Of a stretch of DNA of 64,000 bases, positions 1 to 64,000 are shown one piece after another (within the stretch, counting starts at the first letter, position 1; each line of letters opens with the position of its first letter). The position numbers and the translations under genes were made by a program. Source of the stretch: Bryum argenteum (taxonomy: Eukaryota > Streptophyta > Bryopsida > Bryales > Bryaceae); assembly GCA_037043015.1 (NCBI GenBank), contig CM073321.1:10052001-10116000 (forward strand), given 5' to 3'. The notes under the pieces are model-generated. The model ran no database searches and was not told the origin of the DNA. It was given only the letters and a program-made list of their open reading frames with translations.

Positions 1-2
1 AG

Positions 3-440
3 GAGTTTGGGGAAGATGAGGCATTTGTTGGAGAGATCCGAGATCGCCCTCAACCATCTTTCCGTGTAGCTCGTGATGTTTATGAAGGATACTTTCTTGC
101 TATTCGGCCTGCAGATGGTGACTCACGACCGGTGTGGATCGCTCGAGCGTTGTCAGATCCGAACATAAACCCCGAGCAGCCAAATTGCATCCTTATTCAA
201 TTCTTTCGGCCTACATCAAGGGATCGAGATGTGCAAGAGACCTACAATGGATGGGATTCGGTCAAAGGATTGCGTTGGAAGGTTGACGATACTCAACCTC
301 CTTTGTGGGAGAATACAGCTTCATTGATGACTTCATGGAAGTCAAAGGTCAAAAAGGATACAACCGAGTGCACCTTAAAAATTCCGGTGGATCAAATTAA
401 AGTCATTCACGATACTATAGTTGAATTTTCTAATGCTTGA
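3..440 (+). pseudogene. C-terminal fragment of a DUF7869-like transposon protein
   Basis: The frame is open from base 3 to a TGA at 438-440 and is cut off by the window edge, so only the last ~145 residues are visible. The reading lines up along its length with the C-terminus of the full copy at 6877-9806 (shared pattern R-DV-YF-A-R-ADGD-R--WIARAL, then Q-TY-GWD, then S-MTSWK). That homology is read directly from the two translations. Assignment to the DUF7869-type family of transposon-encoded RNase-H-like proteins comes from the better-preserved copy and is inference. In the full copy this domain lies next to the element terminus; no such terminus is visible downstream of 440. No in-frame stop is seen, so this may be a live 3' exon of an element lying left of the window. 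Confidence 0.6.
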
Positions 441-845
441 AGGTCTTATATGTATTGCAATCGTATTTGAGTATTGTAACAGCTACATAGTCATGGCTTT
501 GTCTTCCGACTTAGAAATAATAATCTTTTGTTTCAAATTCAAAAGGTTATAGGCATTTATAAATATAGAAGATATGTTAGACCAAATGATCTACAAGGAT
601 GTGTGGTTTAGGATGTTGGTAGTATCAATGGAATATGGACTATCTTCAAGTCACTTAGCTCACTTCGAGCAACACTTTGTTTGTGGTACTGGGTTTCATT
701 TGAAATCAAAAATACATTGTACGCATTTATGAAAATATATTTCTATACTATATTATAGTATTGATTTGTTCTTTCCAATTAGTACTTTTGTCGATTGATT
801 TATGTGAAAAAAAATCATAACATGTATTTAATTTGTTATAAAAGG
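441..845. other. AT-rich 3' flank, no gene seen
   Basis: This stretch follows the DUF7869-like 3' end. I see no ORF with coding character and no repeat I can delimit. It may hold the 3' untranslated region of the preceding gene. Confidence 0.4.
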
Positions 846-849
846 TAGT

Positions 850-1078
850 AGTGGTTAGCACCACTGATGTTTGTGTGTGTCATACATGTCACAATTAAGG
901 GTACGTGGTTGGTTGGTAGCAAATATTTTCCTGCCCGCTGAAGCTCACTTAGCAGTACCAAGTCATGTGTACATTTTAGCTGCTCAAACGAGTCCGACCG
1001 GAATCGAACTCGGACCACCTACGTTGTACAGAAACTCCTTCTTATCCAACCACTGAGCTCATGACTTGGTGTCCATTT
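850..1078 (-). mobile_element. tRNA-derived SINE-like element, copy 1
   Basis: Read on the minus strand there is an A-box-like block TGAGCTCAGTGGTTGG (1061-1046) followed about 30 nt later by a B-box-like block GGTCCGAGTTCGATTCC (1016-1000), the spacing of an internal RNA polymerase III promoter. The B-box region and the following CTCGTTTGAGC recur at 49837-49871, so this is a dispersed family and not a lone tRNA. The segment does not fold into a good tRNA cloverleaf by eye (the acceptor stem is poor). The outer limits are guesses; no poly-A tail or target duplication was identified. Confidence 0.5.
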
Positions 1079-1349
1079 CAAAATTACTCCGGTCTTTATA
1101 TTAATCAATTGGAAAAAGCGCTTAGAAACGCCACGGTGCACAAACTTTCCCCCATATTATACTATAATTTGAATGGAAACTTTAAGATTCAAAACTTTCT
1201 AAGTTATTTGTGTACAACAAAACATCATTCTAAAACCTCTCAATTTCATTTTGAGAGGATTATTAACCGTCAAAATAATGAATATGGTGTTATATGCGGA
1301 ATCTAAGTGCACATTCAACTTCCTCGACCATGTAAGAGATGATTGTGTT

Positions 1350-2466
1350 CTAGGAAGTGGGCTTCATCAATGATTGTAAGTCATCACACTTAGAGCAACG
1401 CTCGAAATTGTCCCGCGATCTTTTGGCATAGTATTCTGGATAGCTGAGGCGGCAAATCTTACTAAGGTTTGAAGTTGACACCGGCCGAAGCCCACACTCT
1501 TCAAGGTGATGATCAACAAGAGGAATTTTGTCTTTCCACTTAAAACTTGAAGGAAGTACCTTGGCAACGACCTTCTACCCTGATGGAAGGCTCCGGGACT
1601 TGTGAGGCATGTGATCGGCATGTCTATCAAGTATTGCCCCTAAGACGGCAGAAGCAACAATCGTATGCCTCCTAGGCTTTCGCAAGCCCGTGTTCCCATG
1701 TAACTGGGCTTCATGCCCATCAGCTGCACTCTGGGCATTGCAATAAAACGTTCCGTTGCTCACGCCCATGATTTTCATCCACGCAATTCGACAAACATCA
1801 ATACCCTCTAGAGTGACTACATTTTGCCTTTCAGCATTTCTATGGAACTGCCTATGGACATCGAGTTTGACGTAATTCTTGAACTGCACAGTTGTCTTGT
1901 TGTACATGCGACACCTGAGAACCTTAATCTTCTCCCTTGGGTATAGTTGAACACAGTTGTGCTTACAGCATGTATTACATGCGACCGCATTCATTGACTC
2001 TGCTGTCATCAGGAATTGTGCTTTGCGCGAAACTGGAGTAGACTCATTCCTTGAAGAATTATCATTCGATCGAGTTCAAGATGACCCCTGCCGCTGACTA
2101 CGTTCCCGGACCCATCTGTTGTAAACATCTTGCTGGCTATGGTCAAAATGACTAACACCGTCTAGGAGGACTTGTTGGATGGGCCACGGCTTGAATGAGT
2201 AAATCATAATTGTCAGGATCCTCGACCGCAACAAGCAAAGTTGAAACTTGCACCTCAACTTGGGAATCACCGAGAAGGCCATTACAATCGAGTACAACGC
2301 CAGATCGTAGGTTTCGAAGTAAACCCTCAGCAATTTTGAGTCCTTCGGAATCAAGCATTGCAACAGTCCTCCCTGTCCAGAGCCGTGGAGGAACAACTTG
2401 AGCAGCAAGTAAACTAGGATTCAAAGGTGCATCGACGAAAGTGTCTTCGTCTGAAGAGAAATCCAT
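1350..2466 (-). pseudogene. N-terminal half of a DUF7869-like transposon protein, decayed
   Basis: Starting at ATG 2466-2464, the minus strand encodes a segment matching the first ~400 residues of the copy at 6877-9806: an acidic start, a middle block needing frame changes near 2150-2110, then the zinc-ligand-like cluster C-TCCKHNC, the block KLDVHRQFHRNAE and the motif DHMPHK. After an in-frame TAG near 1570 homology continues (SFKWKDKIP, then YAKRSRDNFERC) to a stop at 1350. It is therefore truncated and frameshifted. Just upstream (2539-3108) lies an array of palindromes, the same arrangement as at the gene in element 1. Homology to the full copy is seen; the function (probably transposition) is inferred. 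Confidence 0.65.
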
Positions 2467-2538
2467 CCTGAAATATATCTTCACAAGGTTAAAAACATGG
2501 TCACAACTCCAAGACAGTATGAGAAACGAACACATGCA

Positions 2539-3108
2539 GATTAGCTCAACTCGAGCTTAACTGACTAAGAGAATACATTCTACAGTTTAGCTCGAGTCGA
2601 GCTAAACTGCATTATGTATTCGATCAATCAGTTTAGCTCGACTTGAGCTAGACTGTCTAACCTACACCGCCTTGCAGTAAAGCTGGACTCGAGCCAAAGT
2701 GGAAATACAGTTCCGCGCTTTAGATTAGCTCAACACAGATTCACGAGATACATACTACAGTTTAACTCGACTCGAGGTAAACTGTCCGAACAAATACATA
2801 CTGAAGTTTAGCTCGACTCGAGCTAAACTGCAGATATATGCATGCAGTTCGGTGTACGTCGGGTCGAGCTAAACCACAGAAATATGCATGCTCTACAGTT
2901 TAGCTCAAATTGAGCTAAACTGCATAAACATACATGCCTTACAGTTTAGCTCGACTCGAGCTAAACTGCAGGAACATGCATGCTCTACAGTTTAGCTCGA
3001 GTCAAGCTAAACTGCAGAAATATGCACGGCATACAGTATAGCTCGACTCAAGCTAAACTACAGAAATATGCACAACATACAGTTTAGCTCGACTCGAGCT
3101 AAACTGCA
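2539..3108. repeat. Palindrome array of TTTAGCTCGA-TCGAGCTAAA units, about 11 copies
   Basis: About eleven units are spaced roughly 46 nt apart. Each holds a 22-27 bp palindrome whose best copies read CAGTTTAGCTCGA, one central base, then the reverse complement; several (e.g. near 2582-2609, 2940-2966 and 3079-3106) are near perfect. Spacers are short and also similar to each other (GCAGAAATATGCATG type). The array lies directly upstream of the minus-strand DUF7869-like fragment, in the position of a 5' leader or leader intron. Related arrays occur at 10120-10700, 18950-19365 and 46259-46612. Confidence 0.9.
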
Positions 3109-3589
3109 TGGCAAAATAGAAGACTAGTCCCGAAAATTCCGGCGGATTTCACGGGATTCGAATAGAATTTAAAATTTTGTTACAACCAGCGCTCTCCCAT
3201 TCTATCGTCACACGCAGGAATCAAAATATACTCCTGTACCAACGTAATCGTCAAATCAAAAGAATATGTCAACTACAACGACTCCGAATGCACGAAGGTG
3301 AAGTACAAGCCATTAGAATACAACCATTGAATAGAAATTATCAACTACTACTACTCAAGATAAGGAGAAAACTATGAAGAATAATGAAACAAACAATCCG
3401 AGAAGGTGTGCGAAGCAAACTAAACGACAAATTATCATGCATAAATGCAATCGAGAAACACGTACGCGAAGGTAGAGGGCGAGCTGAAGGAAGCGCGGAG
3501 AACTCAAATACGTCGACGAAGTTCAGCACACAGAGATATTAAGAAGAAAAGAATCATTTTGTCCTGGATTTCAAAGGTTATTGCGTAGC

Positions 3590-3770
3590 GGTGTGCCGTT
3601 TTCGCGCTATCCTAGAAATAGGAAATGGGAGAGAATTGACGTTTGGATAATTAAAAATTGGCGGGAACTGAAGTCTTGACAAATGAAATTGGGCGCGAAC
3701 TGAAGTGTCGACAGTCAATAATGGGCGGAAACAAAAGTGTCGACATTTGAAAATTGGCGGGATTGGGGTT
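3590..3770 (-). promoter_or_regulatory. Promoter-like block with repeated E2F-type sites
   Basis: Three to four imperfect ~40-nt repeats each hold a TTGGCGGGAA or GGGCGCGAA core, which matches the known plant E2F consensus (TTSSCGSS type). They lie between the telomere-like tract (3777-3845) and the palindrome array (2539-3108), upstream of the minus-strand DUF7869-like fragment. E2F sites together with telo-box sequence are a known arrangement in promoters active in dividing plant cells. The motifs are seen; promoter function is inferred. Confidence 0.4.
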
Positions 3771-3776
3771 ATAGGG

Positions 3777-3845
3777 TTTAGGGTTTAGGGTTTAGGGTTT
3801 AGGGTTTAGGGTTTAGGGTTTAGGGTTAGGGTTTAGGATTTAGGA
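3777..3845. repeat. Interstitial plant-type telomere repeat
   Basis: Seven perfect TTTAGGG units run from 3777 to 3825, followed by TTAGGG and two TTTAGGA variants. Unique sequence on both sides shows this is internal and not a chromosome end. It also amounts to a run of telo-boxes (AAACCCTAA on the minus strand) upstream of the minus-strand gene fragment. Confidence 0.95.
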
Positions 3846-3849
3846 TTTC

Positions 3850-6329
3850 TGATTACAGGTGTGTGATAATTGTGATTGGTCAAAAAAATATTAATCTTTA
3901 TACACCTACTGTGAGGTATACTATGTTAGCAAACACTCAATGACACAATATAATTTTAGTAAAATTACTTGGTAGCAATACATTATATACGACTTAAATT
4001 TCATATTTTTGTGAATCGAGTATCCTTATCCTAAACCTTTCTTCCTAAATAAAGTTCCTATACAATAAATTCGATGAAATATTTACCTTAAGGTGAAGTC
4101 TTATTAAGTATTAAGCTAGTATCTTATCTATAAGTTTAATACTACTAACTTTTTTGTGTGTATGCACTTGGTAACAATTCTTAATTGAATGATGATTAAT
4201 ATACACTTCAAATTAATTCTATCATATGCAACATCTCGTTAAAAATTGTACGAGTGAACATAATTTTTATTAAATTTTGTTTACTTATTCGTATATACGT
4301 AATATATTTGATAATTATATACAATTTAATATAATAAATGGTATTTATTATATATTATATACTATTTATCTGTAAATGAAAAATATATCTTTCAAATTGT
4401 AAATTCATTTAATGTAAATATAATCTTAGTATATTACTTAGAGTATTAAATTGGTTCAGCTATAAACAGTACTGATGAAATTAAATATTTTAACTTTAAA
4501 TTTTAAATGAAATCTTCAAAGTAATCTACGATGAAAAATTTATACAATTTGATAAGTAAATTTATAAATCTTGTTAAATAGACTTTGGAATATTTAATCA
4601 AAGAAGTTTTAATATTCATAAAATTTTATATTTAAACTTAATGTCATTGTATACATGCTCACTGGTATATATGTCATTGAATTCTTTTTAATATAAAGCT
4701 TACCAAAATAAGATTACTTTTGAACGTTTAATTTGATTTGTAGATGTTTAACCTTACAATTGGATTTTGTATTGAAATGTTCAAAATGAATTGCAAATAT
4801 GGACATCTTATCGTTTGAAATATGCAATTATCAAATACAATCAATACATTCATTGATCTTTAATGTTGAAATTTTATTCTGCAAATTTTTGTAACTTTCA
4901 AATTACCTATTAACTATCATCTCTAAATGCTTTTCAATGTCTTTAAGCATAGTGTATAGTGTAAGAACTATTATAAGCTTTGATCCTCCAAATGCGATCA
5001 GTATCTAGGGGTTTGTACGATGTCAAACAAAACAAATGATTGTGACGTATGCAGAAGAGCTTAATCTTTTTTTATTAAATGAACAGATTTTGTGTTTGAC
5101 TTGAATTGTTTTTATTTTTCTATATACACCGTCATGTACATCTGTACAAGTGATTGTAAACATTGCAAGCAGAGTAAAGCCTAATGTTGGTATTGGTTAT
5201 GTGGTTCTAATGTACATTAGTATTGCAATTATTCAAAAATATGAGCACTGTGAGCGTTAGAAAACAAACAACAACAATCTTTGTTGAGCCATTTACAATT
5301 TCTTCCTTTCAGCACATATTTTATGTGATTCACATTATCGAGATTCTCGAATGTAAGTATTGAAATTATTATTACTTTTGAACAATCTTTGAGAGTGATG
5401 AACTTCATTGACGTATTTATGTTTTAAACGTGATTGTTCCTTAATAATTTATTCTACTACATTATAAATATATTTAAACGCATACTAAAGAACAATAATG
5501 TTTTTAAATGAACATGCAATAAGAATAAATGTACAGAAATGATTGTTGTACAATGTAAAAAGCAATGTGAGCAATATTTATAGCTTATAATTTAAGAATT
5601 TCATCGAAACCCTGTATGCAATAACATGTTTTTATGGTTTCACAGCACTTAATATCATTAACCTATATTAGACATCAAAAAAATTCAAATTTGCGATTTT
5701 GCGAACTTTCACTGTTCTACTTACTTAATTATATTTAGAAATCTCTTATTCTCAAATTTTGAATTATAAAATAATATTCAAATTAATAATTTAGTTATTA
5801 ATTTTTGTTGTCAAATACTCCATTTATAGAAGTATCAAAAATTTAAAAATATCATATTTCATAATAATCTATATATAAACTAATATATTCTACCTTAACT
5901 CTATTCAATATCAGCTTTTTCACAAAGAACAAGTGTATAACATATGTATTAATAATCTATTCCTAACCTTCTTTCTTTCTTAATAATCTATTATAAAGTG
6001 TATTTATTAATGTCATATACCTAAATAACATATTTATAAAATACTATCTTTATTGGATTCCCTATTTATTAGTCTTTTGATGTCAATAAAAATATTAATT
6101 GAAATTTCTAAAGAATCTATTTATTAACCTACTATTTTTAAATACTATATTTATAAGATCATATATTTATTGGCGTATCAGTTCACTAAATTATATATAT
6201 ATTTAGTTATATTAATATATTTAGTAAATAGTCTAATCAGTAATCCCTTATTTCTATGCGTATTCTATAATTTGTTTATCAACAATTATCTTTCAGTATA
6301 CTATATTTATAAGATACTGTATCTTGTGC
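3850..6329. other. AT-rich intergenic DNA, no gene
   Basis: Very AT-rich sequence with stops in all frames and no ORF longer than about 60 codons. No terminal repeats or known mobile-element motifs were recognised. It ends at the TGAT target duplication (6330-6333) of element 1. Confidence 0.6.
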
Positions 6330-6333
6330 TGAT

Positions 6334-6361
6334 AACACGTAATTCATTATAATGGGAATAT
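6334..6361 (+). repeat. Left terminal inverted repeat of element 1
   Basis: Exact inverted match to 43136-43163, preceded by the TGAT duplication. The 3' end of the DUF7869-like gene lies about 520 bp inside it. Confidence 0.85.
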
Positions 6362-6876
6362 TCAAATTATCATCAAATAACATATTTTGTAAAAGTGAGA
6401 ATATTTCTATTATCATCGACCTAAATCCGGCAAAAAGGACTTCATGTGGACTCTGTAATATAAGCAAAACACCCATTAAAACAAGAAACTCAACTATATT
6501 GAGAACATATAGTTGGAATGGTCAAAACACATTCAATATCTAATCTAAAAAAAATAGCACATTAAAACGATAACCACTTAAAAATGAGAAATTACCACAA
6601 TCTCAAATATTAAATATAGTTATAAAGATACGATTCTATTGAAAATATTAGTTACAATACAAAGCTACTTCAAAAAAAATTACACCAATCCACTTATCTA
6701 ATTCTGCCTAATACGAGAAAACTCTAAACAACTTCAATATCATTGAGCTTAAATCCAATCCGAGAAAAAATTATAGACGAGCTCTTGTCCACTTTGTCCT
6801 CCATAATAGCTAAAGCCGCGATTGACTATTTAGGTCGACGTGAGCTAAATACCAATGTCTTGAGTGATCATAAATT
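6362..6876. other. Subterminal non-coding stretch of element 1
   Basis: AT-rich sequence between the left terminal repeat and the stop codon of the minus-strand DUF7869-like gene. It probably includes that gene's 3' untranslated region. No further repeat was seen. Confidence 0.5.
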
Positions 6877-9806
6877 TTATTCCTCCTCGGCCTCAAAACG
6901 CAGAACACTTTGTTTGATGATAAAAACCTATTGCTCAGATATTGAGATTGTTGGACGTTGAGAACCAGCTTTGGCACTCGGTTTCCATGACGTAAAAAAA
7001 GCACTTGCATAAAGCCAAACCGGGTCATGGCTGTCATCAAAAACCCATTTGAAATTCTTCTGAGTGTCCCAGCCGACATAGGTATCTTGAACAAGAGCGC
7101 GCTTGCTAAAAGGTTTAAAAAATTGAATACATCCCGGATTGTTGCGATCTACATCGAAATCAGTCAAAGCTCTCGCAATCCAAAAGGGTCGAGCATCTCC
7201 ATCTGCAAGACGTAAAGCCAAAAAGTAAGCAGCAAATACATCTCGACGAACGCGAAATAACTCTTTTGGTTTATCACACAATCGGCCAATAAAATGGGGG
7301 TCTTGCCCATATTCTTCGCGTTATTTGCCAGTGTTAAGATATTCTCGAGTCAAAGGTACTCGAGTCGAAAGCCAACATCCATTTTTCAAAGAAGAAGAAA
7401 CTTCCATGGGCGCCAACAATGAACCATTGACTGCACGCCAATAACGTAAAACGGAATCGTGTCGTCGACGATACTCTCCTGACAAGTCTTAGGCACATGA
7501 AGTTTCCCACAACTTAATGAAACCAGATGTACCTTTCACAATTTCATCGAGATTTCTCATAGGAATTGACGCTAGAGGCTTCATTTCTCCCGTAGGCAAT
7601 AGAGGCATACCGGTAATTGAATTCTCTTTCCACAATTTTATTCCTTCATTGGTTGATGGAAGCCACTCATTGTCAGAACATAACATCCTGTATTTCATCA
7701 TGGGCCACCCGTTGTCATGTTTGAAAATTTTGAATTGTTGCCCTTCGGAATGCCCAACAAGAACTTCGTCTTTAGAAGCAATGAAATCCTTGATATATCC
7801 TTTAAAATCAGGAATCTCCTCAATCAAATGTGGAATAACCGGAAGTGCCTCAACGTCCATGAAAGATTTCATCAAAAGAGGAATCATCAATTAGTCATTC
7901 TCATTTAGAATCATACTCCAACGTCCAAACAAAGCGTCAATATCTTCATGAGTATGTCCAACTAAAAGAAAATTGACATAAATTTCACGAATAACGCCCA
8001 TATGTACCAGAAGGGACCAAAAGCAAAACATAAACCAATTTTTGTTATCAGATGCGGCGTTGTCAAGTTGCACATGTACAACCGGAGGAAGGGATTCCGT
8101 AGCTCCTGATGACTCACTCTTAGGTAAAAGAGAGTTCAAACAAGCATCTTTTCCGATAAGCAATGCCTCAAACAAGGGATGCGTTCCAGATCTAGCAAAC
8201 AATGACTTAGAATGTGATATCGGAACCCCTTCTAAATCTCGCAAAAGCTTCAAAATAGATCCAACAGTGTGATTGCAATCACTCGGATAAATGTCAAGTC
8301 CGTAATGAGCATAACGAACATCGCAATGCCCGTGAGCAATCATTCCCGTCACAGCAATAGGAAGTTTTATAAGTGCATCATTTGTTTTTGTTTTGTGAGA
8401 GAACAAAGGACAAGTCGTTTTCGCATGATCCATTTTGTCGTGGATAATGCAAAGAACATCTTTGGGCCTTTGAATAGATAAAGAGCGGTTTGTATAATAA
8501 TACTCACGATGTGTTCGCTGATGGTCCAAGTGGAGTTTAACCTTTTTGATCCACATGTTCTTTTCACTTGAATCTGGCACCATGGACTTGATCATGGTCT
8601 CAAGTTTATCACACGTTGCACATCGCGCAAAATTGTCTCCGGGTGCTTTCTTCGAATACTCGGAGAATATTGTTCGCCTAATCTTGCTCAGAGTACTTTG
8701 ACCGTTAAATTTCAGCCCCAACCTCTCGTTGATGAGATTGATATCTGGGATCGTATCTTTCCATTTGAAAGACAAAGGCAATGACCGTGAAACTACTTTG
8801 AGTCCATTACTCAGCATCTTCGCTTTGTGCGGCATATGATCAGCTGCGTTGTCAATTAACACTTTAAGCGTTGCAGCAGCTTGCTTCACATGAAGTCGTG
8901 GTTTCTTCGAGCCAACATTCTCATGATGTCGAGCATGTAAACCAGTAGCCGCCGCCGCTTTCTTCCTCAAAAACGTAGCAGGAGGAACCCCTGTAATATT
9001 CTGCCAAGCTCGAGCACAAATATCAATACCTTCCGTTGTAACCATCGTACTTCCGTTAGCAGTTTTATGAAATCGATGATGTACATCAATCTTAAAGTGC
9101 GCCTTGAACTTAAAATCTGAAGACTCGTACATCTGCTTTCTCAAGGTCAGAATCTTTTGGCGAGGGAATGGCTGACAGCAATTTTTATTGCAACACTTCA
9201 TACTTGCAACCAAATTGACAGACTCTACGGTCAATAGTTGCTCTTCCGTCCTAGTTCTGAGGATCTGAGGATGTCTTTCTCCCAAAGTATACGGACGAAG
9301 TCCTTTCCTCTTCGGTTGATCACGAGCATAAACCGCAATATTGTATTGCTCGCGATGCAAATGATCAAGTAAAGACCAACCGTCATGAATGGCGTGGCTG
9401 AGATCCCATTTTAATGACTGAAATATTGTATCAGAAGGCAGAAACTCTAAATCCAAGCACTTTACGATCTGAACAACTACTTGATCATCTCGCAAAGGCT
9501 CGTCATCGGAGCCCAGTACACAATCAGACCCCACACTTTGACAAATACCCTCTGCAACAATGGCCCCTCCAGAATTCAATAGTGTCACAAATTTGGTTAT
9601 CCATTTGCATCTCGGGAGTCCAGGACAATCCTTCAAACGATCCGGCAGAACGAGCTCAATATCTTCCAAATCCTAATAACCAAAAAACAATTATGTTAAA
9701 AACGGAACCACCATAGATGTCGAAAGAAACAAAGCCGTGAAGATTATAATACCTCTGAAGAAAGACCTCGATTGTCCCAGTCGTCATCGGACGCACTAGT
9801 TGCCAT
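6877..9806 (-). pseudogene. DUF7869-like putative transposase of element 1 (four in-frame stops)
   Basis: Exon 1 is 9806-9753 (18 codons, acidic), followed by a GT..AG intron to 9673 and a long exon 2 from 9672. Visible in order: a Cys cluster CCNKNCC (~residue 175), the block HFKIDVHHRFHK, a DHMPHK motif, IIHDKMDHAKT, and near residue 545 QLDNAASDNKN followed by VGHTHEDIDALF. The last two are hallmarks of the DUF7869 family, an RNase-H-like domain common in transposon proteins; D and E residues there could be catalytic (inference). The frame runs unbroken to a stop at 6877 except for TAA at 7893-7891, 7491-7489 and 7323-7321 and TAG at 6930-6928, each one C->T change from a Gln codon. Comparison with 3-440 shows homology continuing past each stop in that region. 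Length ~950 residues. As read it is inactive; a recent ancestor was probably functional. Confidence 0.75.
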
Positions 9807-9990
9807 GTAAAGCGGTCACACCCTGATTATAGCTCCGTGAATATGCTATACAACATTACAAAAGATTCAAATAACCATTAGTGGAAATGAAGACGCAAAC
9901 ATGAAACCTCGGAACATGCTCAAAAAATCCTAAACACTATGGAAGTAGTATTTAGCTCGACTGGACTTAATTCCCTACCTAATATACTAG
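9807..9990. other. Leader region of the DUF7869-like gene
   Basis: Sequence between the putative start at 9806 and the left inverted arm. It holds a degenerate palindrome-like piece near 9950-9972 (TTTAGCTCGACTGG) and no ORF of note. Confidence 0.35.
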
Positions 9991-11345
9991 TTCATAAATA
10001 ATCATTTGACATTAATAAAACTTCATGGATGTTATAGGAACGATCTAAAGCTTCAGTGGATATTACTAAACTAACTATGGACATAGCTTGAAACAAAAAC
10101 TTAAACAAATACTGTACGTTTAGGAGGCATCGACCTAAACTGATCGCGTTTAGCATGCAACGATATAAACACTCTGCATTTAGCAAACGCGACCTAACCA
10201 CTGCAACTATTTGGGATTGACCTGAACACTGTGCGTTTAGCAAACAACGACCTAACACTGCGTTCAGTTGGGAGAATCCTTACCACTGTGCGTTTAGCAG
10301 GCAGCGACCTAAACACTCTGCGTTAAACAGGCAGCGACCTACACACTGTGCGCTTAGCAGGCACGGACCTAAACACAATTGTATAGCAGGCAGTGACCTG
10401 AACACTGATCATTTAAAGGCAGCGACCTAACCATTGCGTTAAGTTGGCAGCTACATACAATTTGTGCGTTTAGCAGGCAGCGACCTAAACACTCTGCGTT
10501 AAAACAGGCATCGACCTACACACCGTGCGCTTAGCACGCAGCGTCCTAATATCTGTGCGTTTAGCAGGCAGCGACCTAAAATCTGTGCGTTTAGCAAGCA
10601 GCTACCTAAAAGCTGTGCATTTAGCAGGCAGCTACCTAAAGTTGTGCGTTTAGCAGGCAGCTACCTAAAAGCTGTGCGTTTAGCTCGTGAAATTGGAAGA
10701 ACCTGTTTTTGCGACCTAAATGCACAAGCATCGACCTAAATGCACACTGTGATTCTAGTATTTCTAGTGATGTAAAATGAATCGCGCGGAGAGGTCGGAA
10801 AGAGCAAGATGAAATAACAATGCAATTGCGCATGGAATTGCAATTGCGTATGGAAATGGCGTACCTGATAGAGAGCACGAACAAACCCTAGCGCACTGAC
10901 AAACACCCTAAAACACACACCAAATGCAAGCGCAACCTAGGGCAAATGCCAGCGCGAGCTGTGCGAAGTGGTGGCAGCAGCGACGACGATCAGCAGCAGG
11001 AGAGGGCGCGCGACGACGAGGGCGCGGACGACGACCGACGATCAGCAGCAGGAACGCTTGCTGGGGAGAGGAACGCTGGCTGAATGCTGGCGGAGCGCTG
11101 GCTTGACGCAGGCGGAGCAAGCCAACTGGGGCCCCTGGCTGGCGATGCGAGCTGGCGGGGAGCCGGTTGAGAGAGGCCATCCAAAAATAGGCGGGAAGCT
11201 GGCGCCAACGGGCGGCGGGCTGCCGTGCGCCTTGATGGCGGCGTGGGGCCGCTGCTCGGCCTGCCCTGCGCGATGTGGCGGCGTCGCGCCGCTGCCCGGC
11301 TTGCCCCGGGGGTGCCCGCTGCTCCAAATGTATGGGGCTCCACTA
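9991..11345 (-). repeat. Left copy of the 1.35-kb inverted arm
   Basis: Read on the minus strand this matches 18020-19400 on the plus strand in the same order: GC-rich low-complexity part (GGCAGCGGGCACCC), a GATCGTCG-type triplet-rich part, the unique block near 10745-10930 (CACACCAAATGCAAGC; ATTGCAATTGCG; CTAGTATTTCTAGTGATGT), then the palindrome array. It lies directly upstream of the minus-strand DUF7869-like gene and contains telo-box-like CCCTAG/CCCTAA, so it is likely promoter plus 5' leader. ORFs predicted here (e.g. 10908-11381) are low complexity and probably not coding. Confidence 0.75.
10115..10725. repeat. Array of TTTAGCAGGCAGCGACCTAAA-type palindromes
   Basis: Roughly eighteen to twenty units of about 31 nt, typically GTGCGTTTAGCAGGCAGC then GACCTAAACACT. 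The outer TTTAG/CTAAA pair is inverted while the core differs from the TCGAGTCGA core of the arrays at 2539 and 46259. It lies between the arm's unique block and the start of the DUF7869-like gene, so it is probably transcribed leader or intron. Confidence 0.85.
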
Positions 11346-12514
11346 CCTAGGGTGCCCTATTGGTACATTGAGAAAATTTAAGTGTGATTATTAATTTTCC
11401 TTTTCTTTTATTCTTTATATGTTTATTTTTAAAACTTATAATCACTGCGTGTAAAACATAATTGACGTATTAATGAAACTTTCCTAGAATTATCTATGTG
11501 TTTCAACAAACTCCATGGACTAATAATTACTTATCTTGGGAATCAAAATTTATCATATTATCCTTAAGTCTATCTATATTTCCAGTATTTTTCAATTTTA
11601 TAATAAATTTGAAAACTATAAATACAATGATTAAAATAAATTATGTCTGAAATATATTTTAATTAAAAAATTAAGAAATAATTCCGTAGTGCAACTAACT
11701 TATTTGTTTCAAAATCATTTATTAAGATTTTAATTATACATAGGCTAATAAATAATTTATTACACTTTCTATCACACTTTCTAACGATGAGCTAAATAAA
11801 TCACTATAGATCAATCTTAAAATAGATTACCTTAGTAATAATTCAAATCGAATCTTAGAATAACACATACAAAATAACTGAATACTATAACTACAATAGT
11901 AGATATATTTTACCAAATACTAGTCTTCAAAGATTTGATATCAAATAACTCAATAATTATCTTAGAAATTTTTTGCTTAAAATATCTCAATTCTAATCTT
12001 AATTAACCAACTTTTAATGAACTCTTGAACATTATACTATACCAAGCTTCATTTACCTAATATTTATTTTAATATACCACATCAAATTTAATAAATAAAT
12101 AAGTTAACAAGCCACAACATATTTACTTCTAAAGTAATAAACTAGGAATATTGCAGTTACAACACCTCTGTTAAGAATTATTAGTACTATACGTAACATT
12201 ATTGAACATAATTTTCCAAATACTTATGTTAGAATAAATGTACAGAAAAATAGAATTAGTATACTACTTTCAGAATGTTTTAGTTCTATTCTTATACTAC
12301 CACATCAAATTTAGTAAATAATTCTGTTATAAGCCCTTACTTATTTACTAAATACGAACCTTAGTATAGTTTAGTTTAAATATAATGCAACTAATATCTA
12401 TGATTAAAAATCAACTACTTTAATAATATTTTCATACCGGAAACGATGTTATAAATATTCTATCTAATGTTATTAGCGTAGTACGATTATTAGGGCTATA
12501 AATAGAGTAGAAAT

Positions 12515-13080
12515 AATTATTCTTATTATTTTATGAAAACTCAATCATTTATATAACTATAAAATAATCAATAATATTTTTGGTAAGTGAATTCATCGAA
12601 TATTGTTTATTTCAATATAGATTTTAGCTTATTACGTATCAATTGATATGATTTTACATAGATGTGACATTTTAGAACTTAAATTTATGAAAAAACTTAT
12701 TTATTCGTATAATTTTATGAAAACAAAATCATTTAGATAAATTTAAAATAAACAATAATATTTTTGTAAAGTGAATTCATCTAATATTGTTTATTTTAAT
12801 ATAGATTTTACTTTATTACGTATCAACTGATATAAATTTTACATAAATGTAACATTTTACATGCTAAATTTATAAAAAAACTTATTTATTCTTATAATTT
12901 TATGAAAACTAAATCATTTCTATAACTTTAAAATAAACAATAGTATTTTTGGAAATTGAATTCATCTAATATTATTTATTTCAATATAGATTTTAGCTTA
13001 CTAAGTATCAATTGATATAAATTTTACATACATGCAAGATTTTACATGCTAAATTTATAAAAAAACTTATTTATTCACAT
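12515..13080. repeat. Three tandem copies of a ~185-bp AT-rich unit
   Basis: The marker TTATGAAAAC recurs at 12531, 12715 and 12900, giving periods of 184 and 185 nt. The stretch between markers (AAATAAACAATAATATTTTT, then GAATTCATCTAATATTG) is clearly repeated in all three copies, with scattered substitutions. Confidence 0.85.
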
Positions 13081-15186
13081 GAGATAATAGTTATAATTCA
13101 ATATATATTTCAAATACATAAACCATTTATAAATCATGTAACTGAGCATATGTTCTTAATTTTGAACATTGAAAAGTAATGTTCTTAAAATTGAACATTT
13201 TTATTTTTAAAAGACGTTTATACTACAAATTTTAAAAGTCCTACTTCATTCGACATTTTAATATTTGTCAATACGTAAATCCTAATAATGATATTATATA
13301 TAGATTTTGTAAGTTAAACACAATTAAAGTTAATTTTATTTACAAAGTACAATTAACTTTACTCAAGTTCTATTCTCATCTATTTGATAAATTGAGAATG
13401 TGACTCCAAAATGCTCTTCATGCTCAATGTTATGGTTGTTTCCTTTCGAAGAACTTGAAATCACATGATCGCAAACGTTGATTGCTAAGACATTAAGGAT
13501 TGTAAAGCTTAGTTAGATTTTAAATAAAAAACATCTATAGAAACTATACTTTTAAATGAATAAGCTTCTTCAAAAGACTATCTTACAGTACTCTACAATA
13601 TATCATCATGCATTAACGACGTCACACTGCATTGTGAATTTATATTTACTTATACTTTATAAGCCTATATTTTCTAGAAAATCAGCATTAAGTAAAATTT
13701 ATTTATAATTGTAGATTAAAGCTAAAAGGTATCACAAATAAAATTTGTGAAGAACAATGCTTGAAATGATTTATATTTATCGTCTAAAAATTAGTCAAAC
13801 ATATTCATTTGCATCATGTGTATATTAGATGCATCATTTAACTAAATATGGACTTTCGGCTTATTTATGGACTTTAAAACATGGTGAGATCCCTCCATTC
13901 ATGACCTTAAAATCTACATATTTGAAGAGTATCTTCATAGAACCTAGATTCTAGAAATCATTTTGCAACTATTGTTCTTAATTGCAGACTGTGGACTGTC
14001 CATATTTAGTTAAATACGTAATTTAGGTTACTTATTTTTAAAATGTTTTATATCCAACTTATCTAAACACGAAAATTATTTAAAGGATGTTTTGTATCAG
14101 TGTAAAACCATAGTCTTATATTAATTTAAATTGAAGAATAACTTCATAACAGAATGTTAAATAAATATTTGCGTTGACGGTAAAATATTTTAGTTGATGA
14201 TTACTTTATATAATCAATTACAAGATAATGTTAAAGTTTGATCTGCGATATAACCAAACGTATTGCGCAATGAAGTCAAGTCCACAGATGTTTTATTATC
14301 CTAAGACTTATGGTACATGTTTATCATCAACGGATCATAATTGTTTACAACAAGAACAAGATAGATGTCAAACATTGAGAGTCATGTGTAATTAATAATT
14401 TGTTTTTTGCTTCGCTTGTATTGGGCAGAAAACCCTTTATGCTCGCGTGTTTGAACATCGCATACTATCACATTGCGAGATGAAGTGTAAATGATTAAAA
14501 AAAACCAACAAAAAAAGTTTCATTGTATGAAAGAATACATTGTGAACATTGGGTATTTAAATCTGTGTATAAGAGTGCGTGACTTATATATTTGTAGAAT
14601 AGCTGCTTAATTTGTCACATGTGTTGAATGTACTGATGTTGCATACGCCTAAAAATACACAAAATTATGTAAAAAAAATGATACTTGTTGATAGATGTTT
14701 AGAAAAAGTTTTAATGTAAATACTTGTACTAATAGATTAAAAAATGATTTTAAATAATAAGAATTATTGAGTACAAAATTGTCAAAATATATGTTAATAT
14801 AATAATGTTATCAAGTTCATTTGCAAATGTACTTTTATATTTACTTCTTTAATTTGTATTTATTGAATTGTATATTATTGTTTTTGAACAGCGTTGCTAT
14901 ATACACTGTTGTGCTAACGAAGAAGCTTGTCATCCAATTTCCGTTCAGCGATTAGAATTACGCAATGTACAAAATGTTGTCAGTAACTAAGGTCGTGCTT
15001 GTTTTGTATATTTTTTAATTCGCCAGTGTTTAGAATGTTTTTGAGCCTGTTAAGGTTCTAAGAATTGGTCATTTGTATTATTGAGATCAAATTATTTTTA
15101 TTAAAATCGTCACAAATAATTTCGTTATTCTACATAGCAACAACATGCAAAAATATTGCAATGCTCGAATTTATGATTTTGTTTGG

Positions 15187-15331
15187 AGCATTCTTGAGAT
15201 GTATGCAAGCAAGAAACGACGATATTTCCGAATATTTTGCGGATGAATCGATTATGATTGAATTACAATACGCATGTCTCGGTGCAAGGAATTTAGCCAG
15301 GCTCGTCGAATCTTGTAGCGTGCACTTTTAA
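15187..15331 (+). pseudogene. Exon-like block A encoding FLRCMQARNDDISEYFA
   Basis: A ~117-nt segment is open in one frame, encoding FLRCMQARNDDISEYFA, then SI--ELQYAC--A-NLARL. The same block is repeated at 15705-15823. Differences between copies fall largely at third positions or conservative sites inside the peptide, while flanking DNA is dissimilar, which suggests protein-level constraint at some time. I do not recognise the peptide. It could be the remnant of a two-repeat gene captured in the core of element 1. Confidence 0.4.
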
Positions 15332-15704
15332 TACTTGCTTACATTTATTGAAGAAAGTGAGACACGACATTCGACTTGTATTGAGTTTCAACTTGGTGCT
15401 AAAAGATTGCAATTACTCTCGAATATTATGCATTCTTCTATGGTGAGGAATATTAAAACACTGCTACGGCTATGATAAGAAGCTATAGAACCGACAAATA
15501 CAGAGTTCTTTCTTATCAAGTTTGCGATTCTGTTTCTCTCATAACAAAGACACACAAACAAATTTCAATTTTGAATGATTAGAAGATAGAGAATTAAGAT
15601 TTTTTTTCTTTGATTCAAAATTTTCGACTGTCATTAGCTAAACAAGGTTTCTGTTTGATATACACCGTTGTTTATTTAATTGTTATTTAATTTAGGATTT
15701 TGAT

Positions 15705-15840
15705 TGAAACATTCTTGAGATGTATGCAAGCAAGAAATGATGATATTTCCGAATATTTTGCGATTCAATCGATTACGACTGAATTACAATACGCATGTCA
15801 AGCTGCAAAGAATTTAGCAAGACTCATAGACATCATGGTA
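15705..15840 (+). pseudogene. Exon-like block B, paralogue of 15187-15331
   Basis: Second copy of the peptide FLRCMQARNDDISEYFA followed by QSITTELQYACQAAKNLARL. No start codon or splice context could be fixed with confidence. See block A for the comparison. Confidence 0.4.
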
Positions 15841-18019
15841 CTTAACCGTCACTTCTACAAATACTCCCAATTTCTTTTCCAAGCCAATATTTTTTAAAAT
15901 AGTAAAAGAAATGGGAGCAGATTGCTAGGACCCATCTCAATTAGATTCTGAACCTAGCACGCGCAGACACACAAGCACTTAAGAAGCTCCTAGCTCTCAT
16001 AATATGGAAGAGACTAATCAATTTAATCATCTTGAAAGAGCGTAACTAGAGATGTTGAAAGACAGGATTATGTACACTGAATTTGCATGTAGACAGAAAC
16101 TGTAAAATTGTAGCTTGTTTCTTATATCGTACTTTATGTGCAGGAATAGATAGCTTGAAGCTCATGAGAAAATTACTTGGTGGATAGGCGGAGAGAGGAG
16201 CTCGTTGCAGAGAGGACATCCGATCCTCTCGTCATCGAACTTGTACTTTCTCTTCTTGTTGAGAAACCACGAATCTAAAAGTGGGCATTTCTAACGATCA
16301 AGATCACTATTCCACAATAAGGTTGAAGGGGTGGAGCACCTCGGAATGAGGTGAGACATTACCGAATCTGCCACCACAATCTCACGATGTCCGGCCTGCT
16401 CCACCTCCGCTCTGCCAAGTTAAGTTTCTTCAATTCGCTATGCAATGGATCAAACTGTAGCTTGTGTTGGAGCCATTAAGACAGACATCATTTGCAGACA
16501 CTCTTGTGTATCATAGTTTTTTCTTCTCTCACGCAAGTGAAGCTTCGTGAATGGATGATTAGCTAGACATTTGATAACCGTCAGTGCTCTAACCATTTAT
16601 CTCTAATTACCTACGAATAATATAAATTAATTCAACTTTCAAAATAGAAGAAAAATAGCAAAGTAGGAAATAAGAAAATTTATATTTTTGCTCTAAACTA
16701 AAAACTAGCGTGTATTAATTATAGAATTTAATATATAAAAATATACAATTATTGGATATATATGGTAGATTTTGATTAATAGTTTACAAAATGAACAAAA
16801 TATTAAAAAATAATGTTATAATGGATATATGGAATGATAATAAAAATATCATTAGTGGACTAGGTAAGTATCATATTATGAATCTTATAGAAATAAATTT
16901 TTTTTGTAGGAACATAAAAAATATTGTTGTTAGAATCGCATCTATATGCAATGATTTAAAAGCAATTATTATAGTTTAGAAAAATAAATAAATAAGAAAT
17001 AAAATAGTACAATGTGGTTATCTTAACACTTAAAACATGTAAAATAAACTAAAGAAATGTGATTTATGTGTTTTTTTTTGTTTTTTCAAAAACTAAATTT
17101 ATGTATCTTACCATATTCAAAACTTTTAAATCATTAAGAATACAACTAAAGTTATAGTTGCAAATATATTAATAACAAGGGAGTGAGTCGGGTTGTAGCT
17201 AATAATGACTATATAGAAATTGTAGAATTTTTAAAAAAACAGATGATTAACGCAACCATATGTCATAATTTATATGCAATGAAGAGAGTTTAAACTCTAA
17301 AGGCTCAAGAGGTTGGAAGAAAAACTTAGATGTTTTATCCAATATGAGTAACGTATTTATCCTAAAGTACTGTCTCAAAGACGGTATAAGAAACGTATAT
17401 TCTGAATCGTGTTTATTTGGCTATATTTTCTAGAATAATTAAGATATGTTTTATAAATAAGTAAGGAGTGTATAATTTTAATTAATCAAAAATGTAATTT
17501 TCTTAGTTAGTAACTGGTCATAGTTATCATTGGCTAAAATCACATATTATATGATAAAATTGTAATAAACTAGAAGTAAATAATGAGAAACCATAATATT
17601 CTTGTCGAATATTCTTACAATAAGGAAACTTTGTCGTGTTTGTGATTGAAGGCTAATTTGGAACAATCTATCAAATCAAATAGAGTTCCATAAATTGAAT
17701 GGCGTTTATAACTTAACAAACTTCGAATATGTTAAAAAATAAATAAAAAAGTAACTTTTATAATTTGCTTATTGCTCTTTAAAATTGAGGTTCCACCATA
17801 ATCCGCTTGATTGGACTCTTTGGGGTTAAATAAGTCACAAAAAGTGCAGTAAAGTGGTCTAGAGAAGATTCTAAGAATTAGAAGATTAATAAGTCTGGAC
17901 GTTATGTGAGTAATGAAAGTGCTAAAAAAAACATACAAAAATAGATATTGTGAATTAGAGTGTTTGAATTTAACAAACTTTAGCAAAATAATAAAAAAAA
18001 CATCGATTAGCCAAAAGAA

Positions 18020-19400
18020 ACATTCACAATCCAGGGGCAGCGGGCACCCTGGGGCAGCCGGGGCACACCAGGCAGCGGTGCCCCATCACGCACGGGCAGC
18101 AGGCACCCAGGGGCAGCCGGCGCAGCCCAGGCAGCGGCCTAGCGCCGCCTAATGCCCGTACGGCAGCCCGCGCAGCTGCCACGCGGCCATGTGCCAGAGC
18201 AGACGGCAAGGTCGCCGACATCTCCCGCGCAAGCGCCCCGCCGACACTCCCTCGCTTTTTCATTCCTGCTCCTTCGCTGCTCCTCCGCCGTTTGCGTTGT
18301 CGCAGCTCCTCCGCCATTTGTGTCGCTAACCTTCGTGTCGATCGTCGCCGTCTTCCTGCTGCTGTCAATCGTCGCCCTCCTCCCGCGTCGTCCGTGCTCC
18401 TGCTCGTCGCGCCTGCTCGTCACGCCTCCTTGTCGCGCCTGCTCGTCGCGCCTGCTCGTCGCACCTGCTCGTCGCGCCTGCTCGTCGCGCCTGCTCGTTG
18501 CGCTAGTCCTTGTCGCGCTCGTGCTTGTCCGCAGTCCTCCTAGTCGCGCTCGTGCTTGTCCGCGGTCCTGCTTGTCGCGCTCCTGCTCGATCGACGCCCT
18601 CCTCCTCGTTGGCGCGCTCTTGCTGCTGATCGTCGCCCTCGTCGTGTGCCCTCGTCCTTGCGCGGCCTCTCCTGCTGCTGATCGTCGTCGCTCGCGATTG
18701 CATTTGCCCTAGGTCGCTTTGCGTTTGGTGTGTGTTTCAGGGTGTTCGTCGCTAGGGTTTGTTCGAGCTCTCTTTTAGGTACGCCATTTGCATACGCATT
18801 TGCAATTCCATGCGCAATTGCATTGTTATTTCATCTTGCTCTTTGCAACTCTCCGCGCGATTCATTTACATCACTAGAAATACTAGAATCACATTGTGCA
18901 TTTAGTTAGATGCGTGTGCATTTAGGTCGCAAAAACAGGTATTTCCAATTTCACGACCTAAACGCACAGCTTTTTGGTCGCAGAATCAGGTCTTTTCAAT
19001 TTCACGAGATAAACGCAAAGCTTTTAGGTAGCTGCCTGCTAAACGTCTGCTTTTAGGTAGCAACCTGCTAAACGTCTGCTTTTAGGTGCTTGCCTGCTAA
19101 ACGCACTGCTTTTAGGTTAACGCAAAGATTTTAGATTGCTGCCTGATAAGATCTGCAGCAGGGGCCGTTCCTCTTGGTCACTGCCTGCTATAAGCACAGC
19201 ACTTAGGTCGATGCTTGCTAAACGCACGGCATTTAGGTCGTTGCCTGCTAAACGCACAGCACTTAGGTCGTTGCCTGCTAAACGCACAGCACTGACGTCG
19301 TTGCCTGCTCAACGCACAGCACTTAGGTCGCAGCCTGCTAAACGCACATATTTTAGGTCTCAACGCACAGCACAGCAATTAAATACATCTCTTAGCTTGT
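18020..19400 (+). repeat. Right copy of the 1.35-kb inverted arm
   Basis: Inverted counterpart of 9991-11345, here placed upstream of the plus-strand ParB/methyltransferase-like gene (ATG 19482). It contains a GC-rich start (GGCAGCGGGCACCC), a 13-bp tandem repeat CCTGCTCGTCGCG at about 18400-18503, the conserved block with CTAGGGTTTGTTCG (a telo-box-like site, about 18752), and a palindrome array. The two arms make the two gene blocks of element 1 divergently transcribed from near-identical leaders. ORFs in it look like low-complexity artefacts. Confidence 0.75.
18950..19365. repeat. Palindrome array upstream of the ParB/methyltransferase-like gene
   Basis: About a dozen units of the form TTTAGGTCGTTGCCTGCTAAA with GCGTTT/AACGCAC spacers. 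This is the inverted counterpart of the array at 10115-10725, ending about 115 nt before ATG 19482. Confidence 0.85.
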
Positions 19401-19481
19401 CACGTTGGCAATTACAATTATAGCTCGTTCCGTTGACACTTACAGTTATTGCGCTGAATTGCAGATATTGCTCGCACCAAG

Positions 19482-22400
19482 ATGACTGCTACAATTGTTC
19501 CCGCTCCCTCAGAGAGGGACATCCGTTCTGGGAGTCACGATGAACCTCTTGACAATCAGGTATGAATATCTCTTGTACTTTAATGGTTTGTTTTTCAATT
19601 TTGATTTTATATCCAGCATATGCATTTCGAGCTAATTCTCGTTGCTTCTTTTAAATCATATACCGTTTGACTTAAGTACTATTGAAGGATACCTGGAGCC
19701 CCTAGTTGTCGAGCCCACAAATGTCTTTGCCTCTGCTATCGCGGACGTCGAACAATACGGCATGTTGTGGACTCCTAAGCCAAATTCGATTGTGTCGTGG
19801 TCCTTACACCCGAAGGAGAAAGGAATTTTCCACCTATTTCAACAGTCTAGAACTAATCCTGCCCATCTCCTCATCTGCAACGACACATTCATATACACTG
19901 TCAACTATGAGGAGACACACCTTTTAATCACGCTTCAGGTGACCTACGTTTGTGGATTTGTGTTCACTATCGTTTTTCCTGCGAATGAAGTGCGATACTC
20001 GCACGACACTATCAAAGCTTACATGGTCGGGAAGACGGAGGCGGGGCTCGTAGACCACTTCGTCACAGGCATATTGAATGTTAGCTTTCCAAAGAAATTC
20101 GTTCAGACCTACCAGCATTATTGCATGAATATCTGGAGTGCCCTGAACGCTTACGAGAGAATGGTATCGGGTCAGGAACAGCGCGGTCGGATATGGCCTT
20201 CATTGAGGTAACTCCTTCGCCTTCGCCGAAACGCCGCAACTCGAAACCCTCGCCAGTTAAGAAGGGCAAGAGATCCAAGAGTAATTTGGCAGGCAGTACT
20301 CTTACTTACATGAATCCTTCAATCAAGCATGCCACAAACGAGAAAGACATCGACTACGAAGCAGCAAGTAAGACTCTGAAGGACTTCTGGGAAAAGTGCG
20401 AGCCTTGTTACGTTTTTGGCAAGGACTCGGCTCCTGTCAACGTGTCTATCGATCTCCTCCAAAAAGGTGATGCGCGGTTCATCGTCCAGAAGCTTGAGCC
20501 CGCTGCAGTTGTGCACTACAAGAATATCCTAACGAATTCGATCGATTTGAACTCAAGGCAGACCATCATCATCATGCCCATCATCTCTATGGCTCCTGCG
20601 ACTTGGAATTGGGATGCACTACTCGCTACAAAGTGCAACTTCCGTGTCATCGATAGGCACCATGACGTCGAAGCTGCGAAGGAGTTTATCAAGGAGGCTA
20701 GAATCTCAGCGGATAAGATTACCGCTTTGAAGACTTGGCGGGCGCATATTGTTTGGCATTCAGACGCGAAGATGATCATTGACGTGTCTTTCATGGCGAA
20801 CAAGACCAACAACGCGGGAACATTCACACCATCGTGGGCCACAAACATATTGGCCGCGAGAAGTGTTTGGATTGAATACGGGTCGCCCGCGAAGTGTGGT
20901 GCAAAGCCCAAGTCCGGTGGGGAATCAATCGAACAAGCTATCGCTCGAAAGAACTATGAGGTAAGTCCCGCATTTTTTGTTAATTCTATCTGCAACGCAA
21001 TTTGGCTTATAGCTTGATTTGTGGCGTTTAGGTCGACGCAACCTAAATTTCAGGTATTTAGCTCAATGCGAGCTAAATTCTGTGCGTTTAGCTCGACTTG
21101 ACCTAAATTCCGTACGTTTAGCTTGACTCGAGCTAAATTATCATCCCGTCATGTTCTTGAATTGAAGTCGCTCTTTTGGCTTCAGGATTTTGAAGAGGCC
21201 ATGGTGAAACGCTTCATGTGTATCAACACGAAATCCCTCGACAAGCTCTTGAAGCCAGCGGACCTCCTCAACAAATTAGAAATCATCACCGCTTGTGAAG
21301 AAGTAAACCAGCTCTGGTCCACTGTTATCATTGCAAACGGGATGGGAGAGTTGATCGACCCCGACACTTGCGAGCCTTTCAACAAGGCTCCTGTCTGGGA
21401 GTCGAAATCCAAGGACGCCCTCTTGACTCGCGATACCTTTAGGCAAATGTCTGGATTGGAGGAGCACGACTTTAAGACACTAGCGCTTCATCTTCTCAAT
21501 AAGTCTCCGAATCGGGACCTACCGTATCCCAAGGTGTCCTTGCAGAAACCGAAGCTGAACAACTGGGAGTGCGTTTCGATAAAGGTGTGGTTGGAGAAGC
21601 GCAAGAGGAAGAAATGTGTTGCAAGAGAGCTTCACAACATCAAGCGAGCACAAGGGTTATTCAACAGTGTCAATAAGTTTGTGGTTGAAAAGTGGAACCT
21701 TTTCAAGTACGAATACAACGTCAATCGACAGACCATGTCGATGCTCCTTTCTGTGCCCGGGGACATGTTCATCAGCGACTACCGCCAGAAGAGGACCAAG
21801 AACAAGAGTTCGGAGGAGATCTCTGAGTACGCTGCAGAGTTCTTCAAGAAATTTTTGGAAGTGAAAGGGAATTTTTTGCTGCCAACTCCGGCTCTTCGCA
21901 CACGAATGTTTGATGCTGAGATGTTTCAATTTGCTGGCTGGGATAATGGATATACTTGGGACGATGGAAGGTGCGCGTTGGGCATTATCAACCTCAGATG
22001 CGTCCTGGGCCATAGGAGATAAGTGGACGATACTTCGAATGTCTACTTCAATGACTTCCTGAATGCTTGGAAGGATTCAGTGTTTGACCCTCCATAAAGA
22101 ATCCTGACGTCTGGCTTATTATTACGGAGACTACCGATCGGCATTGCCAGGCCGTCGTATATTTCAACGCGTTCAAGGATTTGTACAAGTCGAAGACTGT
22201 CCACTACGCTCCTGCGAACAATGAGCATCTCAAAGGTATCTTGGAGGGAAAGGTCGTCGACAAACACCTCATTCCACTCTTGTTTCTTGTGAAGAGAACC
22301 CACTCGGTATCTAAGCTATTCGATGAAATTTTGGAGACATTCTATGCCCCGAAGTTGCCCCTGTATCTGAAACCAGGAGCTTACAGGGAGTTCGATTTTA

Positions 22401-23044
22401 GCATCAACTATAACAAGTTGCGCTTGGAGTTTTACATTCGCGTACTGCAAATGTTTACAGTTCCAGGAAACAGATTTCTTTCGATTATGGCAGGAACAAA
22501 GCCCATGCTTGCAGGAATTGTAAGTTTGACATTCATTTGGGCGTTTAGGTCGATGCCACCTAAATGTCTTTTTGTCAAGTTCCCATGTGCTCCTCCGTTC
22601 TACTTGTCAATTTCGCTCGGCTTAATCTAAAGTTTCACTTGGTGTTCTTCTTACTTGACTAACTTTGTGTTTTCATTTTGCAGATGCTTAATCTTCAGAC
22701 TCATACTGTCTACGAGGACGAAGATGAGTTGGAGAAGTACATAGCCGTCCGAGAAAGTAGTTTTAATCTCGATCCCAATGACTTCTGTGTGGACGCCTAT
22801 GTGAATCCAGATTGGGTTCATGGTCCGAAGCCTGGGTGCTCGCCTGAGGCTGGGTTTACCGGATCTGCTCGTCGTGGTCGTGGTGAGGCATCGTTGTCTG
22901 GTGGTCGTGCTTGTTGTGGTGATGCAGCGTCGTATGGTGGTCGTGCTCGTCGTGGTGAGGCATCCTCTGCTGCTGTGGCTCGTGGTGGCAAACCATCGTC
23001 TGCTGGTGGTGGCGATCCGTCGTCTGCTGGTCTTGCTCGTGGTG
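19482..23044 (+). pseudogene. ParB-like / DNA-methyltransferase-like protein of element 1, 5' part
   Basis: Exon 1 (19482-19559) encodes 26 residues and ends at a GT donor; the next exon's acceptor is unclear because a stop lies at 19633. A coding stretch to about 20185 then shifts frame into 20185-20960, which carries Ser/Lys-rich NLS-like sequence and a ParB/sulfiredoxin-type domain: LEPAAVVHYKNILTNSIDL, then NFRVIDRHHDVEAAKEF (ParB core D-x-x-HR-type), then an N-rich end. An intron (20961-21185) contains four palindromes. Exon 21186 onward leads to an in-frame TAA (22020-22022), a frameshift near 22096, then WLIITE and a late motif PGNRFLSIMAGTKPMLAGI resembling methyltransferase motif I (F-GSGTT). 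After intron 22520-22683 the protein becomes Gly/Arg-rich and is broken at 23044 by the retrotransposon. Order (motif I last) fits beta-class DNA methyltransferases. Activity is doubtful since motif IV is not preserved. Confidence 0.65.
21020..21140. repeat. Four TTTAG...CTAAA palindromes inside an intron
   Basis: Within the intron 20961-21185 four units follow one another, e.g. TTTAGGTCGACGCAACCTAAA and TTTAGCTCGACTTGACCTAAA, spaced about 30 nt. A single unit also lies in the next intron (22541-22565) and one in the last intron (40794-40816) of the same gene. Confidence 0.85.
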
Positions 23045-23568
23045 TGTGAACCGCCGAAACGGTTTACGCTTGTGCGAAATACAATCTACAAGCGTTAGTC
23101 TAATATTTTTATCTTCAAATTCCCCAATTGGGACACTTAGGCTCATTCCTCCGGTTTCCGGAAATTCCATGATAATTGGAGGGGTCTTGCCTAAAGGGCC
23201 TGGCGGTTGTTTAGTCTATTCTAAATTAGTAATATTAAATTGCGTCAAAGTTTCATGACATGTTTTTGGTTATGTTTTATGACTTTATCATTATTCATAA
23301 TTACCTAGATTCATCCTAATTAATAATCACAATCAAAGTAATTAGTTAAACTTTGCGGATGAACTGCTGGATGAACAAAGTTTCATCCGTTTGAAACGGA
23401 TGAAGCTCTACTCCATCCAAGTTTCCAACTAGGGAGAGAAAGTAGAGTTAGGGTTCTATGTTTTTGGGTAGGGAAGGAGTGTGTGCAAGGGGAGATCTAG
23501 CATGAGTTTTGGGTCATGTTGTGTGTGGTGTTTTTGGGAAAAGTGAGTGTGATTGTAAAGGAAGTGTG
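23045..23568 (+). repeat. 5' LTR segment (524-bp direct repeat, left copy)
   Basis: Begins TGTGAACCGCC and ends GGAAGTGTG. About 99% identical to 38339-38862. Contains a perfect hairpin at 23382-23404 (TTCATCCGTTT, one base, AAACGGATGAA). If the primer-binding-site call at 29930 is right, the full 5' LTR extends to about 29927 once the foldback element (23675-28619) is removed, i.e. about 1.9 kb. Confidence 0.85.
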
Positions 23569-24688
23569 CATGCGTGTTTTTTGTTGGAAGAAGAGTCTTC
23601 TTGGTGCAAAAGTGTAAGTGTAGGGTCGGAGGCTATTTTGACTGAATTCGAGGTCAGCTCGAGAGCGAGCAGACAAGGTTGTCATACCGGGCGGGCACGC
23701 CGCCCGCCCGTCCGTCCGCCTTGTCCGTCCGATAGAGCTCTCGCTCGCCCAATACGCTCAAACCTTTGTTGACTTTTAATTTAGGTAAAAAAACAAGGAC
23801 GTGGCAAAGGTTTGAGTAAAAACTAAGCCACTTGGCCGCCACGTGCACGCCACGCCACGCGCGCCACGTAGGTGAGGGAGAGGGTGGGTGAAAAGGGTTA
23901 GGGGGGGTGAGGGGGTCAAGGCGGGGGGGGGGGCGGGGGGGAGGGGGTCGGGATGGGGCGGGGGGCCGAGGCGGAGCGGGGAGGCCAAGGCGGGGCGGGG
24001 CTAGGGCGGGGCGGTGGGGGAGGCGCGGCGGGGGAGCCGGGTGCGCGGGCGAGGGGGCCGGGCGTAGGCGGGGAGGAGAGGGGGAAGGGGGGGAGGAGGA
24101 GGAGGAGGGGGTAGGGTCATTGCTCGGGGTAGGGTGGGTACCAAGGGACGTAGGGGCGGGTAATGGGGCGTAGGGGCGGATCTAGGGGGGTAGGGTGGGT
24201 AACGGGGGGTGGTTAAGCGGGTAGCGGGGGTAGGGCGGGTGCCGGAATAGGGTAGGGCGGGTAACGGGGTGGTTAAGCGGTCACGGGGGTAGGGCGGGTG
24301 CCGGAATAGAATAGGGCGGGAATGGGGGGGTTGGGCGGGTGCCGGGGTTGGGCGGGTCCGGGGAGTAGGGCGAGGCGAATCTTGGGGGGTAGGGCGGAGG
24401 AGGTAAGGAGGAGTGAGGGGAGTGAGGGTGAGGGGGTGAGGGGGGTGATGATGAGGGCGGGTTAAGGGTGAGAGGGGGGGTGAGGGTAAGAGGGGGGGTG
24501 AGGGTGAGAGGGGGGGTGAGGATGAGGAGGGAGGTGAGGATGAGGGGGTGGGTAAGGGGGGAGGAGAAGAATAGAAAGGGAGGAATGGAGAGAGAAGGGG
24601 AGGGAAGGGGAGAGAAGGGGAGGGAAGGGGAGAGAAGGGGAGGAGGGGGAAGAGGAGTGGAATGATGGTCAATACAATCATTGGAATT

Positions 24689-24751
24689 CCAAACATTCCC
24701 CCTCCATATCGAGGATAGTCCAAATCTCAGCTTTAATAAGGGAATGTTTGG
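24689..24751. repeat. Small hairpin unit inside the foldback element, copy 1
   Basis: CCAAACATTCCC (24689-24700) is exactly reverse complementary to 24740-24751, with a ~39-nt loop. A similar unit lies at 25419-25481, where the G-rich arm ends, with a related loop sequence (TCCAAATC-C-GCTTTA). Confidence 0.7.
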
Positions 24752-25418
24752 ATTTGCTTATCTTATTAATGATCCTTGTTTGCAAAACATAAGATTGGTG
24801 AGGGAGATGACAAAAACATTTGCAAAAGTTTTTGAAATACTACGTAGGGTGGGTGAGAGGGGGAGGGGTGGGTTACGGGGGGAGGGGCGGGTTACGGGAG
24901 GAGGGACGGGTTACGGGGTGGGGGAGGGGCGGGTACTATGGGGGGTAGAGGTGGGTACTATAGGGCGGATACCGGGGGAGGGGTAGGGCCGGTATCAGGG
25001 AGGTAGGGCGAGTAACGGTGGGGGAGGAATTGGGCGGGTACCGGGAGGGTAGGGCGGATACCGGAGGGGGTAGGGCGGGTACCGGGAGTGTAGGGCGGAG
25101 GAGGTAAGGGAAGTGAGGGGAGTGAAGGTGAGGGGTGAGGGGGGTGAGGATGAGGGTGGGGTGAGGGTGAGAGGGTGAGGGTGAGAGGGGGGTAGGGCGG
25201 GCACCGGCGGGGTAGGGCGGATACCGGCAGGGGTAGAGCGGATACTGAGGCGGTAGGGCGGGTACGGAGGGGGTAGAGCGGAGGAGGTAAGGGGGAGTGC
25301 GGGGAGTGAGGGTGAGGGGGAGTGCGGGGAGTGAGAGTGAGGGGGTGAGCGGGGTGAGAGAGGAGTGGCGATAGAAGAGGACTGAAGGGAAGGCATAGTC
25401 AATTCTATCGTAGAAAAG

Positions 25419-25481
25419 TCAAACATTCCCCCACTATATCCGGGAAAATCCAAATCCCGGCTTTAGTGAGGAATGTTTGGA
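25419..25481. repeat. Small hairpin unit inside the foldback element, copy 2
   Basis: TCAAACATTCC (25419 onward) pairs with GGAATGTTTGGA (25470-25481). It is the second copy of the unit at 24689-24751 and marks the transition from the G-rich arm to the AT-rich centre. Confidence 0.65.
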
Positions 25482-26030
25482 CTTCATTACCTTAAAAATA
25501 CCTGATAGGTGGAAGAAGGAGCCAAGGGGGGATCCAAGAAAAGAGAGAATTGAAGTTTCTATACTTCCCCTCTTATTCAAATTTGCCCACTACAAACCAA
25601 TTCCCCCCTCTATTTCAAAGTCTAGCTACCACATCTCCAAAAAAATGATCTTCTTAAAATGTGTGCTATTTCTCTCCAATCCCACCTTCTATTATGTTTA
25701 TTTCATTCTTCTTCCCAATACTATATTACAAATAAATTTATCATCCTAATGGTTTTATCAAATATTTGATTTTACGATCACAATTTATATTAAGACTAGA
25801 GAATATACTGGTGGGTTGTGTTATGTTTATTTCATTCTTCTTCCCAATACTATATTACAAATAAATTTATCATCCCAATGGGTTTATTATATATTTAATT
25901 TTAGAATCACAATTTATATTAAGACTAGAGAAAATACTGGTGGGTAGTATTATGTTTAGTCCAATCCTCTTCAAATAATATTTCATTTAAAAAAATTTAA
26001 AAAATTTAAAAAATTTAAACAAAATTTAAA
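25482..26030. other. AT-rich loop of the foldback element with a 128-bp tandem duplication
   Basis: Centre between the arms. A unit starting TTATGTTTATTTCATTCTTC occurs at 25693 and again at 25821, so two ~128-bp tandem copies are present. No gene seen. Confidence 0.6.
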
Positions 26031-28629
26031 AAAAGCCGCAACCCTCCTTACCCTCTCTTACCCCCTCTCCTATCCCACCTCTCTCACCCTTATCCCTCCC
26101 CCTACCCCCCCCTTATCCATCCCCCTACCTCCCCTTATCCCTCCCTCTACCCCCCCTTATCCCTCCCTCTACCCCCCCTATCCCTCCCTCTACCCCCTCT
26201 TATCTCTCACTCTACCCCCTACCCGCTACTCCTACACCCCCCCTTCCCCTCCCTTTACCCTTCCCCCCTCCTTTACGCCTACTCCCCTTTATCCCTCCCT
26301 CTACCCCCTACCCGCTACTCCTACACCCTCCTTCCCCTCCCTTTACCCTTCCCCCTCCTTTACGCCTACTCCCCTTTATCCCTCCCTCTACCCTCCTTAC
26401 TCCCGTCCCCCCCCCCCGCCCTACCTCCCTCCGCCCCCCCCCACCCTACCCCCCCTGTCCCTACCACCCTTCTCCCCCTACCCACCGGTACCCGCCCTAC
26501 ACCCCTGGTGCCCGCCCCACCCTCCTCTCGATACCCGCCCCACCCCTCCTCACTCCGCCCCCCCCCCGGTATCCGTCCTACCCCCCCTGTCCCGCCCCCT
26601 ACCCCAAAGACTCGCCCTCCCCCCCGATACCCGCCCCCCCCCCCTCCGGTACCCGCCCTACCTCCCCCCCCCCCGCCCTACCCTCCCTACCCTCCGCCCC
26701 TACCCCCCACCCGCCCCCCCCCCCCCGATACCCGACCCACCCCTCCCGGTACTCCGCTCCACCATCTCTCGTCCCACCCCACCTCCTCCATACCCGCCCC
26801 ATTCCCCCCGCACCGCCCCCCCCTCCTCCCATACCCGCCCCACCCCCGTATTCGCCCCCACCCCCCCCGCACTCCGCTCCACCCCCTCCGGTACCCGCCC
26901 TACCCCCGGTACCCGCCCCATCCTCTCCTGGTACCCGCCCTACCCCTAGTACCCGCCCCACCCCTCCGGTACCGCCTATCCCCGGCACCCGTCCCACCCC
27001 CTCCGATACCCGTCCCACCCCCTCCGATACCCACCCCACCCCCGCACCCGCCCCACCCCCCGTACTCCACCCCACTCCCCCATACCCGCCCCATTTCCCC
27101 GTATCCGCCCCACTCCCCCCGCACCCGCCCCACTCCCCATACCCGCCCCATTCCTCCCGTACCCGCCCCATTCCTCCTGCACCCGCCCCATTCCTCCCGC
27201 ACTCCGCCCACCTCCCCTCGTATTCTCCCCCCCCTCCCCTGTACCCGCCCTACCCCCCTCGTACCCACCCCACCCCCCCTCCGGTACTCCGCCTTTACCC
27301 CGCCGATACCCGCCCTACCCCGCCAGACCCGCCCTACCCCCTCCGGTTCCTACCCTACCCCTCTTAGTACCCGCTCTACCCCCCGCACCCGCCCCACCCC
27401 CTCGACTCCGCCCCCACCCCCTCCGGCCCGCCCCCCCCCCCCCCCGCGCGCGCCCTTCCCCCGGTACCCGCCTACCTCCTCCTCCCAGACTCGCCCTACC
27501 TCCCTTGGTTCCCGCCCTACCCCCGGTACCCACCCTACCCCCCGCACCCGCCCCATTTCCCCTGACCCGCCATTCCCCCGTACCCGCCCACCTCCCCGTA
27601 TTCACCCCACCCTCCCACCGCACCCGCCCCATTCCCCCGCACTCCGCCCCACCTCCCCCGTATTCACCCCACCCTCCCCCGCACCCGCCCTACCCCCTTG
27701 GTACCCACCCTACCCTCCGGTACCCGCCCTATCCCGCCGGTGACGCCCTACCCCGTCGGTGCCGCCCTCTCCGGCCGGTACCCGCCCTACTCCGCCGGTA
27801 CCCGCCCTACCTCCCCCCCGGTTCCCTGTTCTACACCCCTTGGTACCCGCCCTACCCCCTCGTACCCGCTCCACCCCCGGTACCCGCCCCCACCCTCCGG
27901 TACCCGCCCTTCCCCCAGCACGCGCCCCCTTCCCCTCCGGTACCCGCCCTACCCCCTCCGGTACCTACCCTACCCCCTTGGTACTGCCGCTGCCCCCGGT
28001 ACCCATCCCACCCCCGTACCCTCCCGGTACCCACCCCACCCCCAAGACACGCCCCATTTCCCCCGGGACCCGCCCCATTCCTCTCGTACCCGCCCCATTC
28101 CCCTGTACCCGCCCATTCCCCCGCACCCGCCCCACCTCCCCTCGTATTCACCCCACCCCTCCCCCGTACCCGCCCTACCTCCCCGGGTACCCACCCCACC
28201 CTCCGGTACCCGCCCCTACCCCGCCGGTACTCGCCCTACCCCCCTCGGTTCCCGCCTTACCCCCCTTGGTACCCGCCCTACTCCCCCGGTACCCACCCCC
28301 CCCCCCCCGTTACCCGCCCCTACCAATGTCACCCGCCCCCTCAAAAGTTCACCCGCCCCAAAAAAAGTTCACCCGCCCCCTCTAAATTCACCCGCCCTAA
28401 CAAAAGTTTACCCCGCCGTGGCATAACTTCACCCGCCCCGACGCCACGATGGACTTACACTTCACATCCTACGTGGCTTTTTACTACAAAGTTTCTTACC
28501 CATGAAAAAATTACACGCCTCCTACTATCAAGGTAGGCGGGCACTTTCGTCCGTCCGGGACAACTCGTACGTCCATTTTGTCTGCCCGTTTGCCTCAACA
28601 CGCCCATTATGACAACCTTGCGAGCAGAC

Positions 28630-29927
28630 CATCAAGCTTCCAGCAGATCCTAGCTCCGGTGACCAGCAGCAGAGACTTCGATCAAGCCTGCAGGTGTGCA
28701 AGGAAGGACGGACAACACCAGGACGGCGGATCCAGCGGGGAGCATAGGCGCCGGACGCGGAGCAACGTCGACAGCCGGTCGTCGATGAAAGCGGAGCAGC
28801 CTCGGCGGATGAACAACTGCATTTTGGTGATCATGGTGGAACATCGAAGCCGGTGCAGACGCGGGGCGGTTTGACGGCCGAGGTCGGCGAAGGCGCAGCC
28901 TCGACGAGATTCGAATCTGAGCAACTCCAGCTGCCAGCCACGGCAATAGAGCACGGGAGATGCGGCATCGCTGAAGACGACGAGGTTTGGAAGATGTTCA
29001 CCTGCAGCCAGCGCGAGCACGAGCAGCCGAGGATCCGACCAACCCCGAACCGGCGGCCGGGAGTCGACACAAGGACCAGCGCAAAGATCACCAAAACCGA
29101 GACAACAGACGAAGGCGATCAATCGGCTGCGGCCGGAGTGAGTCGGCAGAACAGCATCCGGCGCCGACACTTCAGATCCATCAGCGGCGGCGGCGACAGG
29201 ACCAGCAACGTACTGCCGTCTCGGCAGATCCGGCGAGGCAGCAAGGTGACAACGAGGAGGAAAATAGCCTCCGAGAGCTACAATTTATCAACCAGCGCAT
29301 CGCTGGGAGGAGCAGCGTCAGGATCGAAGAGGAGGGCAGTACCGATCAGGGTCGACGCTAGCAGAGAAAACAACCACAGCTTCACCGAAGCCCTCTCCCC
29401 TCTGTGATAATACAGAGGGTTGATAGTGGACATTAGAGAGGGAGCTCCTCCCTCCCCTTTCTTTTTTTCTGAAAACTTATTCACAGTTGCTTATTAAATT
29501 GTTTGTTTTGAATTTGTGAACCTCTATATTAAAAATGGCAAGAGTATTTGCCCAAAAATTGGTTGTGATAATTTAAATGGTGTTGCATGCTCTTGTTTTT
29601 GATGGTTGCCTTGGATTGGAATGTTTGTACCTTACTTACCTTTGCTGATTTGAATGATTAGATGCTAGTGTGCACCACGAATAAGGGTAGTGCGGAAGGG
29701 CTGCCCAAATTTTAGGCTGAATTCATAAATTTAGGTTAAAAATCCGGGAATTTGGGACCAAGCGCAGAAACGCTGCCCAATTTACTTCCGAACTTCAGAA
29801 TTTAGGTTGAGAAGATTGGCTAGAGTGTTGCTAGGGTGTCCATTGCTTGGAAGGTTGTATTGTTTGCACCCCCCTCACGGCCCAACTTGTGAGTTAGAAC
29901 CAGAACACCTGGATTTAACTTCACATA
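28630..29927. other. Probable remainder of the 5' LTR, GC-rich then AT-rich, no gene
   Basis: The first 52 bp (28632-28683) recur next to the 3' LTR at 38870-38921, which places this stretch in the LTR. ORFs at 28578-29407 overlap on both strands, have no homologue elsewhere in the window and look spurious. The stretch ends just before the primer-binding-site-like sequence. Confidence 0.5.
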
Positions 29928-29929
29928 AT

Positions 29930-29947
29930 TGGTGCGTTTGCCAGGAG
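29930..29947 (+). promoter_or_regulatory. Candidate tRNA primer-binding site
   Basis: TGGTGCGTTTGCCAGGAG resembles the TGGCGCCGTTGCCGGGGA site (tRNA-Asp type) known from Athila/Tat-lineage plant gypsy elements, with differences that are partly C->T and G->A changes. It is preceded by ACTTCACA, a plausible LTR end in CA. Confidence 0.5.
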
Positions 29948-32538
29948 GGTTGGATGCTTTTGCTCTAATTTTTGTTTGTTTTTTGCCTCCTCTTTATGCA
30001 TTTGATTTGAAGAAAATAGACCAGCTTACTATGAATAGTAAGCTGTAATTTCTTGTACAAATCCAAGTTTGATTGTTTTGGTTCTTGCTTAGTGGTTTGT
30101 GTGGTTTGGGTCTTCGTTTCCTCATTGGTTGGTTGCTTGGACTTAATGGTGTTTAGTTTGATTGAGTAATTAGTTTGAAGAATCTTGCTTTGAAGTTTTG
30201 GTTAATCATTGGACTTGGTCCATTTGAGTGAATGCAAATTGCATCAATTTGAATCTAAACATGTTGAATTGATTTTAATTAAGTGGAAGCAAACTAGATT
30301 GAATTGAATTGAATCACATTGAAGTGAATGGAATTGCATTGAAGTGGTTTTGTGGTAGGTAGGCGCTTGTGGTTCTAACCTTCTTGTTAAGCCTTGTGTG
30401 GTGTGAAGGAAGAGGACTTGGAGCTTGAGGAGTCAAACAAGGAGAACTTGCTTGTTGAATGTTTAATTTACGTTTGAAATTTAATTTGATTTGATTTTGC
30501 TTCATTGCCTTGTGCTCAATGGAACATTGAAGTTCATTGCTTTGTGAATTAATTTATTTGGTGCATTGTGTAGGTACACTCTTAGAAAGAGGAGGAGCAA
30601 ATTACTATATATAGAAATCTGTAGCCTTGGGTACTCGAAGGACAAAACAACGGTTTTCTTTAAAACCGAGTCTCATTTGTCTTGCTTATTGCATGTATGG
30701 GTGTGAATCATATGCAAGTTGACCGTGGATTGTTTCTGTAGCCAAGACCGGAAGTGGTTTTTGTAACTCTATGTTGTTGATTTTTGTTGGAGGTGGGTAA
30801 CTTAGTGAGCCCGCTGATCCGGACACGAAGTGCGGGTGTTGGCCATTTGGCCTAACCCACTTGTGTTGTAATTGTGGGTGTTTCTGAAATTTTTTGTACC
30901 AAGGGGATTTTTTGGGTTGGCTTGTGTTACCGCTCAAATATTGAGCGTCAAGGGGGGTCTCCCCCTTGCCTATTGTAGTTTTGGGAGATAGAAGGCGGAT
31001 TACTATTTATAGGAATCTGCCCTCTCTCACAAGGCGCCCGATGAGTGTTTTTAACACTTCGTGCACAACCCTAGTAGGACGGGACACCAACGTAGCCTCT
31101 CGGGGCGAAAGTGAATTGTTCTCACTATTTGGGTGAGGATTCACTTGTGTTTAGGTTGGCAATCTTCCAAACGAAAATAGAAGTTCACTATTGTTGGGTG
31201 ACTCCTATTTGTGTATAGTAGCTATTTATTTTCTATAGGCTTTTCGGTATATAGTGAGGTCGGGTTAATCACCGGCGTGGCCATTTTCATCGTTTGATAT
31301 CGAGACCATTGACAATGATGCCCCAACGGTCTCGAAAGGTTGTGTTTGCAGGTTGAACACACATGTTGCCCATAATCCCGTCCATCGAGACTTTTGTGGT
31401 CCACCCTTTATTTTCCACTTAATCATTTGTTTAATTCATTTGTAAACCTCTCGTGGGTCCGGAAGCTCAATTGAAAAATTGGAAAGTGGGTCGGGCGAAG
31501 CCGCCTATTCAAGAACCGGCACGGGGTTCTTGAGTGGTTACCACTCCCAAGACGTGCACCATCACGGTAAGGGGCGGAGGGCCATTTGTGTTCACTTGTG
31601 GTAAAAAACTTGTGTTAAAAGTTAATTCACCAAGCGTATATGAGGGTTTTCTTATATTGTCCGGTTTTTCATTGGTCATTTTGGGGTCCTTAGAGGTCCC
31701 GTTTGCTTGATTTAGGTTAAATTCTAGCTTAATAATGTTTTGGTGTTTTTTAGGCTTTGTAATTCATACCGGTTTAATCATCAAATCAAGACTTTTAGGG
31801 GCTTGGTAAATGTCTAACCGGTAAAAGTACTTGTGACCTTGTATGGTAAAAACCACATTGATCCGGGACCAATATTTCCTCCCCATTGGGGACGTATGAG
31901 TAGAAGGATATGATAGTGCTGAGGCGTACTTGATATTAGGAGCACAACTCGGTATCTTGATCATTATATCCTTCCGTGCTTATCAACTACTAAGGCACGG
32001 TGGGCTAAAGGCTCCGGCCCTCTCCCGCTAAATGCAGTACGTGCACGGTGATTAGGGGGAATTCGGTAAAAGGCCGGGTAGGGATACAAGGCTACCGTTT
32101 CCCCCCTTTAGTGTTTGGGTACTCTTGGAGGAGGGCTTCTGCGGGCCCCCCTGATGATTGAGGTTTTTACCATACAAATTACTAGTTTAACTTCACCGTG
32201 TCATTATATTTGCTCAAGCGGGATGGGAGTTCACACTTAGAGGTTGTCTTCGTGGTCCATTAGTGGGACCTATCGATTAGCTTCGTCCACAAAAGCCGTG
32301 TTTTCCACCTACTTGTTAGTAGTGTGGTTCGTTTCCACGAGCTTCCAAACTATCTTGGTTAAATTCCCATTGATTGGGTGACATTGGCATCAAAGTTTCC
32401 TGCAGTTAAAATTCAATGACGACCAAAGGAGTAATCACCAATGGTAACACTCTGATCAAAGAGATTGTACCGTAATTCACCACCGCATAGGGGTGCCCAA
32501 GGTAGATTTAGTCAATTAGAGAAGTCCAACCCTAGGAT
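29948..32538 (+). other. Long untranslated leader of the retrotransposon
   Basis: About 2.6 kb between the primer-binding-site candidate and the first gag codons. There are no coding-quality ORFs; the few short ones on the minus strand are not supported by anything else. Long leaders are common in large plant gypsy elements. Confidence 0.5.
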
Positions 32539-33964
32539 TTGGAGGGTGGGACTTTAGAGTTAGAAAACCCCTGGGTTCCGGTGGTCCCAGTTGTTCCTAC
32601 TCTCATGGCGCAACCGTTCAACGCAGGCGTCCCGGTACCCTCGGTTGTCCCCGTTGCTCCTATACCCGTGGCACAACCGCTTGACCCGGCGGATGCAATG
32701 ATGGCCCCAAGAAGGCTTCCAATAGTGATGCGCGTGGGTTTAGCGCCACAAGGTATGCCCATGCACCTTCCGAAGTTCTCCGGAATGGCTCACGAGGACC
32801 CCTCCAATCATATTGAGAGGTATATTGAAGTCCTCGTGACCAATGTCATTCCCGAAGAAGCCTATTGGTTGGTGTGGTTTTCCACCACATTAGAGGGAGT
32901 GGCATATGAGTGATACTGCTCACACGCCCCCGGAATGTTTGCGGATTAGCCAACCATACAAACGGCCTTTTTGAGGCAATTTAGGTCCAAAACCGGGCAA
33001 CAAAATGCCTTGGTAGCTCTCACGGAGATAATGCAAGGTCCCACCGAGGGGATCACAGAGTATATACGCCGGTTTAATATGGTGGTAACCATGTTCGTGG
33101 GCAACCACTTGACCAATGACACCATCCGGTATTACTTCATCCAAGGATTCAACAAACAGTCCACAATCCAGGATGTGTTGAACTCCATGCTCCGAACGGT
33201 GGGTGACGCCCAAATTGCTGCCCGCCAAGTCGAGAGCATAGAGAAGGAGAATAACTGAATGTGGGCCCGATCGGTGGGCCCGGTGCCTTCATTTATCCCC
33301 ACTCACTACGCACCCCCTCATAGCGAGGGTCAAACCCCGGGGGAGTCATCTAGGCCTATGGCACCATATACCTCCGGTTATGTTCAACCCACCTCCCCTT
33401 CATTCAAGCCACCGGCTCCTCAACTTCAATGGCATACTCACCCGGAACCCGCTAAGGTGGACTGATTGGCGGAATTGGAGGAACGGTTTAAAAAGGCCAA
33501 TGATGATCTTAAGGTAGATATGATGAACACCATCAAGTCCCTAGGGGACCAATTGACCATGGCCATTAATGCTAAAAGCATGAATGCACCACCACCTGTA
33601 AGTGAGACCGGGGTACACCCGTCTAACCTTTGGTGCACAAATTGCCGGCAATTTGGTCATACTCCCCGATTTTGCCCAAGTCCACCTAATCCAAGCCCTT
33701 ATGTCCCACCACATAGCCGGCCTACACCGCCCAAACCACCCGGGGGTAATCCACCATTACCAAAGGGGACACTGTGTCCTACATGTGGGCAATTACACCC
33801 CATTGGTCCGGGAAAGTGTTGAGTGGAGACCAGCGGGGTGTGTGACAATTGTGGGGACAACCACCCCACCGAGAGGTGTTTCCGCCAAAAGAAAGGCAAG
33901 GCCGGAAATCGTTCCGAGGGGTTCAAACATACCCGACTCCATGGTATCCAATGGCCCCTACTAG
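32539..33964 (+). pseudogene. gag: Retrotransposon gag (capsid and zinc knuckles), several stops
   Basis: One frame reads through 32539-33822 and beyond with in-frame stops (TGA near 32911, TAG near 32944, TGA near 33256, 33463 and 33820); the first two correspond to Trp codons by a G->A change. Residues ~85-230 fit a retrotransposon gag capsid domain (LPKFSGMAHEDPSNHIERY; QQNALVALTEIMQG; EYIRRFN). Three Cys/His motifs follow: CTNCRQFGHTPRFC (C-x2-C-x4-H-x4-C), CPTCGQLHPIGPGKC and, past the last stop, CDNCGDNHPTERC. The product would coat the element's RNA. Inactive as read. Confidence 0.8.
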
Positions 33965-34372
33965 TTATATTTGACGACCGCCGGACCAAAGCCAAAGTGT
34001 AGCACCGAGTAACCCCCAAGCCCAATATTACATGGGAATGCAACCGGTTCCCCCTAGTGCTCAACCGCCGGCCGTATACGCCAACCCAATGGTCTCCCAA
34101 GACGCCCGGAATAGCGTTGCACCTTCCGGTGGTCCTCTAACCACGGGGGTCATTCCACCCACGGCCCACCCCCCTATACATCAAAGTATGCATTTAATCA
34201 TACATGAGGGGGCGGACACCGTGGTTGCTAGGGGTAATTGGGGAACCGGTTGAAAACCATGTGGCGGTCATGACACGGCAACAACGGGCCAATAATCCAC
34301 CTCTTGATACAATACCCCGAGAGGGTAGTGACTCGGAAGAGGAACCGGATATTCCGGCCGTGAAGGAGTTGG

Positions 34373-35475
34373 GTGTTCAACCTGGCGGCGGATTATGACC
34401 TTTGGACGGATCTTTGCACCATTAGGGCTAATATATCCATAGCCCAACTTATCTGGGTAGCCCCCTCTTTGAGAAAGGAGTTCAAGGAATGGGCGACGAT
34501 GCCTCGGAAACCTCGGAAGGTGGTAATAACTGCTAAGATGTATACTAGTCCGTTGGTAGATGACGGTGCCTTCGAGATTGATGTCTCTATTTTAGATAAA
34601 ATCATCCCGGGCGCCTTGGTAGTGGCATCAACGTCATGTCCTCCATTACGATGGCTAAGCTAGGCTTGGGTATTACCGGTCCTTCTCCTTACATTGTTAA
34701 GGTGGCGGACCAACGACCAATTACTCCACTTGGCGAAATCACCAATTGCCACATGGAAGCCGGGGGGGAGGTCTACCCATTGACTTTCCATGTATTGAAG
34801 CTTGAGACTAGTAAGGCCGCATATTCCGTTCTTTTAGGGAGAGATTGGTTGAGGAGGGCCAACGCCGACAAGCGTTGGTCCATCAACCAATCAACTTTGC
34901 AATTTGGTCCGCCGGAAAATCGATCGATGGTGACCATCGGGTGTCAAGTACCCACCTCCTTAGGGACACTTGGAGAAGTGCCTAAGACAACGCCATCCAC
35001 CGATGGTGAACACGTGGACCTTATACACCCCGCGTTGGTCCCGGGAATCAATCCCATCGATTTAGGCCTGATTAGAAACCTTGGGCCGGGACTTTATGAT
35101 TGGGAGGATGACGGTGAATTTGCCACATGGCTTTGGGATCATCCCGAGGACCTTGAAACCCCTAGGTTACAATCGGTGAATGTCATCACTACCATGAGAG
35201 TTTTGGAAGAACCGGTAGGCCTATACCCCGGGGTAACAACCTTGGTTGATGAGGTTGACTATGAGGTGGTTTACAACCTCAAGATAGACGGAACCCAAAG
35301 CCTCGGTTTTGAAGGGCTAATGGAAGAGGAGGAAATACTCCCTCCTCCCCTTCACTTCCGCAAAACCTCCACTAACTTGGAGGTGGGTTCCAATTTACCT
35401 ATTTACCCGCAGTGCCAAGTGATTGGTATCACGGCCCCACCAACCTGGTCACGGTCCCAATCAACGATTGCGTAG
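34373..35475 (+). pseudogene. Retrotransposon aspartic protease region
   Basis: Frame 34373-34663 carries PLVDDGAFEIDVS, the aspartic-protease active-site region with D-D-G in place of the common D-S/T-G. Near 34640 the frame changes to 34636-35475, which continues with the family's KLGLGITGPSPY and LLGRDWLRRANA blocks. The protease would process the gag-pol polyprotein. The frame break and nearby stops make it non-functional. Confidence 0.75.
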
Positions 35476-36970
35476 ATGTGGACGTGTCTCTAAAGGGCGA
35501 AGAGCCCCGCCCCATCAAAATGGGGGCTCAGTTATCCCCGGAAGAAATTGAGAGGTTCAAAGGTCTTGTCCTCGAAATCCGGGACATTTTTGCTTGGTCC
35601 TATAAAGACCTCAAGGGCATTCCACCGGAGATTGCCCAACACACGATCCCCCTACTTCCGGGGTCCATACCGGTCCGGCAAAAGGAACGCCGGATGAACC
35701 CCCGCCTCCAACTCGTGGTCAAAGCCGAGTTGGAAAAGCTCTTAGAGGCGGACTTCATTAAACCGGTGGAAATCACGGATTGGGTGTCCCCTATGGTGCT
35801 TGTGAAGAAGAAAAATGGGAAGTTAAGGGTGTGCATCGACTATCGTCGTTTAAACAAAGCCACCCAAAAGGACCATTTCCCTCTTCCATTTGTGAACCAA
35901 ATCATGGATGAGGTGGCGGGACACAAGCTCTACACCCTCCTAGATGGATACTCGGGATACAACCAAGTATCCATCCATCCCCACAATTGTCACAAAACCG
36001 CTTTCACAACCCCTTCGGGGACATTCATCTATGTGGTCATGCCCTTCGGGTTGTGCAACGCACCCTCGACGTTCCAACGAGTCATTACTTCTATATTTTT
36101 TCGTCTCCTCCACTAGTCTATGTCGATTTCATTGACGATTTTAGCACCCAAACGACTACATTAGAACACTACGCAATGTTGCGTGAGTGTTTTGTACGGT
36201 GCCGTCGAACCGGACTCTCTTTAAAACCCGCCAAGGAGTACCTAGGGGTGCAAAAAGGAGTATTCTTAGGCTACGTGGTTTCCAAGGCCGGCAAGGAACC
36301 GGACCCCGAAAAGGTTGAAGTAATCTTCAACCTTGAACCCCCAACTTCGGTCAAGGGCGTACAACGTGCTCTTGGCCATTTTGGGTGGTATCGGGACATC
36401 ATGGCCAATTATGCTACGGCCGCCATACTCTTGACCAACCTCACAATGAAGGAGGTCAAATTTGAGTGGACCCGTGAGTGTCAAGAGGGTTTTGATGCCC
36501 TCAAGACCAAGTTGACCTCCTATCCATGTCTTGTGACCCCCAATTGGGACATCCCCTTTCATGTGTATTGTGATGCATCGGCGGTAGCCGTGGGTTCTAC
36601 ATTGTGTCAACCACATGGACCTAACGGCAAGGACCGCCCCGTAGCACTTGCTAGCCGCCAATTAACCGCCGCGGAAAGGAATTATTCCACCACGGAGAGA
36701 GAATGTTCGGCCATGGTGTTTAGTGCCAAGAAATTTAGGCATTACTTACTCATGAACCCTGTGGTTTTTTTTGTCGACCATTTAGCGTTACGCTACATGG
36801 TTAACAAATCCAACCTTAGCGGTCGGGTGGCCCGATGGGTTTTGCTTCTAGAGGAGCTAGATTATACCGTGGAGTACAAACCCGGCCGCTTGCATCTTCA
36901 AGCGGACCACCTCTCACGGTTGTCCGAATCAATGGGCATGGTTGACATCGAGAATGAGCTTCCCGATGCC
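35412..36970 (+). pseudogene. pol: Retrotransposon reverse transcriptase and RNase H
   Basis: Frame 35412-36116 covers reverse transcriptase fingers and palm: PMVLVKKKNGKLRVCIDYR, then LLDGYSGYNQV and MPFGLCNAPSTFQRV. Near 36095 the frame shifts to 35987-37951, which supplies the catalytic VDFIDDFS block, then connection and RNase H: VYCDASAVAVGSTLCQ, NYSTTEREC, and the late Asp in QADHLSRL, giving the D-E-D set. Order and motifs are those of Ty3/gypsy elements. A single indel separates the two parts of the reverse transcriptase, so it is inactive. Confidence 0.9.
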
Positions 36971-38240
36971 AATGTTTTCTCCATCACCATGACCCCCATG
37001 TGGGACACCTATATCTTAGAGTTTTTGAGCACGCAAAAACTTCCCGATCACCTAGACGCTAATGAGCGGCGCAAAATCCGGGTCAATAGCCTCCACTATG
37101 CTATTATAGCAAACCGGTTGTACCGGCGCGGCATTGACGGGGTCCTACGCCGGTGTGTTAGTGAGCCCGAGGCATCACGTATAATTGTAGCATGCCACGA
37201 TGACATTTGCGGTGGGCATTTTTCGGTTTATCTCACGGCCCAAAAAATCCTTAGAGCCGGTTACTTTTGGCCCACTATGTTTGCCAACGCCCACCGGCAC
37301 ACCACCAAGTGTGACGCATGGCAATGGTTTGCTCAGAATGACCTTCACATGGCGTTTCCTTTAATACCCTTGCTACCCTTGTTTCCCTTTGAGAAGTGGG
37401 GAATAGACTATGTGGGCCCTGTGCACCCCACTTCATCGCGCCAATTGGCATACATCATTCTTGCGGTCGATTATTTGACCATATGGGTAGAGGCCAAAGC
37501 GGTCAAGGTTGCAAATAAGAAAACCACGGCACTCTTTTTGTTTGAGAATGTTTTCTCTTGTTTCGGGATTCCACGGGTTTTGGTTAGCGACCGGGGCACC
37601 CATTTCCTCAATGACCTCATTGAGGAACTTAACTCGACCTACGGGATTGATCACCATAAAACCACCCCTTACCATCCTCAAACCAACGGTTTAACCGAAC
37701 GATGTAATCAAACCATCGTGAGGATTTTGACGAAGACTATCCATGACAATAAACGGGATTGGGACACCAAACTCAATGCCGCTTTGTGGGCATATAGGAC
37801 CACGTTCAAAGTCACCACAAAGCAAACCCCGTTTGCCCTAGTTTATGGGATAGAGGCGGTTTTATGCATCGGAATCAAGATCCCCTCCTTGCGCATAGCA
37901 GTCGAGGCTAGACTCCCTATTTCGGACTCTATCCACGATCCTCATGCTTGAAGTGTTAAGTGAGACCTGGCGCCTTAGCGCCCAATATATGGAGACAACG
38001 AACCGGCGCCGCAAGTTGGCCTTTGACAAGCTTCATAAGAAGCGGGTTTTAGCTCCAGGAGACTCAGTCATGCTCCAAGGTTCCACAAGGATGGAATTTC
38101 CGGGAAAATTCGATGCTATATGGCTAGGCCCATTTGAAGTATGGGATGTCCGTCCAAACAACACCGTTTAACTCGCAACATTAGATGGTGCACCTTTCCC
38201 CGCTCGCACAAATGCCGAGCGGTGTAAGTTGTACCACATG
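36971..38240 (+). pseudogene. Retrotransposon integrase and C-terminal tail
   Basis: Continues in the same frame as the RNase H. The N-terminal zinc motif has its two His (ACHDDICGGHF) and the first Cys, but the last Cys position reads Trp (KCDAWQWF). The catalytic core shows the D-D-E triad: WGIDYVGP, LVSDRGTHF and NGLTERCNQ. The frame ends at 37951; the chromodomain-less C-terminus continues in 37944-38171 (KLAFDKLHKKRVLAPGD; LGPFEVWDV) and past a TAA at 38169 (NNTV-stop-LATLDG, one C->T from Gln) to 38242. Confidence 0.85.
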
Positions 38241-38254
38241 TAACTGTGCGAGCC

Positions 38255-38266
38255 CAATGGGGGGCA
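38255..38266 (+). promoter_or_regulatory. Polypurine tract of the retrotransposon
   Basis: AATGGGGGGCA lies just after the end of the integrase frame and before the 3' LTR. Normally the LTR starts directly after it; here TG at 38269 is a candidate start, yet the repeat shared with the left end starts 70 bp later at 38339. See findings. Confidence 0.6.
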
Positions 38267-38338
38267 TTTGCCCACGAGCTTCGAGACCCTAAGTCCGTTG
38301 CATTTTTTAGCAAAAATGCCCCGCAGATGGCCGACACC

Positions 38339-38862
38339 TGTGAACCGCCAAAACGGTTTACGCTTGTACGAAATACAATCTACAAGCGTTAGTCTAATAT
38401 TTTTATCTTCAAAATCCCCAATTGGGACACTTAGGCTCATTCCTCCGGTTTCCGGAAATTCCATGATAATTGGAGGGGTCTTGCCTAAAGGGCCTGGCGG
38501 TCGTTTAGTCTATTCTAAATTAGTAATATTAAATTGCGTCAAAGTTTCATGACATGTTTTTGGTTATGTTTTATGACTTTATCATTATTCATAATTACCT
38601 AGATTCATCCTAATTAATAATCACAATCAAAGTAATTAGTTAAACTTTGCGGATGAACTGCTGGATGAACAAAGTTTCATCCGTTTGAAACGGATGAAGC
38701 TCTACTCCATCCAAGTTTCCAACTAGGGAGAGAAAGTAGAGTTAGGGTTCTATGTTTTTGGGTAGGGAAGGAGTGTGTGCAAGGGGAGATCTAGCATGAG
38801 TTTTGGGTCATGTTGTGTGTGGTGTTTTTGGGAAAAGTGAGTGTGATTGTAAAGGAAGTGTG
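38339..38862 (+). repeat. 3' LTR segment (524-bp direct repeat, right copy)
   Basis: Near-identical to 23045-23568, with the visible differences all in the first ~180 bp. After it only the 52-bp block 38870-38921 of LTR sequence remains before the host Gly/Arg frame resumes, so this LTR is internally deleted and truncated compared with the left one. Confidence 0.85.
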
Positions 38863-38921
38863 TCGAGCTTCGAGCTTCCAGCAAATCCTGGCTCTGGTAA
38901 CGAGCAGCAGAGACTTCGATC

Positions 38922-40942
38922 GTCCGGTGGCCGTGCTCGAGGTAGTAATCCATCTTGTGGTGGTCGTGCTCGTAGTAGTAATCCGTCGTCTGGTGGCCGT
39001 GAAGGCGGTCGTTCATCTGTTGTTCCCGGTCGTAGTGACGCTTGTTCATTCGGTGGTCGTGGTCGTGGTGGGCGTGGTCGTGGTCGTAGTCGTGCATCTA
39101 GTGGGCCTTCTAGTGTGCGGGCTTTAAGCATTGAGCCTATACAAAGCATCGATCCAATTTAGAGGAACCCGCTGATAAATCTATCCGCCGATGACGACAT
39201 TGATGAAGTTTATCCATTGGTTGACCGTCAAAGCTCCTTGGATCGCGGTGGGGATTTAGCCCGCATTGACCTAAATCCCCCTACACTCTTTGAGGAGACA
39301 CTCGCCTCGACGGGCCTCCCCGAAACTCTTAGCGAGGACGATGATATTGAAAAAGAGAACTCTGATCATCGTCGAGAGACCCGCACGAAGGCTACAAACG
39401 ATGTTTTTGGGTCTGAGTCGGATGAGGAGGTCGTTCTCGGGCAAGAGAGATTGCCCAGAGATGCACCTACTTTCGATAGTTTTGACGAAGAGAACGCCGA
39501 AGAGGGTGCCGAGGAGAGTACTAGAGGGTCTAACAAGGATAACAATATTGATCCCTCTCCCATGAATTTAGGCGACAATATCGTCTCCTCCCCGGCTCCT
39601 ATGCAAGTCCCATTGTCGGATCCAGCAGTACAAAGGTAATTAACGCCGCCTGTGACACCTGCAAGAGAGCCATCGCCGCCCCGACCACTTGCAATAGAGC
39701 CATCGCCGCCTGCGCCACTTGCAAGAGAATCATCCCCGCCTCCGCCGTCTCTTGTGCTCCCATTACCTGCTCCTGCCCCTGTAAGCGGACGGTACTTTCC
39801 TTTGTTGAAGAAGGGTGTTTGGAATACTCACGCAGACGATCCTGATGAGAAGGTGGAGACTACATTTTTCGATTTCTCGGGTGAGCCAGACTCCCCCACG
39901 CAAGCAAAGGGGGCTGTCGATCCGCTCATCAATCTTGGTCTGGGTCCGCAAGAGAAGGGTGAACCTTCACAACCGCGAGTGAAGATTGAGTCGAACATTC
40001 CCGTTCCACTCTTGAAGGATGCCAAGCGTGCACAACGTCAAAAGAAAAAGGAAGAGAGAAGGGCCGCCAAACGAGCTGAAGAAGAAGCCGCAAATGTAAG
40101 ACGGGAGGCGCAAAGACTTGCAGATCTTGCTAGGGTGGAGGAGCAACGGCGAGTAGATCAACTCAAAGTCGAATTCAAGTTGTCGAGTTTGGAGACCTCA
40201 AATTCCAGAGTTGTGGGCAATTTGAGCAATTTGAGGATCTTGATGACTCAGATAGCACAGGTGGCTCTTCCCCTTGCCTCCTTCAACCCCGTCAATCAGC
40301 CTACTTTGGCTATATGTGGGCCTTCGACTTCCACCACCCAAACTCCACCCAAACGCTCAGCATCTCCGATTCCTTCAGTTCCTGCCTGCATTCTTCCTGC
40401 TCCGTCTACCTCAGTACCCGACGTTGTTATTGAGGAAATTATTAGAGAGGCATCTCCTTTGGAAGCTGATATCGCCAATCAGGGAGAGAACGATGGCGTT
40501 CATCCGCTCGAGGCACCAGACCACCAAAAAGACAACGTGGACTACGAAGCCAGCGACCACGGACGAGCAGATGAAGATGTTCTTGACGGTGCTTCCTCAC
40601 TCTTGGTGACCCACGTTTCCATAAGCGCGACCTCCGCGCATGAGGTTCCGGAGGGTGTTCAAGACTTGCAGGAAGATGCAGAGACAACGGTTCAGGGTGT
40701 CCCAATTTCACTTGACTCTGCGAACGACATACCTGACTCAGTACCCGCGACCAATCCCACGGTGAGCTTCTTATCAAATGTAGCAAAACTTGTTTAGCTC
40801 GGGTCGACCTAAATATCTGTTTGACTGGTTGATGAGCATCTGCTCATATTATTGCTCTGCTTGTATGATGTTTAATTTTGTAATAATCTTTAAGCCTGCG
40901 CTCCTTGTTTTACAGGAGTCCGGCATTGAAGACCGCGAGTAG
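38922..40942 (+). pseudogene. Gly/Arg-rich, acidic and coiled-coil tail of the ParB/methyltransferase-like gene
   Basis: Continuation of the gene split at 23044. One frame runs 38922-40761: GR-rich repeats (FGGRGRGGRGRGRSR), an in-frame TAG (39160-39162), an acidic region with GQERLPRDA, a TAA (39637-39639), Pro-rich repeats, the block RYFPLLKKGVWNTH, and a Lys/Glu/Arg coiled coil (~40015-40200). After intron 40762-40915, which carries one palindrome, a short exon encodes ESGIEDRE and ends in TAG at 40940-40942. The paralogue on the minus strand ends with ESGTDGGE-TAG, so this terminal stop is genuine. GR-rich plus coiled-coil sequence suggests nucleic-acid binding and self-association (inference). 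AATAAA follows at about 41018. Confidence 0.65.
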
Positions 40943-41022
40943 GTCTTGCGAGTTAGTCTTCGAATTATTGGATGGTGTGCCACTATTGTAGATAGTACCA
41001 TGTAGTGACATCATTCAATAAA

Positions 41023-42134
41023 ATGAAGACCTTTTATTTTATTTGTTGCGTCTGCACTGCGTCCGCGTCATTCTCACTCATTCTTGGCGCTAAATATCGT
41101 CATTTCTCTATCAGGCCGCGCCGCCGAGTACCTTATTCCGTCCGCTTGCCACCAGAACCCCCACCGACCACCTTGTGTTGTGCGTTGGTGTGGTAGTCCG
41201 GTCCCCAATCACGCCGAACAATCATTTGCATGCCTCAGCATTTCACAAGGTAACACTCTTGTTTTAATATCGTCCGCAATTGTCACTTATCGTGCTGCAG
41301 GCTAGATTGTCCAAATCTTCAAGCAGGACTTTCCCTACATTCTTTGGTCAACCCCTACCACCTGTGCCATCACTCAATGGACACCGGTCCATGCCCAAGT
41401 GGTTAAATGTGGTGTTGGAGTTGAACGGCGTTCTTTGTTCCACTACCCCTATGTCTCAGGCCCCATCTCAGTACCTTATTTTTCCCGATCCCATACACCC
41501 TCCTGTTCTTTCCTCCACTATCCCCACCGTAGTTGCTGACACGGTAGTATACTATTGTCCAGGATTGACCCCCTTTCTTAATGTGTTAGACCGTTTCTGC
41601 CACATCCACGTTTGGAGTACCCTTCAACCTGAAGTAGTCGACGGTCTCTGCACCTTCCTTTTCTCTAGAACTTTTGCCGTTCCGCAAATTATATTGGCCT
41701 CAAACTCGTGCGATGGACTCTTGCTGAAGAATTATACGAAGGCCATGTACCCTGGCACGACTAATCCTATCTTACTTAAATATCCACGTCGACGTCTCTT
41801 CACTAGAAGGGATGCTAATTTCAACGCCCAAAAATTTATTATGGTCGATAGCAATTATGCGGCTTGTATGGTTGTTCCTCCACTGAACACTCTCTTTCGT
41901 GATCCCTGGGTCCATTCACATCTGGGTCCACCCTCAGACTCTTATCCACTAAAATTAATCCACAAGTTTTGTTTTGCCGTACATTTGAGAGGTCCGCAGA
42001 ACTTCCGTCAAGTTATGACTAGTAGACCCTCTCACAATAACTTGTCCAAGGACTCCGAGTTGTACGACATTATGTCTCGGAATTCGCCCTATGTGTGGAA
42101 CCAACTCCTACTAAATGGAAAAACTATGTCTTGA
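41023..42134 (+). pseudogene. HAD/FCP1-like protein of element 1
   Basis: ATG 41023 starts a short exon that needs one frame change before matching its minus-strand paralogue (AEYLIPSACHQNPHRPP). Intron 41250-41300 follows, then exon 41301-42134. The exon shows the layout of FCP1/NIF-type HAD phosphatases: KWLNVVLELNGVLC where D-x-D-x-T/V is expected, HIHVWSTLQPEVV, LLKYPRRRLFTR, and IMVDSNYAACMV. The nucleophilic first Asp is Glu and the second is Asn, so phosphatase activity is unlikely; the paralogue at 47797 keeps Glu-x-Asp. The true family also includes TIM50- and SCP-type proteins, and which is closest cannot be told here. The C-terminal block LSKDSELYDIMSRNSP is conserved in both copies. 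Confidence 0.65.
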
Positions 42135-42231
42135 TTACTTTCATTTACGGTATTGGTTTAAATTTGTTCTTTTTGCTTTTTGCTTGACTTAGTGTTCTAA
42201 TGCCTGGTCTGATTATCACCATTTCGTAGTC

Positions 42232-42803
42232 ATGGATTTGCGAATTGCCACTTTCGATTGTTCCGGTGAGTCTACCTTTAGAATGCTTATCAAAGACTTA
42301 GTGTTTGTTTTTATAATATTCAGGTTTTCAGCGATGGACAACAAAATGCCTCCGTGGATGATATTCTCCCAATGGGTCCATCTACGATGTCAGATCCCTC
42401 TTACAATAGTGAGGGGTCAAGGACACTCTCGGAATTGGAGCGAGGGCGGTACATATATCCTGCTCGAGATGACGCATTTGATGTGGATTACACCAAAGAC
42501 GTCATGGATGATGATGATGATGTCGTTGATAGGTATGTCAATGTATCGAATCAAATTGTGGCGGCTTCACGTGATAATATCCCGGCTACGACGACAGGCA
42601 CGGTGGCACGGATTACTGACACTCCAATTCATTTTCCGGACCTAGGTATACCTTGCGATTTAGCTCCCGTGAAGCTAAATGATCCTTTGCGAACAACAAT
42701 CGCCCGTGTGGGACTCTCCTTAGAAGGAGACTATCCCTGAGTTGTTGGGAAGCGTGACAGAAATGAGGCTTTTGGTGATGCACGTCCACGTAGTACTATT
42801 TAG
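42232..42803 (+). CDS. Small acidic protein of element 1, unrecognised
   Basis: The main exon 42324-42740 follows an AG acceptor and reads VFSDGQQNASVDDILPMG, then YTKDVMDDDDDVVD. It carries an in-frame palindrome at 42658-42682 (encoding DLAPVKLN) and ends in TGA (42738-42740); homologous-looking codons continue to TAG at 42801. A possible first exon starts at ATG 42232 (MDLRIATFDCS) but its donor phase does not fit cleanly. The paralogue is 46972-47595 on the minus strand: both share a Ser/Glu-rich patch, DYTK-D-MD-x-DD-VVD, and the L-A-x-x-x-LN block. Function unknown. It is the last gene before the right terminus. Confidence 0.5.
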
Positions 42804-43135
42804 ATTTTTTTGGGCTTTACTTTAGGAGGTCTACAATTACACCAATAATGTGTTTTCTGGATTTTTCATTCAATAAATTTTTCTCCTTTAGTAAATTTGT
42901 TTTAATCATTGTTTGTATTTTGAATGAATTCTTCTTTTTGTTTCAGTATAGTTTGTATATTCATTAGTGCGTCTTTTTATTTTGAGAATATTCTGTTATA
43001 TTGATAAACCATGTTTTTTATTTTGAAAATACTTCTCTCTATATTGATAAACTTACATTATTTGGTAATGTATTTGGCTTGGTGCAGTCTAAGTGCGATT
43101 GTATTACTCTAATTCGTATTTACCATTTTGTGCAT
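42804..43135. other. Subterminal non-coding stretch at the right end of element 1
   Basis: AT-rich sequence with AATAAA near 42870, a likely polyadenylation signal for the small acidic gene, and nothing else recognisable. Confidence 0.45.
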
Positions 43136-43163
43136 ATATTCCCATTATAATGAATTACGTGTT
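43136..43163 (-). repeat. Right terminal inverted repeat of element 1
   Basis: Exact reverse complement of 6334-6361, followed by TGAT (43164-43167), the same four bases that precede the left end. Confidence 0.85.
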
Positions 43164-43167
43164 TGAT

Positions 43168-44126
43168 CTATTTATTATATGTATATTTATTTATGTATTT
43201 ACATTAACATATTTATGAAAAGTCTATAAAATATCCAATGATTCACAAATTGAATGTGTATTAAATAATCTCTTCATTAATACTTATATTATCCAAAGAA
43301 ATATTCATTAAAGATATTATTTATGTACGACTAATACCAAACTAACTTATTTACCAAAAACTTATACTCTTTCTTTTTTTTGTTTTTTTTTAATTATATT
43401 TTTATTTTTATTTTTTTGATATATAGAATAGGTATTATGATAGACAGTTATCATTTTGATTTCTAATTTAAAAAAAAAATCACATCAATTTTTTATTAGC
43501 AACTCTTGCCTTTCGATAGTAATCGCATAGATCTTTTCATAATTTACCCCAATTGTGACTTGAGTACAAGAAGAATATTCTTGTTTTTAAAAACTAGCGT
43601 ATGTACTTCAGATTTTATTTATTTATACTAACAAACTATTATTTGTACTTGTAAATACCCATCATCCGAAAATAGTACATACTTTAGAAGTAGAAGAAAT
43701 TAATATGTACAAGACAATTCGTGGTACAAATATAGTATATTTGTTTTACTCTGATGATCAAAAAATTACACATCAATTACAAAGTGAAGAGTCTCATATA
43801 GAATTATTTTTACTCTAAAATGGTATTTCATGCATGTATACTGTAGGCGATAAAAACTAAACATGACAGACTTTTTGTTTACAAAACATAGAGAACAATG
43901 TACTCTCTAAATTTTTTGTTTAAAACTAAGAATTTAGAGTATTAAATTTAGTCACAATTTAGTCACAAACTTCCATTAAAAACCTAAAAATTTACTTAGT
44001 CAAAATTTGGACAAAACTTGCACATAAACATAGTCTAATCGTAGTCAAAACTTAGCCAAGAATTAGTAAACATACTTAAAACGTAACAAAATTTTTGACT
44101 AATAATCACTAAAGTTAAAAAGTTTG
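43168..44126. other. AT-rich flank right of element 1, no gene
   Basis: No ORFs of coding quality. Several long T runs near 43370-43430. Repeated LTR-like or terminal sequences were looked for and not found. Confidence 0.5.
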
Positions 44127-44228
44127 CCATGCCCATGATCATGTGCATGGGCATGGTCATGTACATGGCCATGCATGTGTGTATGATCATGTGCATGACC
44201 ATGCCCATGCACATGATCATGGGCATGG
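44127..44228. repeat. Perfect 35-bp-arm hairpin made of CATG units
   Basis: 44127-44161 is exactly reverse complementary to 44194-44228. The arms consist of CATG-containing words (CCATGCCCATGATCATG...), and the 32-nt loop is itself CATG-rich. Twelve nucleotides after it a second, 9-bp perfect hairpin lies at 44240-44265 (GTGATGGAA / TTCCATCAC). ORFs here (Met/His repeats) are by-products of the repeat. Confidence 0.9.
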
Positions 44229-44269
44229 AAAAGTTTTTCGTGATGGAATCCCCACGTTCCATCACCGCC

Positions 44270-46258
44270 GCCATTTCAACGCAGTGCCCATCCCCCCACT
44301 TACCGGCCATTGTCAGGCGCATTTCCTGCTTTCACTCGTCTTTCTCCTCCGCGTTGGCACAGTTCGCTTTTGGTGCATTTCTCATTCTCGGAGTTTGCAC
44401 TGGTCTTCCGCTTGTTGTCTTTTAGAGCTGGCGATTGTGTTGTCGTTTTGCGGTGGCTTTTGAGGATCAGGGTTTTTGTCGTCTTGCGCTCGAGTTTGTA
44501 ATTCTTTACGCCATTTTGTTTGGGGCACTCTTGTGTAGTTTAGAACTTGTTGGGGTTGCGCCGAGAAGGAGGTTGGGGAGGATCTAGCGGAAGAGGTTTA
44601 CTTCTCGGAGAGCGGCGGAGGAGTGCTTCTGCGAGCGACGGTGCTGGAGCGTTGCTTGGCGGCTATGGTGGAGCTTCTGCGAGCGGCGGTGCTAGAGCTG
44701 CTGCAAGCGGCAGTGTTAGAGCTTCTGCGAGCGGCGGTGCTGCTGCCGTGGCCATCGCCGGTGCGACTGCAAGTTCCTCGTCATACAGCTAAGGTTTGTT
44801 ATATGTTTTTCCTGTTAACTAGGGTTTAAAACCACCGTTCGGAGGTCATTCGTGAAGCTCGCTAGCAACTGTGCTTCCCCGTGGTATTCTATCGCGCGTC
44901 TCGCACCCACGTTAGTCTAGTGGTTGTGAGTTGTGACGACAATCATCTCGGCCGCCCTTCATTTCATGTTTAGGGTACCTCACTGCTCACTTGATTGCCA
45001 CTCTTACACCCGTCCCTTGCGAGGCAAGAGAGAGAGAGCTTGTCGATCGAATGTTGTGTCAGATCTGCTTATAAATGTGTATCTTTGTTGCCAGAGACCA
45101 AACTGTTTGTCTTTTCGATCGATCTCCTTATCCAAAACCCGCAGTTTTAGAGCCCGAATATCCCGCTCTTCTAGAGTCTAAATCTGCAATATTAGAATTC
45201 ATTACTCGCGATTTTAGAGCTCAAGAATGTGTTTGTCGATCTGGAACAAAAAATCATTTTTGAGTGGAAGGTATCATACTTTTGATGGAGATAGAAGCGT
45301 AGAAGAAGGTCTGGATGTTTTGATGATCGTAAACAAGCGTGTAGTGAAGGATTTGTGAGTAGTAGTATTGGCATGGGGACAACGGATTTGCAGCAGCAGC
45401 CGAGTTCGGAATAGTACAAAGCGCAAGGAGATTTTATTTGAATTGCTTATAGTTAATCCTTGTGCATCCGTTTATCAACAGTGTGGAACTTCTCTAAGCT
45501 CATTTTAACCCTGAAGTCTAGCAAGTTTATTCTACTTGAAAACTATCTAGGTTTTTGATTTGCTTCTTCAAATTCTGTGTATGAAGTTACGCTTGCCCTC
45601 TAACGCGAATGCTGAATGAGAAGGTGCAGATACAATTGTGGGAGATAGACTTGTTGAAGATCGGGTTCAACATTCAATTGCAAAGAACTTGGAGATAGTC
45701 GTATTTGACGAAGAATATCGAGGTAAGGTGTGATAAAGTTTGTATAAGAATCAGTCAGCCAGGACTTATTATGATTTTTTGTATTTTTGTATTCTCGCTT
45801 TCATTGTTGTGCATTATTCATAGCACTTCCTTTGAAGATTCAATGCTGATGCTATGGCTTGAAACTCGTACATCTTTGAATTTTACGTAAAGTGCAGCAT
45901 GTTATGTTGGATTGCTTCATATTGTTAAAAGAAAGCCCACGCTTCCGCTTCGAACAAAGTATTCATTAACCTCTGATTTGAAGAACATATGTATTCACTA
46001 AACTCTGAACAATACACCACAAATGCTCACAAGCAAATGTAGTTCCTCTCAGACCTTCCCAATCAAGAACCAATCACATTCTTGTGCAGGTCAAGCCCAA
46101 ACGAAGTGCATCAGAGAAGTCCATCGCCGAGTATAGAAGAAAAATGGCAGACAGGTGATCATCATAATCAGCAAAAATCTACTAAAACACACTGTAGTTC
46201 AACTAGAGCAGAGAAGAATAAGCCCTTAGAAAAATATGCCCCCTACATAGAAGCGGAT
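44270..46258. other. Spacer between elements 1 and 2, no confirmed gene
   Basis: The region has a GC-rich part (44540-44790) with short AGCGGCGGTGCT-type repeats followed by CTAGGGTTTAAAACC (a telo-box-like site). A tRNA A-box-like TTAGTCTAGTGGTTGTGA lies near 44912 without a B box. Scattered short ORFs have no homologue in the window. It may be leader sequence of another, unrecognised element gene. Confidence 0.4.
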
Positions 46259-46612
46259 GCAGTTTAGCTCGAGTCGAGCTAAACCGTAGCTGACAAATGC
46301 CTCTACAGTTTAGCTCGACTCGAGCTAAACTGTAGCTGACACTACCTACACAATTTAGCTCGAGTCGAGCTAAACTGTACTCGACAAATGCTTCTACAGT
46401 TTAGCTCAACTCAAGCTAAACTGTAGATAAGACTACCTACACAGTTTAGCTCGAGTTGAGCTAAACTATAGCTGACACATGCCTACGCAGTTTAGCTCAA
46501 CTCAAGCTACACTGTAGTCGGCACAAAACTCTACAGTTTAGCTCGACTTGAGCTAAACTGTAACTGACACAAGCCTCTACAGTGTAGCTCGAGTCGAGCT
46601 AAACTGCTGCCC
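46259..46612. repeat. Palindrome array of TTTAGCTCGA-TCGAGCTAAA units, eight copies
   Basis: Eight units at ~46-nt spacing, e.g. CAGTTTAGCTCGA followed by its complement, with spacers such as TGTAGCTGACAAATGCCTCTA. It matches the array at 2539-3108 in palindrome and spacing, but the spacers differ. It lies about 90 bp left of the terminus of element 2, with AGGGTTTAGGG (telo-box) in between. Confidence 0.9.
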
Positions 46613-46971
46613 ATGTTAAGAACGAACTCCTATTTACGACGCAGTTCAGGGTTTAGGGTACAGTGTTTGCGTGACCGAATTGACAATGAAATCTACATAA
46701 CAAACACGTAATTCGTTATAATGGGAATATATACTGATTTTGGTAATTAGGGAGACTTCCATTTAGATCGATTCTGACCTGATTAGTTACCAAATCACCA
46801 GGTTTTTACTGATAATGATGAATTTTCTCAATATAAAAGACAATCATAGAAAAGAATTCATAATGCAAGCTAAGAAATATGCTCCCCCAAGAGAAAATTT
46901 TATTGATATGAAAGCACAAATACAATTTATTGGTGTAATTGTAGACCTCCAACAGGTAGGCATTCTATTAT

Positions 46972-47595
46972 CTACCAATTACGACGTGGCGGAGAGGAGG
47001 TATCACCACAAGAATCTTTCTTAGTGAATACAGGGTCCTCACTACGTGTGTATTTAGAGAAGGCAGGTTTGTCCATCTCCATAAGCCCACCACTTCTACG
47101 ACGCTTTGGTGCACGTCTCCGTAATAGACGGTGAGTCTCAGACGAAAATCGTGTTGGATGAACGCAAGTGTTTGCCCCAAGAGATAAGGAGCAATGAGCC
47201 ACAGTATATGGCAAGGAACTATTTAGCTCGAATCGAGCTAAATAGGCACGGCCATCGACGACGGGGTTGCGTAATACAGCTTCACCTTGGGGTGCCGCTG
47301 CAACCGAGGTCATCACATTGATTTGATCATGGCCGGTTGCAATAATTGGTTGAATCTGAATAGGGGGACTGTCTACTACACCATCATCGTTATTATCCAT
47401 GTCCTCCTTCGTGTAGTCTACAGCCGACGCATCGTCCGAAGCACAGTAGATTAGCCGTCCCCGCATTCGTTCTGAGAAAGATCTGGAGTCGTCACTTGTA
47501 ATGGAAGCCTCTGACACCGTCAAAGGACCAATTACAAGATTTGCTTGCAAAGCACATGATGGACGAGGCAAGGGCTGACGTCCAACAACAGCAAC
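46972..47595 (-). CDS. Small acidic protein of element 2, unrecognised
   Basis: Paralogue of 42324-42740. From an AG acceptor at 47595 (an upstream exon MAVFINQ is possible) it reads VAVVGRQPLPRP, an acidic block DYTKEDMDNNDDGVVD, and YLARFELNSS, which is encoded by a perfect palindrome at 47223-47245. Unlike the plus copy it continues into a basic stretch LLRRRAPKRRRSGG and ends at TAG 46974-46972. The basic run suggests a nuclear localisation signal (inference). No internal stop, so it could be intact. Confidence 0.5.
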   Translation of the reverse strand, partial: VAVVGRQPLPRPSCALQANLVIGPLTVSEASITSDDSRSFSERMRGRLIYCASDDASAVDYTKEDMDNNDDGVVDSPPIQIQPIIATGHDQINVMTSVAAAPQGEAVLRNPVVDGRAYLARFELNSSLPYTVAHCSLSLGANTCVHPTRFSSETHRLLRRRAPKRRRSGGLMEMDKPAFSKYTRSEDPVFTKKDSCGDTSSPPRRNW

Positions 47596-47796
47596 CTGGT
47601 TTATAAACACAGCCATTTTAGAAAGTGAGTCCAAGAGACTAAGTGCAATGAAAAAGGTACACAATATAACAACGCATTTAATCATGTATGTCGAGGGTGG
47701 ATTCACCAATCGATCTACAATATATTTCCATCTGAGCAACCGATAAACATAAGGTTTCTGGGGTACAAACGAGAATAATACCACTGATAAAAGTAT

Positions 47797-48905
47797 TTAA
47801 GGCAAATTCTTCCCACTGATTCGGTCCTGATTCCACAAATATGGAAGATTACGGCTCAAGAGCATATACAACTCTGAGTCCTTTGACAGTTCATTATGCG
47901 TGGGTCTACGATGAAAGAGTCTCGGCAAAATTCTCAGGACCGTTCAAATGCACGGAAAGACATATCTCGCCTATCCTCTTTAATAAGTCGGACTTTGGCT
48001 CCTCCGGACAGGAATGGTTCCACGGAACAGTGAAAAGTGTGTTCTTTGTGGGAACCGCAATGCAAGTCTCAGGCTTGGAATCGACAATGAGCAAGTTATC
48101 GTCATTAAAATTGGCACCCTTCCTAGGATACAACCGCCGTCGAGGATATTTTAAGAGGATGGGATTTGTCGTGCCAGGGTACTTGGCGAATGCGTAATTC
48201 TTCAACAACAGATTATCGCATTGGTTAGAAGCCAAGACAAGTCCAGGGGCAGCGTCTGACTTTGAGAACAAAAAGCAGCAGAGTCCATGGACAACCTTAG
48301 GCTCTAGGGTACTCCAGACATGGATGTGGCAAAACAAATTTAGTAAGCGAAGGAACCCGGTCAACCCGGGTCGACAGTAGACGACCCTGCCGGCAACTAA
48401 GGTTGGGACGGTGGAGGAAAACACCGAAGGATTATTCGGATCCGGAAAAGACAGGCACTCTGCAGGCGTTGGGGTAGACACAGAGGCCATCAAACATAGA
48501 ACCCCGTCCAACTCCAACATCACATTCAACCACTTGGGCTTGGACCGTAAAAGACTGCGGGAGATATGCATAATGGGTAGCTCGGGCAAGATAAGCTGTT
48601 TGGGATGTTTGGACGGTCCTGCCTGCAGTGAGGGAACACGTAACAAAGGCAAATGGTATTAAAACAAGAGGGTGTGTACCTTGCAAAATGGTGAAGTATG
48701 CAAAGAACTGCCAGCACTGATTGGGTATTGAACCGCCACACCCAGAGGTAACATGAGGTGGTTGGCGGGGGATTTTGAAGCAACCGGACGGAACAAGGTA
48801 TTCAGAAGGGGGGCCTGGTAGAAAAGGACGATGTTTAGGGCCTTGTGATGAGAAGGACGCAGAGTCACTGAAGACAAAAAGTGATGTGAAATAAAAGAGT
48901 CTCAA
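47797..48905 (-). pseudogene. HAD/FCP1-like protein of element 2
   Basis: Exon 1 (about 48905-48680, FSDSASFSSQGPKHRPFLPG) and exon 2 (48622-47797) flank a 57-nt intron. Motif blocks as in the plus copy: KWLNVMLELDGVLC, HIHVWSTLEPKVV, LLKYPRRRLYPRKG, LLIVDSKPETCIAV. The first Asp of the HAD motif is Glu here too, while the second Asp is kept. A frameshift near 47915 separates the block ENFAET from the conserved tail LSKDSELYMLLSRNLPYLWN; the stop is TAA at 47799-47797. No ATG aligns with the plus-copy start (TTG instead), so translation start is uncertain. Neighbours mirror element 1. Confidence 0.65.
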
Positions 48906-49001
48906 TTTTATTGAATGATGTTCCAAGAAGTACAACGATTATAAGTGTACTATGTACAAAAAGCGAAACAACATCCAATAATTCGGAGACTACTCGTTGA
49001 C

Positions 49002-49304
49002 CTACTCGCCGCCATCGGTGCCGGACTCCTGTCAAACAAGGAGCGCCGGCTTTAAGATTACTAAATGCGAAAACTTCAAGACATGAGGGAATAGCAGAGC
49101 AACTGCCATCACCATCAACGATCACAAAGACAAAGAGAAGGAAAGTATAGTAACTAACCTCTGGATTTACCGATGGAGTTATAGCCGTCTCAGTAGCAGC
49201 CACGGGAGAGTCATGGGAAGGAGCAACCTCTGAATGCTCCCCCACATCCAATGCGACAGCAGAGGTGTGATGGGTCGGCGTCGGCGCGGGGAAACCACCG
49301 ATGT
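49002..49304 (-). pseudogene. 3' exons of the element 2 coiled-coil/Gly-Arg gene
   Basis: An exon fragment (49304-49159, GGFPAPTPTHHTSAVALDV, ending TPSVNPE at a GT donor) and the last exon 49028-49002 (ESGTDGGE, stop TAG) match the end of the plus-strand gene (NPT, intron, ESGIEDRE-TAG). The 5' part of this gene is found 13 kb away at 62604-63998; element 3 splits it. AATAAA follows at about 48915 on the minus strand. Confidence 0.6.
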
Positions 49305-49327
49305 GAGCGTTGAGCGGTGAGCGGTAA

Positions 49328-50176
49328 AGTTTGAGCGGTAAGAAAAAAAAATTAAAAGTTAATGGCCCTATTACCATGTAATGGGTGGTTCTGAAAATTT
49401 GAAATGGTTATTTTTAGGCCTAAAAGTACCCAAAACCGTGGATATAGGTCCTTTATGCATTTCTTTGCATGGTATTGGGGTCCTACAATATTTCATAAAT
49501 ATTCCACATTTGTAAGTTTAAGTAAAAGTTAATTAAATTAGGGTTTACATCATCATATGTAACCCGTACAATTCAAATCATAGACTGGCCTCGTTCACTC
49601 TCAAAGACAATACTTTAACTGAAATTAGGGAGGGCCCATTAGGACATCAATAAATTTACTCTAATTATTTTAATATGTATAGTATAATTAGGGCTGACGT
49701 CATCAATTTCCTATTACACTTATAAAAAATATATGTAAATTCTTTCTGTATTTATAATGTGAAGTTTATAACTTCAAGTCGTCTTTCCGTGTCTCCTTGT
49801 AAGGTGTACAAAAAGACATTCACGTGGCATTGTAGTGGTCCGAGTTCGAATCTCCTGGGGCTCGTTTGAGCGTTGCAGTGCGTCGTAAAGCAGCTATCCT
49901 GAGCTATACAAACAGTGAACTAGAGCCCCTACCAACATTGGCTAGAATGAATCACTTCAATTGAAAATAAAGAAACGTTCTGAAACTTTTAGTTTGCATT
50001 GAGTTTAAAACTTAAACATTTAGATATAAATTAAGAAAGCATTAAACTTTCATGATTAATAGGTAAACATCATATATAGATATATTAACGTATAATAAAA
50101 CCACATGTATGACCAATGCCGTAGGGCAACTATATATCTCTACGTAGTCCAAACCAAACCAGGAAAATACAAACTA
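49328..50176. other. Left subterminal part of element 3, no gene
   Basis: AT-rich sequence between the left terminus of element 3 and the stop codon of the ParB/methyltransferase gene. Apart from the SINE-like unit at 49790-49935 nothing was recognised. Confidence 0.5.
49790..49935 (+). mobile_element. tRNA-derived SINE-like element, copy 2
   Basis: B-box-like GGTCCGAGTTCGAATCTCC at 49837-49855 followed by CTCGTTTGAGC, as in the copy at 850-1078 (opposite strand). The A box is degraded. Limits are approximate. Confidence 0.4.
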
Positions 50177-53100
50177 CTAAGAAGTTGATGGTGAACGACC
50201 ATTAAAGTGTTGGTCACACTGATCAGCCTCATCGTCTATAAACGCAAGCACTCTCGAGCTGAAGTGTCGACGTCTACTAGTGTCGGATAAGACGGGAGAA
50301 GGGGCAGCCACAAATTCCTGAGGTATCCGCTCCGCATAAGATGGTAGGGTGAAGGTTTGCGGAGGACTGCTGTAGGGACTTGCGCCGCCAATCAAGCGTG
50401 GATTGGAACCTGCGATCCTAAAAGTACAGAAAAAGTCAATACCAATCAATTTCTAGCAATTGAAGGTGACAATAGAAGGGGGTTGGGGAAAGTAAGAGAT
50501 AAATACGCACAAAATGTTGGGTGTAGCTTATTCTGAAGCGGTTCAGATGTGTCACTGTCGTAGTCATAAACTGGACCCGAATTGCCGCTTTCTTCCTCAA
50601 AAGCGGTACCATCCACGTATGCCGATAAAAGTCCGTCAAATATCTCTTCAACAGCTTCAACAGCAATGAGATGACGGTTCGATCGCGCGCAGGCAAGCAC
50701 GGAAGCACCTACATACCAGCAACCAACATCAGAACTACAATATTGAATAAATTGAATGAGAGATGGTATTAGTTACAACTAACCAGTACTAGGGCTCCAG
50801 TCAAAGACGATTCCCCGCTTGTCTGTGAGAGAATCAATAAAATACTGGATGAAGGAGGGATCCTTCTCTCGCGAGCCACGCCACGGGGTACCATCTTCCT
50901 TCTTCCGAATGGAATCATTGCTCGCAAAATTGAAAACATGGTCCTCCTCGTCGGGAAGAATAGGTACACCTGCGTACTCTTTTGCAACCTGTCTTATGGA
51001 GAATCTCGTGGCAAATGACTTCCGAACAAAAACCTTAATGTGGAAGTTGTGTGTCTGCAAAATCCACTAGATGAGAGAAATTTAAAGAAACTTTGTAAAT
51101 AATCATGAATAATAATTTGAATGTAGAATGAAGACCATACCGTTTTTACGTGGGGGTTCGTCGAGGCCATTGGCATGGGATTATATCCCCACCAATCTCG
51201 CACCATTCGGAATTCAAAAGCCTTTGACTCGGCATCCAGAGCTTTCTCGACTCGACGGTCCTTGGGATGCATAACAAGTATCGCACCCTCGTCTGTCAAG
51301 TTGTAGAAAGCAAAAAAGAAAACACTCGCGAAGTAGCTTTTCTCTCGCTTGTTCCATGAAGGGATTTCGACGGGCGACACGTCAGGCACGGGTAAGTTCT
51401 CGGGAACGTCTGCGTAGAGGAGATCAATGCCGGGATGCGAGTGTTTCGCACCCATCTCCTTACATGGGTACTTCCTGTCCTTGCCAATCTTTGGAAATCA
51501 CAAAAAGTTACACATGTTATAAGCGATGTGTTCCCATCAGAATTTAAGAAATAAAGAATGTAATAAAAAATTTAAGACACAATACTTTTCTGATGTGGTT
51601 GATGATGTCCATGACCTGTGTGTCCCAATCTTTTGTTTCATGAGCTGCCTTTTGAACAGAAGCTCCGATGTCCCCTTTTTCCAAGTACATTGGGAGAGAA
51701 ATAGTAATCTCAGAAGACAAACACTCTCCAACATGCTTCGGTTCAAAGGAATGGGAGTGAAGCGAACTTCTTTCCGGAGTTGTGGTCGGCTGTGACAGAT
51801 TGAGGAGGGGACCCTGCATTTGTAAGAGTGCCTGCAGAAATCTGAGTCAGTTGTCGACCGCGTCTACGTGCATTGTTGGTCGCTTCATGTGATGCCTGAG
51901 TCAAATCAGCTTCTTCTGGACCTTGAATGTCTTCTGCGAGGGGAGCAATTTCTTTGGATTCTTCGTGAAGATCAACTACAGGCTCCGCTACAGCGTTGCG
52001 TCGTTTTTTGTTGGCCCGAAGTTTGAGCGGTTGAGCAGAAGGAGGTGAAGAGAGAGGGGCAGGATCGGCTAGCAAAATTGAGAGGTCCTCATCGTCGTCA
52101 TCGTTGTCTATCTCCATAGGTGCGGAGCCAGCAGCGCTTGTACCGAGGTTTCGTATAAGATGCTTCTCCTCCTTATGAACGTAGTTATCCTGGCACTCAA
52201 GGAACCAACCACCAGTCAGTAATTGTGTTGTGGTAAACCGCCTCTGTTGCTCACTGGAGAAGAACGTGGAGGGATCGTTGGACACGGAGACGTCATGGAA
52301 CTCTAATGGAATGGCCCAAGAAGCTAGTGCTCCTTTCGCAACAAGCTCTTGTTTCAGATACCTACATTCAAGAAAATAAATTAGAATGACAGAATTGAAT
52401 GTTTAATAAAAAATATGTTACATTGAAATGATAATCGAAATACATACCAGAATAAAAGACGTTTTATTGTAACTTTGCCACCACCATTCTTTTGAAGATC
52501 GGAGCCTTTAATGAACCTCGGGCTAGCATTAAGAGAAAGGTAGTTTCCAAATGCCTTCTCCTATAAAAGCAACCTCCACTTCTCAACGTACGCAGATGGT
52601 TTTAAGACGGAATCATTCCATTGAATGTTGAGATTGTCATCTTCCACTAGTTTCTGCAATTCAGTTGAAAGGGATTGCTCTAGCTGGAAAAGAAGAAATT
52701 TCGTTAGAATTAAAAATATTGTAACGACAATACTATAGAAAACACGGTAAAATCCTTTAAGTTACCTGAGCCCAAAGAGATGCGCGATGTAGGAAAGCAA
52801 GCAATGTTTTATCTTTCATCGGACGGTCTTCCGGAAAGTGAACAGATCGACGAACTTCGGATGATGAGTTCCACCACTGCAGCCACTTTCCCTTGAAATC
52901 GAAGTGAATGTTTGTGGTGGCTACCATTTGCAAACGATCAATTGTCATATCCGGTTTCTCGTTATTGCTGTAGTGAGAGTAAATCTGCACATGAAGGAAA
53001 TTGACAAAGTTCAATTGTGATGTATGACTAAAAGACCATTAGGCTAATATTGAATTTGAGTAGGAAGCGAAGTATACCTCTTTTGGGAATACCTTCCCAA

Positions 53101-54456
53101 GTTTGTTGTTGGCAACAGCGACCATCTTGTCGAAATTCTTGCCGCGAATCAATTTAATTTCTGATTTAATGGCGTTATCCATGGCACTCCATAATCCCGG
53201 CCCTGTTTGTTTATCCTTAGGTACAGTGGCGTAGTAAGTTGCTTCAGCCTCATCCGATGCTTTCGCTAACCTCCTCTGTATAAAATTTCAATAGCAGTCA
53301 GAAGGTGCGAAGATCCAAACGCAAATAATTACGATAAAGCACATGAAAATCAACCTACCGCATACAAGAATTTGACGAAAACGTCAAGTGTAACCGGATA
53401 CCAAGTTTCTTTTTTGGCTTTGGCGTTTTTGCAAATTCTGTAATCTTCCGGGGAGATGAGGTCCTTGAAGTCCTCCAGTTTCAATTTCCCAAATTTTCTC
53501 ATGCGTTGCAATTTTGCACACAGACCGTCTTCGACATGGTCATGTTCGGTAGACCTACACAGCGGGATCAGAAATTAGGAATAGCCAAGTGAAAGAAATG
53601 AAATAAACATTTTCGAATGAATGCGACAAGTACTTACCAATTTATGTCGTTCATGGCGTCTAGAAGGAGATTGCTCTCTCCACGAGCATCGAGAACGATG
53701 CAGTCGAGTGAGATGTACCACGAAGGATCCATCTTGTGGTATCTATCAATGTGACGCATCCAGGCAGTAACACGGTGGTTACCTTCGTACACATAGTAAT
53801 ACTTGCCACTGAGATGTTGAAGATCGGGATCAGACTCCAGCATCGTCTCGAACTCATCATTTGCAGCTTTCCACAGGATTAGACCAAACTGCATCATCGG
53901 CACCAACCATTTTCTCTCTCCCTTTCCTATCAAAGGGAGAAACGTACATCACCCGATCGCCTTCTCGATAGCCTTTGTTGAACTCATTCTCCAACTTCCT
54001 CACGTCTTGTTCCGATATAGGACGAACCTTTGGATAACATTCGAGACGACACAAAGGAATCAGCATGCGAGACTTTTTAACAGGTTTGAATCGAAACCTG
54101 TTAATGATCGCAATGGAATCACTTTTGTGAATCATTCTCATTTCGTTAGCACTCCAATCTGGATCTTTGTCTTGAAGATGAGTTGGCATATGGACGATTC
54201 CAACATTGACACTCCCAGGCAGAGGAGTGTCTTCATCTTCGGAAATTGCCTCGAGTCCATCATGATGGTGCACGGCTTCAGGATGAGGCTGAGTTTTGGA
54301 AGGACTCTCTTCCGGGAGTCCACCGCGAATGTTATCAACATTAGCGACAGTTTCACGTAACTGTTCATCTCCATCGATCGAGAGAGTTCGTGGAGAAGGA
54401 AAAAGAGGCGGGGTGAATTCGTCATCTTCATCGGTATGGTCTTGAGCTAAGTTCAT
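50177..54456 (-). CDS. ParB-like domain plus DNA methyltransferase, about ten exons (element 3)
   Basis: Exons by splice sites: 54456-53638, 53554-53359, 53275-53078, 52984-52766, 52683-52448, 52361-51586, 51488-51141, 51054-50784, 50708-~50515, 50417-50177. After an acidic N-terminus, residues ~160-270 look like ParB/sulfiredoxin: RLECYPKVRPISEQDVRKL, then YYYVYEGNHRVTAW (GNHR core) and SLDCIVLDARGESN. The C-terminal third fits a beta-class DNA methyltransferase: HPGIDLLYADVPENLP at the DPPY position, NLTDEGAILVMHP, then GIVFDWSPSTGASVLACAR, where D-x-x-x-S-T-G resembles motif I (DPFAGSGT), followed by LIAVEAVEE. Breaks: a frameshift near 53900, a TAG in exon 5 (LLL-stop-EKAFG, from CAG) and a frameshift near 51790, so this copy is probably decayed. 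ParB-methyltransferase pairings are known in phages and bacterial mobile elements. Target DNA methylation is inferred; catalysis is uncertain. Confidence 0.7.
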
Positions 54457-55254
54457 CTGGCAATATAGAAACCAAATTCAGCACACCACCAAAAATAATA
54501 AGAGTGTGTCAAATTAACAATGCGATAAAAGTAAATAAACACAATGGCTTTATAATCAAATACATGATAAACTCATGAGATCAACAAACGAGACAACTAA
54601 GGTGAGCGCAATTTTGCGGCAAGTCGTGGAGAGCGTCTTGGGGCATCTCTAGCTAATTCTTTCGCCTCGAAACGTCTAGCTTTGGCCCCATTTTGTTTAA
54701 TTCGCAGGTTAACCGGTCGTGCAACCCGATCAACGTCAACACATGAAGTGAGACGGACAGGGGAGGTAGGAGGTGGAGTAACGGGAACGGAAGATAATGG
54801 TATCACTAGACGACGGGACTCTACGTAAGCCATGACACTATCTCTCAGAGTTGACAAGAAGTTGTCCGCGTCAGACTCCTCTTCAAGAACAACTTTCTCT
54901 CGCTCTAATGGATCCTGGAAAACCACACAAAACCAAAGGTATGTCAAATTCCAGAGAGCGTTAACCAACATTAAACACTATCCACCATCTACCTAATTAT
55001 AATATATATAATAGAACAAGATAATAGAACTTTTAAAAAATAAAACTACTATCACAATCGACCAAAGTTTCACAGATGAATGCGTTAAATACACACTCCA
55101 AGCACACGAAGGGTTCATGGTTCCGAAACCTGGATACTAACAAACGGAGGGCCTTTCACCCCCTCCCATGCTCTTTATCTAAAAATAAGGGAGTGGGAAT
55201 TGAGCGACGAATCTAAAAACTCAGAGAAAGAAAAATTTATAAGGCAGCGCTTTA

Positions 55255-55800
55255 CTAGTGCACAGGAGGACCACGAGTCACACGAAGACCACAACGGGGA
55301 GATCATGAAGGTAAGAGGAATCTAAAATTTTTGAAAAAAAAAAGTGAAAAAAGACAGAGCTCCCCGAGCCTTCACAACAAGGCGATGACGAGGTGGTGGC
55401 GAGCGCGAGCCCAGACCACGCTCTAAGACAGGATCCTCGCGGGCAAAGACAGACCCCTGCCAAGCTTCAGAGCCACTTCGGAGCTCGAATTCCACAAACA
55501 TCCGCGAGAAGCCATCACATGATACCCGAATCAGCAGAAGGCAGGGGACGACGTGGTGGCGAGCTCGACCTCGAACCAACCTCCAAGGCTGGATCCTCGC
55601 GGGCAATGCCTTTCACCTGCAAGCTTACCCGCATCCCCAACCTCGAAGGCGGCACATGAGTGCACAGGAGGACCACGAGTCACACGAAGATCACACAATA
55701 GTGGCGACCAGGGGCTGTGCGGAGGTGTGGCATTCGACCTCAGCAGTATTCAGCAGAACATGTAGTATCCCGAAAACACCATGGACAAGTTTCCACTGCA
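55255..55800. repeat. Duplicated GC-rich segments inside an enlarged intron
   Basis: CACAGGAGGACCACGAGTCA occurs at 55261 and again at 55662. GGATCCTCGCGGGCAA occurs at 55431 and 55591, each preceded by a related GTGGTGGCGAGC block. These look like a decayed insertion with internal duplication, not coding sequence. Confidence 0.6.
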
Positions 55801-56139
55801 ATCCCGCACACACTGTGACCATGATAAAACAGAACTTCAAACATTTCAGGTCTCCATACTTACCTTCAATCGGTTGAAGTAAAAAGCCTCCAATTCGGCC
55901 CGCGTTTTGACTGCATCTCGTTTTGATGGACAACAAGCTGATTTGTAATATTCCTTGTAAAACTCCGCAAACAAGCTAGACTCGGACGATTGCATACTCA
56001 CATTCTGGAGATCAACCTCGACGTTCTCTTCTTCTGGCTGATTCGTTACTTCATCTTCTTCCCCCAATCTCGCCATTTCTCCCTGTACTTGTGCAAACGC
56101 AGCTCCTTCTTCCAACACTAACTGGACATTCAAACATCA

Positions 56140-57060
56140 GACACTCACAGTCGAGAAGCAAAGGGAGGCCATGAAGATCATCGTTCTTATCATGCTCGTT
56201 GACGTCCACCCAAATCCAACTGTTAAATATAGCTACATCTCTGACAAAGCTCGATTTCTGACTCTGAGGTGCCAGTGCTTTTTTTTAGCCATCTGACAAT
56301 TCATACTAATATATTTCTGCCGAGCTATTCACTAAGCGGAATCAACGGGAGTATTTTCTAATGTAGGTCCTGGCAAGGGCGGCGCTTGAAAGAAGCCAGC
56401 CGATGCCATGGCCACACCGAAGTTCATCGTGCGCAAAAGTCACCGAGACAGCGGAGGATCCGATGACAGCAGAGGATACGATGTTCCCGAGGGACTGCCA
56501 AGCTCGGCGGATCAGCGTTTAGCGGAAAGTGACGAAGGCCAGCTGAGAGGCTTTGGAGTGGTGTGATCCGGGTATCATCGGGCTGCGGATCCGGATACAC
56601 TGGCGGGCATCGGGGTTCGGCGAAGCCCTGCTCGCGGTTTCAGTCCACCATGCGGCTGCCGTGATGCTGCCATGGGGCTGCCATGGAGCTGCGATGGGGC
56701 TGCCATCGGAGTGCCGTGGGGCTGCCATCGGGCTGCCATGGGGCTCCCACCTCGACAAGACCCTCTCTTCAAATTACTAATACAGTACTTTGTCCGCATT
56801 AAATTTATCAATACAATATATTGTACTTTTGATCAGCGCACTTAGACAGTGCAAACAATATTAAGATGAATTATACGTATGACATCAAACCAAACGAATA
56901 CTCATTAGTTTTAACATTATATACGGTTCATGAGACTCTTGTTTGTATTTGTCCAAGAAACCATTAAACTCGCATCGTTCTCTCATACATTTGAATACGC
57001 ATGTTTCGTATATTTCAAACCACCATCAGAACCATGGTTGCACTATATGAAATAGATTAC
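56140..57060. other. Stretch between exons with a short GC-rich tandem repeat
   Basis: Between the identified exons of the unrecognised gene. At 56651-56752 about eight imperfect copies of a ~12-nt unit GGGGCTGCCATC occur. Otherwise AT-rich and featureless; an exon may have been missed. Confidence 0.4.
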
Positions 57061-57839
57061 TCAGTCCTGTGTCCTGATATTGAAGAATGAACTCTCCTTG
57101 ACAGTATACTTAACCAGCCCTAGGTCCTCCCAATATACCAGGAAGTAGGGTTTCCCATGTACCTCCTCTAAGTCTTTTGCACTTGTCTCAAATCCATCCG
57201 CTACCTCATTATGTGTCCCCGGCTGAGAAAAGGCTTATGCTCGCTCGCCAATATCAGTGACCCTTTTCTCTTCAAAAGTTGCTGCTTCATCTCCTGATCC
57301 ATCGTCTTCCTCTTCCAATCCTATTTGATCCTGAAGTCAACCCATTTTGTAATTAATCCATATCCCGTATTTATGGAATATATTGACGTTTACAAATATC
57401 CACATAATTGTATCATAGACTACTTTATTACCTCATGTGTAGAGTCCACACCTCCATCGTCATGCCCATCTACGCAAAGAGTCTCGCTAGACGTCCTGAA
57501 CTGCCCTCTACGCCCTTCTTCCTCCTCGGCTTCTGCTTCGTCTGTCCCGACACTCTCCGGGACGCTGTCGAGGTTGAGCGATCGCATTTTGATAGTCCGC
57601 CTGAATGGCGGTAGCACATCATCGTCGATCAAGAGGTCATACCCGTCTGGCTCCCGATCATCGCCGCTACAGCTTCTCCCATCGCGATTCCGCAAAGCAC
57701 TACACCTTTGCGCTTTAGAATTAGTAAACTTCCTACCACCTCTCCGCTTCTTCTTTCGCTGGCCTATCTCTTTTCCTCTCTCACTACCGCTAGCGGATTC
57801 GTCCATACTGCTTGCAATAAGATATCTTATCACACGTAG

Positions 57840-58329
57840 AAGCTAACGAGTCCAAGTAATCCCACTACGAATGAAGATGTCAAACTATCAGTTTGAACTC
57901 CATTATGTAAGCTCCCCATGCGGCTAAGAAACCCTAATCAGCCACCGCGTATTTCCTAGCATCCCGCTATGACCGTGTCTGACAATCCATAATAAGTTAA
58001 CTTTTAATCGCATCTATTATCTAACTAAATATCTGACAATGACTGCCGCCGTCACTTTACATCTTGCACCTACTTATTTTATCGAGGAATCTATTATTTT
58101 TTATCGTAACTACTTAATGGCATTTTGTCAGTCCAGAGAATTTAAATATTATGGGTAATGCGCATTCAAATCATCATGCTCACAATTCAAAGTATCCGGT
58201 ATCTATACGTTTTATTATAAGTAATTACGCCTAATAGGTATTCTATACCTATGCAATCACCCTACACCAAATTCTCGTATTTCAACATTCGAAACGCACC
58301 TGAGACTCTCTTTCTCCGCGCACTTGTTG
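57840..58329. other. Divergent intergenic region of element 3
   Basis: About 500 bp between the start of the minus-strand unrecognised gene (57806) and the start of the plus-strand MULE gene (58330), so it should contain both promoters. No clear TATA box or repeat was singled out. Confidence 0.35.
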
Positions 58330-61300
58330 ATGTTGTCTTCTTCGCCTACGTCTATCATGGCATCCTCCACACCCTTACCTCCCGTTGCAGACGTCATTGC
58401 CATTAGATCTGAAGACTTAAGTCCTCCCATCTGCATTCCTCCAAGGGTGGATGGAGTGGCTGAAGTCACTCCGTCTTGGCTAGCAATTCGTTTCGGATTT
58501 GTTGAGTCCTCTCTTTGGTTAGAGAAACGTGTCTTGGATCCAAACACTAATCTTGTCCAGTACTCAGTGCTTGTCGAACCAGTCGACCTAGACAGTAATT
58601 GTAGAATGTATAAGCTACAGCCCGGACATTATCGACTGTTCGGCAAGACAGAGTCTGTCATGAACGCCTCCACCGTCCTCCTCACTCCTCGTAGTTCTTC
58701 TACCATCTCCACTGTTGTTCCAGTTCTTGCTCCTGTCAAGGTCGAACCCGGACTCGAAGTCCGAATCGATATTTCAGATTCATCCGACGATGAAAGAAAA
58801 GCGTCCATGCTATCCCGTCGACTTTCATCGAATCTGCTTTCCCCCTCGTCTGGTTCTGAACACAGTCTCAGAACCACCCCCAACTCTCTTTCCGCGTCCA
58901 GAGTCGAAAAACCCAAAAACATTCTTTCCTCGCTCCGTAGACTAGGTAGTATGTCTCGCAACAAAACTATACTCAAAAAAATAGATTTCCATTCCATTCG
59001 TACTCACAACGTCTCTTTCCTGCCTCCCACTTTCAATGGTGATGTCCTCTACATTCTCCCTCCCGTATTACCAACTACTGCTGTCAAGGTAGCCAAATCT
59101 ATGGAAGGGATGGACAAAAGATACGACGGCCATGTGTGGACCAGGACAATGACTACTAACATTAGTAACAACCTCGGTTTGTCTTTCCGCTACTCTAACT
59201 GTGTAGGTCATCTTCAATGCCACAATGGGAATTGCGGTTACTTACTTCGACCTGACCGCAGAGCAGAGGTGAATGAGGTGGAGTTTGAGGGCTTTACCAA
59301 GGACCCCTTCCCGGTCGGCCACGCGCCTCCTCCTTCTTCAACACTCGTCTGTAAGATCTGCAAAGAACCTCCCGTTTGTGTTGCTCTATGCCCTTCTAAA
59401 ATATTCTACGTATTCGGAGAGGAGAGTCAAGAGCGAGCGTGTGTGCATATCGGTACCCACGAACATCCTGTCAAAGTCGGAGACTACAGATGTGCACGTA
59501 AAATAATTGATGAGTTAATAGAGGAGCACGTAGAACGTAACCCCACAAGCTACCACGTCCAAAATAGTCATGGAGGCTAGCAAGGACTTACTCGGAAACT
59601 TACTTCTCCGTGAAGAAGGTGACCCTGTAACCTCCAAGCTCACCCTCCAGGAGCTAGAACCTATCTTCGATCAGTGTAAAGAGTTGAACTCTCCCAGCGT
59701 CAGGAATCGTATTACGACTTTTAAGCACTTACGCAGATACGGTGTCCTCGATGGGATCACCAAACCTCAGCAACTGGGCTTACATCCAACGTAACCAATT
59801 CTCGGGCCAAGGAGATGAAAGTGACAAAGTGTTCATTTTCAAGATGTCCGAGGTCGGCCCTGGAAGCGGTGTTGACCTTGTTCGTCGTATGCAGCCCGGA
59901 GGCGACCTGTCCCACGCGTGGTTAATGTTCGACCACGTCAAGCGTGTCAAGAACTGGACCACCATGGCGTGCCACGTTTATGACTCTAAAATCTGCCGCA
60001 TTCTAACTATTGCATGCTGTGATTTCCAGTCTGAAGACGGAGATGCTCAAATCATCTTCTGGAAGAACCTAAACCAAGTCATGGGCAGGAATAGAGTGGA
60101 AGCGCCGCAGTTTCAAGGGTTCATGGCCGATAGTGTGCAAGCCAACTGGAACGTTGTGCGGATCATTTACGGCTCCGGAGACCCTAAAGTCCCTATGGAA
60201 GGCCGCGAACGAACTTGCTACTTCCATTGGACGCAATCCTTAGAGAAGCACACCAAACAATACATCGTGCATGAGTTGCAGGATCAACATCGTTATCTTT
60301 GTAAGCAATACAAAGATGCACGCACCATGGCTGAGGCAGAGACAAGATACTGGGCGATCCGAGCATGGTGGGCGTCGGCGCAGGCCACCTCCGATGTTGG
60401 ATTAGGTCACCTCGAACACTGGCTTGCATTCTGGCACTTCCGATACAGGCAATGGGGTGGCTTCATGGAACTGGTGAGTCCGCAGCCACTGTAGCAATTA
60501 TGTACCGAGCTTCTATGTCAAGCAAATCCATAAATTTTATTTACTTTTTAATCATAGAATAATCTATTTTTTAACGATTATATTAACAACATTTTAAAAT
60601 ATTTGAAATTTTTAAAAATCTATTTTTAGATCAGACTTTCGGTGACGAAAGTCTAACCCGCTTTGGATATCGTGATCAACTTTTTTTGTTATTAAGTCAA
60701 AACTCTTTGCACCTTGCATGAAAATAAATATTCTGCAGAGGAGCTGGCGGAGATGCCTTCATGTAACCTTGCGGAATCTATCCATAACAAATGGTTGCAA
60801 GCGTCCGGCAACAAGGGTGGGGACTTGTACGTTGCAGCTGTTGATGATTATGTTCGTGCTTTCCTCCAAGTTGTGGGTTACCACGACTTCAATGGAGGTG
60901 GTAAGGGTGGTAATGGACCAACATCCGAAGAACTCTTACTTCGTCTTGCCCATAAAGCTCAACAAACCGGCGATCCATCAGGCCTCACAAAGGCAGTGTC
61001 TGACTATCCAGGAGCTGAAAAGATTTGTACCCGAGACGCCCACCTTGAGGGGGCGGAGGTGTTCGGATCCAAGAAACGCAAGGCTGATGTTCCGATTGGA
61101 GCTGATGATGAAACGCACAGACCTGACACCGTGAGCTACTCACGTTCCCGAATTGGGAGAAGGGTTACCCGGGCCTTGGCTGAAAATCTAAGTACTATCC
61201 ATGAAGAGGATGAAGTTGAGGAGCCACCGACAATACCATCCACTTTTGCTGGACCTAGTATTGAACGTGTGACCGCTGTTCAGGAGACTAAAGTAGACGA

Positions 61301-62159
61301 GAGGTTGTGGCACATTGCCCGTTTGAGGGAGAATTCTGCCAAGGCTTGTTGGGGTATCATGCGTAAGAGTAAAAAAAGATGTGACTCATGAATTATTCAA
61401 AAGGGGAAGGCGACCGCAGCTCCAACTTACACCGGAGTATGGCAACGCCCTCAAGAGGGGCCAAGAAAAATTGATCAGTTCTTTTTTTGTGCGGATGATA
61501 TTCGCAGGTGTGTGAAGGGTCATCGTCGCAAGTGGATTGAGCCATTCTCTATAAGCGAGGATAGACCCCCTATTCCTTCAATATGGCCTGTTAAGCTAGG
61601 GACTAACCTCACACGTGATGAAATGGAGGCGTTGGAGAATGCGGGCTTTCGACTACCACAAAAAGAACAGCTTCCTACGAACCGCACTTTCAATAATGTT
61701 GCCCCACCAAGAGACTTGTCCCATATTCCAGTCCCGGAGAAGCCGGACGTTTTCCCGAGGTCAAGGAGATCGAAGAACATGAAACGCATTCCAGCTATGA
61801 CTTCAAAGCACATGAAGAATATTGAGTCTGCCACCTCAATGCAGGCCAAAATTCTAAAGGTGACCATGATCCCGCAGCCTGGTTTTGGGTGTATCGTAGA
61901 CTTGGAGTCGGATTCGGATGCAGTTTATAGACTTTCAATTAGTAAATTCCCAGATTGCTCATGCCTAGTGTTCAAGAAAACAATTTCTACGTTAGGAAGG
62001 AGAGATCCATATCGACCATGCAAGCACCTATACTTCATCATGGTATTGGTTTGCAAATTTGATCCGGATGCTGACCTCTTCATACACGCGGCCACTCTTA
62101 GTTTCAACGAGGTCAAGAAGATTCTGGAGGGAGGAATCCTAGACCATGCTACAGATTAG
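58330..62159 (+). pseudogene. MULE-type transposase with SWIM zinc finger (element 3)
   Basis: ATG 58330 opens a 417-codon frame with an N-terminal Ser-rich part and a Cys/His-rich block (CVGHLQCHNGNCGYLLR; CKICKEPPVC), as in MULE DNA-binding regions. Frame changes at about 59575 and 59790 lead into the DDE-like core: AWLMFDHVKRVKNW, GFMADSVQANWNVV and CYFHWTQSLEKHT, the pattern of MULE transposases. Intron 60474-60740 follows (acceptor chosen to keep frame). The next exon (NLAESIHNKWLQ) is open to 62159 except for TGA at 61389-61391, one C->T from Arg. The end holds a SWIM motif: DCSCLVFKK with C-x-C, then RPCKHLYFIM with C-x-H. Two frameshifts and one stop make it inactive as read. It is the likely mover of element 3, whose 23-bp termini are short for a MULE. 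Confidence 0.85.
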
Positions 62160-62580
62160 AATGCCTTATATCTGCTCATCTACGTACGCTATATGTTAGT
62201 ATTATGATTGGGTGCTCCACACTCTATGTGATATTTTTTCACAACTTATTAAAAATTATTATATGAGTACCTACATGTACAGTAAACCTTGCCAATTTGT
62301 CTAACTCGGAGTACTATTCCCTTTCTAATATTACCTTAGAAACCTCTTGACATTTAAAAATTTGAGATATACTGTGGAGTTTTGTAGCTCAAGTCTCACA
62401 AAATTCAGGGAATTTAAGCCGTATTTCCACGGGTTTGGGTCACTAAATCCACGGTTATAAGTCTAGAATATTCGAATATTCCCAAGAATATTCCAAAATT
62501 ATTCTCAATTATTTTTTAAAAGTCTATATTTAGAAATATTTTTACTAAAAATACAAATTCAGCCCTAAGAATTCTAAATC
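62160..62580. other. Right subterminal part of element 3, no gene
   Basis: AT-rich sequence between the MULE stop codon and the right terminus (62581-62603). A GAATATTC-rich patch at 62465-62500 is noted without interpretation. Confidence 0.5.
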
Positions 62581-62603
62581 TTACCGCTCACCGCTCAACG
62601 CTC

Positions 62604-63999
62604 AGACGGTAGCAACGTCCGCGTCGGCGCTGCCTCAGACGGGACATCATCTTCTTTTGCCAGCTTCTCCGAAATCTTGAGGACTATGGGGCGGGGTGCG
62701 ATCTCCGGTTCAGCAACACTAGCAGGTTGTGGAGGCGCGACGATGGCTGGTGGACTCGCGTCACAGATGCTGAGGCGAGGCTGATCGGGATTGATGGAGG
62801 CATTGGGGACAGGAAAACTAGGGAGTTGGGATAAGATATTTCCGAATGATTGAAACATCTGCTCCATCTTGCCCAATGCCATGCGGGTTTCAGACTGAGA
62901 GCTTAAGAATGTGGACTCCAATCTGTCAACTCGAGCATTCGCGGCTGCGATGTCTGCTAACCTTTGCCTCTCTCTCTCCGCTTCTTCCTTTGCCTTGCGA
63001 GTCTTCTGCGCCTCCTTCTCTTGCCGCTTCTGTGCTCGCTTCTGATCCTTCGTGAGCATGGGGGCGACAATTTCCAGCTTCACTGGTGGTTGTGAAGGCT
63101 CTCCTTCTTCCCTAAGCAGAGGCACGACAGGGAGAAGAGGATCATCCTCAGCGCTCATAGGCTTTGGAGAACTAGGCTCCTCCGAGAAGTCGTAAAACCG
63201 GATTTCTATAGTATCCTCCGGCTCGTCCTCGGGCTTCCAGACACCTTTTACGAACCATTTGTCGTACTTCCCCTTCTCAATCTGCCTCCTGGGTGCGATC
63301 TGCGGGCATTGGGGAGCAGGCGCCAAAGTAGTCTCCTCCTGGGATGGATCAGGAGCCACCTCGTCGACTAAGGTCATGGCCGCGAGGTCAGCATCATCAG
63401 CGCGGTCATCGTCGTCGCCGTCGCCATCGCTCGAACTCTCAACATCGTCATTGTCTCACGAGTCAGAGCTGTCGGATGATGATGCATCCCGTGGCAGACG
63501 CTCTTGCCCAGGTACTACATCGTCTTCGCCAAAGAGATCCCGGTGGATGCGATCATTCGAGTTCTTAGAACGAATCTCCCTTCAAAACCCCGGGGGTGGA
63601 ACCCTGTGCTGAACCGGAGTCCCACCGGCCCCAAGATCGACGACCCCTGGAGACTGTTGGTTTAGCTCGAGTCGAGCCAAATCCTCCTCCAATCGTCGAC
63701 CACGACGCAAGCGCTGGAGGGGGGGGCTCTCAATGTCCCAAACGACATCGCAGGCGCCATAGTTGGCTTCGAGCGCCCTCTATGCTTGAGGCACAGTAGC
63801 GCTTCTTGACCGAGAAGCCTCTCCAGCTTGCGCCTCAGAAGAGGAACGCTTGGTAGATTTGCGCGGAGGGACGCGTGCTGTACCGCGGCCATGAGACGCA
63901 GAAGACCGAGCTCGACCGCTTCCACGACCCTGAGGGGGAGCACGAGCAGTACCACGACCACGAGGGGGAGCACGAGCAGTACTAGACGAAATTGCCACC
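62604..63999 (-). pseudogene. Gly/Arg-rich, acidic and coiled-coil part of the element 2 gene
   Basis: Paralogue of 38922-40761. Reading from the window edge: RG-rich repeats (ARAPPRGRGTARAPPQGRGS), basic KSTKRSSSE, TAG at 63782-63780, a stretch ending EEDLARLELNQQ that is encoded by a palindrome (63661-63688), TGA near 63597, the diagnostic block VVPGQERLPRDASS (GQERLPRDA identical to the plus copy), TGA near 63456, then KWFVKGVWKPEDEPED, IEIRFYDFSEEPSSP and a Lys/Glu/Arg coiled coil (~63050-62930). All three stops are single C->T changes from Gln or Arg codons. The frame runs into element 3 after RTLLPS. The ParB/methyltransferase part should lie right of the window. Confidence 0.65.
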
Positions 64000-64000
64000 G

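Follow-up and report, generated by a model that had tools for sequence, protein, structure and literature searches.

A gene at positions 50177 to 54456 of a 64,000-nucleotide stretch of the Bryum argenteum genome (hereafter the window) raises the question of whether a eukaryotic transposon carries a ParB-like domain fused to a DNA methyltransferase, and of what such a protein would do for the element. A sequence-only reading had proposed the fusion and suggested that the element marks its own DNA by adenine or N4-cytosine methylation. The account that we favor, at roughly even chances, is that the gene encodes the accessory protein of an autonomous, MULE-like transposon: a former methyltransferase that would have lost its ordinary activity in the high-copy families and would act on the element's own DNA as an anti-silencing factor or transposition cofactor.

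Gene model and genomic copies

The gene was confirmed at these coordinates. In our own model it has ten exons and nine introns, all GT...AG and 75–97 nt long, where about ten spliced exons had been expected. The gene and the exons that carry its motifs are as follows:

50177..54456, reverse strand: ParB-like/methyltransferase-like gene, ATG at 54456, stop at 50177, exons A–J; the window copy is broken
53638..54456, reverse strand: exon A, with YEGNHRVTAW at 53760-53789
53359..53554, reverse strand: exon B, the tightest constraint of the exons (dN/dS 0–0.03)
51141..51488, reverse strand: exon G, with the motif IV position ADVPENLPVP in 51384-51425, block DLLYADVPENLPVP
50784..51054, reverse strand: exon H, with PWRGSREKDP at 50857-50886 and the start of motif I, FDWSPSTG, within 50782-50814
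50507..50708, reverse strand: exon I, with the end of motif I and the motif II-like LIAVE
50177..50417, reverse strand: exon J, the C-terminal tail, with the weakest constraint (dN/dS up to 0.61)

The motif IV block thus precedes FDWSPSTG and then LIAVE, the order that the sequence-only reading had recognized, and the EGNHR core that it placed at the N-terminus recurs in genome copies. A block at the position of DPPY is indeed present, but its letters read D-V-P-E. The window copy has frame breaks in exon A (~53.88 kb) and exon F (~51.8 kb) and a stop in exon E (~52.56 kb).

We searched the genome (258.8 Mb, 25 contigs) and compared the window copy with 20 others, each read over 10 kb. Each whole-genome list was limited to the 150 best of 387–1166 candidates, and counts from these lists are lower bounds. 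The ParB exon gave 1054 first-look candidates, the best 150 of which were scored at 69–100% identity, and the YEGNHR codon pattern was found at 456 sites, its reverse at 0; because of this genome-wide recurrence, the gene is not a chance reading frame. Open spliced frames of 1165–1183 aa (own models) were obtained in five of the 21 copies (L015, L016, L021, L026, and L027); in L016 and L021 the usual acceptor AG is missing at one site each, and the model uses another. Of the other 16, nine are interrupted by stops or frame breaks, and no gene model was obtained for seven.

The element, its ends, and its other genes

That the gene lies in a transposon, as had been proposed, is borne out by both ends of the element, by target duplications, and by the many copies. 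The whole element is about three times the length of the interval first noted, and has three genes, encoding its transposase, a short basic protein, and the ParB-like/methyltransferase-like protein:

49288..62620, reverse strand: whole transposon, 13,333 bp, 5′ end GGACGTTGCTACCG..., 3′ end ...GGTGGTTTCCCC, from breakpoints of copy alignments
62621..62630, no strand: target site duplication GCGCCGACGC (element orientation), from copy flanks
62580..62620, reverse strand: 5′ terminal inverted repeat, carrying TGAGCGG heptads
58225..62159, forward strand: transposase gene, several open pieces, divergent from the ParB-like/methyltransferase-like gene
54597..56136, reverse strand: small third gene, open pieces 55846-56136 and 54597-54977, basic C-terminus APRRSPRLAAKL
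49288..49335, forward strand: 3′ terminal inverted repeat, carrying TGAGCGG heptads
49278..49287, no strand: second copy of the target site duplication, from copy flanks

The ends at 62620 and 49288 were placed by alignment breakpoints against L017 with L029, L021 with L031, and other copies, and the 3′ end was found at the expected spot with at most two mismatches in 14 of 21 copies. Both ends share TGTGAGCGTTGAGCGG (with one mismatch at the 5′ end in the window), with TGAGCGG heptads after it in varying number; the terminal inverted repeats are imperfect, and their outermost 13 bases are mostly unlike. Target duplications were 10 bp and exact in all three copies with both flanks read, and removal of the element and one duplication from the window flanks leaves a single 415-aa open frame. 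The 22-base 3′ end has 164 exact occurrences in the genome (reversed pattern: 0). Helitron and Crypton readings were entertained while one end was known, and were dropped once both ends and the duplications had been found. The elements look mosaic: starting from the transposase end, identity between the window and L021 is 93% for 2.6 kb, 85% for the next 2.8 kb, and about 70% in the ParB-like/methyltransferase-like gene. An Rfam search of the window returned no match. Non-coding tandem repeats are present inside the element.

The transposase pieces contain what we take to be a SWIM-like CxC...CxH finger, together with acidic and C-H blocks. The gene had 1166 first-look candidates in the genome (best 150 scored, 85–100% identity). 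Three of its pieces matched no Pfam family at E up to 10, and none of the 72 genomic places matching the Pfam MULE model PF10551 lies within 2 kb of the best 150 of the 1166 transposase candidates. The element resembles Mutator-like elements in its terminal inverted repeats, 10-bp duplication, SWIM-like finger, and extra open reading frames, but we call it MULE-like rather than a MULE because its transposase fails to match PF10551. Target duplications of MULEs are given as 8–11 bp in a survey of these elements (PMC6446971); here, imperfect terminal inverted repeats accompany duplications of 10 bp in all three cases.

A transposase was found 3–16 kb upstream and divergent at 38 of 150 ParB places (both lists being the best 150; median distance 8.3 kb), against 0, 0, and 2 pairs in three wrong geometries and a mean of 0.785 (maximum 4) under random placement. 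The C-terminal piece of the third gene was matched in all 21 copies, one with a stop and another split in two pieces, and the N-terminal piece in eight, many copy stretches ending short of that region. Against Pfam, the third gene gave nothing above a cut-off.

Methyltransferase and probable ParB homology

Judged by its sequence relationships, the C-terminal domain is a relative of beta-class amino-methyltransferases. The strongest evidence is a low-copy relative within this genome, at L037/L038, which passes the Pfam N6_N4_Mtase model (PF01555: 33.1 bits vs. a cut-off of 26.7, E = 7.4e-8; two exons joined by hand, match covering nearly the whole model) and aligns with the window family in BLASTP (E = 3e-16, 27% identity). 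The five spliced window-family proteins all match N6_N4_Mtase weakly, under the cut-off (best E = 0.0077), and all match phage methyltransferase families (best E = 5.1e-5); three of them match one NCBIfam DNA methyltransferase model (E = 0.073). Scans of single exons against Pfam gave no match. A PDB sequence search returned three weak matches (E = 0.75–1.7), which we judged to be chance.

Searching phages by tblastn yielded 127 records at E up to 10. Among the matches listed, 16 of 20 phage records, several of them near-identical, and 17 of 20 plasmid matches are annotated methyltransferases. Aligned by hhalign with four phage enzymes and one plasmid enzyme, the window family gave E = 7.6e-8 and ten diverse representatives gave E = 3.6e-11, two comparisons that are only partly independent because the five enzymes were taken from the best matches and the motif I half alone was covered. 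We also used two phage ParB-methyltransferase fusions that had been retrieved with a ParB rather than a methyltransferase bait. Their profile matched the window family alone at E = 6.8e-4 and the ten representatives at E = 3.8e-7 over 187 columns, with D-P-P-Y aligned to D-V-P-E; control profile comparisons gave E = 0.33 and 0.45. We infer that the ancestral protein was a methyltransferase. Scans of viral contigs with the whole protein, the methyltransferase domain, and the ParB-like part, and one scan of prokaryote genomes, found no relative. L045 appears by eye to be an unrelated class I methyltransferase.

The N-terminal part is likely ParB-like, by motif and register. The window family and L055, L056, and L067 all carry the box [YW][ED]GNHR, ~2–2.5 kb upstream of motif IV; L067 lies upstream of L037, and its box is inside a 243-aa open frame. 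The ParB-like domain precedes the methyltransferase domain in three divergent families. In the first 19.2 Mb of contig C1, the same spacing occurs at three places with 43–44% identity (compared by eye). In profile alignment the box is in register with phage ParB at a weak E of 0.046–0.061, and matches to PHROG 1033 are likewise weak (best E = 0.04 in four of five proteins, 0.0035 in two of five). Pfam gave no match to ParB. By tblastn against phages, the ParB-like part of the window family had no match, and that of the L056 family had five Enterococcus phage records at E = 5. The proposed fusion therefore stands in its methyltransferase ancestry and in a domain order like that of phage fusions, whereas its ParB half is plausible but statistically weak.

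Active site, selection, and possible function

The exon carrying motif IV in a second family (family 2, including L042, L043, and L046) gave 869 first-look candidates, the best 150 of which were scored at 36–100% identity with open exons. Motif IV was read at roughly a dozen places out of several hundred. In ten representatives it is DL-x-x-AD-x-P-[E/D]-x-L-x-VP (E in eight, D in two), and the aromatic residue of [DNS]xP[YFW] is missing in 10 of 11 representatives, the window family included; because the motif reads D-x-P-[E/D], the catalytic aromatic is replaced. In L040, also of family 2, the motif is D-I-S-E, with S in place of P. The exception is the L037/L038 family, with IIIDTPF (D-T-P-F). 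This family is low-copy, with three close places and the next relative at 40% identity; it is a homologue that retains catalytic residues, of the kind for which the sequence-only reading had called.

Motif I of the window family is DWSPSTG or DWSASTG and lacks GxG, and the residues flanking the lost GxG are invariant across the five full-length copies. GxG is also lacking in L039 (DWFASTG), L050 (DWQTNTG), and L037 (DLTASTG), and is present in L052/L053 (DFKTGVG) and L054 (DFRAGTG); in L047 the sequence is DWKAGT as far as its exon goes. At the dozen or so places read, no representative combines GxG with an aromatic motif IV. In the bdelloid rotifer N4CMT, a change of SPPY to APPA is reported to abolish activity (PMC8885841). 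Because the window family has neither the aromatic nor GxG, and given the N4CMT result, ordinary catalysis by this family is doubtful, and with it the adenine or N4-cytosine methylation first proposed; the high-copy families have probably lost ordinary 6mA/4mC activity.

Pairwise dN/dS was 0.12–0.18 in six pairs of full-length copies, and for this reason we regard the gene as maintained by purifying selection. Exons G and H gave 0–0.15 (some synonymous distances saturated), the closest pair had raised values in exons A (0.38) and J (0.61), and the stretch from EGNHR to exon B is the most constrained part of the protein.

The accessory protein is ~1170 aa long, intron-bearing, and spread across many element families, and an anti-silencing or co-transposition role appears to be its most likely function. 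We infer each functional step: the protein would recognize the element's own DNA, at the terminal TGAGCGG heptads or the non-coding tandem repeats; recognition would serve anti-silencing or transposition, after the manner of VANC or mudrB; and the methyltransferase fold may have been retained in the expanding families as a DNA- or SAM-binding module. VANC of plant VANDAL elements binds tandem repeats in the non-coding DNA of its own family and strips silencing marks (PMC10398659). VANDALs are DNA transposons like the window element, and both have many related families, an additional diverse gene, and non-coding tandem repeats, but the action of VANC is experimental (PMC10398659, as reported there), whereas the window element is known here from sequence.

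Other known systems resemble the element in part. The fusions of Streptococcus phages Javan486 and Javan49 also have a ParB-like domain in front of a beta-class methyltransferase, and the methyltransferase domains align over the 187 columns, but the phage proteins are single open frames of 388–418 aa with DPPY and GSG intact; the window family has ~1170 aa, ten exons, an altered motif I, and a long insert in the ParB-like part, and most element families have D-x-P-[E/D] instead of DPPY. DNMT retrotransposons of Symbiodinium and Klebsormidium also encode a transposon protein of DNA methyltransferase ancestry in eukaryotes; theirs is a C5-cytosine enzyme with reported de novo activity, whereas the window element is a DNA transposon with an amino-methyltransferase-type domain and a mostly altered motif (PMC5890265; the same paper notes DNA transposons of marine viruses that encode DNMTs). 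Bdelloid N4CMT shares the N6_N4_Mtase-type domain in a eukaryote, but is a host gene with SPPY and demonstrated activity (PMC8885841), in contrast to the high-copy transposon gene here. The open-access literature searched, part of it in excerpt, yielded no eukaryotic DNA transposon with a ParB-methyltransferase gene, and the words ParB and methyltransferase are absent from the main text of the MULE survey (PMC6446971). The element would be a land-plant DNA transposon, present in hundreds of copies and in many families, whose accessory gene is of the amino-methyltransferase type. It bears on two questions, whether transposons recruit DNA-modification folds to evade silencing and whether enzymes of the 6mA/4mC type are at work in plants; with altered and near-canonical families side by side, loss or change of catalysis is directly testable.

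Four other explanations were weighed along with a variant of our own. An active amino-methyltransferase, marking element DNA (6mA/4mC) or another substrate with the unusual D-x-P-E/D of the high-copy families, is unlikely, though several observations are on its side. Unusual catalysis is possible because the acidic residue has been conserved instead of drifting. The motif IV position is kept across families, and exons G and H are under purifying selection; activity may persist somewhere in the superfamily because L037, which passes the Pfam cut-off, keeps D-T-P-F and L052–L054 keep GxG. These points are set against the aromatic missing in 10 of 11 representatives, a window family without GxG, no representative with both, and the inactive APPA form of N4CMT (PMC8885841, as reported). 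We would similarly put little weight on the ParB-like domain as the working part, whether as nuclease/NTPase or as a clamp in transposition or replication, with the methyltransferase domain only recognizing DNA: the tight constraint from EGNHR to exon B and the nicking activity reported for a bacterial ParB-methylase (PMC5512222) fit it, but the ParB homology is statistically weak. Improbable in our estimate is a history in which a plant DNA transposon lineage acquired a phage-type ParB-methyltransferase, the low-copy line kept D-T-P-F, and the D-x-P-[E/D] fixed in the expanding families gained a new SAM-dependent or SAM-sensing role on the DNA or chromatin of the element, with sequence-specific self-recognition that controls silencing or transposition. 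A functionless passenger gene captured by the transposon would account for the 16 of 21 copies without a full open frame, but is contradicted by the dN/dS of 0.12–0.18 and by the open exons of relatives at 36–100% identity, which makes it very improbable. Finally, a spurious likeness to ParB and methyltransferases, as might be suspected from a window family under every Pfam cut-off, a PDB search with chance matches only, and the weak ParB match, is extremely improbable given an L037 relative that passes PF01555 and aligns with the window family at E = 3e-16, and profile values of 3.6e-11 and 3.8e-7 against controls of 0.33 and 0.45.

The ParB places are unevenly distributed among contigs: C1 makes up 17% of the genome, yet holds 69 of the best 150, and it has none of the 21 dirigent-domain places. 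Dirigents are proteins of land plants; in this genome 20 such places score above the cut-off, against none in 14 control genomes. A GGGTTTA array, presumably plant telomere repeats, is also present in the genome.

Apparently mosaic element copies and upstream repeats

The 13.3-kb transposon (window 49288-62620) aligned with a second copy in the same genome, covered by the paired places L021 and L031, at 93% identity across 2.6 kb at the transposase end, but at only ~70% identity in the gene for the ParB-like/methyltransferase-like protein (ParB-MTase); because of this difference, the copies look mosaic in their sequence make-up. Non-coding tandem repeats of ~330 bp lie upstream of the ParB gene, close to divergent promoters, in two other copies (L017+L029 and L011+L030), and are reminiscent of the target regions of VANC, the anti-silencing factor of VANDAL plant transposons.

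A three-copy relative

A low-copy ParB-MTase relative (L037, L038, and L067, the last being its ParB-like part) was found at:

C4:20498821-20501900, three-copy relative
C7:9878952-9879296, three-copy relative

Both D-T-P-F (motif IV) and WDGNHR are within open frames in this relative, which has three copies in the genome, and two of its places are on contig C4 in opposite orientation, with 18 kb between them. This relative may represent either a gene of the host or an element that is young and present in few copies.

Distribution among chromosomes

Element copies are enriched on contig C1 (44 Mb, 17% of the genome), which holds 69 of the 150 ParB places listed (the best 150 of 1054 first-look candidates); none of the 21 dirigent-domain places found genome-wide is on C1. 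This contig is perhaps a sex chromosome or a heterochromatic chromosome.

Other features of the window

Two further coding features were recorded:

35376-37951, retrotransposon with reverse transcriptase, RNase H, and integrase domains
7891-9672, minus strand, 593-aa open frame with DUF7869 at its end (E = 3.9e-31)

Lengthy tandem arrays, first G-rich and then C-rich, occupy 23900-28440 and flank an AT-rich core at ~25.7-26.0 kb. The GC skew is strong and changes sign, from +0.55 between 24 and 26 kb to -0.73 between 26 and 28 kb. The palindromic tandem repeat TTTAGCTCGACTCGAGCTAAA is present at three sites (2755-3108, 21057-21139, and 46260-46606), and an interstitial GGGTTTA array of the plant telomere type (~12 copies) at 3766-3848.
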